Positions 1 to 57,568 of a DNA stretch of 57,568 nt are shown here, piece by piece (position 1 is the stretch's first letter; each line of letters starts with the position of its first letter). A model generated the notes under the pieces. That model did not search any database and was not told the origin of the DNA. It was given only the letters and a program-made list of their open reading frames with translations. Location: NCBI GenBank assembly GCA_030835085.1, contig JAUQWQ010000190.1:1-57568 (forward strand). The letters run 5' to 3'. A program made the translations under genes and the position numbers. Source of the DNA: Ignavibacteria bacterium (GTDB lineage: Bacteria; Bacteroidota; Ignavibacteria; Tepidaquicellales; OLB5).

Positions 1-2097
1 GTTATATTTCAGTCTTTGAGCTATCTGTACAATTGCTTCTGCCAGAGTATTATGAAATTTTGCTGCGATTTTTCCTTTGGGAACACATTCATTCAGATCG
101 TTAATTATCCCTTTTACCATATTTTCCCAGTTGAAGACAAGTGAACCATTAAGTTTATCGATGGAAAAACTAAAATACTCATTTGTTTTGAAATCATCAG
201 CGGCAAATTCCAATTCCATAGCCGCCTGCGCCTCGTAGTTTGCTGTATCTCTGATACCGATAATGGCCGAAATACCGTCAAACAGCCTGCCTACGCTTGT
301 TGTTACCGGCGAGTTGATATTTTTATCAAGCATTTGCTTTACAAGCAAGGCATCATTTTTTTTAAGGAATGGAATATTTTCAATTTCAAATACTTCTTCG
401 CCGTAAACACTGTAAAGCAGAGATAGTCCGATTTTCCATACATCGTGAATTGCCTGCTCGCCGCCTGGAAGCCTGAAAGGTTTGAAGTATCCCGAACGTT
501 TGAAACTGGTGCCCTGCGGTACAATAAATTCACCGCCCCAAATCGTTCCGTCAGTTCCGTAACCCGTTCCATCCCATGATACACCAAGCAGATCACTGCC
601 ATCAAGCTCATTTTCAGCCATGCATGAAAGCACATGCGCATAATGATGCTGCACTTTATATACGGGTATATCAAGTGACTCAGCATACTTTGTTGAAATA
701 TAATCAGGATGCATATCACATATTACATGTTCAGGGGTAAGTTCATAAAAACTCTTGATATCATTTATAACACGCTTAAATGCGTTTATTGATTCAATAT
801 TTTCAAGGTCGCCAATATGCTGGGAAATAAAAACATTATTTATTTTATTGATCGCGATAGTATTTTTTAAATGGGGTCCCGCAGCAAGTGTTACTTTTAT
901 TATTCCGTTCAACACCACCGGCAGCGGTGCATAACCTCTTGCACGCCGCATCATTACCTGTTTGCCGCCCGCAATACGCACAATTGAATCATCAACATGC
1001 CTTAAAATTTTTCTGTTGTGAACAAGAAAGTAATCAGCGATATCAGCAAGTTTTTCAAACGCTTCCACTTCATTTATGCATATCGGTTCTTCCGAAATAT
1101 TCCCGCTGGTAGCAACAATAGGTAAACCAAATTCCTTCATGAATATGTGGTGTAGGGGGGAATACGGAAGCATTATGCCAAGATATGGATTTCCCGCGGC
1201 GCATTCATTTGATACTACCGAAGTAATATTTTTCTTTTTCTTCAACAAAACTATAGGCGCTTCAACCGAACTCAACAGCCGTAATTCGCTCTCACTTACT
1301 TCACACTCAGCTTTTACCATTTCAGCATTGGGGAACATCAGTGCGAATGGTTTTTCGCTGCGTCTTTTTCTTTTTCGCAATGTTTTTACTGCATCAGGAT
1401 TTGATGCATCGCACAATAGCTGGTAACCGCCAATGCCTTTTAATGCTATGATCTTTCCATCTTTTAATGCCTTAACTGCATTAATTATTGCATCCTGTTT
1501 TTCATACAACACGGTTCCATCTGTACCTCTTAGTGTAACCTGCGGGCCGCATTTGGGGCAGGCGGTTGGTTCAGCATGAAACCTGCGGTTTAGCGGGTCA
1601 GTATACTCATCGCGGCACTCAGGGCACATCTCAAACTCACCCATAGTTGTATTACACCTGTCATAAGGCAGGTCTGCAATTATTGAATATCTTGGACCGC
1701 AATTGGTACAATTAGTAAATGGATAAAGATATCTTCTGTTACCGGGATCGAAAATTTCTTCAAGGCAATCACTGCAAGTTGATATATCGGGTAACACAAG
1801 CGCTGTTTTACTGCCGGATTCTTTGCTTTCCCTTATCTCAAAAGTCTTAAAGCCTTCTGCATCCAGCCATGTGTGTTCAAAGCTCTGAATGTAAGAGTTC
1901 TTTGGTTTATCGCTTTCAATCTTTGCCAGAAAGTTCTCCAGAGTAACGTGATCCGCCTCGGCATCAATAAAAACACCCTGTGAGGAATTTATTATCCAGC
2001 CTTTAACATCAAGCTCTTTTGCAAGCCGGAAAATGAAAGGTCGAAACCCGACGCCTTGTACAACGCCGCGGATAACTATTTTAACTTTTTGTATCAA
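1..2097 (-). CDS. hypF: HypF carbamoyltransferase, NiFe-hydrogenase maturation (C-terminus cut by window edge)
   Basis: HypF makes the thiocarbamate on HypE that becomes the cyanide ligands of the NiFe active site. The ORF track misses it because it runs off the left edge. The minus-strand frame is open for about 699 codons, against roughly 750-780 for the family, so only the last 60-80 residues are missing. It begins IQKVKIVIRGVVQGVGFRPF, the acylphosphatase signature. Two paired zinc-finger motifs follow (CSDC...CTNCGPRYS and MCPEC...CPKCGP), then the YrdC-like region. The Kae1-like domain is visible as VQHHYAHVLSC and VSWDGTGYGTDGTIWGGEF. The start is a TTG six bases after the hypB stop; an in-frame stop (the hypB TAA) excludes anything longer. 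It is the last visible gene of the hydrogenase run. hypC, hypD and hypE are not in the window. Confidence 0.95.
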   Translation of the reverse strand, partial: MIQKVKIVIRGVVQGVGFRPFIFRLAKELDVKGWIINSSQGVFIDAEADHVTLENFLAKIESDKPKNSYIQSFEHTWLDAEGFKTFEIRESKESGSKTALVLPDISTCSDCLEEIFDPGNRRYLYPFTNCTNCGPRYSIIADLPYDRCNTTMGEFEMCPECRDEYTDPLNRRFHAEPTACPKCGPQVTLRGTDGTVLYEKQDAIINAVKALKDGKIIALKGIGGYQLLCDASNPDAVKTLRKRKRRSEKPFALMFPNAEMVKAECEVSESELRLLSSVEAPIVLLKKKKNITSVVSNECAAGNPYLGIMLPYSPLHHIFMKEFGLPIVATSGNISEEPICINEVEAFEKLADIADYFLVHNRKILRHVDDSIVRIAGGKQVMMRRARGYAPLPVVLNGIIKVTLAAGPHLKNTIAINKINNVFISQHIGDLENIESINAFKRVINDIKSFYELTPEHVICDMHPDYISTKYAESLDIPVYKVQHHYAHVLSCMAENELDGSDLLGVSWDGTGYGTDGTIWGGEFIVPQGTSFKRSGYFKPFRLPGGEQAIHDVWKIGLSLLYSVYGEEVFEIENIPFLKKNDALLVKQMLDKNINSPVTTSVGRLFDGISAIIGIRDTANYEAQAAMELEFAADDFKTNEYFSFSIDKLNGSLVFNWENMVKGIINDLNECVPKGKIAAKFHNTLAEAIVQIAQRLKYN

Positions 2098-2103
2098 TTT
2101 ATT

Positions 2104-2748
2104 TTAAATGCTGCTCTCTAAAAAATCACAAAACTTACCAACACCTTCGCCTGAAGTGCATGATACTTCAAATACCTGCAGGGCGGGATTTATCTTCAGG
2201 GCGTTTTGTTTAAGCTGCTCAATGTTACAATTTACATAAGGCAGCAGGTCAATTTTATTTATAACAAGTACTTTGGAATTTATGAACATCTTGGGGTACT
2301 TAAGCGGTTTATCATCACCTTCGGTTACGCTGATAACAACAACCTTCATATCTTCGCCAAGATCATACCCGGCAGGACATACCAGATTGCCCACATTTTC
2401 AATTATAAGCAGATCAGTTTGTACCAGGTCAAGATTCTTTAACGAATCATTAACAAGGTTCGCCTCAAGATGGCATCCGCCGTTGGTTATTATCTGTACC
2501 ACGGGAACGTTATATGCAGATACACGCTGAGCGTCAAGATCAGTCTGCACATCACCTTCGATAACGGAAATGTTAACCCGCCCGCTGAAATATTCAATTA
2601 TCTTTTCAACAAGGCTGGTTTTTCCCGAGCCCGGTGAGCTTACCATATTTATGGCGAAGACTCCGTTTTCTTCAAACTTGCCGCGAATTTCCGATGCTAT
2701 CGCATCATTTTTTGCAAGTACTTTTCTTTCGATCTTTATTATTTCCAT
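2104..2748 (-). CDS. hypB: HypB GTPase, nickel insertion for NiFe hydrogenase
   Basis: HypB is the GTPase that, with HypA, delivers nickel to the hydrogenase large subunit. The 214-residue protein has the P-loop PGSGKT near residue 40, EGDVQTDLDA, the metal-site region NGGCHLE and NLVCPAG, and the guanine-specificity motif NKID. It is a short form: there is no histidine-rich nickel-storage stretch and no N-terminal CxxCGC motif, so it probably relies on the G-domain metal site only. It lies 17 bases after hypA and 6 before hypF. Confidence 0.95.
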   Translation of the reverse strand: MEIIKIERKVLAKNDAIASEIRGKFEENGVFAINMVSSPGSGKTSLVEKIIEYFSGRVNISVIEGDVQTDLDAQRVSAYNVPVVQIITNGGCHLEANLVNDSLKNLDLVQTDLLIIENVGNLVCPAGYDLGEDMKVVVISVTEGDDKPLKYPKMFINSKVLVINKIDLLPYVNCNIEQLKQNALKINPALQVFEVSCTSGEGVGKFCDFLESSI

Positions 2749-2765
2749 TTGCTTCAGGTATTTAA

Positions 2766-3113
2766 TTATTCTTCTGCTATTTTTAATTCTTTTACTCTCA
2801 GCTCATCGCCAGAGAGGATCTGTGTATTACTGCTTCCGCAAATGCTGCAGAGCAGCATTGGTATTTCAGTAGATGTTTCATTTCCGCAATCATTGCACTT
2901 AAGGCAAAACGGAATATCAACGATTGTCATCACCGCATCATTAAGCTCTGTTCCTGATGTAATAGCTTCGAAAGAGAATTTGAGAGAATCTGCAACCACA
3001 CCTGAAAATGCGCCAACTTCTACAATAACTTCGCGTACCTTTGTGAGTTCATCTGCAGTTACATTTTGCTTTACGGTTTCTATTATATTCTGCGCAAGTG
3101 AAAGTTCATGCAT
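2766..3113 (-). CDS. hypA: HypA nickel chaperone
   Basis: HypA hands nickel to the hydrogenase large subunit together with HypB. The protein has 115 residues, the usual length. It starts MHELSLAQNI, where the N-terminus, His2 and Glu3 form the nickel site in this family. The zinc site is the two pairs CLKC/CNDCG and CSICG. The sequence just upstream carries AAGGGA, a plausible ribosome-binding site. A 120-base gap, the largest in the hydrogenase run, separates it from the upstream protease gene and contains a candidate promoter. Confidence 0.95.
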   Translation of the reverse strand: MHELSLAQNIIETVKQNVTADELTKVREVIVEVGAFSGVVADSLKFSFEAITSGTELNDAVMTIVDIPFCLKCNDCGNETSTEIPMLLCSICGSSNTQILSGDELRVKELKIAEE

Positions 3114-3151
3114 ATTAATAATATCCCTTCATATACTTATACCAAACAGTA

Positions 3152-3180
3152 CAAATATAGCATTTATCCCGTAATCTAAA
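3152..3180 (-). promoter_or_regulatory. Candidate Bacteroidota-type promoter for hypABF
   Basis: On the minus strand, a perfect TATATTTG (-7 class TAnnTTTG) is preceded 17 bases upstream by TTTA, one base off the -33 element TTTG. Initiation would fall about 30 bases before hypA. It sits in the longest gap of the hydrogenase run, so the maturation genes may have their own transcript in addition to read-through. Confidence 0.45.
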
Positions 3181-3233
3181 TATGATTTATCTTAGGAAAG
3201 CAGAAATTGATTTGAATTGTAAATTCCTGTATA

Positions 3234-3737
3234 TTAGGATGTTAGCTCATAGTTTTTTGATGATATTACCATCTTCCACTCATTCACAATATCTTTCACT
3301 TTAGTAACGAGGACCGGAATTTTACTTTCAATTTCGGGTGAGAGCCCCTGTCTTATGATGAAGGGATCTTCAATTTCCATAACCAGTATTCTTACTTCAT
3401 CCGGAAAGTCCAGTTCCAGTTTTTTTGCAAGCCCGATAATTTCAGGCAACCCTGCATAATGAGGTGAGCTTGTCAGCCTGCATGAGAGTTCTTCAACGGT
3501 AAGCTCCCTTATAAGTCCGGGTTTATGAGTTGAAAGTATTGTATCAATGATCACTACTTTATCGTATCCTTCAAGCAGGTCAAGCAGCATGAATCCGGCA
3601 GAGGCGACCTCGAAAATATCGATCTTACTGCCGAATTCATTTCTTAATACTTTTGCTGCTGCCAGCGCTGCACCATCATCACCCATTATATCATTACCAA
3701 GGGCAAGAACCATTATCCTGTTTTGCATTGTCTTCAT
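3234..3737 (-). CDS. Hydrogenase maturation protease, probably for the Mvh-type large subunit
   Basis: The 167-residue protein belongs to the HyaD/HycI/FrcD endopeptidase family, which removes the C-terminal tail of the large subunit after nickel insertion. Family marks are VLALGNDIMGDDGAALAAA near the N-terminus, with the nickel-sensing acidic residue in GDDG, an acidic IDTILS strand near residue 75, and the SPHYAGLPE histidine region. It lies 40 bases downstream of the Mvh large subunit, so its target is inferred to be that protein. A second, divergent protease follows the 3b large subunit. Confidence 0.9.
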   Translation of the reverse strand: MKTMQNRIMVLALGNDIMGDDGAALAAAKVLRNEFGSKIDIFEVASAGFMLLDLLEGYDKVVIIDTILSTHKPGLIRELTVEELSCRLTSSPHYAGLPEIIGLAKKLELDFPDEVRILVMEIEDPFIIRQGLSPEIESKIPVLVTKVKDIVNEWKMVISSKNYELTS

Positions 3738-3777
3738 CTTAAAATGTTCATCATTTATAATTTCAAAATGAAAATAT

Positions 3778-5301
3778 TCATCTTGAAATTGATTGCAGCA
3801 ATTGTTTTTGTTTATCGTAAATATTTATAACTATTGGCACTGTTCCGGGCAGTGAGTGCGTTGCACACCCGTTACACGGGTCATATGCCCTGAAAGCCAT
3901 TTCGATCATGTTTAACAGTCCATCATCAGCCTTGCCTTCGTGAATTAGGTCTTTGGCAGCTTTATCTATACTCATTGCGATCCTTGCTGAATTATTCTGC
4001 GTAGCCACAATAAGATTTACTTTCGTTAATATTCCTCTTTCATCTGTTTCAAAATGATGGATAAGTGTTCCCCTGGGAGCTTCAACAACACCAACTCCAA
4101 GCTTTGGAACTGCTGTTGGAAGTGTCCTGATATTTTCGCCGGTGATTTCAGGGTCATTTACCAGCTCAACTATTTTTTCGGCTGCCTGAAGCATTTCGAC
4201 TACCCTTGCCCAGTGATTGGCAAGTGTATGATGAACGGGTTTGGCTCCAAGTATCTTAAAGTATTCTTCATAGGCTTTCTGTGATTCTTCCGTTGCCATA
4301 CCGGCAGAAGCATTAAGCCTTGCAAGCGGTGCAACTGCATACACACTGGTATTCGCATCTTCAACATAGCCGTTCCACCCAAGTTTCTTCAGGTAATTGA
4401 ACTTTACATAGCTCCATGGTTCAACACGCTCAGCAATATGCTCCAGGTAATCCTTAATTTCAAATTTTACAAATTCCTTACCATCAGGATCAACAACCCT
4501 AAGCTTTCCGTCATAAAAATTTACCCGGTTGTTTTCATCAACCATTCCCATATAATATGTACGGTGAGTGTAAGCATCAGATGTTATCAGTTCAACGTAG
4601 TTATCGTTCTTAAGAACAATATCCTTAAATACCTGCAATGTGAACCTTGCGAATTCCAGAGCTTCCTTAGCGGTTTCTTTGAATTCAGGTAGGTCGGCAG
4701 GATCGAGACCTTTTGAAACACCACCCGGGAGTCCGAATACAGGATGAATAACTTTACCGCCAAGATAGTTAATAATATTCCGAATCTTACGCCTCATATC
4801 AATTACGCGCTTGCCGGTCTCCAGTCCAACTTTCTCGATAACGCCAAGAATATTCCTTTTGCTTTTATCTGCTGTTGGTCCCACTATGAAATCGGGTCCG
4901 CCCAGCACATAAACATGCAGAGCATGATCTTCAAGCATAAACGCATTGTAGATCAGTTCCCTTAATTTGCGGGCTGTGGGAGGCGGTTCAATGCTGTACA
5001 GGCTATCAAGCGCCTTGGTTGCAGCCATATGATGCGCGGTTGGACACACGCCGCAAATGCGGCTTGTTATCTGGGGCATCTCTTCTGCGGGCCTGCCAAG
5101 ACAGAACGTTTCAAATCCGCGAATTTCCGGTATCTGGTAATATGCATGTTCAACTTCACCTTTTTCATCAAGCAGGATATCTATTTTTCCATGTCCTTCA
5201 AGCCTTGTAATAGGATCAATTGTTATCCTGCGGGTTTTCATGTATGAATTATCAGCCTTTGTTAAGCCTTCATTCCATTTTTCCTTAATTAAAGTTTCCA
5301 T
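3778..5301 (-). CDS. mvhA: NiFe hydrogenase large subunit, Mvh type (group 3c-like)
   Basis: This is the catalytic subunit that binds the NiFe(CN)2CO centre and splits or forms H2. It has 507 residues. The N-terminal nickel motif is RICGVCPTAHH and the C-terminal one is DPCNGCATH, giving the four cysteine ligands. The tail after the final His (SLPGTVPIV and onward, 28 residues in all) is expected to be cleaved by the downstream protease. The start codon overlaps the mvhG stop by one base (TAATG), so translation is probably coupled. The group 3c assignment rests on the adjacent MvhD and HdrABC genes, not on tree placement. Confidence 0.93.
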   Translation of the reverse strand: METLIKEKWNEGLTKADNSYMKTRRITIDPITRLEGHGKIDILLDEKGEVEHAYYQIPEIRGFETFCLGRPAEEMPQITSRICGVCPTAHHMAATKALDSLYSIEPPPTARKLRELIYNAFMLEDHALHVYVLGGPDFIVGPTADKSKRNILGVIEKVGLETGKRVIDMRRKIRNIINYLGGKVIHPVFGLPGGVSKGLDPADLPEFKETAKEALEFARFTLQVFKDIVLKNDNYVELITSDAYTHRTYYMGMVDENNRVNFYDGKLRVVDPDGKEFVKFEIKDYLEHIAERVEPWSYVKFNYLKKLGWNGYVEDANTSVYAVAPLARLNASAGMATEESQKAYEEYFKILGAKPVHHTLANHWARVVEMLQAAEKIVELVNDPEITGENIRTLPTAVPKLGVGVVEAPRGTLIHHFETDERGILTKVNLIVATQNNSARIAMSIDKAAKDLIHEGKADDGLLNMIEMAFRAYDPCNGCATHSLPGTVPIVINIYDKQKQLLQSISR

Positions 5302-6275
5302 TACACATCCTCCGTGATTTTTTTTCTGAGAAGAGAAGTGGCAAGTCCGTACCTGTAGAAAGTACCAACAGGGTCAGGAATGCCATCGAGAATTTTATCA
5401 ATCCCTGTTTCATCATTTTCAGAAATATTTGAGCAAAGCGAAGAAAGCATCTTCGCCCCCTGGTCTCTTACCCTTGATGTCGGTCCAAAGCATCCGCTGC
5501 AGGGCATATTGCCGCTGATGCATAATGCTTCGCATCCCGCACGGGTTGATGGACCCATACAAACCACACCCTGCGACAGCAGGCACTTGGTTTTGTCAAT
5601 AAGTATTTCATGCGGCCTGTAGAAGTGAGTGAAAGAAAGGTCAGAAGGTTTTGATTCCTTACGCGGACACTCTTCACACAATGCTTCATCAGGTGAAAGC
5701 ACTGTTCCTTTCGGGGGAAATTCACCAGAGAGCAGTGTTAAAACTGCCTGCTTTAAAAGCTTTGGTGTTGGCGGACAGCCCGGTAAATAGTAATCAACAT
5801 CAATTACCTGGTCAAGCGTGCGCACAAGATTCCGTATTTCAGGCAGAGTTACATTTTGTGAATTATGTTTAAAGCTTAACATTGGTCTCGTTTTTTCCGG
5901 GTTCACCACAGAAGGCGCTTCCTGGTACATATATTCCATAATTTGTGAGCGTGTGAATTCATTGGCAAGAGAAGGAATTCCTCCCATATGTGCGCACGAA
6001 CCGTAAGCAATAACTACTTTACTTTTCCTTCTTATCAGGCGCGCCATTTCTTCCTGCTCTGATGTACGGATAGCTCCGTTTATCATTGCCGCGAAAATGG
6101 AGCCGTCTTCCATTGCCTCAACATCATTCTTTTTAAAATCCATAGCAACAGGCCAGAAAATAATATCCACAGCACCTGCTACCATTAAGATATCTTCGGC
6201 AAGATCAACAACTGATTCTTCACAGCCTCCGCAGGAGGCGCACCAGTAAAACGCAAGTTTAGGTTTATCAGACAT
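5301..6275 (-). CDS. mvhG: NiFe hydrogenase small subunit, Mvh type
   Basis: This is the electron-transfer subunit, predicted to carry three iron-sulfur clusters from the NiFe site towards MvhD. The 324 residues contain WCASCGGCEE at the N-terminus, YGSCAH and PGCPPTP for the proximal cluster, and later CEECPR, CMGPSTRAGC and CSGCFGP for the other two. There is no twin-arginine signal peptide, so the enzyme is cytoplasmic. A strong GGGAGGAG site precedes the ATG, which overlaps the mvhD gene by eight bases. Confidence 0.93.
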   Translation of the reverse strand: MSDKPKLAFYWCASCGGCEESVVDLAEDILMVAGAVDIIFWPVAMDFKKNDVEAMEDGSIFAAMINGAIRTSEQEEMARLIRRKSKVVIAYGSCAHMGGIPSLANEFTRSQIMEYMYQEAPSVVNPEKTRPMLSFKHNSQNVTLPEIRNLVRTLDQVIDVDYYLPGCPPTPKLLKQAVLTLLSGEFPPKGTVLSPDEALCEECPRKESKPSDLSFTHFYRPHEILIDKTKCLLSQGVVCMGPSTRAGCEALCISGNMPCSGCFGPTSRVRDQGAKMLSSLCSNISENDETGIDKILDGIPDPVGTFYRYGLATSLLRKKITEDV

Positions 6276-6771
6276 GACTTAACTCCTCCCTGGCGGTTAA
6301 CGGTTCTGAGTGTTCTTCACTTATTTCCTTCAATTCTTCATCCAGAATATTTATCTGTTTAGGAATAGAAAGAGGACCCAGAACTTTAAGTTTTTCAACC
6401 ATATCATTAATTACTGTTTTAACTTTTTCACCTTCTGAAGCTGATATCCATTCAAGCCTGAATCTTTCATCATCAATACCCAGCGAGTGCAGCATACGTT
6501 TCAGCAGCCGGAACCTCCTGAGCATTTTATAATTGCCTTCGGAATAATGACAATCACCGGGGTGACAGCCGCCAATGAGTACACCATCAGCCCCGCTTGC
6601 AAATGCCTGCAATATGAACTGCGGGTCAACCCTGCCGGAACACATTATTCTTATCACCTTAACATTAGGGGCATATTTAAGACGGGAAACGCCGGCAAGA
6701 TCCGAAGCTGTGTATGTACACCAGTTACAGAAGAATGCCACTATTTTGGGTTCATAATTTTTATCAGGCAT
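6268..6771 (-). CDS. mvhD: MvhD, 2Fe-2S adaptor between hydrogenase and heterodisulfide reductase
   Basis: MvhD links the Mvh hydrogenase to HdrA and passes electrons through a 2Fe-2S cluster. The sequence shows the family pattern VAFFCNWCTYTASDLAG, RIMCSGRVDP and GGCHPGDCHY. The ORF track starts at 6807, but I place the start at the internal ATG (MPDKNYEPK). It has GGAGG seven bases upstream, and the longer version would overlap hdrA by 44 bases. The chosen start overlaps hdrA by eight bases. The mature length is about 167 residues, slightly longer than typical MvhD (130-150) because of a C-terminal extension. Confidence 0.92.
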   Translation of the reverse strand: MPDKNYEPKIVAFFCNWCTYTASDLAGVSRLKYAPNVKVIRIMCSGRVDPQFILQAFASGADGVLIGGCHPGDCHYSEGNYKMLRRFRLLKRMLHSLGIDDERFRLEWISASEGEKVKTVINDMVEKLKVLGPLSIPKQINILDEELKEISEEHSEPLTAREELSHV

Positions 6772-8797
6772 GTTCAGCCTCCATTTCTTCGAGTTCAATA
6801 TCTGCAAATTTTAACAGCCCGTCAATTTCACTGAATATCTGATCATCTTCGAACAGATTCTGAATAATTGAACCTGACGGACAGGCCGCAACACATGTAC
6901 CGCAGCCTTTACAAAGTGCCTCGTTAATAACAGCTTTTTGAGTACCATCATTAAACGATATTGCCGAATAAGGACAGATCGGGATGCATGATTTGCATCC
7001 GGAACAGAATTTTTCATTGATACTTGCAGTATTAGGCTCAAGCTCAATACTGCCTGCACTGATAAGTGACAGTACTTCAGCGGCAGCGGCGCCTGCCTGC
7101 GCAACTGAGTCAGGGATATCTTTGGGTCCCTGGCATGCGCCGGCAATGAAAATACCATCTGTAAATGTGCTTACCGGTGCAAGTTTCGGGTGTCTTTCCA
7201 GGAACCAGCCTTCGTTTGAGCATGATATATTGAACATACGTCTTATATCACCTGCATCAACCCGGGGTTCAAGTCCAACAGCCAAAACAACCATATCAAC
7301 CGGTACCCTTCGTACAACGCCAATCAGCGTATCTTCAACCCTGATAGTTAGCTTGTTCTCTTCTTCGGGAACCAAAGCCCAGTCAGTCACTTCAGATACA
7401 CGGCCGCGCACAAAATGAACGCCTTCTGTCATAAGCTTATCGTAGAATTCTTCGTAACCTTTGCCCGGTGTGCGCATATCAATGTAGAAATTATAAACCT
7501 GCGCACCTGTATGTTCTTTGATCAGATGGGCAAGTTTTAATGAATACATGCAGCATACCTTTGAGCACCATTTATGCGCTTTCTGGTCCCGGGAGCCGAC
7601 ACAATGAATAATGCCAACTGATTTTGGTTTTTTACCGTCCTTTGTTACAACTTCTCCTGCTGTAGGACCTGATGCGTTAACAAGCCTTTCAACTTCAAGA
7701 GAAGTATAAACATTCGGATACTTGCCGTAACCATACTGCGGTGAAAGCTCGGCATCGTATGTTTTGAAACCGGTTGTCAGAATTACAGTGCCAACATTAA
7801 TTTCTTTGTACTCAGGAACCTGTTTCAGGTCAATAGCTTTCCTGTCGCATGATTCAATACAGGTTTTTTTGCACCTGTGGCTCTTGAAGTCAATGCATGT
7901 TTCAGGATCGAACAATACAACCTGCGGTGTTGCCTGCGGAAAAGGAATATATATAGGTTTGCGTTTGCTTAATTTCTGGTTGAATTCATCGGGATACTTT
8001 GCTTCTTTATATATGCAGGCATCAATGCACTCCATACAACCCACACACAGTTCTTCTATAACATAACGCGGTTTGCGTTTAATGTTAACTTTGTAATTGC
8101 CAACAAATCCTTCTACTTTTTCAACTTCCGAATATGTCCACAGCGTTATGTTCGGATGCGATTTAACTGCGGACATTTTTGGTGTTAATATACATGCTGC
8201 ACAGTCAAGCGTAGGGAATGTTTTATCGAACATCGCCATATGCCCGCCAATGGTAGGCTCACGCTCAACCAGGTAAACATGCTTTCCTGCATTCGCAATT
8301 GTAAGCGCTGCAGTAATACCTGAAATACCGCCGCCTACTATCAATACATCCGGATTTACCGGAACTGATTTCTTTTCAAGAGGTTTATGGAAAAATACCC
8401 TTTGAATTGCAGCACGGGTTAAAGCCTTGGCTTTTTGTGTTGCAGAAAGTTTATCAGTATGAACCCAGGACACACTTTCACGAATATTCACCATATGGAA
8501 ATAATAAGGATTAAGTCCTGCTTTTTCAGCAGCTACACGGAAGGTATGCTCATGTAAAAGCGGTGAGCAGGATGCGACAACTATCCTGTTAAGACCGAGC
8601 TCTTTGATATCTTTCTGGATCAGTTCCTGCCCGGGATCCGAACACATATATTTATAATCACGCGATACAACTACACCCGGCAGGGTTGAAGCGAATTTCT
8701 GAACCTCTTCAACATCCACCATAGAGGCGATATTATGTCCGCAATGACAGACATAAAATCCGATCTTAGGGGTGCCATTACCGTTAGAATTAAACAT
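6764..8797 (-). CDS. hdrA: HdrA, flavin-bifurcating subunit of heterodisulfide reductase complex
   Basis: HdrA carries the FAD that splits the electrons of H2 between ferredoxin and the HdrB disulfide site in methanogen-type complexes. The 677-residue protein has the HdrA-specific N-terminal domain (YVCHCGHNIA), a Rossmann FAD motif VGGGISGITAA near residue 152, and the TLDCAACILTP segment. It has a central ferredoxin motif CVGCMECIDAC, the MRTPGKGYEEFY segment, and two C-terminal 4Fe-4S motifs, CSGCKSCIPICP and CKGCGTCVAACP. This is a full-length, intact HdrA. It sits between hdrB and mvhD with eight-base overlaps on both sides. Confidence 0.95.
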   Translation of the reverse strand: MFNSNGNGTPKIGFYVCHCGHNIASMVDVEEVQKFASTLPGVVVSRDYKYMCSDPGQELIQKDIKELGLNRIVVASCSPLLHEHTFRVAAEKAGLNPYYFHMVNIRESVSWVHTDKLSATQKAKALTRAAIQRVFFHKPLEKKSVPVNPDVLIVGGGISGITAALTIANAGKHVYLVEREPTIGGHMAMFDKTFPTLDCAACILTPKMSAVKSHPNITLWTYSEVEKVEGFVGNYKVNIKRKPRYVIEELCVGCMECIDACIYKEAKYPDEFNQKLSKRKPIYIPFPQATPQVVLFDPETCIDFKSHRCKKTCIESCDRKAIDLKQVPEYKEINVGTVILTTGFKTYDAELSPQYGYGKYPNVYTSLEVERLVNASGPTAGEVVTKDGKKPKSVGIIHCVGSRDQKAHKWCSKVCCMYSLKLAHLIKEHTGAQVYNFYIDMRTPGKGYEEFYDKLMTEGVHFVRGRVSEVTDWALVPEEENKLTIRVEDTLIGVVRRVPVDMVVLAVGLEPRVDAGDIRRMFNISCSNEGWFLERHPKLAPVSTFTDGIFIAGACQGPKDIPDSVAQAGAAAAEVLSLISAGSIELEPNTASINEKFCSGCKSCIPICPYSAISFNDGTQKAVINEALCKGCGTCVAACPSGSIIQNLFEDDQIFSEIDGLLKFADIELEEMEAEHA

Positions 8798-9692
8798 ATA
8801 CCGGCTTACCTCCTTCCATTATCCTGAATAGATTTTCAGGCTTAGCAAACAGCCGGTTTATACCAAGTTTCTTTGGTTCCAAACCAAGTGCCAGCCCGAG
8901 TAGCTGAGTAAAATAAATTACATCAATTTTGGTATCGGTTTTGAATTTTTTATCGATATTCGTCTGGTAGCACTCAAGGTTAAACTGGCATAAAGAACAT
9001 GCTGTAGTAACAACATCAGCTCTTCTTTTCTTTGCTTCATGTAAAATGATATAACTTAAGGGAAGGGCAACTTCCTGAATAGTACCGGTTAAGCTCGCAC
9101 CGCAGCAGCGAGTTTTCATTGTCCAGTCAACAACTTCAGCACCGGCTGCTTTAAACAGCTTATCCATTGTAACCGGATTTCTCTGGTCATCAAAAGTTGA
9201 GTACGGTCTCACGGTCTGGCATCCGTAATAAGATGCGACCCTGATACCCTTTAGAGGTTTGGTTATCCGTTTTGCTATTTCCTGCTCACCTATATCATTT
9301 ATAAAAACATCGATCGGGTGTCGTATTTTGGCTTTTGCTTTGTAATCCAGCCCTGATTCCTTAAGTGCGGCTTTAATAACAGCCATATCTTCAGGGTTAT
9401 CTTCAAGGAATTTCTGGGTTTTTAGAAGTATCATATAACATGCGCTGCATGGTGCTACTATGTTAACTTCTTCCTCATCTTTGAATTGCTGTTCGGCAAG
9501 CGCTATATTCCTTGCGGCAAGCACAAACGCCTTTTTTTCGTCAACAGCCATATATGCAGTCGCGCCGCAACAATTCCAGTCTTTGAGCTCTTCATATTCT
9601 ATACCAAGCGCATCAAATACCGCAAGCAGTGATTCTTCGTACAGTTTACCCGTGCTTTTTAAAGAACAGCCGGGATAATAGATATACTTCAT
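8790..9692 (-). CDS. hdrB: HdrB, noncubane iron-sulfur (CCG) subunit
   Basis: HdrB is the disulfide-reducing subunit in methanogens, with two noncubane 4Fe-4S clusters. The 300-residue protein has two CCG domains. The first is YPGCSLKS ... WNCCGATAYM ... CSACYM; the second is YYGCQTVRP ... TRCCGASLTG ... CSLCQFN. All cluster cysteines seem present, so catalytic capacity is probably kept. AAAGGAGG precedes the ATG, which overlaps the hdrC stop by four bases. In a bacterium presumably lacking coenzyme M and B, the real substrate is unknown. Confidence 0.94.
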   Translation of the reverse strand: MKYIYYPGCSLKSTGKLYEESLLAVFDALGIEYEELKDWNCCGATAYMAVDEKKAFVLAARNIALAEQQFKDEEEVNIVAPCSACYMILLKTQKFLEDNPEDMAVIKAALKESGLDYKAKAKIRHPIDVFINDIGEQEIAKRITKPLKGIRVASYYGCQTVRPYSTFDDQRNPVTMDKLFKAAGAEVVDWTMKTRCCGASLTGTIQEVALPLSYIILHEAKKRRADVVTTACSLCQFNLECYQTNIDKKFKTDTKIDVIYFTQLLGLALGLEPKKLGINRLFAKPENLFRIMEGGKPVYV

Positions 9693-10375
9693 ACGGCAGA
9701 TGCCTCCTTTAAAGCCGGGGAATTAACTTCAGCTTTATAAATTGACTTGTCTTCTACGCTTTGCAGAAGTTTTTTCAAAGCCTTTTTATCTTTTATCCTT
9801 TCGGTTTTAAGGGATATTCTGCCTCTAATCCACAGTTTAAATCCCAATGCCATGTTCTTAAACAACATGAATGGATTTGTTTTCAGATACATTTTAACCA
9901 GCAAGGGACCTTCACTGTTCCTTCCGTTATTTAAAACCTGGTTAAAGAAATTGTTTGCTAAAATTGAGGCAGGGGATTTTTTAGGATAATAATTACCCAG
10001 TATGGATTCTCTTTTCAGAGCATACATAACATCGGTAATTTTTATTCCTTTGGGGCACTCAACAGTACATGCATAACATGAGGCGCATAACCAAACTGTT
10101 GAGGATGTTAATACTTCTTCTTTGAATCCTTCACGCACCATCTGGATTATTTTCCTTGGAGTATAATCCATATAATGGCTAACCGGACATGCAGCACTGC
10201 AGGTGCCGCACTGAATACAGCCATATAGTTTCTCACCGTGAGCTGATTTAGCTATCTTATCTCTGAAACTCTTATCAAGTTCGCTTTCATACTTGATCCT
10301 TCTGCGTATCTCAACAATATCTTTAGCTGCATTATCCAGAGCAAAGGATTCAGCAAATACGGATTTTTTATCCAT
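9689..10375 (-). CDS. hdrC: HdrC, ferredoxin-like subunit of Hdr complex
   Basis: HdrC passes electrons from HdrA to HdrB through two 4Fe-4S clusters. The 228 residues contain CIQCGTCSAACPVSHYMDYT near residue 52 and CASCYACTVECPKGI near residue 97. A longer, basic C-terminal half without cofactor motifs follows. The N-terminal 40 residues are charged. AAAGGAG lies ten bases before the ATG. It follows the 3b hydrogenase maturation protease by 32 bases and overlaps hdrB by four, which joins the two hydrogenase modules in one transcript. Confidence 0.93.
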   Translation of the reverse strand: MDKKSVFAESFALDNAAKDIVEIRRRIKYESELDKSFRDKIAKSAHGEKLYGCIQCGTCSAACPVSHYMDYTPRKIIQMVREGFKEEVLTSSTVWLCASCYACTVECPKGIKITDVMYALKRESILGNYYPKKSPASILANNFFNQVLNNGRNSEGPLLVKMYLKTNPFMLFKNMALGFKLWIRGRISLKTERIKDKKALKKLLQSVEDKSIYKAEVNSPALKEASAV

Positions 10376-10407
10376 AAAGCAGAATTCTCCTTTGATTTTA
10401 GTTTTTC

Positions 10408-10860
10408 CTAGATAATCTTACTTACTAAATGTACGATATTATTAACAGCAATTTCAACCTCGGCAGTTATTGTTGTTCCTGATTCAAATGAAGAAGCTTC
10501 TATTCCATAAATTGTTAGTTCTTGCGGGAGATTACCAAGTGAGGCTGAAAGATATATAGCTTGCGGTACGCTGAACAGATGAGTGGAGAACTTAAAAAGT
10601 TCTGACGGCAAAATTGAGCCTGGAGCGGAAAATTCGTGGATCGTTCCCGGTTTTGAACCTGATTGTACTGCATCAATCAGTATCACCTTTTTTCTTCCGG
10701 TCCATTTATTAATTAATTCGGCGCCATCGCCGTTATTTTCTATAACTTCAATTCCTTTCAGATCGTAATTTCTGAGTTTTCTTGCGGCAAGAAGTCCCGC
10801 GGCATCATCACCGCGGTATTCATTGCCGATTCCTATTATCAGTATATCAGAATTATTCAT
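10408..10860 (-). CDS. Hydrogenase maturation protease, probably for the group 3b large subunit
   Basis: The 150-residue endopeptidase belongs to the HycI/HyaD family. It has the opening ILIIGIGNEYRGDDAAGLLAA, where the GDD acidic residue senses nickel, and LIDAVQSGSKPGTIHEF in the middle. The histidine is in FSTHLFSVPQA. It lies 19 bases after the 3b large subunit gene. The protein differs clearly from the protease at 3234-3737, consistent with one dedicated protease per large subunit. Confidence 0.9.
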   Translation of the reverse strand: MNNSDILIIGIGNEYRGDDAAGLLAARKLRNYDLKGIEVIENNGDGAELINKWTGRKKVILIDAVQSGSKPGTIHEFSAPGSILPSELFKFSTHLFSVPQAIYLSASLGNLPQELTIYGIEASSFESGTTITAEVEIAVNNIVHLVSKII

Positions 10861-10879
10861 TTTTAATTCAGCAGGATAT

Positions 10880-12169
10880 TTACTCCCTTTGAATATCTAA
10901 TTTCAAAAAATGTGTTGCGCAGGAAATGCACGGGTCATAATTTCTTATTGCCTGTTCACATTTCCAGACAAGGTCCTTTTCAGGCAGATTGATCAGTGTA
11001 GGAACAAAATTCCTGAGGTCATTTTCAATAGTCTTCTGGTTTTGTGAGGTTGGCGGAACAATTTTCGCATCCTCTATCAAACCTTCTGAATTAACCCTGT
11101 ACCTGTGATATATCATACCTCTTGGAGCTTCAGTGCATGCATATCCGGTCGCTTCAGATGGTTCAACATCAACTGCAGGGCTATCGGGCATCCTGTAATT
11201 ATCAATTATCCGCAAAGCTTCTTCACAGGAATATATCGTTTCAATTCCTCTTACAATAATGCTCTTAAACGGATTGTAACATTCCTTACCCAGGCCGGTT
11301 TCTACAGCGATCTCTTTACATAACTGTGTTAACTTATCATAATTCAGGTTATATCTCGCTATTGGTCCGACAAGATAGTTGCCTCTTTCACGTATCCTAG
11401 AATGCAGGGCATGTGAGTGTTCTACATGTTCTTCCCTGAAATGGAAATCATATTGTTCGGGAGAAATATCAATTCCTTTATTCGAAACTATTCTGCCTTC
11501 ATTGAACGGGTATTCATCAGGGTGAACAAGCGAAACGCATTCATAATCCTGGAAAAATTCCGGGAACGGAAGTGTTGCGGCGAACTTCGCAGTTTCAATT
11601 GCAGCATCCCGTGCCCAGCAAATATCATCATGCATTTTCATAAGTTCTTTTCTTGTCGGCACCTTGTAGAATCCGCCCACTTTAACATTAATAGGGTGAA
11701 TTTCCCTGCCGCCTACAAGATTCATAATATCATTACCAATCTTCTTCAAACGGAGCGCTTTTTTTACAATATCCGGGTGATCTTTTGCCATCTGCACAAC
11801 ATCGTCATATCCAAGAAAATCAGGTGCGTGCAGCATGTATAAGTGCAAAGTGTGGCTTTCTATCCATTCGCCGCAATATAAAAGTCTTCTCAGCTCTCTT
11901 ATTTCCGGCGGGATGGTAACATCAAAAGCGTTTTCCATTGCGTGAACTGCGCTCATCTGGTATGCAACGGGGCATATACCGCAGATCCTTGCAGTAATAT
12001 CCGGAGCTTCGCTGTAGGGTCTTCCTCTTAAGAACGCTTCGAAGAAGCGGGGCGGTTCAAAAATTTCAAGCCTTACATCAGAAACTTCGTTATTTTTTAT
12101 TTTCAGATACAGCGCTCCTTCACCTTCTACCCGCGCTATATAATCCACTTTTATAGTCTTATTTTTCAT
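10880..12169 (-). CDS. hydA: NiFe hydrogenase large (alpha) subunit, group 3b / sulfhydrogenase type
   Basis: This is the catalytic subunit of a cytoplasmic, bidirectional NAD(P)-linked hydrogenase. The nickel motifs are [11 protein letters not shown] near the N-terminus and DPCISCATH at the C-terminus. Only FLKLDIQRE remains after the predicted protease cut. The ORF track begins at 12208, but [17 protein letters not shown] is the normal N-terminus, so I use the ATG at 12169. That overlaps hydD by 11 bases rather than 50. The gene order B-(cNMP)-G-D-A matches the archaeal sulfhydrogenase operon hydBGDA apart from the insert. Confidence 0.92.
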
Positions 12170-12935
12170 TTGCTTCACTTTCTTTTCTAAACGCTTCGGC
12201 ATATGCATTAAAGCTGCGGAATGCAGTCATGATATCAAATTTTGTACTTCCCATTTCTTTGAATTGTTTAGCAAGCGCTGCAGTATTTGCTGAATCCATT
12301 GGACCGTAGCATCCAAAACAGCCGCGGTTATAGGAAGGGCAAAGTGCATTACAGCCTGTTTGGGTTACCGGACCCATACACTGAATATTGTGAGCAGTCA
12401 TAACGCAAACATTTCCTTTAAGTTTACAGTCAATACAAACGCTGTAAGCAGGTATGTTGGGTTTCCTGCTGTTCAAAAACGCATTCAATACTTCGATAAG
12501 CTGGTATTTGTTAATAGGGCAGCCCCTGAGTTCAAAATCGACATGTACAAAAGCATTAACCGGCAGTGATCTGTCAAGGGTTGAAATATATTCTGGTGAT
12601 GCATAAACAATTTTTGTGAATTCCTGAGTATCTTTCCAGTTCCTTAAAGCCTGTATTCCGCCTGCAGTAGCACAGGCACCAATAGTAATAAGTATCTTAC
12701 AGTCTTTTCTTATCTGTCTTATTTCTTCAACGTTTCTTGGTGTAGTAATACTTCCTTCAACCAAACCAATATCATAGGGTCCTTTTAACATCTTGCTGGA
12801 TGCTTCGGGAAAGTAAGCAAGCTCCACACCTCCCAGTACATCAAGCAGTTCGTCTTCAGCATCAAGCAGTGAAAGCTGACATCCGTCACATGAAGACATT
12901 TTAAAAACAGCCAATTTCGGTTTCTTATTTGCCAT
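12159..12935 (-). CDS. hydD: NiFe hydrogenase small (delta) subunit, group 3b
   Basis: The 258-residue electron-transfer subunit holds iron-sulfur clusters. It has [14 protein letters not shown] at the N-terminus, [12 protein letters not shown], and [10 protein letters not shown]. Later it has [26 protein letters not shown] and CFGCYGP. It has no signal peptide, in line with a soluble enzyme. It follows hydG after four bases and overlaps hydA. Confidence 0.93.
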
Positions 12936-12939
12936 TATA

Positions 12940-13797
12940 TTAAAGCTCCTTTATCTCAAAAATATCAGTTACATTGCTAAAACTGAAAACCGGACCATCT
13001 TTGCAAACAAAACTGGGTCCATACTGGCAGTGCCCGCAAAAGCCCAGCGCGCATTTCATATTTCTTTCCAGCGAAACATATATCTCTTTTTCTGCAACTC
13101 CGTTTTTAATAAGTTCATCAACAGCATATTTCATCATGATCTCGGGTCCGCATACCATAGCTCTGGTTTTTTCGGGGTTAAGCTCAACATAGTTAAGCAG
13201 GGTTGTAACCACTCCAACGTGTCCGCGCCATGTACTATCTGCTCTATCGACAGTAACTTCTATCTGAATATCATATTTTTTGCGCCAGCTTTCAAGCTCA
13301 ACCGGATAAAGAATATCCCTTGGAGTCCTTGCGCCATAAAGCAGAACGAATTTACCGTATTGTTTGCGGTGTTTTAAGATATGGTAAATAGAAGGTCTTA
13401 ACGGTGCAAGACCAATACCGCCGACAATTATACAAATATCTTTTCCTTTAGCTTCTTCAAGCGGCCAGCTTGAACCAAACGGACCGCGTAAGCCGATTAT
13501 ATCGCCTTTTTTTAGTTTCGAAAGTACATTAGTAACATATCCGACTTTATGTATAGTATGCAGCAGGGAATTTTTTTTAGATGAATCTGAACTGATCGAG
13601 ATCGCAGACTCACCAACGCCAAAAGCATAAAGCATATTAAACTGCCCCGGCTTAAAGCGGAATTCTCTTTTTTCATCGCTATCATAAACAAGCTCTATTG
13701 TGAACACATCCTCTGTTTCCCAAAAGATCTTTTTTACCTTTACTGCTTCAGGTGTCATCGGATCTAACTTCATTAAACCTGATTTATTATTGTCCAT
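12940..13797 (-). CDS. hydG: Hydrogenase gamma subunit, FAD/NAD(P)-binding reductase, group 3b
   Basis: This subunit connects the hydrogenase to NAD(P). The 285 residues form a ferredoxin-reductase-like fold. An FAD domain carries [11 protein letters not shown] and the [12 protein letters not shown] segment. A nucleotide-binding domain follows ([40 protein letters not shown]). A C-terminal 2Fe-2S-like cysteine set is in [23 protein letters not shown]. It lies 12 bases after the cNMP-fold gene and 4 before hydD. Whether it prefers NAD or NADP cannot be read from the sequence. Confidence 0.92.
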
Positions 13798-13809
13798 TTT
13801 CCTGAATAA

Positions 13810-14268
13810 TTATACGCGTTTATATACATCAAGCAGCTGCATTCTTGTTGATTGCAGACGCTGCTCTAAAATATGTGAAAATCTTTTTAGCATTTCATAA
13901 CCCATTTTGGGATCATCTTCACATTTGTTCCTCAAACACTCGCCATCAAGAGCAATTGCCCTTACTTCTTCCAGAGCGTGAGCTTCGAAATGCCATTTAT
14001 ACGGAGATACTATCCATGACCAGCCGAGTATCTGGCCCGGTCCGACAGTTAAAATCCTGAGATTACCTTTATCTCTTCCGTTGATCTCTAAAGCCACCTT
14101 TCCGGTTCTTATAAGATAGAACTTTTCAGCTTTATCGCCTTCTCTAAAGATAATTTCATCTTCGTGGTAAGCAACATTTGAAGCACAACCTGTAATCTGC
14201 TTCAGGTAGTTTTCATCAAGGTCCTTCATGAATGGATGATTTCTTAAAATTCCTGAAAGGTCTTCCAT
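13810..14268 (-). CDS. Cyclic-nucleotide-binding-fold protein without DNA-binding domain, in the hydrogenase operon
   Basis: The 152-residue protein is a single cNMP-binding beta-roll. It shows FMKDLDENYLKQITG, IIFREGDKAEKFYLIRTGKVAL, GPGQILGWSWIVSPYKWHF and a final helix. It lacks a helix-turn-helix, so it is not a Crp/Fnr regulator. The phosphate-binding cassette normally has a Glu-Arg pair (GE...PRAA). Here the segment reads GWSWIVSPYKWHFEA, so ordinary cAMP binding is doubtful. It is embedded between hydB and hydG with 18- and 12-base gaps. It may be a regulatory or structural subunit of the 3b hydrogenase; that role is inferred from position only. Confidence 0.85.
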   Translation of the reverse strand: MEDLSGILRNHPFMKDLDENYLKQITGCASNVAYHEDEIIFREGDKAEKFYLIRTGKVALEINGRDKGNLRILTVGPGQILGWSWIVSPYKWHFEAHALEEVRAIALDGECLRNKCEDDPKMGYEMLKRFSHILEQRLQSTRMQLLDVYKRV

Positions 14269-14286
14269 GTTTTTCTTTTTATTGAT

Positions 14287-15399
14287 TTATGATTTTGTTT
14301 TTGGTGAATTTCTAATTTTTTCAACTTCTTTTGTAATGTCAATCCCGACCGGACACCACGAAATACATCTTCCGCATCCGACACAGCCTGAGGTACCAAA
14401 CTGATCGATCCATGAAGCCAGCTTATGGGTCATCCACTGGCGATACCTGGCTTTGGGCGAGGTTCTGAAGTTACCGCCTGCAACCTTGGAATAATCCAGG
14501 CTGAAACATGAATCCCATCTTCTCCATCTTTCTGTATGGTCACCGGTAAGATCAGTAGTATCTTCCATAGTGTGGCAGAAGCATGTAGGGCAAACTAGTG
14601 TGCAGTTTGCGCATGAAAGACACCGTGTGGCAATTTCTGCCCAGTTTGGGTGATCATGGTTGTGATATAAAAGCTCTTTTATACCTGCAGTATTCATTGA
14701 GCGCTTCATTCCAAGCTCAGCAGATGCAACGCGGGTATCAGCGGCTTTTACCTGCTCATCGGTTGCAATTTCTGCATCCAGCTTCGCAGTAAGTTCTTTT
14801 CCTTTTTCTGTTGACTCATCAAGCACAAAGTAATGTCCATCTTTACCAATAACTTCGGTAAGAGAAATATCAAAACCGTCTTTTGCTTTGGGACCTGATT
14901 TCATCGAAACACAGAAACACGTAGATGCCGCCTGGGTACAGTTTACGGATATAATAAAAATATTGTTCCTGACATTATTGTAATAACTATCAGTATACAG
15001 ATCATTGTTAAATACTTTATCCTGTATAAAAATTGCTTTTAGCTCGCATGACCTAACCCCAAGAAAAGCGTACTTTGGAACCGGTTCATCTGAATGCTTA
15101 ATTGTAAAACCTCTGCCGTCGCGGCCGGCTTCCCAAAGTTTCATTCTCTGCGGGAAAAGGAATTTCTTCCATGATTGAGGTCCGACAACATATCCAAAAA
15201 GCGATTCATCATTGCGTTTTACAAGCCTGTATGACCCTGCTTCCTGTTCATCTCCCCATCCAGCAGGCAGATCATTAATGCTTTCTATTTCATCGTATAC
15301 AATTGCACCATCTTTAACGATTGGTCCAATAACAGTATAGCCGTCTTTTTTGAGAATCCCGATAATTTTATCTAAATTACTTTTGTCTATTGTTTTCAT
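14287..15399 (-). CDS. hydB: Hydrogenase beta subunit, 4Fe-4S protein, group 3b
   Basis: This is the iron-sulfur electron-transfer subunit, related to anaerobic sulfite reductase subunit A. The 370 residues have CLSCANCTLVCPTCFC near residue 265 and CVGCGRCISWCPVGIDI near residue 343. A large N-terminal domain contains CFCVSMKSGP. The start overlaps the queF stop as ATGA, so translation is likely coupled. It is the first structural hydrogenase gene in the transcript. Confidence 0.92.
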   Translation of the reverse strand: MKTIDKSNLDKIIGILKKDGYTVIGPIVKDGAIVYDEIESINDLPAGWGDEQEAGSYRLVKRNDESLFGYVVGPQSWKKFLFPQRMKLWEAGRDGRGFTIKHSDEPVPKYAFLGVRSCELKAIFIQDKVFNNDLYTDSYYNNVRNNIFIISVNCTQAASTCFCVSMKSGPKAKDGFDISLTEVIGKDGHYFVLDESTEKGKELTAKLDAEIATDEQVKAADTRVASAELGMKRSMNTAGIKELLYHNHDHPNWAEIATRCLSCANCTLVCPTCFCHTMEDTTDLTGDHTERWRRWDSCFSLDYSKVAGGNFRTSPKARYRQWMTHKLASWIDQFGTSGCVGCGRCISWCPVGIDITKEVEKIRNSPKTKS

Positions 15400-15791
15400 T
15401 GCTTCATTTTTCCATGTACAGCAGTAATGGTTGAATTAAGTCCGCCCCTTGGGGTAAATTCGCCCTTTACTTCCATCCATTTTGGCTTTAATAAACCAAC
15501 CAGGTCATCCAAGATCCTGTTGATCACATTTTCGTAAAATATTCCTTCATTTCGAAACGATTGTAAGTAGAATTTGAGAGATTTGAGCTCGATACATTTT
15601 TTGTTGGCTATGTAAGAAATAGTGATCACGCCAAAATCCGGCTGACCTGTTTTGGGACAAACAGAGGTAAATTCATTGGCACGGTGAATAATAAGGTAGT
15701 TTCTTTGTGGAAAGGAATTATCGAAAGCCTCTAAAAGGCCTGTTTTAGCTGAATCGGTTTTAACGGGATTGAACTTTTTCATAGTTTGCAT
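15396..15791 (-). CDS. queF: QueF, NADPH-dependent preQ0 reductase
   Basis: QueF reduces preQ0 to preQ1 in queuosine biosynthesis for tRNA. The 131-residue protein is the short, single-domain type. It has the catalytic cysteine in FTSVCPKTGQPDFG, the QueF signature ELKSLKFYL, and the substrate-binding segment FRNEGIFYENVI. Two starts are possible: 15791 (MQTMKK) or 15782 (MKKFNP). AAAGGA lies only three bases before the first and about twelve before the second, so the choice is open. It overlaps hydB by four bases and heads the hydrogenase run. The functional reason is unknown; shared use of NADPH is a conjecture. Confidence 0.93.
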   Translation of the reverse strand: MQTMKKFNPVKTDSAKTGLLEAFDNSFPQRNYLIIHRANEFTSVCPKTGQPDFGVITISYIANKKCIELKSLKFYLQSFRNEGIFYENVINRILDDLVGLLKPKWMEVKGEFTPRGGLNSTITAVHGKMKQ

Positions 15792-15975
15792 GTTCCTTTA
15801 ATAATTTTACTTGATTTACAGCAAAATTATCAAAATTTGCTCAAAAAACTATCCATCTTACACTTCAAAAATATCATTATTATTATCAATTTATTATGAC
15901 GCAAATCATAGGTTTTATACCCAAAAAGTTGTTATTTTTAAAAAAAGTTTGTTTCCAAAATTAATAAATAATGCC

Positions 15976-18018
15976 ATGAAATCCAGTTTGTACATTCTAG
16001 CTTTTACACTCTTGCTATCAGGTACAATCTTTTCCCAGATGCCTCTAAAGAAAGGCAGCGAACTATGTTCAGAAAGGAAAATGTCTTTACCGCAATCATT
16101 TTATGATAACGACTCTCCCAACTCTCCAAAGCATACTTTTGATGTGCTTGATTATAAAATGAATCTCGATATAAGAAGTTGTTTTATTTCTCCATATCCC
16201 AAATCATTTACAGGAAGTATAATTGTTAAATTCAGGATCGATACTGCATTAAGTTCAATTAATCTGAATGCTGTAAATACTTCAATTGTTGTTGCATCAG
16301 TTGGCTTAAGCGGTGTATCTTTTACACATTCAGCAAACATACTGACGGTAAATTTGAACAGGCAGTATAATCCGGGTGAAGTGACAGAAGTACTTATCAA
16401 TTACTCACACAACAATGTTAGTGATGGAGCGATCTATACAGGTAACGGCGGCTTTTTTACAGATGCAGAACCTGAAGGCGCCAGAAAGTGGTTCCCCTGC
16501 TGGGATAAACCTTCTGATAAAGCGACTGTTGATATTACACTAAAGGTTCCGGCAAATGTTAAAATAGGCTCTAATGGCAGACTCAATGATTCAACAGTTA
16601 CAGGTGATACATTATACTATCACTGGATAAGCCGTGACCCCGTTACAACATACTTAACTGTTTTAACAGGAAAAGTCAATTACAATTTAAATATTATTTA
16701 CTGGCCAAAAATTTCAAATCCATCAGAATTAGTACCTATAAGATTTTATTCGAACTCAGGTGAAAACCCTGCATCAATGATTTCAATGTTCCCGAATATG
16801 ATAACACACTTTTCACAGAAATTCGGTGAGCATGGTTTTGAAAAGAACGGATTTACAACAGCGCCCGCATCCGGATTCACATGGGGCGGCATGGAAAACC
16901 AGACTTTGACAACTTTATGCCCCAACTGCTGGAGCGAAAACCTGATGTCTCATGAATTTGCACATCAGTGGTTCGGAGATATGATATCACCGGCAACATG
17001 GGCAGATATCTGGCTTAATGAAGGTTTCGCAACATACAGCGAAGCTTTGTGGTATGAAAAAACCGGAGGCTATTCATCTTATAAAAGTGATATCAACAGC
17101 GATGCAAGCGGATACTTAAGCAGTAACCCGGGATGGCCGATCTACAATCCGGATTGGGCAATTAACACACCACCATCCGGGACACTCTTCAATACTGCAA
17201 TAACCTATAATAAAGGCGCTTGCGTTCTGCATATGCTGAGATATACTGTTGGAGATTCCGCAACATTTTTCAATATCCTTCGTGCTTATGCAACTGATAC
17301 AGCCAACTTTAAATATAAAAGTGCAGCAACAGATGATTTCGCGGCCAAAATAAGTCAAACATACGGTCAGGATCTTACATGGTTCATTAATCAATGGGTA
17401 AAGCAGCCAAATCATCCTGTTTATGCTAATATATACCAGTTCAATAATAACGGCAATGGCACATGGAATGCAGGTTTCCAGGCAATACAAACACAATCAA
17501 ACACACCGTTCCACAGGATGCCGTTAACACTCAGGTTCACATTTGCATCCGGACCTGATACAACTTTCAGGGTTGATAATACCGCTAACAATCAGATTTG
17601 GATATGGACATTCAACCGCCAGCCGACTGCATTTGCATTTGATCCGAATAATGACATCGTTCTTAAAACGGGCTCAACAGTTGCCGGAACAGTCCCCGGA
17701 GTAACAGGGATATCATCAACCAACAATGAGCTGCCAAGCGTTTTTGCGCTGATGCAGAACTATCCAAACCCGTTCAATCCTGTAACAAATATCAGGTTTG
17801 ATATACCAAAACGTTCGAACGTTACCTTGATGGTTTACGATGTAACAGGAAAAGCATTAAGCGAAATTTACAACGGCTTAAGCGATCCTGGTAAATACAC
17901 CGCGGATTTTGACGCATCCAGGCTTGCATCAGGCGTATACTACTACCTTCTTACTGCAAGTTCAGAAAGTGGTGAAATAATGTATAAAGATGTAAAGAAA
18001 ATGGTTCTGGTTAAATAA
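15976..18018 (+). CDS. Secreted M1-family metallo-aminopeptidase with T9SS sorting domain (copy 1)
   Basis: This is a predicted zinc aminopeptidase exported through the Sec and type IX systems. The start is the ATG giving KSSLYILAFTLLLSGTIFSQ, a clear signal peptide; the longer ORF-track start at 15811 has no such sequence. The M1 marks are GGMENQT, then HEFAHQWFGD at about residue 326, and NEGFATY. The last 80 residues are the T9SS domain, opening NYPNPFNPVTNIRFDIPK and ending VKKMVLVK. The protein is highly similar along its full length to the next gene, so the pair is a tandem duplication. A strong terminator follows. Confidence 0.92.
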   Translation: MKSSLYILAFTLLLSGTIFSQMPLKKGSELCSERKMSLPQSFYDNDSPNSPKHTFDVLDYKMNLDIRSCFISPYPKSFTGSIIVKFRIDTALSSINLNAVNTSIVVASVGLSGVSFTHSANILTVNLNRQYNPGEVTEVLINYSHNNVSDGAIYTGNGGFFTDAEPEGARKWFPCWDKPSDKATVDITLKVPANVKIGSNGRLNDSTVTGDTLYYHWISRDPVTTYLTVLTGKVNYNLNIIYWPKISNPSELVPIRFYSNSGENPASMISMFPNMITHFSQKFGEHGFEKNGFTTAPASGFTWGGMENQTLTTLCPNCWSENLMSHEFAHQWFGDMISPATWADIWLNEGFATYSEALWYEKTGGYSSYKSDINSDASGYLSSNPGWPIYNPDWAINTPPSGTLFNTAITYNKGACVLHMLRYTVGDSATFFNILRAYATDTANFKYKSAATDDFAAKISQTYGQDLTWFINQWVKQPNHPVYANIYQFNNNGNGTWNAGFQAIQTQSNTPFHRMPLTLRFTFASGPDTTFRVDNTANNQIWIWTFNRQPTAFAFDPNNDIVLKTGSTVAGTVPGVTGISSTNNELPSVFALMQNYPNPFNPVTNIRFDIPKRSNVTLMVYDVTGKALSEIYNGLSDPGKYTADFDASRLASGVYYYLLTASSESGEIMYKDVKKMVLVK

Positions 18019-18042
18019 AATCAGCAAATTAGTTTTTTTGTC

Positions 18043-18074
18043 AAAGGCGTTCAGTTTTCTGAACGCCTTTTTTT
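18043..18074 (+). terminator. Rho-independent terminator after M1 peptidase copy 1
   Basis: A 12-bp perfect stem AAAGGCGTTCAG / CTGAACGCCTTT with a TTTT loop is followed by a run of T. It lies 25 bases after the stop codon. Its GGCGTTCA stem recurs at 20216 and 25387. Confidence 0.92.
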
Positions 18075-18133
18075 GTGCGCAAAAAAGAGTTATTTTAAGT
18101 AAAATCCATCTATAAGAATTGAATAAAGACAAT

Positions 18134-20176
18134 ATGAAATTCAAAGTATACTTTTTTCTGGCAGCCCTGTTCATCCCGCTTACATTGTTCTCGCAAATTG
18201 AAAATAAAAAAGGCAGTGACTTGTGTTCGGAAAGAAAACGCTCAATGACGAACATTTTTTTCGAAGGCGATTCGCCTAATTCACCAAAACACTCTTATGA
18301 TGTGCTGGATTATAAACTAAACCTGGATATAAGAAACTGCTTCATAACACCTTTTCCAAGATCATTTACAGGAAGTGTAATTGTTAAATTCAGGATTGAT
18401 ACAGCACTCAGCTCAATAAATCTGAACGCGATCAATACATCCATAGTGGTAAGCTCAGTAGGTTTAAGCGGAGTATCGTTTACTCACACGGGTAATATTC
18501 TGAACGTAGTTCTAAACCGGGTTTATAACCCCGGGGAAGTTACCGAGGTACTTGTAAACTACTCACACAATAATGTAGTTGATGGCGCAATATATACAGG
18601 TAATGGAGGGTTTTTCACGGATGCACCTCCGGAAGGAGCCCGCAAATGGTTTCCATGCTGGGATAAACCTTCCGATAAAGCTACTGTGGATATAACATTA
18701 AAGGTACCGGCAAATGTAAAGATCGGATCAAACGGGAGACTGAATGATTCAACTGTTACAGGTGATACTTTATATTATCACTGGATAAGCCGTGACCCGG
18801 TAGCTACGTACCTTGTTGTATTGACCGGAAAAGTCAATTATAACCTGAATATTGTTTACTGGCCAAAGCTTTCAAATCCTACAGACAGCATTCCGCTAAG
18901 ATTCTATTTTAATACCGGAGAAAATCCGGCAGCTATGCAAAATGCCGTTGTGAACATGACAACTTATTTTTCACAGAAGTTTGGTGAACACGGATTTGAA
19001 AAGAACGGTTTTGCGACAGCACCTGCACCGGGATTCAACTGGGCGGGAATGGAAAACCAGACTCTAACAACTTTGTGCCCCAATTGCTGGAATGAAAACC
19101 TGGTTTCACATGAGTTTGCCCATCAATGGTTTGGTGACCTGGTAACCTGCGCAACATGGGCAGATGTATGGCTGAATGAAGGTTTTGCAACTTATTGTGA
19201 ATCATTATGGCTGGAAAATACGGGCGGGTACACTGCGTATAAGAATGATATAAACATCACGGCAGCAGGTTACCTGAACAGTAACCCCGGATGGCCGATC
19301 TATAATCCGCAGTGGGCTATAGTAACACCTGATATTAACACACTATATAATACCGCCATTACATATAATAAAGGCGCTTGTGTTCTGCACATGTTAAGAT
19401 ATGTCCTTAATGATACTAATGTTTTCTTTAACTGCCTTCGCGGTTATGCTATGGATACAACTGATTTCAAATACAAAACAGCAACCACGGATGATTTTAC
19501 TGCAAAAATAAGCCAAATTGCAGGACAGGATCTCTCATGGTTTATGGACCAGTGGGTTAAGCAGCCAAATCATCCTGTTTATGCAAATCTATACCAGTTT
19601 GCTGATCTTGGAAACGGCAGCTGGAACGTCGGCTTCCAGGCTAAACAGACACAAACGAACACTCCGTTCCACAGAATGCCGCTGACTATCAGAATTACAT
19701 TTGCATCGGGACCGGATACAACTTTCAGGATAGATAATACTTCCAATAATCAAATATGGATATGGACATTCAACAGGCAGCCAAGTACGTTTGCATTTGA
19801 CCCGAACAACGACATAGTTTTAAAAACCGGCACAACAGCTGCGGGGGTTGTACCCGGTACAATTGGTATATCAGTAAACACTACCGAACTGCCAAAGGTA
19901 TTTGCATTAAAGCAGAACTATCCGAACCCGTTTAACCCGGTTACAAATATTAAATTTGATATTCCGAAGCGCTCAAATGTAACATTGAAAGTATTTGACG
20001 TAACTGGCAGAATAGTGACCGAAATATATAACGGACTAAGTGAACCCGGTGTTTATACAGCCGATTTTGACGCAGTAGATCTTGCATCAGGGATCTATTA
20101 TTATGAAATTGCAGCCACAACAGAATCACGCAATATGTTATTTAGAGATGTAAAGAAGATGGTGCTTTTGAAATAA
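18134..20176 (+). CDS. Secreted M1-family metallo-aminopeptidase with T9SS sorting domain (copy 2)
   Basis: This is a paralogue of the preceding gene with the same domain order. A signal peptide (KFKVYFFLAALFIPLTLFSQ) is followed by the M1 core with AGMENQT, HEFAHQWFGD at about residue 326 and NEGFATY. The T9SS domain opens NYPNPFNPVTNIKFDIPK. I choose the ATG at 18134; the track's TTG at 18119 adds only five residues. By eye, identity with copy 1 is roughly three-quarters, lower in the signal peptide and around residues 250-290. All catalytic residues are kept, so both copies should be active. The gap between the two copies holds a terminator, so each is probably transcribed separately. Confidence 0.92.
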   Translation: MKFKVYFFLAALFIPLTLFSQIENKKGSDLCSERKRSMTNIFFEGDSPNSPKHSYDVLDYKLNLDIRNCFITPFPRSFTGSVIVKFRIDTALSSINLNAINTSIVVSSVGLSGVSFTHTGNILNVVLNRVYNPGEVTEVLVNYSHNNVVDGAIYTGNGGFFTDAPPEGARKWFPCWDKPSDKATVDITLKVPANVKIGSNGRLNDSTVTGDTLYYHWISRDPVATYLVVLTGKVNYNLNIVYWPKLSNPTDSIPLRFYFNTGENPAAMQNAVVNMTTYFSQKFGEHGFEKNGFATAPAPGFNWAGMENQTLTTLCPNCWNENLVSHEFAHQWFGDLVTCATWADVWLNEGFATYCESLWLENTGGYTAYKNDINITAAGYLNSNPGWPIYNPQWAIVTPDINTLYNTAITYNKGACVLHMLRYVLNDTNVFFNCLRGYAMDTTDFKYKTATTDDFTAKISQIAGQDLSWFMDQWVKQPNHPVYANLYQFADLGNGSWNVGFQAKQTQTNTPFHRMPLTIRITFASGPDTTFRIDNTSNNQIWIWTFNRQPSTFAFDPNNDIVLKTGTTAAGVVPGTIGISVNTTELPKVFALKQNYPNPFNPVTNIKFDIPKRSNVTLKVFDVTGRIVTEIYNGLSEPGVYTADFDAVDLASGIYYYEIAATTESRNMLFRDVKKMVLLK

Positions 20177-20215
20177 AACTCTGATTCCCAAATTCTGGTT
20201 TTGGAAACTGGACTG

Positions 20216-20246
20216 AAGGCGTTCATTTAAATGAACGCCTTTTTTT
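20216..20246 (+). terminator. Rho-independent terminator after M1 peptidase copy 2
   Basis: Stem AAGGCGTTCAT / ATGAACGCCTT with loop TTAA, followed by T6. The stem core is the same as in the terminators at 18043 and 25387. Confidence 0.92.
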
Positions 20247-20350
20247 ACAATTTAAATTATTACCCGGAATTTGGCAATTAAATTCCATCTATCATTTAAA
20301 TATTTGATAATTATCATACTTTGATAAGAATTAATTGATTATCTTAATTG

Positions 20351-20414
20351 AGCCGTTTTAAGCAATTTTTAAGAAACTACTGAACTTGCTTTAAGATTTA
20401 GCGGCATATATTTG
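20351..20414 (+). promoter_or_regulatory. Promoter and tandem half-sites before the two-component operon
   Basis: TTG (20386-20388), an 18-base spacer and TATATTTG (20407-20414) form a Bacteroidota-type promoter. Just upstream is a direct repeat with a 10-base period, AGCCGTTTTA then AGCAATTTTTAAG. This is the arrangement usually bound by OmpR-family regulators, so autoregulation by the next gene is plausible. A matching segment lies before the gene at 22790. Confidence 0.55.
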
Positions 20415-20436
20415 TATCAATCTATTCAATTACTCG

Positions 20437-21207
20437 ATGATCGATACAGAAAAAATGCCGCATATCCCGTTCACAAATGATGTATTACCAATAGTTGAAT
20501 CAAATTTAAACGCAGAAAAAGAACTTGATGAAGGTATGCGGATTCTGATAGTAGAAGACGAAAAAGGAATATCAAATTTTCTGAAAGACGGACTAGAAGA
20601 GGAAGGTTTCGCCGTTGATTTCGCCGGTGATGGAAAAAAAGGGCTTGAGCTGGCTTCATCCAATGATTATGACCTGCTGATATTTGACTGGATGCTTCCC
20701 GGGCTGAGCGGAATTGAACTTTGCAGGGAATTCAGAAAGCTGAATCAAACTTCTCCTGTTATTTTTCTTACAGCCCGCGATACCGTACAGGATGTTGTCT
20801 TTGGTCTGGAAGCCGGGGCTAATGATTACATAAAAAAACCATTTGAATTTGATGAATTGCTTGCCCGCATAAGGGTACAGCTAAAGACAAGGTCCGGCGA
20901 ACAGACAGTCCTAAAACTTGGTGATATTGAAATGAACCTTGATACTCACCGTGTATTCAGAAATTCAAAGGAAATTGAATTAACACCAAAGGAGTTTTCA
21001 CTGCTTGAATATCTTATAAGGAACAAAGAAAAAGTATGTACCCGTACGAATATTATTGAACATGTCTGGGATATACATTTTGATTCAGATACTTCCATTA
21101 TAGATGTATATATTAATTTCCTTAGGAAGAAACTTAATCCAAGCGGTAAAGAAAAGGAACTTATCCACACAATAAGAGGAGTAGGTTACATCACACGGGA
21201 TAAATAA
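20437..21207 (+). CDS. OmpR/PhoB-family response regulator
   Basis: This is a DNA-binding response regulator. The receiver domain starts RILIVEDEKG. The phospho-acceptor Asp is in LIFDWMLPG (about residue 84 in this numbering), the Thr in FLTARD and the Lys in YIKKPFEFDEL. A winged-helix output domain follows (ELTPKEFSLLEYLI, SIIDVYINFLRKKL, IRGVGYI). The first 33 residues precede the normal receiver start, so the ATG at 20536 is an alternative. Neither start has a convincing ribosome-binding site. The kinase gene follows after 12 bases. The stimulus cannot be read from the sequence; overall layout resembles CusR/CopR types. Confidence 0.93.
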   Translation: MIDTEKMPHIPFTNDVLPIVESNLNAEKELDEGMRILIVEDEKGISNFLKDGLEEEGFAVDFAGDGKKGLELASSNDYDLLIFDWMLPGLSGIELCREFRKLNQTSPVIFLTARDTVQDVVFGLEAGANDYIKKPFEFDELLARIRVQLKTRSGEQTVLKLGDIEMNLDTHRVFRNSKEIELTPKEFSLLEYLIRNKEKVCTRTNIIEHVWDIHFDSDTSIIDVYINFLRKKLNPSGKEKELIHTIRGVGYITRDK

Positions 21208-21219
21208 ACTGAAGTACAG

Positions 21220-22623
21220 TTGAATATAAGTCTGAGAAATAGAATAGCAGTGTTCTATCTGAGCGCAACATCGGTAATCACTTTGCTGCTGTTTGTTGTT
21301 ATATACCAGGTTGTTTACAATACTTCATTTAAAAATCTTGATGAACGCTTAGATTTTGAAGCCCTTGATATACTTGATGACATTGATATGAATCTTGATA
21401 CTGTTTACTTTATTGATAGATCTGAATGGTCAGAAAAGGAGCATTCAGATGTTGAAGTATACCCGATATTCGCGGAAGTTACAGACATAGATAAAAAATC
21501 ACTGATAAGAACCCCTAACCTGAAGAACAATTCTTTAAGTATAACCCCGGGCATTACTGAAAATTTCAATTCACGGCTTTCAGAAAAACAGATCAGGCAG
21601 CTTCAGCGTCCAATTCTAAACAAAAAAGGAAAACTTATTGGATATATCATAATCGCAATTCCGGTGGAAGGCGCAATAAATGTTATAACCAGCTTAAAGA
21701 ATGTTTTATTGATCAGTTATCCTGTTTTGTTATTGATACTGTTCTTTATTACCCGGTACATTGCCGGGAAAAGCATTACACCGCTTATAAAAATAAATGA
21801 AGAAGCTCAAAAGATCACAAAAGAAAGTCTCGGGACAAGGATTGAACTTCCCGGGAATAAAGATGAAATACACGAATTAGCAGCAACTATAAACGGTTTA
21901 ATGAACAGGCTTGAAGATGCCGTATTACGTGAAAAACAATTTACAGCGGATGCATCTCACGAACTCCGTACTCCCCTATCAGTCATAAAAGGAACACTTG
22001 AAGTACTGATAAGAAAACCCAGGGAAGTCTCACAATATCAGAACAAGATCCAATATTGCATAAAAGAAGTTGACCGTATAGGGACTCTCATAGATCAGCT
22101 TCTGATGTTAGCAAGATTTGAAAGTGAGGAAGTACATTCAAATGAAATTGAAATTGAGCTGAACCAAAGCGTTCAATATTGTATTTACAGGCTTAATGAG
22201 TACGCCGCCGATAGAGGTATCGTAATAAATTTTAACGAAAAGAATAAATATTTTGTTTGCGCCGATCCATCTTTACTCGACATTATTCTTGAAAATCTTT
22301 TATCGAATGCCATAAAATATTCGAATGAAAGCAAACAAATTGATGTTTATTTAAACGGATCAGAAAGTGAAGTAACATGTTCAATAGAGGATTACGGTAT
22401 TGGAATGAACCGGGAACAGATAAAGAGAGTATTTGACAGGTTTTACAGAAGCGAAGAAGCCAGAAGCACTGAAGCCGGCGGTCATGGAATTGGCATGGCT
22501 ATTGTTAAAAGACTTGCTGAACTGCAAAATATCAAAGTAAGTTATTCCAGCCAGATCCTTAAAGGTACGATAGTTTCACTTACCTTTTACAAGAAAAACA
22601 CCGATAAACCATTACATTTATAA
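21220..22623 (+). CDS. Membrane sensor histidine kinase
   Basis: This is the partner kinase of the upstream regulator. The 467 residues contain a first membrane helix (VITLLLFVVIYQVVY) and a periplasmic domain of roughly 125 residues. A second helix follows (VLLISYPVLLLILFFITRYI), then a HAMP linker. The HisKA domain has the phospho-accepting His in ASHELRTPL (about residue 247). The ATPase domain has ENLLSNAIKYSN, DYGIGM and GGHGIGMAIVKRL. The start is a TTG; no ATG or GTG lies nearby in frame. The periplasmic domain is not recognisable as a known sensor type. Confidence 0.93.
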   Translation: MNISLRNRIAVFYLSATSVITLLLFVVIYQVVYNTSFKNLDERLDFEALDILDDIDMNLDTVYFIDRSEWSEKEHSDVEVYPIFAEVTDIDKKSLIRTPNLKNNSLSITPGITENFNSRLSEKQIRQLQRPILNKKGKLIGYIIIAIPVEGAINVITSLKNVLLISYPVLLLILFFITRYIAGKSITPLIKINEEAQKITKESLGTRIELPGNKDEIHELAATINGLMNRLEDAVLREKQFTADASHELRTPLSVIKGTLEVLIRKPREVSQYQNKIQYCIKEVDRIGTLIDQLLMLARFESEEVHSNEIEIELNQSVQYCIYRLNEYAADRGIVINFNEKNKYFVCADPSLLDIILENLLSNAIKYSNESKQIDVYLNGSESEVTCSIEDYGIGMNREQIKRVFDRFYRSEEARSTEAGGHGIGMAIVKRLAELQNIKVSYSSQILKGTIVSLTFYKKNTDKPLHL

Positions 22624-22637
22624 TAGTTTAATTTTTT

Positions 22638-22691
22638 AGCGTTTTTTAAGAATTCATTAATACTGCATTTAGGATAGCGGGGCTAATTTTG
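22638..22691 (+). promoter_or_regulatory. Promoter region resembling that of the two-component operon
   Basis: This segment runs AGCGTTTTTTAAGAA, CTGC, an 18-base spacer and TAATTTTG. It aligns with the region at 20361-20414 (AGCAATTTTTAAGAA, TTGC, 18-base spacer, TATATTTG), and both spacers share TTTA.GAT and AGCGG. Initiation would leave a leader of about 90 bases before the gene at 22790. It may be co-regulated by the response regulator; this is inference. Confidence 0.45.
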
Positions 22692-22789
22692 TATGTATAA
22701 AAATATCTTAATAGCCCTGGTGGTTTGCCAAGCGCAGCAGGAATCAGAAATAATAAATAAAATATTTAAAAATATAATCAAATCAAACA

Positions 22790-24136
22790 ATGAAAAAAAC
22801 TAACATTTCTTCCAATTCAATTAAAATTATCAATCATGCCATTGGTATATTGATGTTTATATTTGTTTTTGCAGCTCAATCCTATTCACAGGGCTGGTCT
22901 CCATTAGGAGGCGGAACTAATTGGGAATATTCATTGGTGGTTTATAATAATGAGCTTTATGCCGGTGAGCAAAGCGGAAGCGGCGGACATGGGCTGAAAA
23001 AATTCGACGGAACTTCGTGGAGTGATTTTGGAGGTATCAATGGAACTGTAAATGCGCTGGTTGTTTATAATGGAAAATTGATAGTCGGAGGGTCATTTAC
23101 TTTGGCAGGTGGTCTGGAAATGAAGAATATTGCTCAATGGGATGGCGTTGAGTGGGCTGATGTCAGCGGCGGACCCAACAGTATAGTTTCAGCTTTGACA
23201 GTTTATAACGGTGACCTGATAGTGGGCGGTTACTTCACCGCAGTAGAAAACATGAGCGCAAATCATATTGCAAAGTGGAACAGCAATGGCGGCTGGGTTG
23301 CCTTAGGGAGCGGAACGAATTCACAAGTGATGGCTTTAACAACATACAATAATAAATTAATTGCCGGGGGATTCTTCTCAACTGCCGGTGGTGTTTCAAC
23401 AAGCCACATAGCACAATGGGATGGTTCAGGCTGGTCATCAATTGGACCCGGCATTCCCGGTATTGTATATTCAGTAGCCTCTGGCAATGGCAAATTATAT
23501 GCGGGTAGTTTATCTTCAACATACAATTGTATTGCAGGCTGGGATGGAACATCGTGGTCAAATCTTGGCAGCGGGGTCGGCGGCGGAACATACCCGTATG
23601 TATTTGCTATATTAGTTCAGGGAACCGATGTATATGCAGGCGGATTATACACAACAGCCGGCGGACAGACTGTAAACGGTATTGCAAAATGGAATGGTAC
23701 AACATGGTCAGGTCTGGGAAGCGGCTTTGGGTACGGCAATGCATGCGGTGCTTTTGCAATGTGCATTTACAATGGTAATCTTGTATGCGGAGGTATATTC
23801 AGCTCACCCTACAGTAACGTAGCACAATGGGATGGATTGTTGACGGGAATAAATAATAACAGCGAAATGCCCGAAAAGTTTGAGCTTTCACAAAACTACC
23901 CCAACCCTTTTAATCCTTCAACAAAGATAAACTTCGGCATTCCAAAATCAGAAATAGTGAACATAACAGTATATGATGTAACAGGACGTGTTGCAGCAGT
24001 GCTTGTTGATAGGCGGATGGATGCAGGTAAACATGAAATTACATTTGATGCTGCCGGCCTTTCAAGCGGAGTATATTTTTATACTATAAAGACCAGTGGT
24101 TTCACATCCACGAAGAAGATGATATTATCAAAATGA
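22790..24136 (+). CDS. Secreted repeat (propeller-like) protein with T9SS sorting domain
   Basis: The 448-residue protein has a signal peptide ending AQSYSQ. About seven repeats of 40-50 residues follow, each with the pattern IAQWDG..W..LG.G....V.AL..YN..L..GG.F. They resemble Kelch/delta-60-like propeller blades. The C-terminal T9SS domain opens NYPNPFNPSTKINFGIPK and ends TKKMILSK. No enzyme motif is visible, so a surface-adhesive or structural role is likely but not shown. The stop overlaps the next start as ATGA. It is preceded by a promoter region like that of the two-component operon. Confidence 0.85.
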   Translation: MKKTNISSNSIKIINHAIGILMFIFVFAAQSYSQGWSPLGGGTNWEYSLVVYNNELYAGEQSGSGGHGLKKFDGTSWSDFGGINGTVNALVVYNGKLIVGGSFTLAGGLEMKNIAQWDGVEWADVSGGPNSIVSALTVYNGDLIVGGYFTAVENMSANHIAKWNSNGGWVALGSGTNSQVMALTTYNNKLIAGGFFSTAGGVSTSHIAQWDGSGWSSIGPGIPGIVYSVASGNGKLYAGSLSSTYNCIAGWDGTSWSNLGSGVGGGTYPYVFAILVQGTDVYAGGLYTTAGGQTVNGIAKWNGTTWSGLGSGFGYGNACGAFAMCIYNGNLVCGGIFSSPYSNVAQWDGLLTGINNNSEMPEKFELSQNYPNPFNPSTKINFGIPKSEIVNITVYDVTGRVAAVLVDRRMDAGKHEITFDAAGLSSGVYFYTIKTSGFTSTKKMILSK

Positions 24137-25347
24137 GAATACAATTGAGATCCGTAATACTAATAACAATTTCAATAGTTCTCTTTGCACGGTCAGCAGC
24201 TGCACAATGGGAAAATATTTCAGCAGGTATAGGCAACAGACCGGTTTATTCATTGTACAATAACAGCAATTACATTTATGCGGGCTCTTCAAATCACGGA
24301 ATATACCTCTCTTCAGATAACGGTACAAACTGGAGCCCGGCAGGAGTCAATTATTTCAATATTACTTATGCTATGACAGAATTCGGCGGATATCTCTATG
24401 CGGCATGTGAGCTTGGTGTTTGGAGAACATCAAATAACGGGGCATACTGGAGTTATACCTCATTAAATAATACCACAATGTATTCATTGGCTTCAAACCA
24501 GTCGCGCGTTTTTGTAGGCTCACATAATTCCGGATTATTTTATTCCGCAGGAGGAACGGGATGGTTTATAAGTCAATTAAACACACAAAGTGTAAAGGCA
24601 TTGGCAGTAAACGGGAATTTTCTACTTGCAGGCTGCGGTAATTCTGCGGGTGTATTCATATCAACAAATAATGGGAATAACTGGTTTTCAAGTTCGCTAA
24701 ATTACAAATCGGTATACTCTTTAACTTTAAATGGAAACACAGCCTTTGCCGGAACCGGTAGCGGAGTTTATTACTCAATTGATAGCGGATATACTTGGAC
24801 ACAAACATCATTGAATAATGAACTGGTATATTCGTTGGCGGTAAACGGCAGCAATGTATTTGCAGGAACTGAACTGCATGGTGTTTACGTATCTGAAGAT
24901 AATGGGCTAAGCTGGACTCAAAGGAATGAAGGGCTTGGTAACACAACAATACATTCACTTCGTATAGCCAATAACTATTTATTTGCAGGGGCTTCAGCAA
25001 ATGGAGTATACAGGAGACAGATTGGCAACCTTGTAGGATTGAATCCTGTATCCACTGAAACCGCTAAGGATTTTTCTCTTTCCCAAAATTATCCAAATCC
25101 ATTTAATCCGGTTACAAACATAACTTACGAAATTCCTAAACGCTCAAATGTAGTTTTAAGGGTTTTTGATGTCACTGGAAAACAGGTTTCTGAAATTCTT
25201 AAAGGTTTAAACGACCCGGGAAAATACACTGTTGCTTTTGACGCTGCAAAACTTGCTTCCGGTGTTTATTTCTATGAGCTATCAGCCGCTTCTGCTGATA
25301 ATGGAAATATATTTAAAGATGTTAAAAAAATGGTAGTGATTAAATGA
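24133..25347 (+). CDS. Secreted BNR-like repeat protein with T9SS sorting domain
   Basis: The 404-residue protein has a signal peptide ending RSAAAQ. Repeats of about 40 residues follow, with the motif STNNGNNWFSSSL or SSDNGTNWSPAGV. These are Asp-box/BNR-like turns typical of beta-propellers (Ycf48 or sortilin-like). The T9SS domain opens NYPNPFNPVTNITYEIPK. The start overlaps the previous stop by four bases, so the two cargo proteins are probably made together. A shared-stem terminator follows. The function is unknown. Confidence 0.85.
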   Translation: MRIQLRSVILITISIVLFARSAAAQWENISAGIGNRPVYSLYNNSNYIYAGSSNHGIYLSSDNGTNWSPAGVNYFNITYAMTEFGGYLYAACELGVWRTSNNGAYWSYTSLNNTTMYSLASNQSRVFVGSHNSGLFYSAGGTGWFISQLNTQSVKALAVNGNFLLAGCGNSAGVFISTNNGNNWFSSSLNYKSVYSLTLNGNTAFAGTGSGVYYSIDSGYTWTQTSLNNELVYSLAVNGSNVFAGTELHGVYVSEDNGLSWTQRNEGLGNTTIHSLRIANNYLFAGASANGVYRRQIGNLVGLNPVSTETAKDFSLSQNYPNPFNPVTNITYEIPKRSNVVLRVFDVTGKQVSEILKGLNDPGKYTVAFDAAKLASGVYFYELSAASADNGNIFKDVKKMVVIK

Positions 25348-25386
25348 ACTTCTCTTCCTAAAATCCCGGTTAATACATTTATTCAT

Positions 25387-25417
25387 AAGGCGTTCATTCA
25401 TATGAACGCCTTTTTTT
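25387..25417 (+). terminator. Rho-independent terminator after BNR-like repeat protein
   Basis: Stem AAGGCGTTCAT / ATGAACGCCTT with loop TCAT, followed by T7. It is the third hairpin with this stem in 7.4 kb. Confidence 0.92.
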
Positions 25418-25481
25418 ATGGATTAATGATGACATATTTTTATTATTTTACTGAATAAGTTAATATAAATAAATAAGCTGA

Positions 25482-26609
25482 ATGAAAATTCTATACTTAA
25501 TCCTGATATTTTTATTAATATCCGTACCGGATATTTTTTCAATTCAAATGAAAGCCATCTCTTTTGAAAAAGATTCAACAGATATTTCAACAACTGGTTA
25601 TGATGGTCCTTATATAATTTATAGAAATGGATCAGCCATAATAAAACAGGTTGTTAAGGGCAGCAATGATTTTGTGAGTAAATCTGATTCAATTTCAGGT
25701 TTCATTAACGGAAAATTAATTACCTGCAATATCAATGACTCACTTTTTTTTATAACATACATAAAGGACACGTTAATTAATGAAAATTCTGTTTACGAAA
25801 TGCCGGAAAAACTGATAGCAGTATCAGATATAGAAGGCAATTTTGGGGCATTAAGGGATTTTTTGATTAACAATAAAGTAATAAACCCTGATAACCAATG
25901 GATATTTGGAGAGGGACACCTTGTTCTGGTTGGAGATTTTTTTGACCGTGGCTTAAATGTTACTGAGTGCCTTTGGTTCGTTTATCATTTAGAGCAGGAA
26001 GCATTAAAGAACGGGGGTTATGTTCATTTTATACTCGGAAATCATGAAATCATGAACATGAATGATGACCTGAGATATGTCAGAAATAAATATTTTGATA
26101 ATTGTAAACTGATTAATGAAGATTATAAGGATATGTATAAACAAAACACAGAACTTGGCAGATGGCTTGAGACAAAAAATCTAGTGGAAAAGATAGGTTC
26201 TTATTTGTTTCTGCATGGCGGGATATCGGAAGAGTTGAATATGTTAAATCCCGCTATTGAAGATATAAATACCAAATCCAGGAATTATTATTTCAACAGC
26301 AAAGCTGCTCGGCAAAGCGGTGATACTCTTGTAAGTACTGTTTTCAGATCAAAGTCTTCACCATTCTGGTACAGGGGTTATGTACAGGAAACCATCAGGG
26401 AAGATTCACTGAATCTGACACTGAAATTATTCGATATAGATAAAATTGTTGTTGGACACACAATTGTAGATGATGTGAGATATTTCTATAATGGAAAAGT
26501 AATAGCGATTGATACTGATCATGCTGAAGGCGATACTGAGGGGGTATTTATTGAAGAAGGAATAGCATTTAGGGTGGATAGATATGGAAACAGGAATTTA
26601 TTGAAATAA
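25482..26609 (+). CDS. Exported calcineurin-like metallophosphoesterase
   Basis: The 375-residue protein has an N-terminal signal sequence (MKILYLILIFLLISVPDIFS). The dinuclear-metal motifs are SDIEGN (about 115-120), GDFFDRG (151-157), GNHE (186-189), HGG and VVGHT. The first motif reads DIEGN rather than the common DxHGN, as in Shewanella-like phosphatases. The fold and motifs suggest a Ser/Thr- or Tyr-phosphatase-like activity outside the cytoplasm. About 90 residues precede the catalytic domain and are not recognisable. There is no T9SS domain. Confidence 0.88.
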   Translation: MKILYLILIFLLISVPDIFSIQMKAISFEKDSTDISTTGYDGPYIIYRNGSAIIKQVVKGSNDFVSKSDSISGFINGKLITCNINDSLFFITYIKDTLINENSVYEMPEKLIAVSDIEGNFGALRDFLINNKVINPDNQWIFGEGHLVLVGDFFDRGLNVTECLWFVYHLEQEALKNGGYVHFILGNHEIMNMNDDLRYVRNKYFDNCKLINEDYKDMYKQNTELGRWLETKNLVEKIGSYLFLHGGISEELNMLNPAIEDINTKSRNYYFNSKAARQSGDTLVSTVFRSKSSPFWYRGYVQETIREDSLNLTLKLFDIDKIVVGHTIVDDVRYFYNGKVIAIDTDHAEGDTEGVFIEEGIAFRVDRYGNRNLLK

Positions 26610-26610
26610 G

Positions 26611-26639
26611 AAAAGGAGAGTATACAACTCTCCTTTTTT
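26611..26639. terminator. Bidirectional terminator between metallophosphoesterase and tRNA-Leu
   Basis: The hairpin AAAAGGAGAGT / ACTCTCCTTTT is followed by T-runs on both strands. It lies directly after the phosphoesterase stop and 2 bases beyond the tRNA 3' end, so it can serve both convergent units. Confidence 0.85.
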
Positions 26640-26641
26640 CG

Positions 26642-26723
26642 TGCGGGAGGGGGGACTTGAACCCCCATGCCTTGTGAGCGCCACCCCCTCAAGATGGTGC
26701 GTCTGCCATTTCGCCACTCCCGC
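26642..26723 (-). tRNA. tRNA-Leu, anticodon GAG
   Basis: The minus strand folds as a class II tRNA. The acceptor stem is GCGGGAG / CTCCCGC, and the D-arm contains GGCGAAATGGCAGACGC. The anticodon stem CCATC / GGTGG has loop TTGAGGG, giving anticodon GAG (reads CUC/CUU). A variable arm follows, then a T-arm GGGGG TTCAAGT CCCCC. The discriminator base is A, as expected for leucine. CCA is not encoded. Confidence 0.95.
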
Positions 26724-26761
26724 AATGTATAAAACTAAAATCTTCAATCTAAATGTGCGCT

Positions 26762-26829
26762 TGACTAACTGAGCGTTAGCTCAGGAAGTTCTGCCATTTC
26801 ACTTCCCGTGTCTCTGACACGGTAAGTCG
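26762..26829. other. Structured element with a copy of the tRNA-Leu 5' region
   Basis: Three abutting hairpins are CTGAGC/GCTCAG, GGAAGT/ACTTCC and CCGTGTC/GACACGG. They are enclosed by a short closing stem TGACT/AGTCG, giving a cloverleaf-like outline. The second hairpin contains TCTGCCATTTC, an exact 11-base match to the D-arm of the neighbouring tRNA-Leu 88 bases away, with further similarity into the acceptor strand (ACTTCCCG versus ACTCCCGC). It may be a tRNA remnant or a small RNA. The rest of the gap to 27019 shows a weak AATACT/AGTATT hairpin and nothing else. Confidence 0.5.
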
Positions 26830-27019
26830 TAGGCTAATTCCGCAAAAACCTGCAATACTACTCGTTTTTCGCAGTATTTCACGTATTGAATTACAAATTT
26901 AATAATTTTGATATTCATTTAAAAGCTATAAAATTGTTCTGTTACCGTAACCATATTAATTATGAACATATTAAGAATCTTTTAATTATAATTGGAAATC
27001 GTTCAATCAATTTATATTA

Positions 27020-28441
27020 ATGGTGAAAATTCTGATAATATTTCTTTCACTTTGCTGCTTTTCAGGTCCAATTCATACCCAACAGCAACTTGACTTTTGT
27101 GGCACTGATATTCCTTCACAAAATTGGGAAAAAATTTTCAGCAGCCTTATAAATGATTTCATAAAAACTCACGAACAAAACTCCTCTCAGCAATTTACAG
27201 AATATACTATTCCCGTAATATTTCATGTTATCCACAGCGGTCAATCAGTAGGTACCTTCCCGAATATAGTTCAGGCTCAAATAAACTCGCAGATAACTGT
27301 ATTAAACCAGGATTACGCAGGAACCGGTTTTAACTATGATACTTATCCAGCCAATGCTTTTGTACAATGGGCAATAGATCAAAACCTGCCGCCTGCAAAT
27401 TTAGATCCATTTGGCAGAGTTAAGATAGCGAACATTAATGTTAAATTCTGCCTTGCCGAAAAGGATACGCTTGGCAACATTTTAACAGAACCCGGCATCG
27501 AAAGAATAAACTTAAATTCACGGGGTTGGGTAAATCCTAATACTTTTACCACACCCCAAACGCTGCGGGCATATTTTGACGGAACAATTAAACTCGGCTC
27601 GATATGGAACGTTAGAAAATACCTTAACATTTGGATAAGTGATAAAAATGCTGCTGTACCATTTACGGGATTTTCGACACTGCCTCCTTTGAGTACCCTT
27701 CCGGGAATAACAGGTGGCGGTGAAGGTACCGAAACTACAGATGGTATATGGAGCTATTCATCAGCAGTTGGCTCAGCTTTAATCTTTCCCGGTGGGATTT
27801 ACGCATCACCTAACGTTAGAGGAAGAACAATAACCCATGAAGCGGGACATTATTTAGGTTTAAGGCATATATGGGCTGACGGCAATTGTTTGACTGATTT
27901 CTGCGCTGATACTCCTCCGGCATTCACATCTAATACAGGCTTTCCTTCATACCCGTTAAATCCCGGATCATGCAGCAACCCCAGTAATTCACCCAACGGT
28001 GAGATGTACATGAACTACATGGATTATTCTGCTGATCCGGCAAAGTATATGTTCACATACGACCAGGCTATAAGAATGCAGACTGCAATGCTTAACAGCC
28101 CGTTTAGAAATCAGTTAGGTACACACGGTTTATGCATTGCTGTCTTGGGAATTAACAATGAGGGGAATATTATACCAGACGGATATTTCTTACATCAAAA
28201 TTTTCCGAACCCGTTCAATCCTTTAACTGAAATACTTTTCAGTATTCCTGATTTAACTAATGTTACAATAAAAATATATAACCTGCTGGGTGAAGAAGCT
28301 GCAATATTATCAGACCAGGTAAGATCAGCAGGGAATCATAAAGTAATTTGGAATGCAACTGACTATTCAAGCGGGATATATTATTATCAGCTGGTTACAG
28401 AAAAAATCAGAATAACCAGAAAAATGGTTTTAATAAAATAA
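27020..28441 (+). CDS. Secreted M43-family (pappalysin/cytophagalysin-like) metalloprotease with T9SS domain
   Basis: The 473-residue protein has a short signal peptide (MVKILIIFLSLCCFSG...). A zinc-binding motif HEAGHYLGLRHIW sits at about residue 273, matching the metzincin pattern HExxHxxGxxH. It is followed by ADTPP and a Met-turn in MNYMDYS, as in peptidase family M43B. The T9SS domain opens NFPNPFNPLTEILFSIPD. The prodomain-like region up to residue 110 includes TIPVIFHVIH, also typical of M43. It is probably an extracellular protein-degrading enzyme. Confidence 0.92.
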   Translation: MVKILIIFLSLCCFSGPIHTQQQLDFCGTDIPSQNWEKIFSSLINDFIKTHEQNSSQQFTEYTIPVIFHVIHSGQSVGTFPNIVQAQINSQITVLNQDYAGTGFNYDTYPANAFVQWAIDQNLPPANLDPFGRVKIANINVKFCLAEKDTLGNILTEPGIERINLNSRGWVNPNTFTTPQTLRAYFDGTIKLGSIWNVRKYLNIWISDKNAAVPFTGFSTLPPLSTLPGITGGGEGTETTDGIWSYSSAVGSALIFPGGIYASPNVRGRTITHEAGHYLGLRHIWADGNCLTDFCADTPPAFTSNTGFPSYPLNPGSCSNPSNSPNGEMYMNYMDYSADPAKYMFTYDQAIRMQTAMLNSPFRNQLGTHGLCIAVLGINNEGNIIPDGYFLHQNFPNPFNPLTEILFSIPDLTNVTIKIYNLLGEEAAILSDQVRSAGNHKVIWNATDYSSGIYYYQLVTEKIRITRKMVLIK

Positions 28442-28507
28442 TACACTAGATTTAAAAATTTTCGTTTACTTTTATTCCTTACTGCTGCTTAAGCAATAAA
28501 TCCGTGT

Positions 28508-29599
28508 TCACTTTAATGCTGAGCGATAAATATACAAAACAGCATGTGCTGAAGAAGCATTTTCATTTTTACAACGAACTGTATCTCTTAAAGGCATCAA
28601 AACCGGTGCAAACTGAGATAAAAAGATCATTGCAGGTATCATTAAAAAAGGTAAAATAGGAACATAACAACGAAGCTCTTCAGAAAACAACCCAAAGCCT
28701 GTAATTGTCATAGCTACAAAGATCAATATAGTTAAGTTATACATGGAATACTCTTTCTTAATTTTTTTCCAAACCGGCGAGAAATAAAACAATAAAGTAA
28801 AAATATGAATACCCCCGAAATTAAAAAATATATCTCTCAGCATAATGTGAATTGAAGCATTCTTAATATGCCTGAAATTTCTTTCGAAATCTATCAGAAG
28901 ATATCCATTATCTCTTACGGCAGGCAGCTCAGGGAGCAGCATTTTTGCAATAATAAAATAGCCGGCATATAAAAAAACTAAAACTGAAGTATATTTCAGA
29001 ATCCTTGCTGAAAAAATGGTTCTGTAATTAAAGAGAAGAAAAGCCGGTATTATAAAACCGATAGAATAATGATTAAGTGTACCAAGGAAAAAAAACGGGA
29101 TCAGCAATTTATAATTATGTGATAATATCAGATAAATTGATGCCGTCATGAAAAATACTGACGCAGTATCGGTAAAGGAAAATATATTATTAATGGCAAT
29201 TAAATTCCAGGTTAGCGGATAAATAATAATCACTGCCACAAGGGAGTTAAATAGTTCGTTCTTAAAATATATACAGATGATCCTGTAATAAGCAAGAAAT
29301 GTAAAGTAAATGAACATAACTGTAAAGAACCACATCAGCGCATATGGAGAGAGGTGAAGTGTGTAATAGAATAAGCCTATCAAGAGCGGTACCAGGAATC
29401 TGAACTGTACTGTGGAAACAGCATCAAGGTTTAATACTTTAAACACCCCTCCCCATTCATCAGTAAACAGATCAACCGGGGCAATAACTTTATGATAATA
29501 GAGATAAGACATCACAGCAGCAGCAAACAGGTACATGATATGTACTATCAGAATTGGATACTGCCGTCCGGGAAAATTTTTTGTTAGAAGATTTATCAT
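28508..29599 (-). CDS. Multi-spanning membrane protein of unknown function (paralogue A)
   Basis: The 363-residue protein is mostly hydrophobic, with roughly nine to eleven predicted membrane helices. It begins MINLLTKNFPGRQYPI. Conserved with paralogue B (30948-31994) are FPGRQYPIL, YHKVI, GGVFKVLN, LNHYSIGFIIPAFLLFNY, MLLPELP, FNFGGIHIF and SEELRCY. The charged and aromatic residues in loops suggest a polytopic enzyme such as a lipid-linked glycosyltransferase, but no family motif proves this. Two paralogues flank a small secreted protein. A promoter with a dyad in its spacer lies 180 bases upstream. Confidence 0.75.
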   Translation of the reverse strand: MINLLTKNFPGRQYPILIVHIMYLFAAAVMSYLYYHKVIAPVDLFTDEWGGVFKVLNLDAVSTVQFRFLVPLLIGLFYYTLHLSPYALMWFFTVMFIYFTFLAYYRIICIYFKNELFNSLVAVIIIYPLTWNLIAINNIFSFTDTASVFFMTASIYLILSHNYKLLIPFFFLGTLNHYSIGFIIPAFLLFNYRTIFSARILKYTSVLVFLYAGYFIIAKMLLPELPAVRDNGYLLIDFERNFRHIKNASIHIMLRDIFFNFGGIHIFTLLFYFSPVWKKIKKEYSMYNLTILIFVAMTITGFGLFSEELRCYVPILPFLMIPAMIFLSQFAPVLMPLRDTVRCKNENASSAHAVLYIYRSALK

Positions 29600-29766
29600 A
29601 CAAAGAAGTTTTAAGTTTTAATAAAATGATAAATTTTCTCCTCCTTAAGAAAACTATTATTTCATAATACTTTCTTCTTTTTATAGAAAAATCAAAATCT
29701 TTTAAACTGATATTATTGTTCAAGGTTTTTACTAATATAAATTTATTGTGTCCTATTGATAAGAAA

Positions 29767-29845
29767 TTTTTTACTCACCACAAAATTAATATGTTGCAAT
29801 GTAACATCAAATGACTTAAAGTAATTTATGAACTGATATATATCT
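29767..29845. repeat. Intergenic sequence shared with 34514-34590
   Basis: The two segments align along about 78 bases: AAATTAA, TG..CAATGT.ACA, ATGA.TTA and ATGAACTGA.AT.TATC are common to both. They lie upstream of two minus-strand genes that are otherwise unrelated. In this copy the repeat contains a promoter-like pair and a 17-base dyad. Confidence 0.5.
29781..29811 (-). promoter_or_regulatory. Promoter with operator-like dyad, for membrane paralogue A
   Basis: On the minus strand TTTG, a 19-base spacer and TAATTTTG match the Bacteroidota consensus fully. The spacer is filled by ATGTTGCAATGTAACAT, an imperfect palindrome (arms ATGTT/AACAT, inner CA/TG). This is a likely binding site for a dimeric regulator. 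The leader to the start codon would be about 175 bases. Confidence 0.55.
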
Positions 29846-30081
29846 TTCTTTATATATCATATAAATTTCGGGTGTATATCGTTTATACTACCGGAACAAA
29901 TAGGTTTTATACAAATAGTTTATTATCCCATATAAGCTGAATCACAAGCAATGTAAAATGCTGTAAGAGCTTCATGTAGTTTCAAAGAAGAACTGGCACA
30001 TTATTGATTCTTTCATGATATACAAATTAGCAGATCATAAAGAAGTTCCACTGGTACATTATAAGAGTTTTCATAAAACAA
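29846..30081. other. AT-rich intergenic stretch
   Basis: No ORF with coding character is seen on either strand. The stretch is AT-rich with scattered short inverted repeats such as TATATAT runs near 29840-29860. Apart from the promoter and repeat before it and the terminator after it, nothing recognisable is present. Confidence 0.5.
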
Positions 30082-30114
30082 AAACACTTCAATAGCTAAT
30101 GTATTGAAGTGTTT
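30074..30114 (-). terminator. Rho-independent terminator of the small secreted protein gene
   Basis: A 12-bp stem AAACACTTCAAT / ATTGAAGTGTTT with a nine-base loop. On the minus strand it continues into GTTTTTGTTTTATGA. It lies 27 bases beyond the stop of the gene at 30141-30644. Confidence 0.8.
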
Positions 30115-30140
30115 CAGAATTAATTTCGTTTTTAATTTGA

Positions 30141-30644
30141 CTAGTTGCTGCTGTAATTTATCTCAAAGGTTCCGTCACTTATATAACGTTCTGTAGTACT
30201 TCCAGAACCTGTTGTTTTTTTGGAACTGAAACCTCTGTTTTCTGTACCGATAGCTTTAAAGCTGAACTCACCTGTAATTTTATTACCATCATTACCTGTA
30301 ACTGTAATTTTTCCGCCATGTGTCCAGAAATTCACTGTAGAAAGAAAATCAATATACTGTAATTTTATATTGCCGGTTGATTCGTTAAGTTCTGTAGTAC
30401 CGGTAAATATATCTGCAGGAGAGCTGATATACATCCAGGAAAGCCTGATTTCATAGTTCTTATTACCTGCTGTAACCTCGTATGCATATGGATTCAACTC
30501 TGTGAAAAGATCGGCAGTATACTGAACGCCGTTTATTTTAACATTCAGTGTCCCGGTTTTTTCAGGGGGTGCACTAAAAACAGAATTGCCCAAAAACATG
30601 CAAAAAGTTATAAAAACTGATAAAAGCAGAACTTTTTTCTTCAT
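30141..30644 (-). CDS. Small secreted protein of unknown function
   Basis: The 167-residue protein has a signal peptide (KKKVLLLSVFITFCMFLGNSVFS). The mature part is beta-rich: TGTLNVKINGVQYTADL, then strands ending in GKITVTGNDGNKITGEFSFKA and DGTFEINYSS. This pattern, a KINGVxYTAD opening with ITGEFSF later, occurs in small Bacteroidota lipoprotein-like proteins such as the DUF6252 group, but I cannot confirm membership. There is no lipobox cysteine. It has its own promoter and terminator and sits between two membrane paralogues. Confidence 0.75.
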   Translation of the reverse strand: MKKKVLLLSVFITFCMFLGNSVFSAPPEKTGTLNVKINGVQYTADLFTELNPYAYEVTAGNKNYEIRLSWMYISSPADIFTGTTELNESTGNIKLQYIDFLSTVNFWTHGGKITVTGNDGNKITGEFSFKAIGTENRGFSSKKTTGSGSTTERYISDGTFEINYSSN

Positions 30645-30660
30645 TTTTCCCTACTAATTA

Positions 30661-30676
30661 GTTTTAAATTTAAAAC
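30661..30676. promoter_or_regulatory. 16-base perfect palindrome in the leader of the small secreted protein gene
   Basis: GTTTTAAATTTAAAAC reads the same on both strands. It lies between the predicted transcription start and the start codon at 30644. It could be an operator or simply AT-rich chance structure. Confidence 0.35.
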
Positions 30677-30681
30677 TTGCT

Positions 30682-30712
30682 CAAACATAATAAAAATTTA
30701 TTGATTATGCAA
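30682..30712 (-). promoter_or_regulatory. Promoter of the small secreted protein gene
   Basis: On the minus strand TTG, a 20-base spacer and TATGTTTG match the TTG / TAnnTTTG consensus. The leader would be about 30 bases. Confidence 0.55.
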
Positions 30713-30837
30713 GTATGATATTTTAAAGGCGGTTATTAATTTTTATTAAAGTCTAACATTAAATAGTTAAAAAATGAAGAATTTCTACATTTTCATATAA
30801 ATATTGCGAATTTTCAATACTTTTATCATATATTGAT

Positions 30838-30870
30838 AAAAAAACCACGGCTATTACACCGTGGTCTTTT
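30838..30870 (-). terminator. Rho-independent terminator of membrane paralogue B
   Basis: Stem ACCACGG / CCGTGGT with loop CTATTACA on the plus strand. Reading the minus strand, the hairpin ends in a run of T (GTGGTTTTTTTATC). It lies about 80 bases beyond the stop at 30948. The remainder of this 303-base gap holds only the promoter and palindrome listed separately. Confidence 0.8.
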
Positions 30871-30947
30871 GTATATCCCCCGTTTGAATCGAAAACTTAT
30901 ATTGAATAGATCTTATAAAAATAATTCATATCAGAAAAGTCACACTA

Positions 30948-31994
30948 TTACTTTACAATATTTTGTGCCAGTAATGATTTGTTTAAAGGCATAAGATTTC
31001 CTCCAAACTGAGAAAAAAACAACATAGCGGGAATCATCAAAAACGGTAATATTGTTATATAACATCTCAGTTCTTCAGAATACAGACCACATCCGGTTAA
31101 TGTTAATAAAATGAATAATATTATTGTTAAATTATAAGCAGTAAAATTTCTTTTGATTTTTTTCCAAACAGGCGAAAAATAAAACAAAAGAGCAAAAATA
31201 TGTATCCCCCCGAAATTAAATAAAATATCTCTTATAAGAAGATGAATTGGTGTATTAGTTAACAGCATCATGGTTCGGTGAAAGTTTACTTTCATGAACC
31301 CGTCATCCATACTTGGGGGTAATTCCGGAAGGAGCATTCTGGCAATTATATAATACCCGGCATACAGAATAACCATAGCGCCTGCATATGAAATTGTCCT
31401 GAAACTGAACAGACTTTTATAGTTGAAAAGCAGGAATGCCGGTATGATGAATCCGATAGAATAATGATTAGTAACCCCGAGAAAAAAAACAGGAAGCAGG
31501 AGTGTGAATCTTTCCGATAAAATAAGATATATAGAAAGCATCATAAAAAATAATGAAGATATATCTGAAAAGAAATAAATATTATTAACAGCAATCAGAT
31601 TCCATGAAAGAGGATACAAAATAAGTAAAGCCAATAGAGAATTAAACAGGTTATTTTCAAAGTAAAAACACAGGGTCCTGTAAAATACAATGATAGTAAA
31701 ATAGGTAAACCCCATTGTTATCACGAACAAAACAGCTTTTGGCGGCAGCGATAATGGATAAGAAAATATCCCTACAAGTAAAGGTATAAAGAATCTGAAC
31801 TGAATGGTTGATATTGCTTCAATATTCAGTACTTTAAAGACTCCTCCATAATCATTTTTATACAGATCAACGAAGGATATGACTTTGTGATAATATACAT
31901 ATGTTAATGCAAACGAGGCAAATAAATAAATAGCATGTACCAGCAGTATTGGATATTGCCGGCCGGGAAACTTTTTATTCAGTAACCTGAACAT
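30948..31994 (-). CDS. Multi-spanning membrane protein of unknown function (paralogue B)
   Basis: The 348-residue hydrophobic protein is clearly homologous along its length to the product of 28508-29599; the same blocks FPGRQYPIL, NHYSIGFIIPAFLLFNY, MLLPELPP, FNFGGIHIF and SEELRCY are present. About ten membrane helices are expected. There is no cleavable signal peptide. It lies 94 bases downstream of the transketolase gene on the same strand and may be read from it or from its own promoter. The role is unknown; a polytopic glycosyltransferase-like or polymerase-like role is only a guess. Confidence 0.75.
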   Translation of the reverse strand: MFRLLNKKFPGRQYPILLVHAIYLFASFALTYVYYHKVISFVDLYKNDYGGVFKVLNIEAISTIQFRFFIPLLVGIFSYPLSLPPKAVLFVITMGFTYFTIIVFYRTLCFYFENNLFNSLLALLILYPLSWNLIAVNNIYFFSDISSLFFMMLSIYLILSERFTLLLPVFFLGVTNHYSIGFIIPAFLLFNYKSLFSFRTISYAGAMVILYAGYYIIARMLLPELPPSMDDGFMKVNFHRTMMLLTNTPIHLLIRDILFNFGGIHIFALLFYFSPVWKKIKRNFTAYNLTIILFILLTLTGCGLYSEELRCYITILPFLMIPAMLFFSQFGGNLMPLNKSLLAQNIVK

Positions 31995-32088
31995 ACAGGG
32001 TAATTTTTAATTTCAAAAAGAAATGATACGCACTCTATTTTGAAAATATGTGCTTACAAAGCAGTATCACCATGAAAATACAGTACTA

Positions 32089-34479
32089 TTAATTTACTGA
32101 GATCTTTTCTCTGGAACGTGATTCTACATATTTTTTTACTTCAGTATACATTGTATCGGAATCAAGCCCCGCCTGGTGAAGCACGCTTTCAGCAGAACCG
32201 CTGCCAAGGTAATAACCTTTGCGGAACGGATGCAGAATATTGTAACGGGCTTCAAAGCCGGTTATCCACTTATACATTGTTGGAAGTGTAAATCCTGTAA
32301 TGCCTAAAGCTTCGCGTCTTACAGTATAAGGCAGCAATGCCTCCCGTTCTTCCTTCGGATGTGCATCGTATAACTCGGCGCTTGATATATGATAAATATT
32401 CATATTGTAACCGTCTTTATCAAGCATCGGCAGTACCTTTGTAACAAATTCAATTGTAACGCCGCTTTCCTGAAGTATTATTGAGCCATCAAGCGGCTGA
32501 TTTGGATCAGCTTTTCTTAAAGCATAAACGCCTTTGGCTGCTTCTGTAGCAGGTGCAATCCCAAGTTTCACCCTATCCATTATCAGTTCATTTGGTCTTG
32601 TAACAAAAGGTGAAAGAATTGCAGGTCTTTGTTTCAATCCGGCTGCAAGCAGAGGCCATATCTCACCTGGCTCCCAAGGAGTAAGTGTTATCAGTATACC
32701 AGGTGGGAAGTTTTCCTGTATAAGCTGCAGGCACTGCGGGTCTGCATGTGTAGGTCCATCTTCTCCGGTTTTAAGTCCTGCGTGAGCATTTATTAGTATC
32801 CAGGTATTATAATTTCCGCCAAAGTGCATTACTTTGTTCTGCTCGCCTATACCATGCAGCCTTGCCGCAGTATGTTCCATTGCAGAAATGAATGCGCCAT
32901 ATGAGGAGCTTACTCCAATGTGTTTACCGAATGCAGAAAGCCCCGCCATCATACCGCCAATGGCATCTTCGCAAATACCGCCGACAGCAAGAATTCTTGA
33001 CTCCGGATTATCAACTGCATCGTAAAATCCTTCATGGAATCCGGTACCTACCAGATTAACCGAGGTTGAACCAAGAAGGTCAGCGGCAACTCCAAGAACA
33101 GCACCATTTGATTTTTTATTTATGTACCCAAGTGATGACCCAAGTACTCCGCGCAGGGTTGTTGTTTCACCTGGAACAACATTTAATTCAGCGGGTGTTT
33201 CTTTTTCGTTCAAAATATTATTTTTATATAACGCATCTTTATCAGAGCCTTTACCTTTGGGTTTCCTGTTATCTTTTATTAATCTGTCTTTGCTATCGTT
33301 AATAGCTTCGGCAAAATATTTTAAATAGTTTTCTTTTTCTATAACACCACGTATAGTCATAAGTGTATCAAAGAAACATTTTTCTATGTTGTTCAGTGTT
33401 GCTTCGCCTTCAAAATGAGGTACTTTCACGCCAAATGCAGCTTCGAATTCATCGCATGCATGGTAATATCCTTCGGAATTCATTTTATGTCCGGCGCCGT
33501 GTGATGCCCTGCCTTCAATGCCGTACTTCCAGCCTTTTACTGTACGGTATACAATAGCTGTAGGCATTTTATTATCCAAGTTCTTGGCGAACAATTGAGC
33601 AACTGCAATTTTACCAAAATCTTTTCCGTCATCAACATATATCACATTAAAATCATGAAGGTAACATAATTCCATCGGATTCCACTGAACATAATCTCCT
33701 TTGAGTTCACCTTCACGGCAAACACGGTTTGAATCAATTGATGCCTGGTTAAAATCGATATGGAACTTAATGTTATGCAGTCTCATTGCACTGGCTGCTG
33801 CTAATGCTTCTGCAACTCTTCCCGGTGTCATTCCGCCTTCTCCTTCAATAACGTGAATCTGCGGAGCGTTCTCACCGAAATAATCGATTGCACCCAATGC
33901 TAAACCAAATGCGGCAGTATCACCAACACCGCTTGCACCGGTAGCAATCTTAACATGCGGAGTAGCAGGTGTCGGGTGACCATCCAAAGCTTTTGCATTA
34001 TATTTATGGAATAACGGAAGTTCATTATCAGGGTTTCTTCTGAATCCAAGCAGATCTTCAAGTCTCATCTGGAATTTTTCATCAGGCAGCAATTCGGGTT
34101 TGTACGCTCTTACAAGTTCATTTCTGAGAGCGTACATTGCATATAAACCTAAAGCCTTATGACCTGCTGCATATACAACCAGGTCCGAATCATCACGGAA
34201 CGGGTCTTTAATATCAAAATCAAGAATATTATATAATATTGATGAAACAAATCTGCCGGATGAAATCGAACCTCCCGGATGACCGCTTGTTGGCACAAAG
34301 TTGAACAACACAGCGCATAGAGTTCTGTATATTACATCAAGCTTCTCAAAATTTTCGGTCTCTTTTACTTTTAAAGGTAACCCGGATTTTATAATATCAT
34401 TTATATCAAAATATTTTCCTCTCCTGGCCGCAAAACCAAGTTCCTTTGAATTGACATCTTTATAATCTATAGTTTCCAT
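32089..34479 (-). CDS. Transketolase-family thiamine-diphosphate enzyme
   Basis: The 796-residue protein shows the full transketolase layout. The N-terminal TPP-binding domain has TSGHPGGSISSGR, YAAGHKALGLYAMYAL, and GEGGMTPGRVAEAL ending in HIDFNQ. A pyrimidine domain holds GICEDAIGGMMAGL and the signature AGLKTGEDGPTHADP. A C-terminal domain holds ITGFTLPTMYKW. It is over 100 residues longer than common transketolases (620-700), partly through an insert around residues 385-430 rich in Lys and Asp. The usual reaction is two-carbon transfer between sugar phosphates in the pentose-phosphate pathway; the extra length leaves substrate choice open. Confidence 0.88.
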   Translation of the reverse strand: METIDYKDVNSKELGFAARRGKYFDINDIIKSGLPLKVKETENFEKLDVIYRTLCAVLFNFVPTSGHPGGSISSGRFVSSILYNILDFDIKDPFRDDSDLVVYAAGHKALGLYAMYALRNELVRAYKPELLPDEKFQMRLEDLLGFRRNPDNELPLFHKYNAKALDGHPTPATPHVKIATGASGVGDTAAFGLALGAIDYFGENAPQIHVIEGEGGMTPGRVAEALAAASAMRLHNIKFHIDFNQASIDSNRVCREGELKGDYVQWNPMELCYLHDFNVIYVDDGKDFGKIAVAQLFAKNLDNKMPTAIVYRTVKGWKYGIEGRASHGAGHKMNSEGYYHACDEFEAAFGVKVPHFEGEATLNNIEKCFFDTLMTIRGVIEKENYLKYFAEAINDSKDRLIKDNRKPKGKGSDKDALYKNNILNEKETPAELNVVPGETTTLRGVLGSSLGYINKKSNGAVLGVAADLLGSTSVNLVGTGFHEGFYDAVDNPESRILAVGGICEDAIGGMMAGLSAFGKHIGVSSSYGAFISAMEHTAARLHGIGEQNKVMHFGGNYNTWILINAHAGLKTGEDGPTHADPQCLQLIQENFPPGILITLTPWEPGEIWPLLAAGLKQRPAILSPFVTRPNELIMDRVKLGIAPATEAAKGVYALRKADPNQPLDGSIILQESGVTIEFVTKVLPMLDKDGYNMNIYHISSAELYDAHPKEEREALLPYTVRREALGITGFTLPTMYKWITGFEARYNILHPFRKGYYLGSGSAESVLHQAGLDSDTMYTEVKKYVESRSREKISVN

Positions 34480-34513
34480 TTTAATAATTTTTAATTGTTT
34501 TATTGATCAGAAT

Positions 34514-34590
34514 ATTTTTCACCGCTACTAAATTAACGTGCAATGTCACAATATCATATGATTTATACCATATAATGAACTGACATTTAT
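34514..34590. repeat. Second copy of intergenic sequence shared with 29767-29845
   Basis: It aligns to the upstream region of membrane paralogue A (AAATTAA, GCAATGT, ATGAACTGA.AT.TATC). Here the -7 element on the minus strand reads TAATTTAG, one base off consensus, and the dyad arms are weaker. It sits between the divergent transketolase and glycosyltransferase genes. Confidence 0.45.
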
Positions 34591-34666
34591 CAGGTTTTTA
34601 CGAAGATTTATATGTCATTTTTTCAATGTTTAATATCTCTGATTTAAACGCTAATTTTGTATAAAT

Positions 34667-35800
34667 ATGCCGATAAGTAAGTCATTAAACATACTACTGC
34701 TAAACGCTCTTGATATTTACGGTGGCGGAGAGTTCTTTGTGTACCAGTTAGCTAAACTGCTTACGCAAAAGGGACATAAGGTGTGGGTTTCCTGCAGGAA
34801 AGATAACATAATTTACGGCAGGTGCATTGAAGAAGGCATTGGGGTTTTTCCGCTGGATTACCCTGAGCATTCCGGAAAAAGCGACTTATGGAAAAACTCA
34901 AGGGTACTCAGTAAATTCATAAAGGAAAACAATATTGATATCGTTCACTCCAATACAAATTATGATAGAACTGCGGGAGCTTTTGCAGCAAAGCTCGCAG
35001 GAGTACGGCACGTTTCAAACGTACACAGCTTTCACAGCATATCTCATAACTTAACACACTGGTACAGGAATAAATATCTTATTCACCATTTTATGGTTGA
35101 TGGTGTTTGCACAAAGGAACTGCTTATAAATGAAGACAAGATAGACCCGGCAAAAATCACACTTCTTCATCTTGGGCTGGATCCTGAGCAGAACAAAAAA
35201 GACCCGAAAACCAGAATTAAAATTCGCAATGAGTTCAATGTAGAAGATGATGAAATACTTATCGGCAATGCTGCAAGAATGGTGCCGTTCAAAGGACAGG
35301 AGTACCTTATACGGGCATACCCCAAGGTCTTGAAAGCCTATCCCAAAAGTAAACTTATGGTGGTTGGAGATGGCGAATTGAACAGGATGCTGCACAAACT
35401 GGCTGAAGAACTTGGAATCAGTGAAAGAACAATATTCCCCGGATTCCGCAAAGATATAAAGTCAATGTATTCAGCATTTGATATTTATGCGCATACTTCG
35501 GTTGAAGGCGGCGGTGAAACTTTTCCTTATGCAATGCTTCATGCGCTGGCACAGGAGCTGCCGATGGTAATTACCCGTGTGGGAGATATGCCGGCAATGG
35601 TTGAAGAAGGTATAAACGGTTTTGCGCTTGAAGATAAAAATGTAAAAGGAATTTCGGAAAAATTGATGCTATTATGTGGTAATGAAAATCTACGAAAGGA
35701 TATGGGAAGGAAAAGTTTTGAGCTTATGATGGAAAAATTTACAGTCGAAATAATGACGCAAAATATTGAAAATGTATATTATAAAGTTTTGAATAATTAG
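34667..35800 (+). CDS. GT4-family glycosyltransferase
   Basis: The 377-residue protein has the GT-B fold of family 4. The N-terminal acceptor domain has LNALDIYGGGEFFVYQLAKLL and DIVHSNTNYDRTAGAFAAKLAG. The C-terminal donor domain has IGNAARMVPFKGQEYLIRAY, LMVVGDGELNRML, and the nucleotide-sugar motif EGGGETFPYAMLHALAQELP, the E-x7-E of retaining enzymes. It probably adds a sugar to a cell-surface glycan. A TAATTTTG element lies eight bases before the ATG, so the transcript may be almost leaderless. The stop overlaps the stop of the convergent next gene by four bases. Confidence 0.9.
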   Translation: MPISKSLNILLLNALDIYGGGEFFVYQLAKLLTQKGHKVWVSCRKDNIIYGRCIEEGIGVFPLDYPEHSGKSDLWKNSRVLSKFIKENNIDIVHSNTNYDRTAGAFAAKLAGVRHVSNVHSFHSISHNLTHWYRNKYLIHHFMVDGVCTKELLINEDKIDPAKITLLHLGLDPEQNKKDPKTRIKIRNEFNVEDDEILIGNAARMVPFKGQEYLIRAYPKVLKAYPKSKLMVVGDGELNRMLHKLAEELGISERTIFPGFRKDIKSMYSAFDIYAHTSVEGGGETFPYAMLHALAQELPMVITRVGDMPAMVEEGINGFALEDKNVKGISEKLMLLCGNENLRKDMGRKSFELMMEKFTVEIMTQNIENVYYKVLNN

Positions 35801-37254
35801 TTTATTTCATTTATATGCTCTTCAAGTTTGCTAAGTAACCATCCTCTTCCTGTCAGTTCCTTAGTAGATATTATCCTATCCTTTAATTGATCTGCCCTGA
35901 CCCTTCCTGTATTTGACCTGAGTTTCAGCATATCGTTAAGTATTTTCACAAAATTTTCATTAACCTTCCGGTGCAATCCGGTTAAAGTTTTATTGTTCAC
36001 CAGGAATTTCCTGTAAGAATCAAGGTGATCAGAAAGTTCATTCAGCATTTCAAGCTCATAATAAAGCTGTGACTGCAGTGTCTTCCCTGAAAATTTATAA
36101 TATATATCATCATACTGAACTTTGCTTAAATATTTCATAGAAGAATTATAATTCCTGCCGGAAAATTCAATTCTGGCCATTGCAAAATTATAGGCATTAT
36201 CCCTTAGAGCAGGTGAAAGCCTGCTTTTACTTTCTTTAACAAAACGAATTGTCCACTCCAATTTGCCTGCTGCCAAAGCCATCAACAGCACAGTTCTGAA
36301 ATAATTGATTGGCAGGTCATCGCCGTCATTCATTGTATCAATTCTATTTTCAAACATGAATTCAGTTATATCCATAAATTCAGCAAGTTTTGTCCTGTCG
36401 CCCTCGTGATGTTTTTTAAGGCAGTAATTGCTGATAACAACAAGCCCGTTATATCTTTCAGACCTGTCAAACCTGTTGTTCAGATCAGTTGCAAGCTGTT
36501 TAATTTTTTTGAAATATTTTTCATCATATGTTTCAAACAGTTTTATTTCGTTGTACAATAGACCTGCAAGAGGAATATCTTTAAATTTACCGGGATGGAT
36601 TTCTATGAAATGCAGCAATTCATTCATAAGAGGTTTATCAAACTCAAATTCAATAACATGCCTCAGGTTCAAAAGAGTTCTGTATCTTTTAAGAAGCTGA
36701 ATTATAAAATAATTTATCAGGTAATCAGACTGGTTCTTTATTTCATCTTCAGGAATATCTTTCTGATTTAAGAACCTCATGTTTTTAAAATCACTTATGT
36801 TTTTTTCATACTCCAGCAGAAATTTATCACTAAAATAAAATTCATCATGTATTTTGTTTTTTTCAAGTTTTTCGGAGGCAAGTTTTAAGTTTTTATTAAA
36901 ATGCCTGTTAAGATCCCTTTTATTTAATGCTTTAAGTAAATGGATATGTTCACTTAGCTCTCTGGATTTAAAATCTTTAAATGCAATAAAATCCTCTGCC
37001 AGTTTGGTTAAATTGAACATAATTGTCCTCATAAAACCGTCGTTGAATTCAGCATTGGGGAAAATTTCTGAAAATACCTTTTCCTTCCCGAAATTCAATT
37101 CTTCCAGATCAGGAAAGAACCTTCTGATATATTCGTAAAGCTTAATTACCGCTTCATTTTTATTGAAAAAAGGTGAATTTACATACTCACCAAAATCTTT
37201 AAACTCCTTTAGATTAAAAGTACCCAGTATTTCCAGTAAATTGCTTTTGATCAT
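35797..37254 (-). CDS. Helical protein of unknown function, 485 residues
   Basis: I do not recognise the family. The protein is rich in Lys, Glu, Leu, Asn and Phe and looks almost wholly alpha-helical. It has no signal peptide, membrane helix or cysteine cluster. The N-terminus LEILGTFNLKEFKDFGEYVNSPFFNKNEAVIKL is well ordered. The C-terminal half has TPR-like spacing (YNFAMARIEFSGRNYNSSMKYLSKVQ). It is likely a cytoplasmic scaffold or interaction protein. It is convergent with the glycosyltransferase, overlapping by four bases. Confidence 0.7.
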   Translation of the reverse strand: MIKSNLLEILGTFNLKEFKDFGEYVNSPFFNKNEAVIKLYEYIRRFFPDLEELNFGKEKVFSEIFPNAEFNDGFMRTIMFNLTKLAEDFIAFKDFKSRELSEHIHLLKALNKRDLNRHFNKNLKLASEKLEKNKIHDEFYFSDKFLLEYEKNISDFKNMRFLNQKDIPEDEIKNQSDYLINYFIIQLLKRYRTLLNLRHVIEFEFDKPLMNELLHFIEIHPGKFKDIPLAGLLYNEIKLFETYDEKYFKKIKQLATDLNNRFDRSERYNGLVVISNYCLKKHHEGDRTKLAEFMDITEFMFENRIDTMNDGDDLPINYFRTVLLMALAAGKLEWTIRFVKESKSRLSPALRDNAYNFAMARIEFSGRNYNSSMKYLSKVQYDDIYYKFSGKTLQSQLYYELEMLNELSDHLDSYRKFLVNNKTLTGLHRKVNENFVKILNDMLKLRSNTGRVRADQLKDRIISTKELTGRGWLLSKLEEHINEIN

Positions 37255-37465
37255 TTGTTTATAAACTACTGTAATATATTAATATAATTGAAATTCTGTT
37301 TGATTTAAAACAAGCGGCAAAATCTTTCCAAAAATGCATATTCTAAAACTCTATGTAATTAGTTTCCAAAGATAAAGTAAAAAAACTGCAAAAAATATCA
37401 ATTTTTTCGGGTTCTATCTACCTGAATATCTAAAACTGGTTCAAAACAGGGTGAAGTTTGTTTCT

Positions 37466-37498
37466 TGGAATTGCACAGGCTATTGAGATTAAATTTGT
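37466..37498 (+). promoter_or_regulatory. Promoter for the FN3 / T9SS cargo cluster
   Basis: TAAATTTG (37491-37498) fits the -7 element. TTG occurs at 37466 (22-base spacer) and 37472 (16-base spacer). Initiation would be only a few bases before the ATG at 37513. The rest of the gap from 37255 shows nothing recognisable. Confidence 0.5.
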
Positions 37499-37512
37499 AA
37501 CGAATCATACAA

Positions 37513-37821
37513 ATGAACATGACAGAAAATAAAATTCAACGCAGCATTAAATCCAGCTTTACACTTCATGCAGCATCAGGTGATAAAAAAGGTGAAATAG
37601 AATTATTATGGCAGCCAGTGTATGATGCAAGAGCATACATAGTACAGATTAATCATTCTAATAATACATCATCAACATGGAAACATGCTGATATTATCAC
37701 GCGGACAAGGTATACAGCCAGCGGCTTGAAAAGCGGCAAGCAATATAACTTCAGAATCGCTCCTATCACATCAAACGGACAGCAGGAGTGGTCTGAACCG
37801 GTTGCGCAAAAAGCTTCCTGA
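37513..37821 (+). CDS. Single fibronectin type III domain protein
   Basis: The 102-residue protein is one FN3 domain: GEIELLWQPVYDARAYIVQI, TRTRYTASGLKSGKQYNFRIAPI and SNGQQEWSEPVAQKA match the strand pattern with the conserved Trp, Tyr and Leu. About 20 polar residues precede it. There is no signal peptide, lipobox or T9SS tail, so it appears cytoplasmic, which is unusual for FN3. It may instead start at 37519. Two secreted T9SS proteins follow on the same strand. Confidence 0.75.
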   Translation: MNMTENKIQRSIKSSFTLHAASGDKKGEIELLWQPVYDARAYIVQINHSNNTSSTWKHADIITRTRYTASGLKSGKQYNFRIAPITSNGQQEWSEPVAQKAS

Positions 37822-37856
37822 AATAATAAAATTAAAAACTTAAAAATATAATTAAA

Positions 37857-38921
37857 ATGAAAACAAAAATAATTCACTTATTAATAATTGCAGCAATATC
37901 CTTATTGATCAAATCATCATCAGCGCAAACATTATTTACCGAAGATTTCAATTATCCACCCATGCCAAATATTGTTGGAATGAACGGCTGGCAACTGGGC
38001 TATGCGCCTAATCCAAATAACACTATCCCGGTCATAAGTCAGGGTTTAATATTCACAGGCTACCCTGGCTCAGGTGTTGGCAACGGTATATTGATCAGGA
38101 ATGATTCTGTTCAAAGTGTGTGTATAAGAAAAGACTTTACAGAACAAACATCAGGGAATATATACATGTCATGCATGCTCAGGGTTGATAGTCTTACAGC
38201 ATCAGCATCGGAAGATTTTCTTATCAGTCTTGATAAGGGCGGGAATTTAAGTGAGTTCAGGTGTATGCTTATGATTAAAAAATACAATTCATCTACATTT
38301 TTTCTCGGTATCAGAAAAAACGCAACTTCATCATATTCACCGGTACTTTTGAATAAGAATCAGACATACCTCATAGTCACAAAATATAAATTTACAAGCG
38401 GAAGTACAACAAATGATTCAGCGTCACTATTCATAATCCCGTCTTCAATCCCAGTTAGCGAACCTGCAGCAGATCAGGTATCAACAGGTGGTAATGATTC
38501 CCCGGGAATTGGAGAGATATATATTAATAATCACGCTTTCGGACAATTTGGAGGCGGATTGAGAAGATCCTCAGTAAAAATAGATGGTGTAAAAATAACA
38601 AAAAGCTGGGGCGAAGCTGTGTTAACAGCGGTCGAGCAAACTTCAACAGAAATACCTTCATCATTTGAGCTGAAGCAGAACTATCCAAACCCGTTCAATC
38701 CTTCAACAAAAATAAATTTTTCACTTCCCAAAAGCGGGTATGTTAAATTAACGGTTTTTGATATCACCGGCAAAACGGTAAATACACTTGTGAACACAGG
38801 ACTTCCTGCAGGAACTTACACCGCTGATTTTAACGCTGCCGGATTATCATCAGGGGTATACCTCTACAAAATAGAAGCAGGTGAATATGTTTCAACTAAG
38901 AAAATGACATTAATTAAATAA
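37857..38921 (+). CDS. Secreted protein with T9SS sorting domain
   Basis: The 354-residue protein has a signal peptide ending IKSSSAQ. A beta-sandwich-like domain of about 230 residues follows (LFTEDFNYPP, MNGWQLGYAP, ISQGLIFTGYPGSGVGNGI, then IYMSCMLRVDSL and DGVKITKSWGEAV). This is reminiscent of LamG/concanavalin-type carbohydrate-binding folds, but no catalytic motif is seen. The T9SS domain opens NYPNPFNPSTKINFSLPK and ends TKKMTLIK. It is probably surface-attached or released. The next gene follows after 26 bases. Confidence 0.82.
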   Translation: MKTKIIHLLIIAAISLLIKSSSAQTLFTEDFNYPPMPNIVGMNGWQLGYAPNPNNTIPVISQGLIFTGYPGSGVGNGILIRNDSVQSVCIRKDFTEQTSGNIYMSCMLRVDSLTASASEDFLISLDKGGNLSEFRCMLMIKKYNSSTFFLGIRKNATSSYSPVLLNKNQTYLIVTKYKFTSGSTTNDSASLFIIPSSIPVSEPAADQVSTGGNDSPGIGEIYINNHAFGQFGGGLRRSSVKIDGVKITKSWGEAVLTAVEQTSTEIPSSFELKQNYPNPFNPSTKINFSLPKSGYVKLTVFDITGKTVNTLVNTGLPAGTYTADFNAAGLSSGVYLYKIEAGEYVSTKKMTLIK

Positions 38922-38947
38922 ATCAATTAAAAAAGGAGATATATAAA

Positions 38948-40663
38948 TTGAAATCAATAACGGTAATAGTTTTAACTTTCATGGCTGTACTGAACATTTT
39001 TTCACAAACGGATAATGTTCCGGGGAATCTTATAAATGAATACTACTCATTCAGAAAAATTGAAGACAGCCAAAGGAAAACAGCCATTTCACTGGAGATG
39101 GAAAAATACATGAATACTTCATACTTAACCGATAATATAACAAACGGAAGGCTGATAGTTGATACAAGACCCGGGATTTGCACAGGCTCAGATTGGTACA
39201 ATAATGATATACTTGTACACAGCGGAAATATAAATGACTTAACACCACGCTCTTTAATTATAAAACAGGGTGAAGACGGTCTTCTATATATGCTTGCTGG
39301 ACTCAAGCCATTTGCTTCTTACCTTGGCTCTATTAGGATCTTAAAATCATCCGATGGCGGTGTTAACTGGACCCAGATCTCTCAAAGTTACAGTACAACA
39401 GATTATATCTTCTCAATGGATATGCTCGTAGAAAGCAAAGACAACAATACCCCCGATTCAACTAGGATCATGGTTTATTACACTTCAAGTCCGAATGTGA
39501 ATGGGAACGATGCAAAGCTGAACCTCTTTTCATTAAGAAGAAACGGGACAGGATTTTATTACGGAGTAGCCGGATCACCGGCTGCGGGCAGAAAATTTGA
39601 ACAGGTAACATGCTGCAGTGACGGACAGTATTATGAGACAAATACTTATATGCATGTATTTGTAAAGGAATCACCAAATGCAGGTCAAACAAACGGTTTC
39701 CGGCATTTCAGAACAGTAAACTGGGGAGCCACCCATACAAATGAATTAATTGTCACTGATCAAAGAGATAACTATCCAACTGCACAGTTCTTTTCAACAG
39801 CAGTAACCGACTCAATTTTGATATCATTCGAAAGAAAATTTGATGCCAGCTCAACCGGTTACGGGATATACAAGACAACCGAACTCCCGACGATAGTAAA
39901 TTCTTACATGATGACACCGGCACTCGAAAGCGGTGTAAAAAACGAAAAGCCGTGTTTGGCAGTATCGCAACAGAAGTATAATATTGATAAAAAAATGATA
40001 ATTACTTACACCGCCGGAGGCAAGCCCGTAAGTTATCACAGCACAAATAACGGAAAATCATGGATATACAGGCCTATGACAAGCAACAATCAATCGTGCG
40101 CATATACATTCTGCACATCAGATTCTTCTTCTGCGGCAGGGAATAATTTTGGGGCCGGGTTTGTAACCTTAAACGGCGATTCTGTTTTGTCATCTAAAAC
40201 AACAGCTGGTACATCTTTCACATCGTCAAAACTTAATAATACATCATCATCACCTGTGTTTTCACCATCTTTCTGTTTATATAACAATAATGGCAGTAAA
40301 AGCGTTGCTGCTGTATTTGCAGGCAATAGCGGAATAAATGCGTATTTTGATGCCGAACACTTAATTACAGGAATCCAGACAATTTCATATGAAATACCTT
40401 CAGGTTTCAGCCTTGAACAGAACTACCCTAATCCGTTCAATCCTGTAACAAACATCAGGTTCTCTATCCCCAAAAGCGGAGTGGTTACATTAAAGGTATT
40501 TGATGTATCAGGCAGGGAAGTTGCTCAACTTATCAATGAAAACCTGAATGCAGGAAGTTATAATTATGATTTCAATGCTTCATATCTTTCAAGCGGTGTT
40601 TATTTTTACAGAATAAGCTCTGAAGGATTTTCTGATGTTAAGAAAATGATACTCGTTAAATAA
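38948..40663 (+). CDS. Secreted sialidase/BNR-like protein with T9SS sorting domain
   Basis: The 571-residue protein starts with TTG, supported by AAAAGGAG ten bases upstream. The signal peptide runs KSITVIVLTFMAVLNIFSQ. The middle has Asp-box-like motifs (SSDGGVNWTQI, STNNGKSWIYR), suggesting a beta-propeller as in sialidases, but the arginine triad of sialidases cannot be identified with confidence. The C-terminus is a T9SS domain opening NYPNPFNPVTNIRFSIPK. It is probably co-transcribed with the preceding cargo gene. A strong hairpin follows. Confidence 0.82.
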   Translation: MKSITVIVLTFMAVLNIFSQTDNVPGNLINEYYSFRKIEDSQRKTAISLEMEKYMNTSYLTDNITNGRLIVDTRPGICTGSDWYNNDILVHSGNINDLTPRSLIIKQGEDGLLYMLAGLKPFASYLGSIRILKSSDGGVNWTQISQSYSTTDYIFSMDMLVESKDNNTPDSTRIMVYYTSSPNVNGNDAKLNLFSLRRNGTGFYYGVAGSPAAGRKFEQVTCCSDGQYYETNTYMHVFVKESPNAGQTNGFRHFRTVNWGATHTNELIVTDQRDNYPTAQFFSTAVTDSILISFERKFDASSTGYGIYKTTELPTIVNSYMMTPALESGVKNEKPCLAVSQQKYNIDKKMIITYTAGGKPVSYHSTNNGKSWIYRPMTSNNQSCAYTFCTSDSSSAAGNNFGAGFVTLNGDSVLSSKTTAGTSFTSSKLNNTSSSPVFSPSFCLYNNNGSKSVAAVFAGNSGINAYFDAEHLITGIQTISYEIPSGFSLEQNYPNPFNPVTNIRFSIPKSGVVTLKVFDVSGREVAQLINENLNAGSYNYDFNASYLSSGVYFYRISSEGFSDVKKMILVK

Positions 40664-40727
40664 GGTGGTCATTTGACTCCCTGGTTTCTATGGGTAGCTG
40701 AATAATTTTAACTTTTGGTATTTCATT

Positions 40728-40763
40728 AAAAAGAAAGCCCGCTAACAAGCGGGCTTTCTTTTT
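40728..40763. terminator. Bidirectional terminator between convergent genes
   Basis: A 15-bp stem AAAAAGAAAGCCCGC / GCGGGCTTTCTTTTT with loop TAACAA. The A-run and T-run serve both the T9SS gene on the plus strand and the aminotransferase gene on the minus strand. Confidence 0.93.
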
Positions 40764-40778
40764 AAAATTATGCTAATA

Positions 40779-42284
40779 TTATTCAAACCAGCTATCGACT
40801 ATCCTTTTTTCAAATTCGGGATACGATCTGTGAACAAAATTATTTTCATGCGGGTCATATTCATAATCTTCTGCCCAGATTTTGTGATTAATTGATAGCT
40901 CTTCGATCGAATTCAGTATATATTCGATTTCCTCATCTGTCATTACGGGATGTAGAGACATTCTCAGCCAACCCGGTTTTTCAGAAAGATCGTGATGTTC
41001 AATCATCTGTGTGATTTTGCGGGATTTCTTCTTCGATACATGAAGCAAATAGTGTCCGTACGTTCCCGCACAGGAGCAGCCACCTCTTACCTGTATTCCG
41101 AACCTGTCATTAAGCAGCCTGACGCCGAGATTATAATGCATTCCATCAATATAAAATGAAACTACAGGGAGTCTTTCATCAATATTTTCAGCCAGCAAAT
41201 GCAGATTTGGTATCAATTTCAGCCTGCTGAAAACAAGTTTTGTTATTTCCTTCTCGCGGATAGCGATCCTTTTTGTTCCAATTTCCTCTTTCAGCTTTAC
41301 CGCTAATGCAGCCTTAATAGTCTGCATAAATGGCGGTGTTCCGCCATCTTCTCTCAGTTCAACATCTTCATAAAAGCTGTGTTCGCCCCATGGATTTGTC
41401 CATTTAACTGTTCCGCCGCCGGGCTGGTCAGGTGAAAAATGGCTGTCATACAGGCTGCGGTTAAATATCAGTATACCTGTGCTGCCGGGTCCGCCAAGGA
41501 ATTTATGAGGTGAGAAGAAAATTGCATCAAGTTTTTCAAGGGGATCTTCGGGGTGCATATCAATATCAATGTATGGAGCGGAGCATGCAAAATCAACAAA
41601 ACACCAGCCATTGTACCTGTGCATTAACCCGGCGATTTTATGATATGGTGTGAATATCCCGGTAACATTACTGCATGAAGTTATTGAAGCAATTTTGATT
41701 TTTCTTTTTTGATATTTTTTTAAAAGAATTTCAAGGTGCTCAAGCTTAACAAGTCCGTTTTCATCAGGTTCAATTATCTCAACATCAGCAATAGTTTCAA
41801 GCCAGGTTGTTTGGTTGGAGTGATGCTCCATATGGGTAATAAATACAATAGGACGCTGTTCGTCAGGAATATTAAAATATGTTTTAAGCCGTGAAGGAAT
41901 CTTAAACCCCAGCATTCTTTGAAGTTTCAGCATAGCGCCAGTCATACCCGAGCCAGTTGCGATTATTGCATCATTTTCATCAGCATTTACATGTTTTTTG
42001 ATGATCTGTTTTGCTTTAAGATACGAAAGGGTCATTGATGATCCAGTAACATTAGTTTCAGTATGTGTGTTTCCGATCAGTGAGCCAAATTCATTTGAAA
42101 GTTTTTCTTCTATCGGTTTATATAATCTTCCGCTTGCAGTCCAGTCTGCATATACCAGCTTCTTAACCCCGTATGGAGTCTCGAACTCATCATTACAACC
42201 TATAATGTTCTTTCTGAGTTCATTAAATAATCCCCTAATACTACCCGTATCTGAGATCAAGTTTTTGCGGTTTTGAACTTTCAT
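40779..42284 (-). CDS. Class V (cysteine-desulfurase-like) aminotransferase
   Basis: The 501-residue PLP enzyme has the class V pattern. VYADWTASGRLYKPIE is at the N-terminus, ATGSGMTGAMLKLQ follows, and THMEHHSNQTTW is next. VDFACSAPYIDID holds the PLP-binding Asp, and SPHKFLGGPGSTGIL holds the Schiff-base Lys. RGGCSCAGTYGHYLL lies at the usual active-cysteine loop. It is about 100 residues longer than SufS/CsdA, with a long C-terminal tail ending in PEFEKRIVDSWFE. No suf or isc genes lie nearby. Sulfur transfer is possible but not shown. Confidence 0.85.
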   Translation of the reverse strand: MKVQNRKNLISDTGSIRGLFNELRKNIIGCNDEFETPYGVKKLVYADWTASGRLYKPIEEKLSNEFGSLIGNTHTETNVTGSSMTLSYLKAKQIIKKHVNADENDAIIATGSGMTGAMLKLQRMLGFKIPSRLKTYFNIPDEQRPIVFITHMEHHSNQTTWLETIADVEIIEPDENGLVKLEHLEILLKKYQKRKIKIASITSCSNVTGIFTPYHKIAGLMHRYNGWCFVDFACSAPYIDIDMHPEDPLEKLDAIFFSPHKFLGGPGSTGILIFNRSLYDSHFSPDQPGGGTVKWTNPWGEHSFYEDVELREDGGTPPFMQTIKAALAVKLKEEIGTKRIAIREKEITKLVFSRLKLIPNLHLLAENIDERLPVVSFYIDGMHYNLGVRLLNDRFGIQVRGGCSCAGTYGHYLLHVSKKKSRKITQMIEHHDLSEKPGWLRMSLHPVMTDEEIEYILNSIEELSINHKIWAEDYEYDPHENNFVHRSYPEFEKRIVDSWFE

Positions 42285-42400
42285 AATTTCTTCAGTTGAG
42301 AAAACAATATTTAAGCCTACCTACAAAAATAACACAGCTCACCATTCTATTACTATGATAAGTATCATACATAAAATGATTTTAATTATGTAAAAAACAA

Positions 42401-43726
42401 TTATTTAAGTTTTCTGATTGCAGGTACAAAGTAGAATATAAGAAGAGCAACTATCAAAGTAACAACTGAACTAAGCAGAATTGCTTCAGCTTCCCCAAAG
42501 TGCTCGGCAAGCACTCCCATCAGCAGTGAGCCTATCGGAAGCAATCCGAAAAAAGTAAGTGTATATACACCCATAACCCGTCCGCGTAAATGGTCGGGCA
42601 CCAATGTCTGCACAAGAGAGTTTGCAATATTCATAGCAAGAATTAAAGCGCTGCCTAATGCAAAAATTATGATCAATGACGCTGGAATGATATGAACAAA
42701 GGAAAATGTGAACATCATCACCGGAAAAGCAATTGAACCGATAGTAAGTAATTTACCCTTATATTCAAACCTGCCTAGTGATGCTATGAAAAGAGCGCTC
42801 GCAAGTGCGCCGGCTCCCCTGGCGGACTGCAGAAATCCGTTTGTAGCCGAATTACCCCCGAGAATATTTACAGACCACGCAGGCAGCAGGGTTGCAAATG
42901 AAAGACCGAATAAGCTTATTGATGCAACCATTAAAATCAGCACTCTTACAACCGGATCATGAACTATATACTTTAACCCTTCTTTTATTTCTGCAAATGC
43001 AGACCTGCCGCTTAAAGAAAGTACATGTTTTTTAAGTTTCATTTTATTTAATGCAATAAGCACTCCTATAAAAGAAACAGCATTGATTGTAAAACACCAT
43101 GCAGGTCCCGCTACAGCATATGCAATACCTGCAAAAGCCGGACCTATAGCAGTAGCTGTATTGAACATTGTGGAATTCAGCGCAATAGCATTTGTGAGAT
43201 CGTGTTTATCTACAAGCTCGTTGACAAATGATACCCTTGATGGGGCATCAAATGCATTTGCAGTACCCAGCAGAAATGCCAATACAATAATATGCCATGG
43301 TTGAACCAAAGAAGTAAAGGTTAAAATTGCAAGGATGGCCGCAAGTGCCATCATTATTGATTGTGTAATCACCAGTATTTTTCGCCTGGAAAATCTATCT
43401 GCAATAACCCCGCCGTATAACATGAACACCCATGTAGGTATGCCAGATGCAAACCCAACATAGCCAAGATAAGCAGGCGAACGTGTAATATCATATATCA
43501 AAAAACCCTGGGCAGTTATCTGCATCCATGTACCCAGCATGGATATCATTTGTCCCCAGAACCATAATCTGTAATTTGGATATTTGAGTGCAGTAAAGGT
43601 ACGTTTAAAACTAAATCCGCTTTCAGTTGAATAGTTTCCTTTGCTCAGCTCGGCCTTCAGCTCTTCGCTTTCAAGAACTTCACTCCCACCGGAACCCGTA
43701 ACCTGTTTCACATCATTACTTTTCAT
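42401..43726 (-). CDS. MFS transporter, DHA3 / EntS-like exporter
   Basis: The protein has about 12 membrane helices and the MFS loop motif GGVIADRFSRRKILV between helices 2 and 3. The pattern NYRLWFWGQMISMLGTWMQITAQGFLIYDIT opening the first helix is typical of the DHA3 group that exports siderophores or drugs. The ORF track starts at 43798. I prefer the ATG at 43726 (MKSNDVKQV), since the extra 24 residues are hydrophobic without family support. The substrate is unknown. The gene is divergent from trhO, 106 bases away. Confidence 0.88.
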   Translation of the reverse strand: MKSNDVKQVTGSGGSEVLESEELKAELSKGNYSTESGFSFKRTFTALKYPNYRLWFWGQMISMLGTWMQITAQGFLIYDITRSPAYLGYVGFASGIPTWVFMLYGGVIADRFSRRKILVITQSIMMALAAILAILTFTSLVQPWHIIVLAFLLGTANAFDAPSRVSFVNELVDKHDLTNAIALNSTMFNTATAIGPAFAGIAYAVAGPAWCFTINAVSFIGVLIALNKMKLKKHVLSLSGRSAFAEIKEGLKYIVHDPVVRVLILMVASISLFGLSFATLLPAWSVNILGGNSATNGFLQSARGAGALASALFIASLGRFEYKGKLLTIGSIAFPVMMFTFSFVHIIPASLIIIFALGSALILAMNIANSLVQTLVPDHLRGRVMGVYTLTFFGLLPIGSLLMGVLAEHFGEAEAILLSSVVTLIVALLIFYFVPAIRKLK

Positions 43727-43832
43727 TAACAAATATTGCGTATAATTATCTTTAAAAACAGCATAAAACACGCAAAAGTTCAGAATTTTATTGTTCATTT
43801 TTATTTGCCCATTTAATTAATATTTTGCGTAT

Positions 43833-44726
43833 ATGTACAGAATATTATTGTATTACAAATACGTAAAGATCGATAATCCGGAATTCTTTGCTGAAGAACA
43901 TCTGGGATATTGCCGTGACCTTGGATTACGCGGAAGGATATTAATTTCTCCCGAAGGCATTAACGGAACGTGCAGCGGTTCACAAAGCCAGACTGAAAAG
44001 TATATGGAACATATGAAGCTTGATGGCCGCTTCAAAGATCTATGGTTTAAAATAGATGAGACCCGCGGACATGTATTTAAAAAAATGCATGTAAGAGTCA
44101 AACAGGAGCTTGTTACATTCAGGCTGCCGGTGGACCTTGACCCGAATGTACTCAGCGGCAAACACCTTCAACCGAAAGAATGGCTTGAGCTCATGCAGCA
44201 GGATAATGTAATAATACTTGACGGCAGAACTGATTATGAGTTTGACCTGGGGCATTTTAAAAATGCCATCAGGCCGCCGGTAAGATCATTCCGTGAATTT
44301 CCGGAATGGGTTGAAAATGAATTCAAGCAGTTTAAAGATAAGAAAGTATTAACATACTGTACCGGGGGAGTAAGATGCGAGAAGCTTTCCGGCTACCTTC
44401 TGCAGCAGGGATTTAAAGATGTTTACCAGCTGAACGGAGGTATTGTGAATTATTCTCATGACCCTGATGTTAAAGGCAAGCTGTTTGAAGGCAAGTGTTA
44501 CGTATTTGATGAAAGAATATCAGTGCCCGTGAATTTTGCTGATGAGTATGTTATTACAGGCAAATGTCATCATTGCGGTACAGCTACCGATAGGTATGTA
44601 AATTGCGCGAATCTTGATTGCCACAAACAGCATTTTGAATGCGAAGTTTGTGAAGAAAAATGGGCACGTTCCTGCAGCGAAGAATGCATGCAGGCGCCAA
44701 GGCACGAACTGCTTCAAAACGTTTGA
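43833..44726 (+). CDS. trhO: TrhO, tRNA uridine-34 5-hydroxylase (rhodanese-type)
   Basis: TrhO (YceA/UPF0176) hydroxylates U34 of tRNA in an O2-dependent reaction. The 297-residue protein has the N-terminal domain with GLRGRILISPEGINGTCSG and KMHVRVKQELVTF. The rhodanese domain has DGRTDYEFDLGHFKNAI and the active loop YCTGGVRCEK (C176, C182). The tail carries many cysteines (CHHCG, CANLDCH, CEVCEEKW, CSEEC), a zinc-binding look. A 63-base gap leads to the next gene on the same strand. Confidence 0.94.
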   Translation: MYRILLYYKYVKIDNPEFFAEEHLGYCRDLGLRGRILISPEGINGTCSGSQSQTEKYMEHMKLDGRFKDLWFKIDETRGHVFKKMHVRVKQELVTFRLPVDLDPNVLSGKHLQPKEWLELMQQDNVIILDGRTDYEFDLGHFKNAIRPPVRSFREFPEWVENEFKQFKDKKVLTYCTGGVRCEKLSGYLLQQGFKDVYQLNGGIVNYSHDPDVKGKLFEGKCYVFDERISVPVNFADEYVITGKCHHCGTATDRYVNCANLDCHKQHFECEVCEEKWARSCSEECMQAPRHELLQNV

Positions 44727-44789
44727 ATATTTTCTGCAGTAAGGTATTAATTAAGCATTTTAATTTATGAACATTAAAAAGCTAAAGTT

Positions 44790-45467
44790 ATGTCACTGCT
44801 AAACAGATCAAGTCTTTATAAAACCGTGGATAATGTAAATGAAGCATTATTCTTCGGGAAAAATATATCTAAATCAGAAGCCCGGGAAATTGTTGGCTGG
44901 ATATCCACAAGGTATGATACTGAATACTCTTATAACCACAGTTACGGATTAACAGGTAAGGATATGAGATCGCCGGTACATACTTTTACCGGAGAAAGGC
45001 TGCTTTGCGCATCCATGAGGCATATAATGGCGGAAGAATCGGCAAGAATTGTCCTGCAGCTTTCGCAAATAGCCGGTTCCAAACCTGAGACACTGAAAAA
45101 AACAAATGAACGGTTCTACTTAATGCTCAAAGCTTCTGAAAATGCCGGCAAACCATTGGGTACTTTTTGCTGTGCTGCCTGTACTATAGGGCTCTGGCGT
45201 TATTTAAATGCAGGCGGACTACCAAAATATCAGGAACATATATCCAATGGACTTATGTCACTTCACAGTAACCGTGATGAATCAGGGAAATGGGGCAGAT
45301 TCCCGTTCTATTATACATTGCTTGCGCTTTCTGAAATTGACGATCCGCTGGCAACCAAAGAAATAAACTATGCTTTGCCCGGATGCGAAAGGGCTTTAAA
45401 AAGATTGAAACCTGAAAGTAAATTTTCAAAAAGGAAACGGGAGCTTTTATTGAGGCTTTTGAACTAA
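44790..45467 (+). CDS. Protein of unknown function, 225 residues
   Basis: I do not recognise it. The protein is soluble and helical, with no signal peptide or membrane helix. Notable segments are GWISTRYDTEYSYNHSYG, GERLLCASMRHIMAEESARI, GTFCCAACTIGLWRYLNAGG and GRFPFYYTLLALSEID. The last two resemble the packing of alpha-alpha toroid repeats, but that is weak. The C-terminus is strongly basic (KSKFSKRKRELLLRLL-like), which would suit nucleic-acid or membrane contact. The next gene starts 10 bases downstream, so the two are probably co-transcribed. Confidence 0.7.
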   Translation: MSLLNRSSLYKTVDNVNEALFFGKNISKSEAREIVGWISTRYDTEYSYNHSYGLTGKDMRSPVHTFTGERLLCASMRHIMAEESARIVLQLSQIAGSKPETLKKTNERFYLMLKASENAGKPLGTFCCAACTIGLWRYLNAGGLPKYQEHISNGLMSLHSNRDESGKWGRFPFYYTLLALSEIDDPLATKEINYALPGCERALKRLKPESKFSKRKRELLLRLLN

Positions 45468-45477
45468 ATTAATTATT

Positions 45478-45882
45478 ATGGATAGTGCGGGACTGTACTT
45501 GGCGGTTTTTATACCGCTTGTTATTATTATTTTGCTGGCCGTGTTCTTTTACAGGCTGTTTGCAAAGAATATGAATCGTGATGATGCAGAGAGACGGAAG
45601 TTGAAGGATCTTGAAGAGTTAAAGAAAAAAGCTGTGTTCCGCGAGGCCAGGATTATCAGTGTCAGACCCGAAGGGCAATCCAATACAAGTCCCGCAAACA
45701 GATTTGTCAATTTGAGATTTGAGATCAAAGATACCAGCGGCGAATATAAGATGTTTTCTGCAAGGTGGTATGTTGATACGTATTATTTATCACAGCTTCA
45801 GCCTGATATGAATATTCAGGTGAAAGTTTATAATGAATATATTTTCCCTTTAACAGAGAATTCCAGACTTATTACAGAATAA
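45478..45882 (+). CDS. Small membrane-anchored protein of unknown function
   Basis: The 134-residue protein has one N-terminal membrane helix (YLAVFIPLVIIILLAVFFYRLF). A short charged coiled segment (RDDAERRKLKDLEELKKKA) and a beta-rich domain follow (FREARIISVRPEG, FVNLRFEIKDTSGEYKMFSARWYVD, MNIQVKVYNEYIFPL). The C-terminal domain resembles small OB-like or DUF3592-like modules, but I cannot name it. It lies 10 bases after the previous unknown gene. Confidence 0.7.
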   Translation: MDSAGLYLAVFIPLVIIILLAVFFYRLFAKNMNRDDAERRKLKDLEELKKKAVFREARIISVRPEGQSNTSPANRFVNLRFEIKDTSGEYKMFSARWYVDTYYLSQLQPDMNIQVKVYNEYIFPLTENSRLITE

Positions 45883-45920
45883 TAATGTATTGATAAAACA
45901 ATTAAATACAAAAATAAATA

Positions 45921-45962
45921 TTGTTAACTTGTTGACAATCAATAAATGAACTATTATATTTG
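45921..45962 (+). promoter_or_regulatory. marR promoter with overlapping dyad operator
   Basis: TTGTTAAC-TT-GTTGACAA (45921-45938) is an 18-base inverted repeat with one mismatch. It overlaps the -33 TTG (45932-45934). TATATTTG (45955-45962) follows after 20 bases. The layout suggests self-repression by the MarR protein encoded next. The same half-site recurs before the rhodanese gene. Confidence 0.65.
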
Positions 45963-45966
45963 TAGC

Positions 45967-46389
45967 ATGAAAATAAAAGTAGAATACAATGTATCCGACC
46001 AGGCAGGCGGATTGCTGATGAAGACAGGTGATCATTTGTGGAGGGAGTGTGACAGGTTTTTATCCAAATGGGATTTGACCGTTGGCCATTACAACATACT
46101 CAGGATAATAAATGGTGCAGGTGAACCACTATCTCAGGTGGATATAAGCCGCCAATTGATTTCATCAAGAGCTAATGTAACCAAGCTTGTTGATAAACTT
46201 GAAGCATTAAGACTTGTTGAAAGAATTGCAGGAACAGACCGAAGAATAAACTTGATTAATATAACTGAAAAAGGATACCGGTTCCTGGAAGAAGTGATAC
46301 CGCAGGACATGAAGAACACGGAGAACATTATGTGTAACCTTACTATAAAAGAACAGGAAATACTTATAACTTTACTAAAGAAATTATAA
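45967..46389 (+). CDS. MarR-family transcriptional regulator
   Basis: The protein has about 140 residues. The winged helix is visible as YNILRIINGAGEPLSQVDISRQLISSRANVTKLVDKLEALRLVERI, and the wing as GTDRRINLINITEKGYRFLEEV. The ORF track starts at 45946, but that ATG lies upstream of the -7 promoter element. I use the ATG at 45967 (MKIKVEYNV), which would make the transcript nearly leaderless. The family usually binds palindromes over its own promoter and releases them on ligand or thiol oxidation. Linkage to a rhodanese suggests a sulfur signal, which is inference. Confidence 0.9.
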   Translation: MKIKVEYNVSDQAGGLLMKTGDHLWRECDRFLSKWDLTVGHYNILRIINGAGEPLSQVDISRQLISSRANVTKLVDKLEALRLVERIAGTDRRINLINITEKGYRFLEEVIPQDMKNTENIMCNLTIKEQEILITLLKKL

Positions 46390-46404
46390 AAAAATTTGCG
46401 CTAA

Positions 46405-46422
46405 TTGTTAACTAGTTAACTG
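46405..46422 (+). promoter_or_regulatory. MarR-type operator before the rhodanese gene
   Basis: GTTAACTAGTTAAC is a perfect 14-base palindrome, extended to TTGTTAAC-TA-GTTAACTG. Its half-site TTGTTAAC is identical to the one in the marR promoter. It lies between the marR stop and the rhodanese start. No clear TAnnTTTG was found here. Confidence 0.65.
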
Positions 46423-46468
46423 TTTATCAATAAACCATATTTCATAAATAAAAGAAAGGATTTAAACA

Positions 46469-46819
46469 ATGTCAGAATTAAAATTAATCACAACTGAAGA
46501 ATTGAAAGCAAAACTTGATTCAAAAGAGTACCTCAACTTCTGGAATGTACTCACTGATGAGTATTATAACGGTGAACTAATTCCGGGATCTATAAGAGTA
46601 TCCCTTGATGTAGTTGGCAAAACAGCAAAGTCACTGGAAATTCCTAAAGATAAAGAAATTATTGTTTACTGTGCTGGGCCAAGCTGTCCACAGAGTAAAA
46701 CTGCACAGGAAAAACTTAATGCACTCGGATATACAAATGTGCATACTTACGAAGGTGGTATTGAAGAATGGCGGAAAGCCGGTTACGCAATTGAAAAACA
46801 ATTTGCTGAAACTGCGTAA
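46469..46819 (+). CDS. Single-domain rhodanese (sulfurtransferase)
   Basis: The 116-residue protein is a lone rhodanese domain: FWNVLTDEYYNGELIPGSIRV, then the active loop VYCAGPSCPQSKTA (C68, with a second Cys at 73) and HTYEGGIEEWRKAGY at the C-terminus. Loops with two cysteines can handle persulfide or redox exchange. AAAGGA lies nine bases before the ATG. It follows the MarR gene by 79 bases, and a palindrome matching the marR operator lies between, so it is probably the regulator's main target. Confidence 0.92.
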   Translation: MSELKLITTEELKAKLDSKEYLNFWNVLTDEYYNGELIPGSIRVSLDVVGKTAKSLEIPKDKEIIVYCAGPSCPQSKTAQEKLNALGYTNVHTYEGGIEEWRKAGYAIEKQFAETA

Positions 46820-46829
46820 ATAATGTTTT

Positions 46830-46860
46830 AGGGATAGGGCAATGCTCTATCCCTGCCTTT
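46830..46860. terminator. Terminator after the rhodanese gene
   Basis: Stem AGGGATAGGGC / GCTCTATCCCT (11 bp with one G-T pair) and loop AAT, followed by GCCTTTTATTTTTA. It lies between the convergent rhodanese and BaiN-like genes. Confidence 0.75.
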
Positions 46861-46865
46861 TATTT

Positions 46866-48044
46866 TTATACATACTGCCCTGCTGCAAATCCGGATGCCC
46901 AAGCCCACTGGAAGTTATAACCTCCCAGCCAGCCGGTTACATCAACCACTTCGCCAATAAAATAAAGTCCGGGTACCTTTTTTGATTCCATAGTTTTACT
47001 TGATAGCTCATTGGTATCAACTCCCCCTTTTGTGACCTCAGCTTTGCCGAAACCTTCAGTGCCTTTAGGCACTAACTTCCACTCATGAAGCAGTTTCCCG
47101 ATCAGTTCAATGTCTTTGTCGGATAATCTATTCACTGGTTTGGTAGGAAAATTAAGTTCACACCACTGTTCCGCAAACCGTTTAGGGAAGAATTTGGCAA
47201 GTACATTTACAAGCTCAGTCTTATTAGGTTTATGTTCATTTATAACTGATACTAAATCTATTCCGGGCAGCAGATCGATTGTTATATCATCACCCTCATT
47301 CCAATAATTTGATATCTGCAGAATTGCCGGACCGCTTAATCCTTTATGTGTAAACAGAATATTTTCGCGGAAGCTGGCATTGTTACAGGTAACTATGGAA
47401 TCAATTGAGAGTCCCGATAACTCGCTGTATGATCCTTCGTTAAGCGTAAATGGTACCAGTCCCGGAACGGTTTTGGTTAATTTCAAACCGAATTGTTTTG
47501 CAAGTTTATATCCAAAATCGGTCGCGCCCATTTGGGGAATTGATATCCCGCCTGTGGCAATGACAAGAGATTCAGTACTAAACTCACCAAAATTGCTTAT
47601 AACACGAAACGCTGTATCGCTGTTTGAATTATTTATTTGTTCAACTTTATCAATGGTGCAGTTCACTTTTACCCCGACTCCCGCATCCTCACATTCTTTT
47701 TGCAGCATTTGAACTATCTCTTTTGCTGAGCCGTCACAAAAAAGCTGTCCCAGCTTTTTTTCGTGATACTTGATTCCGTGTTTTTCAACGAGTGATATAA
47801 AATCCTGCGGGGTATACCTTGCCAAAGCTGATTTCGAGAAATGAGGATTGTTTGAAATAAAATTTTCGGGTTTTACATCAAGATTAGTGAAATTACACCT
47901 GCCGCCGCCGGAAATAAGTATTTTCTTCCCGATCTTCTCGGCATGCTCAAGTACAAGGACTTTCCTGCCGCGGTTGCCGGCTTCGATTGCGCACATAAGT
48001 CCAGCTGCGCCCGCGCCGATAACGATGGTGTTAATATTTGTCAT
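46866..48044 (-). CDS. BaiN/HI0933-family FAD-dependent oxidoreductase
   Basis: The 392-residue flavoprotein has the dinucleotide-binding motif VIGAGAAGLMCAIEAG, the family signature KILISGGGRCNFTN and VIATGGISIPQMGATDFGY. The C-terminal FAD contact is YFIGEVVDVTGWLGGYNFQWAWASG. These are the HI0933/YhiN marks. Enzymes in this family reduce C=C bonds in steroids in some gut bacteria, but the usual substrate is unknown. The ATG directly follows the stop of the next upstream gene (48045-49508), so the two are probably co-transcribed. Confidence 0.9.
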   Translation of the reverse strand: MTNINTIVIGAGAAGLMCAIEAGNRGRKVLVLEHAEKIGKKILISGGGRCNFTNLDVKPENFISNNPHFSKSALARYTPQDFISLVEKHGIKYHEKKLGQLFCDGSAKEIVQMLQKECEDAGVGVKVNCTIDKVEQINNSNSDTAFRVISNFGEFSTESLVIATGGISIPQMGATDFGYKLAKQFGLKLTKTVPGLVPFTLNEGSYSELSGLSIDSIVTCNNASFRENILFTHKGLSGPAILQISNYWNEGDDITIDLLPGIDLVSVINEHKPNKTELVNVLAKFFPKRFAEQWCELNFPTKPVNRLSDKDIELIGKLLHEWKLVPKGTEGFGKAEVTKGGVDTNELSSKTMESKKVPGLYFIGEVVDVTGWLGGYNFQWAWASGFAAGQYV

Positions 48045-49508
48045 TTATCTGAATGTTCCATCTATTATGAAACCATTGCTTTGAAAATCATCACCAAATA
48101 ATTCTGTTGATAAAAAAAATGTATAAAATCCTTCTTTAAAGGGAATAGATATTGGATTTACAGAAAGTCCACTATTATATGAATAAATTAATTCATCGTT
48201 AAACAAATTATAAACATTAATATACTCCTTTTCTACAACTATACAATAATTGTAACCTGTGTAATTTTCCAGATCATAAATTTCTTTATACTTTCGGCTG
48301 AAATATTCTTTATTCGTTTTAATTTCAACAAATCCCACTTTATACTTACCAGTTACAAAGAACTTAATATAATCGTCTGCAAAAGCAAAAATGCCATTTA
48401 TTTCTCTTAATGATAATATTGGTTTAATTGTATCATTCGCATTTACATACATTAAAGAATCTTTTTCGTAATTTTTGAGAAATTTCACAAATTTAATCTG
48501 TGAAGGTATAACAATAGTGCCCAGTGTAAATTTTTTCACATATTCCAAATCACCATTCACTTTTTTATACAACTCCAGATACTTCTCTCCGCCAAGCTCA
48601 CTCAATAAAAATGAATTGTACAATCCCGCTACAGCATAGCTCATGCTTGCGTCATTGTTATAAAATCCTTCGTTTGTTAATATTGAATCGTATGTCAGTA
48701 TACTTGATTTTTCAAGGTAATAGCCCAGATCAGTCAGAACCCTCGGAGCCATTCCGCCCCTGCCCCCTACGGCGACAGCAAATCCTTCCATGAAGAATGG
48801 GAGCGTGTACAGACCCAGCTTTTTGAGTTTGTAGTTGATAAGTAAGTGAGCGACTTCATGAAAATGAGTCTGGTATGATGTTACGACTTCATCGCTCCCA
48901 AGCATTGCCATCCCTTTTGCTTTAAAGCCGGTGATTTTTTCTACACTGGCTTCATCTTTACAAAAAACGTAACCGATCTTTTCTCTTTCAAGTATGCGCT
49001 TCTCTGATATGGTAAAGCCAAGAGTATCGGCAATCATTTCCACAAAATCGTCAAGTCTTTTTATGCAGTAATCATTAAAATACTTCGGCTCTTCAATCAG
49101 GAAAGCAAAATATTTGCTTTCCTTCTTTTCCCAAAGCCTTGGATAGAATGAACTATTTGTAACAAATCCATTATCAAAGTAATACTTAAGTGAATAATTT
49201 GCTGCCGGTACATTGAATGTTACTTCGGTATAAGTATCTGCAAGGGGCTGTTCTTTGATCTCATATTTATATTTACCGCTGGTGATGCCTGATTTAATTT
49301 CAACGGGCAATTCATACGCGATAAGGATTTTATTTTCTACACCGGTATACTCAATACCAAGCCTGCCGCTGTATTTAAGCTCATCTTTATTTATATAATC
49401 ACTTATCTCAGCTTTATCATAAATCAATGCATCAAAAAACTTTTCCGGAATTGTTTGAGAAAATATTGAAGGGACTAAGAAAAACAATATTAAAAAGAAT
49501 CTGGACAT
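48045..49508 (-). CDS. Exported protein with gluzincin-like HExxH motif, probable metallopeptidase
   Basis: The 487-residue protein has a signal peptide (SRFFLILFFLVPSIFSQ). At about residue 217 it has HEVAHLLINYKLKKLG, and 20 residues beyond the last His comes FMEGFAVAVGG. The spacing HExxH-x19-E fits gluzincin or peptidase-MA-like proteases, with E241 the third ligand. The regions before (residues 20-130) and after (330-487) are beta-rich and not recognised. There is no T9SS domain. It may be periplasmic or outer-membrane associated. Confidence 0.72.
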   Translation of the reverse strand: MSRFFLILFFLVPSIFSQTIPEKFFDALIYDKAEISDYINKDELKYSGRLGIEYTGVENKILIAYELPVEIKSGITSGKYKYEIKEQPLADTYTEVTFNVPAANYSLKYYFDNGFVTNSSFYPRLWEKKESKYFAFLIEEPKYFNDYCIKRLDDFVEMIADTLGFTISEKRILEREKIGYVFCKDEASVEKITGFKAKGMAMLGSDEVVTSYQTHFHEVAHLLINYKLKKLGLYTLPFFMEGFAVAVGGRGGMAPRVLTDLGYYLEKSSILTYDSILTNEGFYNNDASMSYAVAGLYNSFLLSELGGEKYLELYKKVNGDLEYVKKFTLGTIVIPSQIKFVKFLKNYEKDSLMYVNANDTIKPILSLREINGIFAFADDYIKFFVTGKYKVGFVEIKTNKEYFSRKYKEIYDLENYTGYNYCIVVEKEYINVYNLFNDELIYSYNSGLSVNPISIPFKEGFYTFFLSTELFGDDFQSNGFIIDGTFR

Positions 49509-49656
49509 TGTTTTGTTTTTTGTTGTTTAACCCTTCCACGAAATTAGTTTTTATGAAGATAATATATTGTTTACTTAAATTTACCGAAATCAATCATCGG
49601 TTTTTTATTCGTGGTACGAGGGATTCCAATTGGTAGTACAAGGAAAATTAAATACA

Positions 49657-49690
49657 TATTTTGACATTTGGATTTTGACATTTGGTATTT
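49657..49690. repeat. Short tandem repeat ATTTTGACATTTGG
   Basis: Two adjacent copies of a 14-base unit (TATTTTGACATTTGG then ATTTTGACATTTGG), followed by a partial TATTTTG. It lies just beyond the YifB stop, in the 187-base gap, where nothing else is recognisable. Confidence 0.7.
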
Positions 49691-49695
49691 TGCCT

Positions 49696-51237
49696 CTATC
49701 CCATCCACATGGTTCTATCCAGCGAACGGTACTGAATAGCTTCGCTGATATGCGCAGAATTAATATTTTCATCACCATTCAGGTCAGCAATTGTGCGGGC
49801 AACCTTCAATATCCGGTCATATGCGCGCGCTGATAGTCCGAGTTTAGTTATTGCCATTTTCATCAGTTCTTCGCTGGCAGTATCTATTTTACAATACTCC
49901 CTGATATCCTTGGATTGCATATCTGCATTGCAGAAAATATGTTTCTTATCTTTAAATCTCCTTATCTGGAAATCACGGGCTTTAATCACACGCTGCCTGA
50001 TATCTACTGATGGCTCTCCGGCAGTTGTTGAAGAAAGCTCTTTATATTTCACTGACTGAACCTGGATATGTATATCAATTCTATCTAACAGCGGACCCGA
50101 TATTTTGGACATATATCTTTGTATCTGCTGCGGCTGGCACTGGCAATCCTGGTTCGGGTTGCCGTAATTGCCGCAGGGGCAGGGATTCATTGCCGATGCG
50201 AGCATAAAATTACACGGGTAGTCTACTGTAACCTTCGATCTTGATATCGTTACCCTTCCGTCCTCAAGCGGCTGGCGCATAACTTCAAGCACATTTTTTT
50301 TGAATTCAGGAAGCTCATCAAGGAATAACACACCATGATGCGCGAAAGAAATTTCTCCCGGCTTCGCTGCGGGTCCCCCGCCGACAAGCGCAACATCACT
50401 TATAGTATGATGCGGTGAGCGGTACGGCCTGATGGAAACAAGAGCAGTATTTGAAGGAAGTAATCCTGCAACAGAATGTATCTTGGTGGTTTCAAGGGCT
50501 TCATCAAACGTCATAGGTGGTAATATTGTGGGAATACGTTTTGCCAGCATTGTCTTTCCTGAGCCGGGAGGTCCGACCATAATAATATTATGCCCCCCTG
50601 CTGCAGCTACTTCAAGGGCACGTTTAACTTCATGCTGACCCTTTACATCGGCAAAATCAACAATACTTTTCTGGTCAACATTAAATATTTCTTTCAGGTC
50701 AACTTTAAATGGCTCCAAACCGCCGCCGTTATTCAGAAACTCAACAACTTCCTGCAATGAACCAAGCGGGAAAACATCAATACCATCAACCATAGCGGCT
50801 TCTTTGGCATTCTCTTCGGGTACTATTAATCCTTTTATTCCCTGCTTTCGTGCTTCTATTGCTATTGGGAGTACTCCCCTTACCGGTCTGAGTTTTCCAT
50901 CCAGTGATAGCTCACCCACAAAAATATGATCTGCGAACATATCGGGTTTTATCTGGTCAGCTTCGCAAATCACGCCAAGCGCAATAGGCAGGTCAAACCC
51001 GCTGCCTTCTTTCCTGATATCAGCTGGTGCGAGATTAATTGTTATTCTTCTGTTGGGGGTGTAGTATCCTGAGTTCTTTATCGCGGCAACTACTCTTTCC
51101 GATGCTTCGGAAACGGCTTTATCCGGTAAGCCAACAATAATGAACCTTGAAGGAACCTGTGTGGAAAAATGAGTTTCAACCTTAACAACAAATGCATTTA
51201 CTCCAACAGTAACCGCTGTTAATACAGGTGATATCAT
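49696..51237 (-). CDS. comM: YifB/ComM-family Mg-chelatase-like AAA+ ATPase
   Basis: The 513-residue protein has an N-terminal Lon-like domain (VKVETHFSTQVPSRFIIVGLPDKAVSEASERV). An AAA+ domain follows with Walker A GPPGSGKTM and Walker B GVLFLDELPEF. A cysteine cluster is in ASAMNPCPCGNYGNP, with a second in NQDCQC. The C-terminal domain ends with IADLNGDENINSAHISEAIQYRSLDR. ComM is a hexameric branch-migration helicase that aids natural transformation. No com genes lie nearby. I see all ATPase motifs intact. Confidence 0.93.
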   Translation of the reverse strand: MISPVLTAVTVGVNAFVVKVETHFSTQVPSRFIIVGLPDKAVSEASERVVAAIKNSGYYTPNRRITINLAPADIRKEGSGFDLPIALGVICEADQIKPDMFADHIFVGELSLDGKLRPVRGVLPIAIEARKQGIKGLIVPEENAKEAAMVDGIDVFPLGSLQEVVEFLNNGGGLEPFKVDLKEIFNVDQKSIVDFADVKGQHEVKRALEVAAAGGHNIIMVGPPGSGKTMLAKRIPTILPPMTFDEALETTKIHSVAGLLPSNTALVSIRPYRSPHHTISDVALVGGGPAAKPGEISFAHHGVLFLDELPEFKKNVLEVMRQPLEDGRVTISRSKVTVDYPCNFMLASAMNPCPCGNYGNPNQDCQCQPQQIQRYMSKISGPLLDRIDIHIQVQSVKYKELSSTTAGEPSVDIRQRVIKARDFQIRRFKDKKHIFCNADMQSKDIREYCKIDTASEELMKMAITKLGLSARAYDRILKVARTIADLNGDENINSAHISEAIQYRSLDRTMWMG

Positions 51238-51271
51238 AATTTTTAATTAAGCCATAAAGGCATATAATGTT

Positions 51272-52348
51272 TTAAAAGATCTTTTGTTGTCTCAGCTCTT
51301 TTATATCGCTTTCGTTTAGTTTCGCTTCAAGTATAACAGTGTTATCAAAAACTTCCGTTTCAACTTTATCAAGCAGCTTTATTGCTGCAGGCGGCTTTTT
51401 GCCGCTTAGCGTTGTGGATAGCTTTGCAAGCGCTATTACTGCTTCCATGCGGTTCTTAAGCTCGGTAGCTGAATTATTATCCTCACACTGGTTTTGCATA
51501 ATTATCTCAATATCATCGGTCATCTTCAGCGAAAACGCAACGGAGTTTATCTTTTTATAAATTGAAAAAAGTTCGTTCATGTTTTCGTTTTGCGTAGTAT
51601 CGCTCAGGCTCAAAGAATCAGCCGGCTCACCGCCCGGCAGAACGCTGCTTTTCTTTTTATTCATGTCAGAAAAATTCTCAAAGATGCCGCGAATGAACAA
51701 TTTCTGGTTTGAAATCATCCAGAGGTTATCTTTATGCTTGATCTGTTCAATTTCCTTCAAAAGATTGAAGTTAGTTAAAAGTCCCGCAGTAGATGTATCG
51801 CTAACAGTGAAAGTATTTTCGATCTGCTTAAGATAATTGCTTGCGCAAAGGGTAAAGTCATCTTTAAAATAGAAATTCAGGTTCGCATCAACCTGTTTGT
51901 ATACGGTAATCCCGTTTGGATAATCTATTTTTGTGTAAAGTGTATCAGCGGTAACATAATCATTAACCCGTTTGCGGTCAAACGTACCTTTAACAACAAT
52001 AACATTATCGCCTATCCATGAATTGGAAAAATACATCTCATCAATTCCGTTGGAAATACTTACGCCCGCAGCCTGGTTAATGAGGTTCAAAAAACCGCCA
52101 AAGTTGCGCTCTGCACTGAAAACAGAATCCGAAAGGAACTGCTCCCAAAACTTTGTATCGCGCATCTTCTTGAAATTGAAGTACATCACAAACTGGGGAT
52201 CAGTTTGCAGCAAAGCAAGATTTTGTTTAACAGTAAGCGGCAAAGGGTCAGGGTCAAGTTTCTTTCCGCAATTAACAATGAACAATGAGCAATTAACAAT
52301 AATTACAAAGTAAGCAATACTCCTAAACAGACGCTTTTTATTGTTCAT
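51272..52348 (-). CDS. Probable lipoprotein of unknown function
   Basis: The 358-residue protein has a hydrophobic N-terminus and a possible lipobox in SLFIVNCGKK. Asn at -1 is atypical, so lipidation is uncertain. The remainder has no known motif; it contains FVMYFNFKKMRDTKFWEQFL and repeats of acidic/hydroxyl residues, somewhat like the DUF3352 group of substrate-less lipoproteins. Both the start codon and the segment IVNCSLFIVNC are encoded by two inverted copies of an AACAATGA-type repeat, so its signal peptide may have arisen from repeat DNA. It lies 34 bases upstream of comM on the same strand. Confidence 0.72.
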   Translation of the reverse strand: MNNKKRLFRSIAYFVIIVNCSLFIVNCGKKLDPDPLPLTVKQNLALLQTDPQFVMYFNFKKMRDTKFWEQFLSDSVFSAERNFGGFLNLINQAAGVSISNGIDEMYFSNSWIGDNVIVVKGTFDRKRVNDYVTADTLYTKIDYPNGITVYKQVDANLNFYFKDDFTLCASNYLKQIENTFTVSDTSTAGLLTNFNLLKEIEQIKHKDNLWMISNQKLFIRGIFENFSDMNKKKSSVLPGGEPADSLSLSDTTQNENMNELFSIYKKINSVAFSLKMTDDIEIIMQNQCEDNNSATELKNRMEAVIALAKLSTTLSGKKPPAAIKLLDKVETEVFDNTVILEAKLNESDIKELRQQKIF

Positions 52349-52369
52349 TGATAATTGCCAATTGTAATT
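52269..52369. repeat. Inverted pair of AACAATGA/CAATTAAC-type repeats around the lipoprotein start
   Basis: Copy 1 (52269-52306) reads CAATTAACAATGAACAATGA and onward. Copy 2 (52338-52369) is its inverted relative, TTATTGTTCATTGATAATTG and onward. The lipoprotein start codon lies in copy 2 and its signal peptide core in copy 1. Such microrepeats are usually intergenic. Confidence 0.6.
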
Positions 52370-52374
52370 TGATA

Positions 52375-53208
52375 TTAATAGTCTTTTTTAGCAAAATAAT
52401 AAACTGAATAAGCCATTGTTACCAGTAAAAATAACACTGAGCTTATCGGTGAAAGCCACGAAATAGTAAATGTACTCGTCTCAGCATTCACAGAACTTTT
52501 CCACATGTTAATCTGCTCACCATTGATAAGTGATGTTGTAATATCCCTGAATTCACCCGGTTTCGGGAAAAGGTAATAAAGGAAATCAAACACGAACTTA
52601 ACAGTTTCATTGGTAACCAGGCTGAATATTACAGCCTCTCTCACCGAGAGCAGCGGGCAGAGTACAAATATCAGGAAGAAATTGACAAGTATAGCTACAA
52701 CGGTACTTTGCGTTGTTAACCCTATAATAACAACAATGCTGTACATCACCGCAAAGGCCAGCGTTAACCATAGAATTGAAAGGAGGAATGTTGGATCCCA
52801 GTAGCCGGATTTTAGCGAAAGTATGAGCCAAATCGATCCCATCAGGAAAACCATACTTAAGAATACAAACAACACTGCACCCAAATACTTTGAGATCAGT
52901 ATCATTGGCCTTGATATTGGCTTTGAAATCAGCAGATCAATTGTGCCCTTTTCAAGCATAGAAGGGATAAATGAGGCGGTTGAAATAAGCGAGAAGAAAA
53001 TTATCAGGTTCCATGAAATTGTCAGAAATCCTGTTTCAACCTGGTGAACAAGCATTTTGGAATCAGCAAGGCTCATTACGCCTTCAACGGAATCCATGTT
53101 CACGAGAAATATCATGATCAGTATAACAATGGCATAGAATATATAATAACCTATAAATATTTTCTTTGCCAAAGCTTCACGGAAAGTATTTTGAATTATT
53201 GTCAGCAT
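52375..53208 (-). CDS. ABC-2 type transporter permease
   Basis: The 277-residue protein has about six membrane helices. The first is in FIGYYIFYAIVILIMIFLV. The segment LEKGTIDLLISKPISRPMILISKYLGAVLF is the typical ABC-2 (NosY/NatB-like) signature after the second helix. The loop between helices 5 and 6 is large (about residues 200-250). It pairs with the ATPase gene nine bases upstream. The exporter substrate is unknown; drug, lipid or copper-site assembly roles are known for the family. Confidence 0.88.
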   Translation of the reverse strand: MLTIIQNTFREALAKKIFIGYYIFYAIVILIMIFLVNMDSVEGVMSLADSKMLVHQVETGFLTISWNLIIFFSLISTASFIPSMLEKGTIDLLISKPISRPMILISKYLGAVLFVFLSMVFLMGSIWLILSLKSGYWDPTFLLSILWLTLAFAVMYSIVVIIGLTTQSTVVAILVNFFLIFVLCPLLSVREAVIFSLVTNETVKFVFDFLYYLFPKPGEFRDITTSLINGEQINMWKSSVNAETSTFTISWLSPISSVLFLLVTMAYSVYYFAKKDY

Positions 53209-53217
53209 TATATATCC

Positions 53218-54150
53218 TTAGTTGGTATTATCCTTTTTTATTACGTTAATAAATAATTCCTCAAGGGTACTTGTTTTCTGGTTCACTGTCTGAATCTTAA
53301 CGCCGTTTGAGCGAAGTGAATCAATTATCCCGTTAAGCTTATCAATGCCTGCTTCGGTGTTAATTTCTTTCTCGCCAATTCCCGCATTGCCGTCAATTGC
53401 CAGTACTTTCTGTTTTACATCCATAGTAAGCGTATCTACAGTATGGATAGCGAAAATGTTCTCGGCTTTTGTGAGGTCATCAACATTACCTTCTTTTATG
53501 AGGTCACCTTTGTTTAAAATAGCAACACGGTCGCATATCATTTCAACCTCTGAAAGCAAATGTGAGTTGAGGAAAATTGTCTTGCCGCGTGATTTTATCT
53601 GTGCAAGTATGTCACGGATCTCTTTCCTTCCGATAGGATCAACACCGTCTGTAGGCTCATCAAGGAATATCAGGTCAGGATCGCTTAACATTGACTGCGC
53701 AAGACCCAGTTTCTGCATCATACCTTTTGAATACTTTTTGATCTTGGTGTTGCGCCATTGGGTCAGATTCATCATCCCGAGCATTTCATCTATGCGCTTG
53801 TTCATATCAGTGCCTGCACTCATACCTGAGAGCTGGCCGTAATATTTCAAAACCTGCTCACCTGTTAAATAACTGGGGAATTTGTGATTTTCCGGCAGGT
53901 ATCCAACCTTAGTTTTAGCTTTGTGGTTTTTAACATCTGTGCCAAAAAGCTTCGCTGATCCGTTTGTGGGAAATGTTATTGCAAGCAGTATTTTAATAAG
54001 TGTTGTTTTACCTGCGCCGTTGGGTCCAAGTAAACCAAATATCTCGCCCTGCTCAACATTGAATGTAAAGTCATTCAAAGCGTTAACTTTCTGCTTTGAA
54101 AACTTTTGAGTGTACTCTTTGTACAGATTTTGGGTTTCTATTACGTGCAT
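53218..54150 (-). CDS. ABC transporter ATP-binding protein
   Basis: The 310-residue ATPase has Walker A GLLGPNGAGKTTL, a Q-loop in VGYLPENHKF, ABC signature YSKGMMQKLGLAQ, Walker B LIFLDEPTDGVD and H-loop LNSHLLSEVE. The signature reads YSKGM instead of LSGGQ, as in the CcmA/NatA-like branch. About 75 residues follow, including a small regulatory domain and the C-terminal FINVIKK. It pairs with the downstream permease. It lies three bases after the NYN nuclease gene. Confidence 0.9.
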   Translation of the reverse strand: MHVIETQNLYKEYTQKFSKQKVNALNDFTFNVEQGEIFGLLGPNGAGKTTLIKILLAITFPTNGSAKLFGTDVKNHKAKTKVGYLPENHKFPSYLTGEQVLKYYGQLSGMSAGTDMNKRIDEMLGMMNLTQWRNTKIKKYSKGMMQKLGLAQSMLSDPDLIFLDEPTDGVDPIGRKEIRDILAQIKSRGKTIFLNSHLLSEVEMICDRVAILNKGDLIKEGNVDDLTKAENIFAIHTVDTLTMDVKQKVLAIDGNAGIGEKEINTEAGIDKLNGIIDSLRSNGVKIQTVNQKTSTLEELFINVIKKDNTN

Positions 54151-54153
54151 ATA

Positions 54154-54648
54154 TTATTTTTTTGTAAATTCCTTAAGCAAAAATTCAAATTCCCCGCGTG
54201 TAACTACTGCGGGTTTTTCGTTTGATTCACGAATTGCATCGCTTCTTTCGACTCTTCTATCCTTAACTTCACCCCAAAAACTCTCTGATGATAGTATCCT
54301 TGACCCGCATTCCTTTGCAAATGATGTAACATCCCTGTCACTTGAGACTACTTTCATGAGCTTAGGGTTTCTGGATTTTTCAATCAGGTGTTTTATCAAT
54401 GCATCGGCGTGACCGTAATCGGGTCCAACCCCGGTTTTGGAAAATTTTACATTTATATTTCCTTCATGTTTATTCTGCCCGAAGCCATCGAATACCAGTA
54501 TACATTTTGTGCTTCTTCCGTGATAGTGATTGCGCAGCTTTTGGATCATAGTATCAACGCAGATATCCTGTGACTGAGCCAGCAGTACCCTCAACTCAGT
54601 AACTTTATGCATCAGGTTATATGCATCGATAATTATGGTTTCCATCAA
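54154..54648 (-). CDS. YacP-like NYN-domain nuclease
   Basis: The 164-residue protein belongs to the NYN/PIN-like group. It has IIIDAYNLMHK at the N-terminus, the acidic LVFDGFG and GHADALIKHLIE, and MKVVSSDRDVTSFAKECG at the C-terminus. Together these give the usual aspartate ligands for one or two metal ions. Relatives (Rae1/YacP) cleave mRNA in the ribosomal A site in some bacteria. It lies 27 bases downstream of asnS on the same strand and probably belongs to that transcript. Confidence 0.87.
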   Translation of the reverse strand: MMETIIIDAYNLMHKVTELRVLLAQSQDICVDTMIQKLRNHYHGRSTKCILVFDGFGQNKHEGNINVKFSKTGVGPDYGHADALIKHLIEKSRNPKLMKVVSSDRDVTSFAKECGSRILSSESFWGEVKDRRVERSDAIRESNEKPAVVTRGEFEFLLKEFTKK

Positions 54649-54675
54649 AAGTTCGCTATTTCACTATCCGGTTGT

Positions 54676-56016
54676 TTACGGTCTGTTCCTGTACATCAGC
54701 CTTGGGAACGGAATTGATTCCCGCACATGGTCCAGCTTGCAAAGCCAGCAAACAACGCGCTCAATACCCATACCGAAACCGCTGTGCGGAACGCTGCCGA
54801 ACCGGCGGAGATCCAGGTACCACTGAAACGCATCCAAGGGCAGATTATGTTCCTTAATTCTGGATTCCAGTAACCCAAGGTCATCTTCACGCTCACTGCC
54901 GCCAACAATTTCACCGTAACCTTCAGGTGCAAGCACATCAACGCCGCGCACAACTTTAGGGTTCTCAGGGTCACGCTTCATATAGAAAGCTTTAGCTTCT
55001 GATGGCCAGTTGTAAACCATAACGGGTCTATCATAATCTTCAACAACAGCCTCTTCATGCGGCGCGCCAAAATCTTCGCCCCATGGAAAGGGTCTTATTT
55101 CTTCTTCGCCGCCATCAGCTTTTTTGCGGATAAGCGGAACATTCTTTTTATTTATTATCTCAACTGCTTCATCATATGTGATCCTGGGGAATGGCTTTTT
55201 AACCGCTTCCAGTTTTGTAATATCACGCTCTAGTATATCAAGCTCTTTTCTTCTGTTCTTAATTACACGTTCTACTATATATACAATAAAGTCCTCAATA
55301 AGATCCATATCATCGTAAATATCGTAGAAGGCCATTTCGGGCTCAATCATCCAGAACTCAGTTAAATGCCTGCGTGTCTTTGATTTTTCCGCGCGGAAAG
55401 TGGGACCAAAGTCGTAAACCTTGCCAAATGCCATAGCTCCGGCTTCAGCATATAATTGACCTGTCTGCGCGAGGTAAGCCTTGCCAAGATCAAAGTATTC
55501 TGATGAGAACAATGTTGTCGTTCCTTCAGCTGCGTTTGGTGTAAATATCGGTGAATCAAAAAGCGTAAAGCCGTTATCATACATGTAATCTCGGCATGCT
55601 TTAATAATTTCTTCACGTACTTTTATGATTGCAGTCTGCCTTTGCGAACGCACCCATAAATGCCTGTGATCAGCAAGGAATTCTATTCCGTGGTCCTTCG
55701 GTGTTATCGGGTACGCTTCAGCTACCTGTATAACTTCAATATCTCTTACATGGAGCTCATACTCTTCTTTCTTGGGATGTTTCGCAACTGTTCCGGTCAC
55801 TATTAGTGATGATTCCTGGGTAAGTTTTTTGAAATCTTCCCAAACTTTTTCGGTTACTTCTTTCTGGGATACAACTCCCTGTATAATTCCTGTGCCGTCC
55901 CTTAACTGCGGGAACATTAATTTTCCTGAGGTCCGGATATTATACAGCCACCCCCGGATGATAACTTCCTGGCCTACGTAATCTGCAATTTTATCAATAT
56001 AATAGCGTTTTTTCAC
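54676..56016 (-). CDS. asnS: Asparaginyl-tRNA synthetase
   Basis: This class IIb synthetase charges tRNA-Asn. The 446 residues include an OB-fold anticodon domain ([26 protein letters not shown]) and motif 2 [19 protein letters not shown]. Motif 3 is [14 protein letters not shown], and [15 protein letters not shown] lies in the catalytic core. It uses a GTG start with AAGGAG eight bases upstream. The segment TPNAAEGTT and absence of an Asp-specific insertion favour AsnRS over AspRS. The 249-base gap upstream shows only AT-rich sequence. Confidence 0.94.
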
Positions 56017-56265
56017 GAATTTCTCCTTAAAAAATATAGGTTTTCTGTTGATAATTCGGAAATTACCGAAAATTTGAGAGTGTTACAATGAATAAAAAGC
56101 AGGGAAAAAGCAGATGGGAAAAGGCAAAAATATGCCGAATATATACAATTCCTGTTATTTGGGAATTTAAATTGGAAGATATCTAACTTTTCTACATTTA
56201 CTATTTTCAAAAGTTGATGTATTTTAGTTATAAGTTTAATTGAAGTATTACCTTGAATAAAAAAA

Positions 56266-56961
56266 ATGATCATGAAAAACTTACTCATCTTATCAGTTTT
56301 CCTATCAGCACTATTGCTGCTCTCATCATGCACAACTGTTTATATTCCAAATGAAATTAATGCTCCGGCTTTTAATGAACCTAACCAGTTCAAAGGCGGA
56401 ATTTCAATCGGTAACAGCGGCACAAATTTGCAGCTTGGATATTCGTTTTACAAAAATTTCGCGGCTATTGGTGATATTTCATACCTGGATAGAAAAAGCA
56501 GTGAGCCGCGCTTCCAGAGGACCTGGTCACTGGGACTGGGTTATTTTACGAGGATAAAACAATCTGATTCAATGTTCTATGAAGTATTTGGAGGTTACAG
56601 TAATGGCAGAACGAATTCAGCTTATGAAGATCAGTTTTTAACAAATGGTCCCGGTTATGAAAACGCGGATTACAATAGATTTTATGTAACACAGAATATT
56701 TCAGTCCAGCAGGAATTTATTGATTTTATAATATCGGTACGGTTCAGCTATTTCAGTTTTACCAGGTATGAATCCCATGAGTTCATAAACCCGGTAATGC
56801 CGCAGGCAATTGGAATTGAACCTGCTTTAAAGATCAGGATAGGCGGAGAATTCCTGAAGTTAAAATTTCAATTGGGATATAACCTGATAAATTCAATTAA
56901 AGGACCTGATTTTAATTACGATAGAGGTTTTGGGTTCGTTGGCCTCGAGTGCAGTTTCTAG
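56266..56961 (+). CDS. Outer-membrane beta-barrel-like lipoprotein
   Basis: The 231-residue protein has a lipoprotein signal sequence with lipobox LLLLSSC followed by TTVYIPNEINAP. Alternating hydrophobic strands follow (GGISIGNSGTNLQLGYSF, WSLGLGYFTRI, YEVFGGYSNGRT, VSVRFSYFSFTRYE-like, KLKFQLGYNLINSI), ending in FGFVGLECSF, a barrel-type C-terminal phenylalanine. It is probably an outer-membrane protein. The start may be 56266 or the second Met, 56272 (MKNLLILS). The function is unknown. Confidence 0.78.
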   Translation: MIMKNLLILSVFLSALLLLSSCTTVYIPNEINAPAFNEPNQFKGGISIGNSGTNLQLGYSFYKNFAAIGDISYLDRKSSEPRFQRTWSLGLGYFTRIKQSDSMFYEVFGGYSNGRTNSAYEDQFLTNGPGYENADYNRFYVTQNISVQQEFIDFIISVRFSYFSFTRYESHEFINPVMPQAIGIEPALKIRIGGEFLKLKFQLGYNLINSIKGPDFNYDRGFGFVGLECSF

Positions 56962-57039
56962 ATGAACCTTTATTTTTTTGCCTTTTTACTTTTTGAAATC
57001 TGCATATGCAGATTGAAATCCGGCTTTGACGGATGCTTT

Positions 57040-57568
57040 TTATTTTTTTATAGGTCTCCTCACCACATAATCACCGCTTATCTTATATTTGCCGTATATT
57101 ACGTTATTGCGGATATTATCACCGTTATCCTTCTGCCTTGTGCCTGCCCACCATGCTTTAACGTAAACATCTTTCTTTGATTGCACCAGTTCTTCAAAAA
57201 TTATCACGTGACCCTTCCATACAATAAGATCACCTTTTTGTGCTGAGGAAATATCTTTTATACCGACAACAGGAAGTATATCAGCAAATTTGTCAGTATC
57301 AACAAGATCACGGCACAGCGCATTTACTTTCGGAGTTTTAAAACCGGATTTGTAAAGTACATTAAGGGCAAATATGTTACACTTTGTAGAACCGTTTAGT
57401 ACAATTAACTGATTATTCAGCCAATAAAGGTAGGTTGAGTCAACACTTGGTGAGTACCATTCTATATTCTGTTCACTTGCTGCAATTCTCATTATCTTAG
57501 CACCACTGGCATCACTTAAATCGGTAACCTCTTTGTCTTTTTCATCAACTTTTTTATCTTCGGTTGTG
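57040..57568 (-). CDS. NlpC/P60-like cysteine-peptidase-like protein (N-terminus cut by window edge)
   Basis: The minus-strand frame stays open from the ORF-track start to the right edge, adding TEDKKVDEKDKEVTDLSDAS and so on, so the real start lies outside the window. The C-terminal domain has STKCNIFALNVLYKSGF, with a Cys at the NlpC nucleophile position. Then comes KGDLIVWKGHVIIFEE, with the catalytic His after the GDLIV strand. It is likely to cleave or bind peptidoglycan peptides. The charged stretch before residue 1 of the track suggests a linker. It is convergent with the preceding lipoprotein gene. Confidence 0.72.
   Translation of the reverse strand, partial: TTEDKKVDEKDKEVTDLSDASGAKIMRIAASEQNIEWYSPSVDSTYLYWLNNQLIVLNGSTKCNIFALNVLYKSGFKTPKVNALCRDLVDTDKFADILPVVGIKDISSAQKGDLIVWKGHVIIFEELVQSKKDVYVKAWWAGTRQKDNGDNIRNNVIYGKYKISGDYVVRRPIKK

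Follow-up and report, generated by a model that had tools for sequence, protein, structure and literature searches.

What does a lone cyclic-nucleotide-binding (cNMP) fold do inside a group 3b hydrogenase operon when the Glu and Arg of its phosphate-binding cassette are gone? The question is raised by a 152-residue protein, called GWSW-type here after its motif, which is encoded in the window (the whole stretch of DNA that was analysed, 57,568 nucleotides). A sequence-only reading had drawn attention to the gene, and we followed it through its fold, its operon, its relatives in other genomes and its pocket.

The gene and its operon

The gene starts with ATG on the minus strand, and the plus-strand reading of 13810-14268 contains stops throughout. 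The features on which the argument draws are the following.

13810..14268, minus strand: GWSW-type lone cNMP-fold protein, 152 aa (Pfam, HMMER, AlphaFold2)
13819..13911, minus strand: its long C-terminal helix, residues 120-150, 31 residues (AlphaFold2 secondary structure and E. coli CRP alignment)
13975..14025, minus strand: its phosphate-binding cassette, most likely rebuilt, residues 82-98, GWSWIVSPYKWHFEAHA (gapless HMMER alignment to PKG and column counts)
14287..15399, minus strand: HydB, beta subunit, Fe-S protein (Pfam Fer4_22, NCBIfam HydB/ShyB)
14818..14829, minus strand: HydB residues 191-194, a GWSW-clade-specific insertion of 3-4 residues with His194 (alignments, HydB model)
12940..13797, minus strand: HydG, gamma subunit, FAD/NAD(P)-binding (FAD/NAD(P) domains, HydG/ShyC models)
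12159..12935, minus strand: HydD, small [NiFe] subunit (Pfam, NCBIfam)
10880..12208, minus strand: HydA, large [NiFe] subunit, group 3b type (domain models and solved-homologue match)
10408..10860, minus strand: hydrogenase maturation protease (domain models)

The operon runs in the order QueF, HydB, cNMP, HydG, HydD, HydA, maturation protease, and domain models together with the closest solved homologues identify HydB-HydG-HydD-HydA, with a [NiFe] large subunit that carries the motifs RICGICP and DPCISCATH, as a group 3b operon. The placement is as tight as had been claimed: 18 bp separate the gene from the stop of HydB, and 12 bp from the start of HydG.

The sole Pfam domain in the protein is cNMP_binding (PF00027), found at residues 33-118 with E = 4.8e-14 and 52.5 bits against a cut-off of 27.5 bits; Pfam finds no HTH in the 152 residues, and the chain terminates with the C-helix. 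This bears out the earlier claims that the fold stands alone without a DNA-binding domain and that the protein is not a transcription factor. The AlphaFold2 model (mean pLDDT 89.6) contains the CNB barrel, and Foldseek ranks 3mdp, MtbCRP and GlxR at the top, so that both the Pfam score and the matches to CRP-type structures place the protein in the PF00027 superfamily. The C-terminal helix is likely a dimer helix. The observation of a lone cNMP fold inside a 3b hydrogenase operon is confirmed.

On the same strand (window 2104-15791, minus) the 3b operon is continued by HdrC, HdrB, HdrA-like and MvhD/FlpD-like proteins, then by small and large [NiFe] subunits of a group 3c-like type, another protease, HypA and HypB; the 3b hydrogenase adjoins a likely electron-bifurcating Hdr-Mvh module. 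At the other end the QueF (preQ1 synthase) gene, 15396-15791 minus, overlaps the HydB start, an order repeated in a relative (L049). Divergent from the hydrogenase operon, at 15811-20176 on the plus strand, lie two tandem, near-alike large proteins which by eye have the look of M1-type peptidases with a C-terminal sorting-type tail.

Distribution, losses and the HydB insertion

A scan of GTDB genome contigs gave at least 580 places that encode GWSW-type relatives, and the best 80 were fetched. The comparison of neighbourhoods proposed in the sequence-only reading finds co-occurrence with the hydrogenase: among the best 80 of at least 580 loci, HydB lies directly 5' in all 80 and HydG directly 3' in 79, the one exception (L090) being a contig edge. 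In about 25 of these best 80 of at least 580 the GWSW-type start overlaps the HydB stop, and none of them has a natural fusion to HydB or HydG. Two Chloroflexota loci (L291, L292) considered as HydB-cNMP fusions were rejected, being separate ORFs in the order cNMP-HydB. By their record titles, the best 80 loci belong to Ignavibacteria, Bacteroidetes, Nitrospinota, Nitrospirota, Acidobacteria, Planctomycetes, Chloroflexi, Zixibacteria, KSB1, Actinobacteria and others. The GWSW family is real and, as had been supposed, widespread.

How closely does the gene follow the hydrogenase? Among 198 genomes of the window's own phylum, a strong GWSW match occurs in 14, and the 14 genomes with a close HydA (at least 57% identity) are those very ones; genomes of this phylum with only a distant HydA (~33%, Chlorobi-like) have no GWSW gene, the slot being empty in 8 of the 8 read. 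In a phylum sample around L095 the gene accompanies a close HydA in 8 of 8 genomes, in one of which it lies 5' of HydB. The actinobacterial sample has it in 14 of 26 readable operons, absence being checked by reading the loci directly. Of 18 readable operons in the Chloroflexota sample, 16 have a cNMP gene; it occupies the GWSW slot in 9, while in 7 it is of GWS type and lies 5' of HydB. By a hand count over the samples, a cNMP gene of the wider family is present in 52 of 66 operons whose HydA reaches at least 46% identity.

The GWS-type gene 5' of HydB is seen in Chloroflexota 3b operons and L330 (L320-L323, L325-L327, L330), where HydB is without the hairpin insertion described below, and four operons of a distant 3b type (L211, L212, L328, L333; HydA 38-41%) have a GWS-type gene after HydA. 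Since such genes occupy other positions in other 3b clades, the link to the hydrogenase recurs. The claimed association with 3b hydrogenases stands by these counts (80 of 80 best loci of at least 580; among genomes whose HydA is close, 14 of 14 and 8 of 8), and is limited to one large bacterial 3b clade: Chlorobi-like operons are without the gene, and mycobacterial-type relatives have lost it.

A tree of concatenated HydB, HydG, HydD and HydA is best fitted if the in-slot gene was gained once and then lost at least twice within the clade, in mycobacterial-type operons, which branch beside a Rhodococcus that keeps the gene, and in L205, which branches beside L218. Because of this single gain and these losses we regard the GWSW-type protein as accessory; moreover, with sister clades that do without the gene, its effect must be dispensable. 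The M. smegmatis Hyd3 genes are numbered msmeg_3931-3927 with no cNMP gene among them (PMC2799521), and the R. equi hydrogenase cluster includes a cNMP gene (PMC13332983). In a tree of the cNMP proteins, which has few columns and is unsure in its deeper forks, the GWSW members form a single clade (SH-aLRT 99), and the Streptomyces-type orphans branch from within it.

Every operon with an in-slot gene has the insertion at about residues 191-194 of HydB, with His194 in 67 of 70, and the HydB model places it within the beta-hairpin E178-185/E188-195. It is absent in all lineages that never had the in-slot gene, including those with a cNMP gene elsewhere, and is retained in the secondary losers, the His being lost in mycobacterial types. 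The insertion is one evolutionary event, and it only suggests itself as a candidate docking element for the GWSW-type protein. A docking subunit sought through relaxed conservation in the loser lineages gave no clear signal.

The aromatic pocket and the orphan copies

What has become of the nucleotide pocket? The cassette reads LGWSWIVSPYKWHFEAHA, just as first described, and it is indeed without the Glu/Arg pair. In the gapless HMMER alignment of the family model to PKG, GELAILYNCTRTATV against GWSWLVPPYRWHFDA, the canonical Glu corresponds to W83 and the canonical Arg to W92; with MAFFT and E. coli CRP, whose cassette is slightly longer, the CRP Arg lands on H93, beside W92. Among 139 GWSW-clade members Trp83 and Trp85 each occur in 133, Pro89 in 134 and Trp92 in 128, and thus where a ligand-competent CNB protein has its cassette Glu and Arg, W83 and W92 are near-invariant instead. 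The GWSW motif is far beyond chance because G82, W83, S84, W85 and P89 are invariant among 67 aligned homologues from many phyla. The wider CNB family has W83 with mostly Tyr or Phe at position 92, e.g. GWSALVEPYRFTASA. In place of the short cassette helix, DSSP of the AlphaFold2 model, a prediction, gives coil at 82-90.

In the C-helix, R137-L138-x-x-T141-R142 aligns with R123-L124-x-x-T127-S128 of CRP. The adenine of cAMP is contacted by CRP T127 and S128, and the Arg and Thr of the GWSW-type helix coincide with ligand-contact positions of CRP. Binding of heme or an Fe-S cluster through His93 or the cysteines was rejected, since R, Q, E or S often stands at position 93 and the cysteines are not strictly conserved. 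Judged from sequence, the GWSW pocket is most likely a rebuilt one for something other than cAMP.

Streptomyces-type genomes carry GWSW copies away from any hydrogenase operon, and these orphan-bearing genomes have no 3b HydA at the search threshold, save one genome that has both. The earlier picture of a hydrogenase part may thus hold in the 3b operons and does not cover the orphans. Annotated orphans on Streptomyces plasmids (L128, L236-L238) have stress and two-component genes nearby; their neighbourhoods include genes for universal stress, CBS, GAF-domain, response-regulator or globin proteins. In a comparison of pocket and docking residues between 124 hydrogenase-linked and 15 orphan sequences, all 15 orphans retain W83, W85, P89, W92, R137 and R142, while H11-P12-F13, C28, C111, K115, Y124, R129 and Q144 are present in 85-94% of the linked sequences and in 0-2 of the orphans; the Fisher values for these residues are tiny and descriptive only, the orphans being related (mostly one clade). 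Some hydrogenase-linked actinobacterial members are also without the putative docking residues. Since the orphans keep the pocket residues and lose the linked ones, the pocket appears to be under selection without the hydrogenase, and this split makes pocket function and probable docking look separable.

Could the tryptophans simply fill an old pocket? A purely structural subunit would bind no ligand and would stabilise or dimerise HydBGDA or shield its flavin/Fe-S module. The replacement of both polar cassette residues by Trp, the lack of a cassette helix in the model and the strict operon slot all fit such a filler. However, a filler in a hydrogenase scaffold would not be expected to keep its pocket residues fully in orphans that lose the others, and two helix arginines are retained beside the pocket. 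We regard a structural role as possible but unlikely.

Proposed role and known systems

Instead, we propose that the GWSW protein is a dimeric accessory regulatory subunit on the 3b HydB-HydG diaphorase module which senses a non-cAMP ligand, a reading to which we give a probability of about one half. It would serve one large clade of bacterial, NAD(P)-linked 3b hydrogenases as a non-catalytic accessory subunit, a homodimer via the C-terminal helix, seated on the electron-transfer/diaphorase module of HydB and HydG. Its aromatic pocket (W83, W85, P89 and W92 with helix R137, T141 and R142) would no longer take cAMP and would bind a different small molecule, which may, if HoxI is a guide, be a pyridine or adenine nucleotide; binding would tune the activation or the direction of electron flow between H2 and NAD(P)H. 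The docking, the dimer, the ligand and its effect are what we infer, from a fold, a lost Glu/Arg pair, an operon slot, an inheritance with losses and a split conservation that come from sequence and prediction. For a regulatory subunit we count the slot, the HydA co-occurrence, the recurring link, the HydB insertion, the orphan pocket, the helix Arg/Thr and the HoxI2 precedent. Against it, the conserved tryptophans could simply be filling the pocket, and we further count the losses, the docking-residue gaps, the orphan kinship, the single-event insertion and the HoxI non-orthology. A bolder extension, tentative and in our view doubtful, would make GWSW a class of non-cyclic-nucleotide sensors in which Trp/Trp and helix Arg stand in for Glu/Arg and the ligand is a redox metabolite, an allosteric subunit of 3b hydrogenases later freed in Streptomyces as a stress or dormancy sensor.

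Is the protein simply HoxI? In C. necator HoxFUYHI2 (group 3d), HoxI is likewise a cNMP fold standing alone, its gene accompanying those of an NAD(P)-linked [NiFe] hydrogenase, and the GWSW-type gene, too, encodes such a fold inside the operon of an NAD(P)-linked hydrogenase. A true orthologue, an NADPH-binding activation subunit of the same kind as that of C. necator, fits the shared fold, similar size, lone domain and adjoining hydrogenase genes, and the name HoxI has been applied to a 3b-operon cNMP protein (PMC12319191). However, with the family model HoxI scores 35 bits, below ordinary CNB proteins (3mdp 71, GlxR 62), and it is 22% identical to the GWSW-type protein; on these two figures we reject orthology, which we judge improbable. 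Moreover, HoxI keeps the Glu (GELGF), has no GWSW, and its gene comes after HoxW in a group 3d operon. The 'HoxI' of PMC12319191 we read as an analogy, a judgement from the comparison of HoxI with GWSW and not from that protein's own sequence.

A dissociable signalling protein, acting mainly elsewhere in the cell and merely co-expressed with the hydrogenase, is favoured by the orphans near stress and two-component genes on Streptomyces plasmids, and by the OsdR sites that precede the Crp-like gene SCO0168, which adjoins a universal stress gene (PMC5069765); here SCO0168, of the predicted OsdR regulon, is assumed to be a GWSW protein, and it may be such an orphan. Yet the protein has no effector domain, and a HydB/HydG gene order kept over many phyla would be unusual for mere co-expression; we consider this reading very improbable. 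A helper that assembles or matures the cofactor subunits HydB and HydG and is missing from the finished enzyme is hardly credible: the gene does lie between two cofactor-bearing subunits, and C28, C111 and C116 are conserved in most members, but the cysteines are not invariant, sister-clade operons are without the gene, and we know of no chaperone with a cNMP fold.

Hydrogenases of group 3b are soluble H2-NAD(P)H enzymes; among solved structures, the nearest homologue of HydA and HydB is Pyrococcus furiosus sulfhydrogenase I (group 3b; 9nez, 9e15). Neither in these two structures nor in any hydrogenase complex in the PDB was a cNMP-fold chain matched by sequence, and a literature search for a paper describing the cryo-EM structure of P. 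furiosus SHI found none. Should a fifth, regulatory subunit be present in much of the bacterial branch, control and cofactor-recycling use would so far have been deduced from an incomplete enzyme. The orphans, with their split between pocket and linked residues, offer a direct mutational handle on the pocket ligand. The family had been called unexplained, and the literature search found no functional study of the GWSW-type protein, PMC12319191 and PMC13332983 mentioning a 3b-operon cNMP protein without a test; the claim has to be qualified by the HoxI precedent (PMC3702609) and by the label 'HoxI' for a 3b-operon cNMP protein (PMC12319191).

Among known proteins the best fold match is 3mdp (Gmet_1532 of Geobacter metallireducens, a solved lone CNB protein; TM 0.81), whose wider-type cassette, FGVSSLIKPYHYTSSA, places it near the W83 plus Tyr/Phe92 family, and which differs in its 25% identity and in having no GWSW. 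CRP/FNR regulators (E. coli CRP, MtbCRP, GlxR) share the cNMP fold and the long C-helix, whereas the GWSW-type protein has no HTH and has lost the cassette Glu and Arg. The closest characterised analogue is HoxI, the lone cNMP-fold subunit of the C. necator NAD-reducing hydrogenase, which is described as the site of NADPH activation, with HoxI2 sitting on the HoxFU diaphorase (PMC3702609), and which is itself accessory, since the H. pseudoflava SH is without it (PMC12809855).
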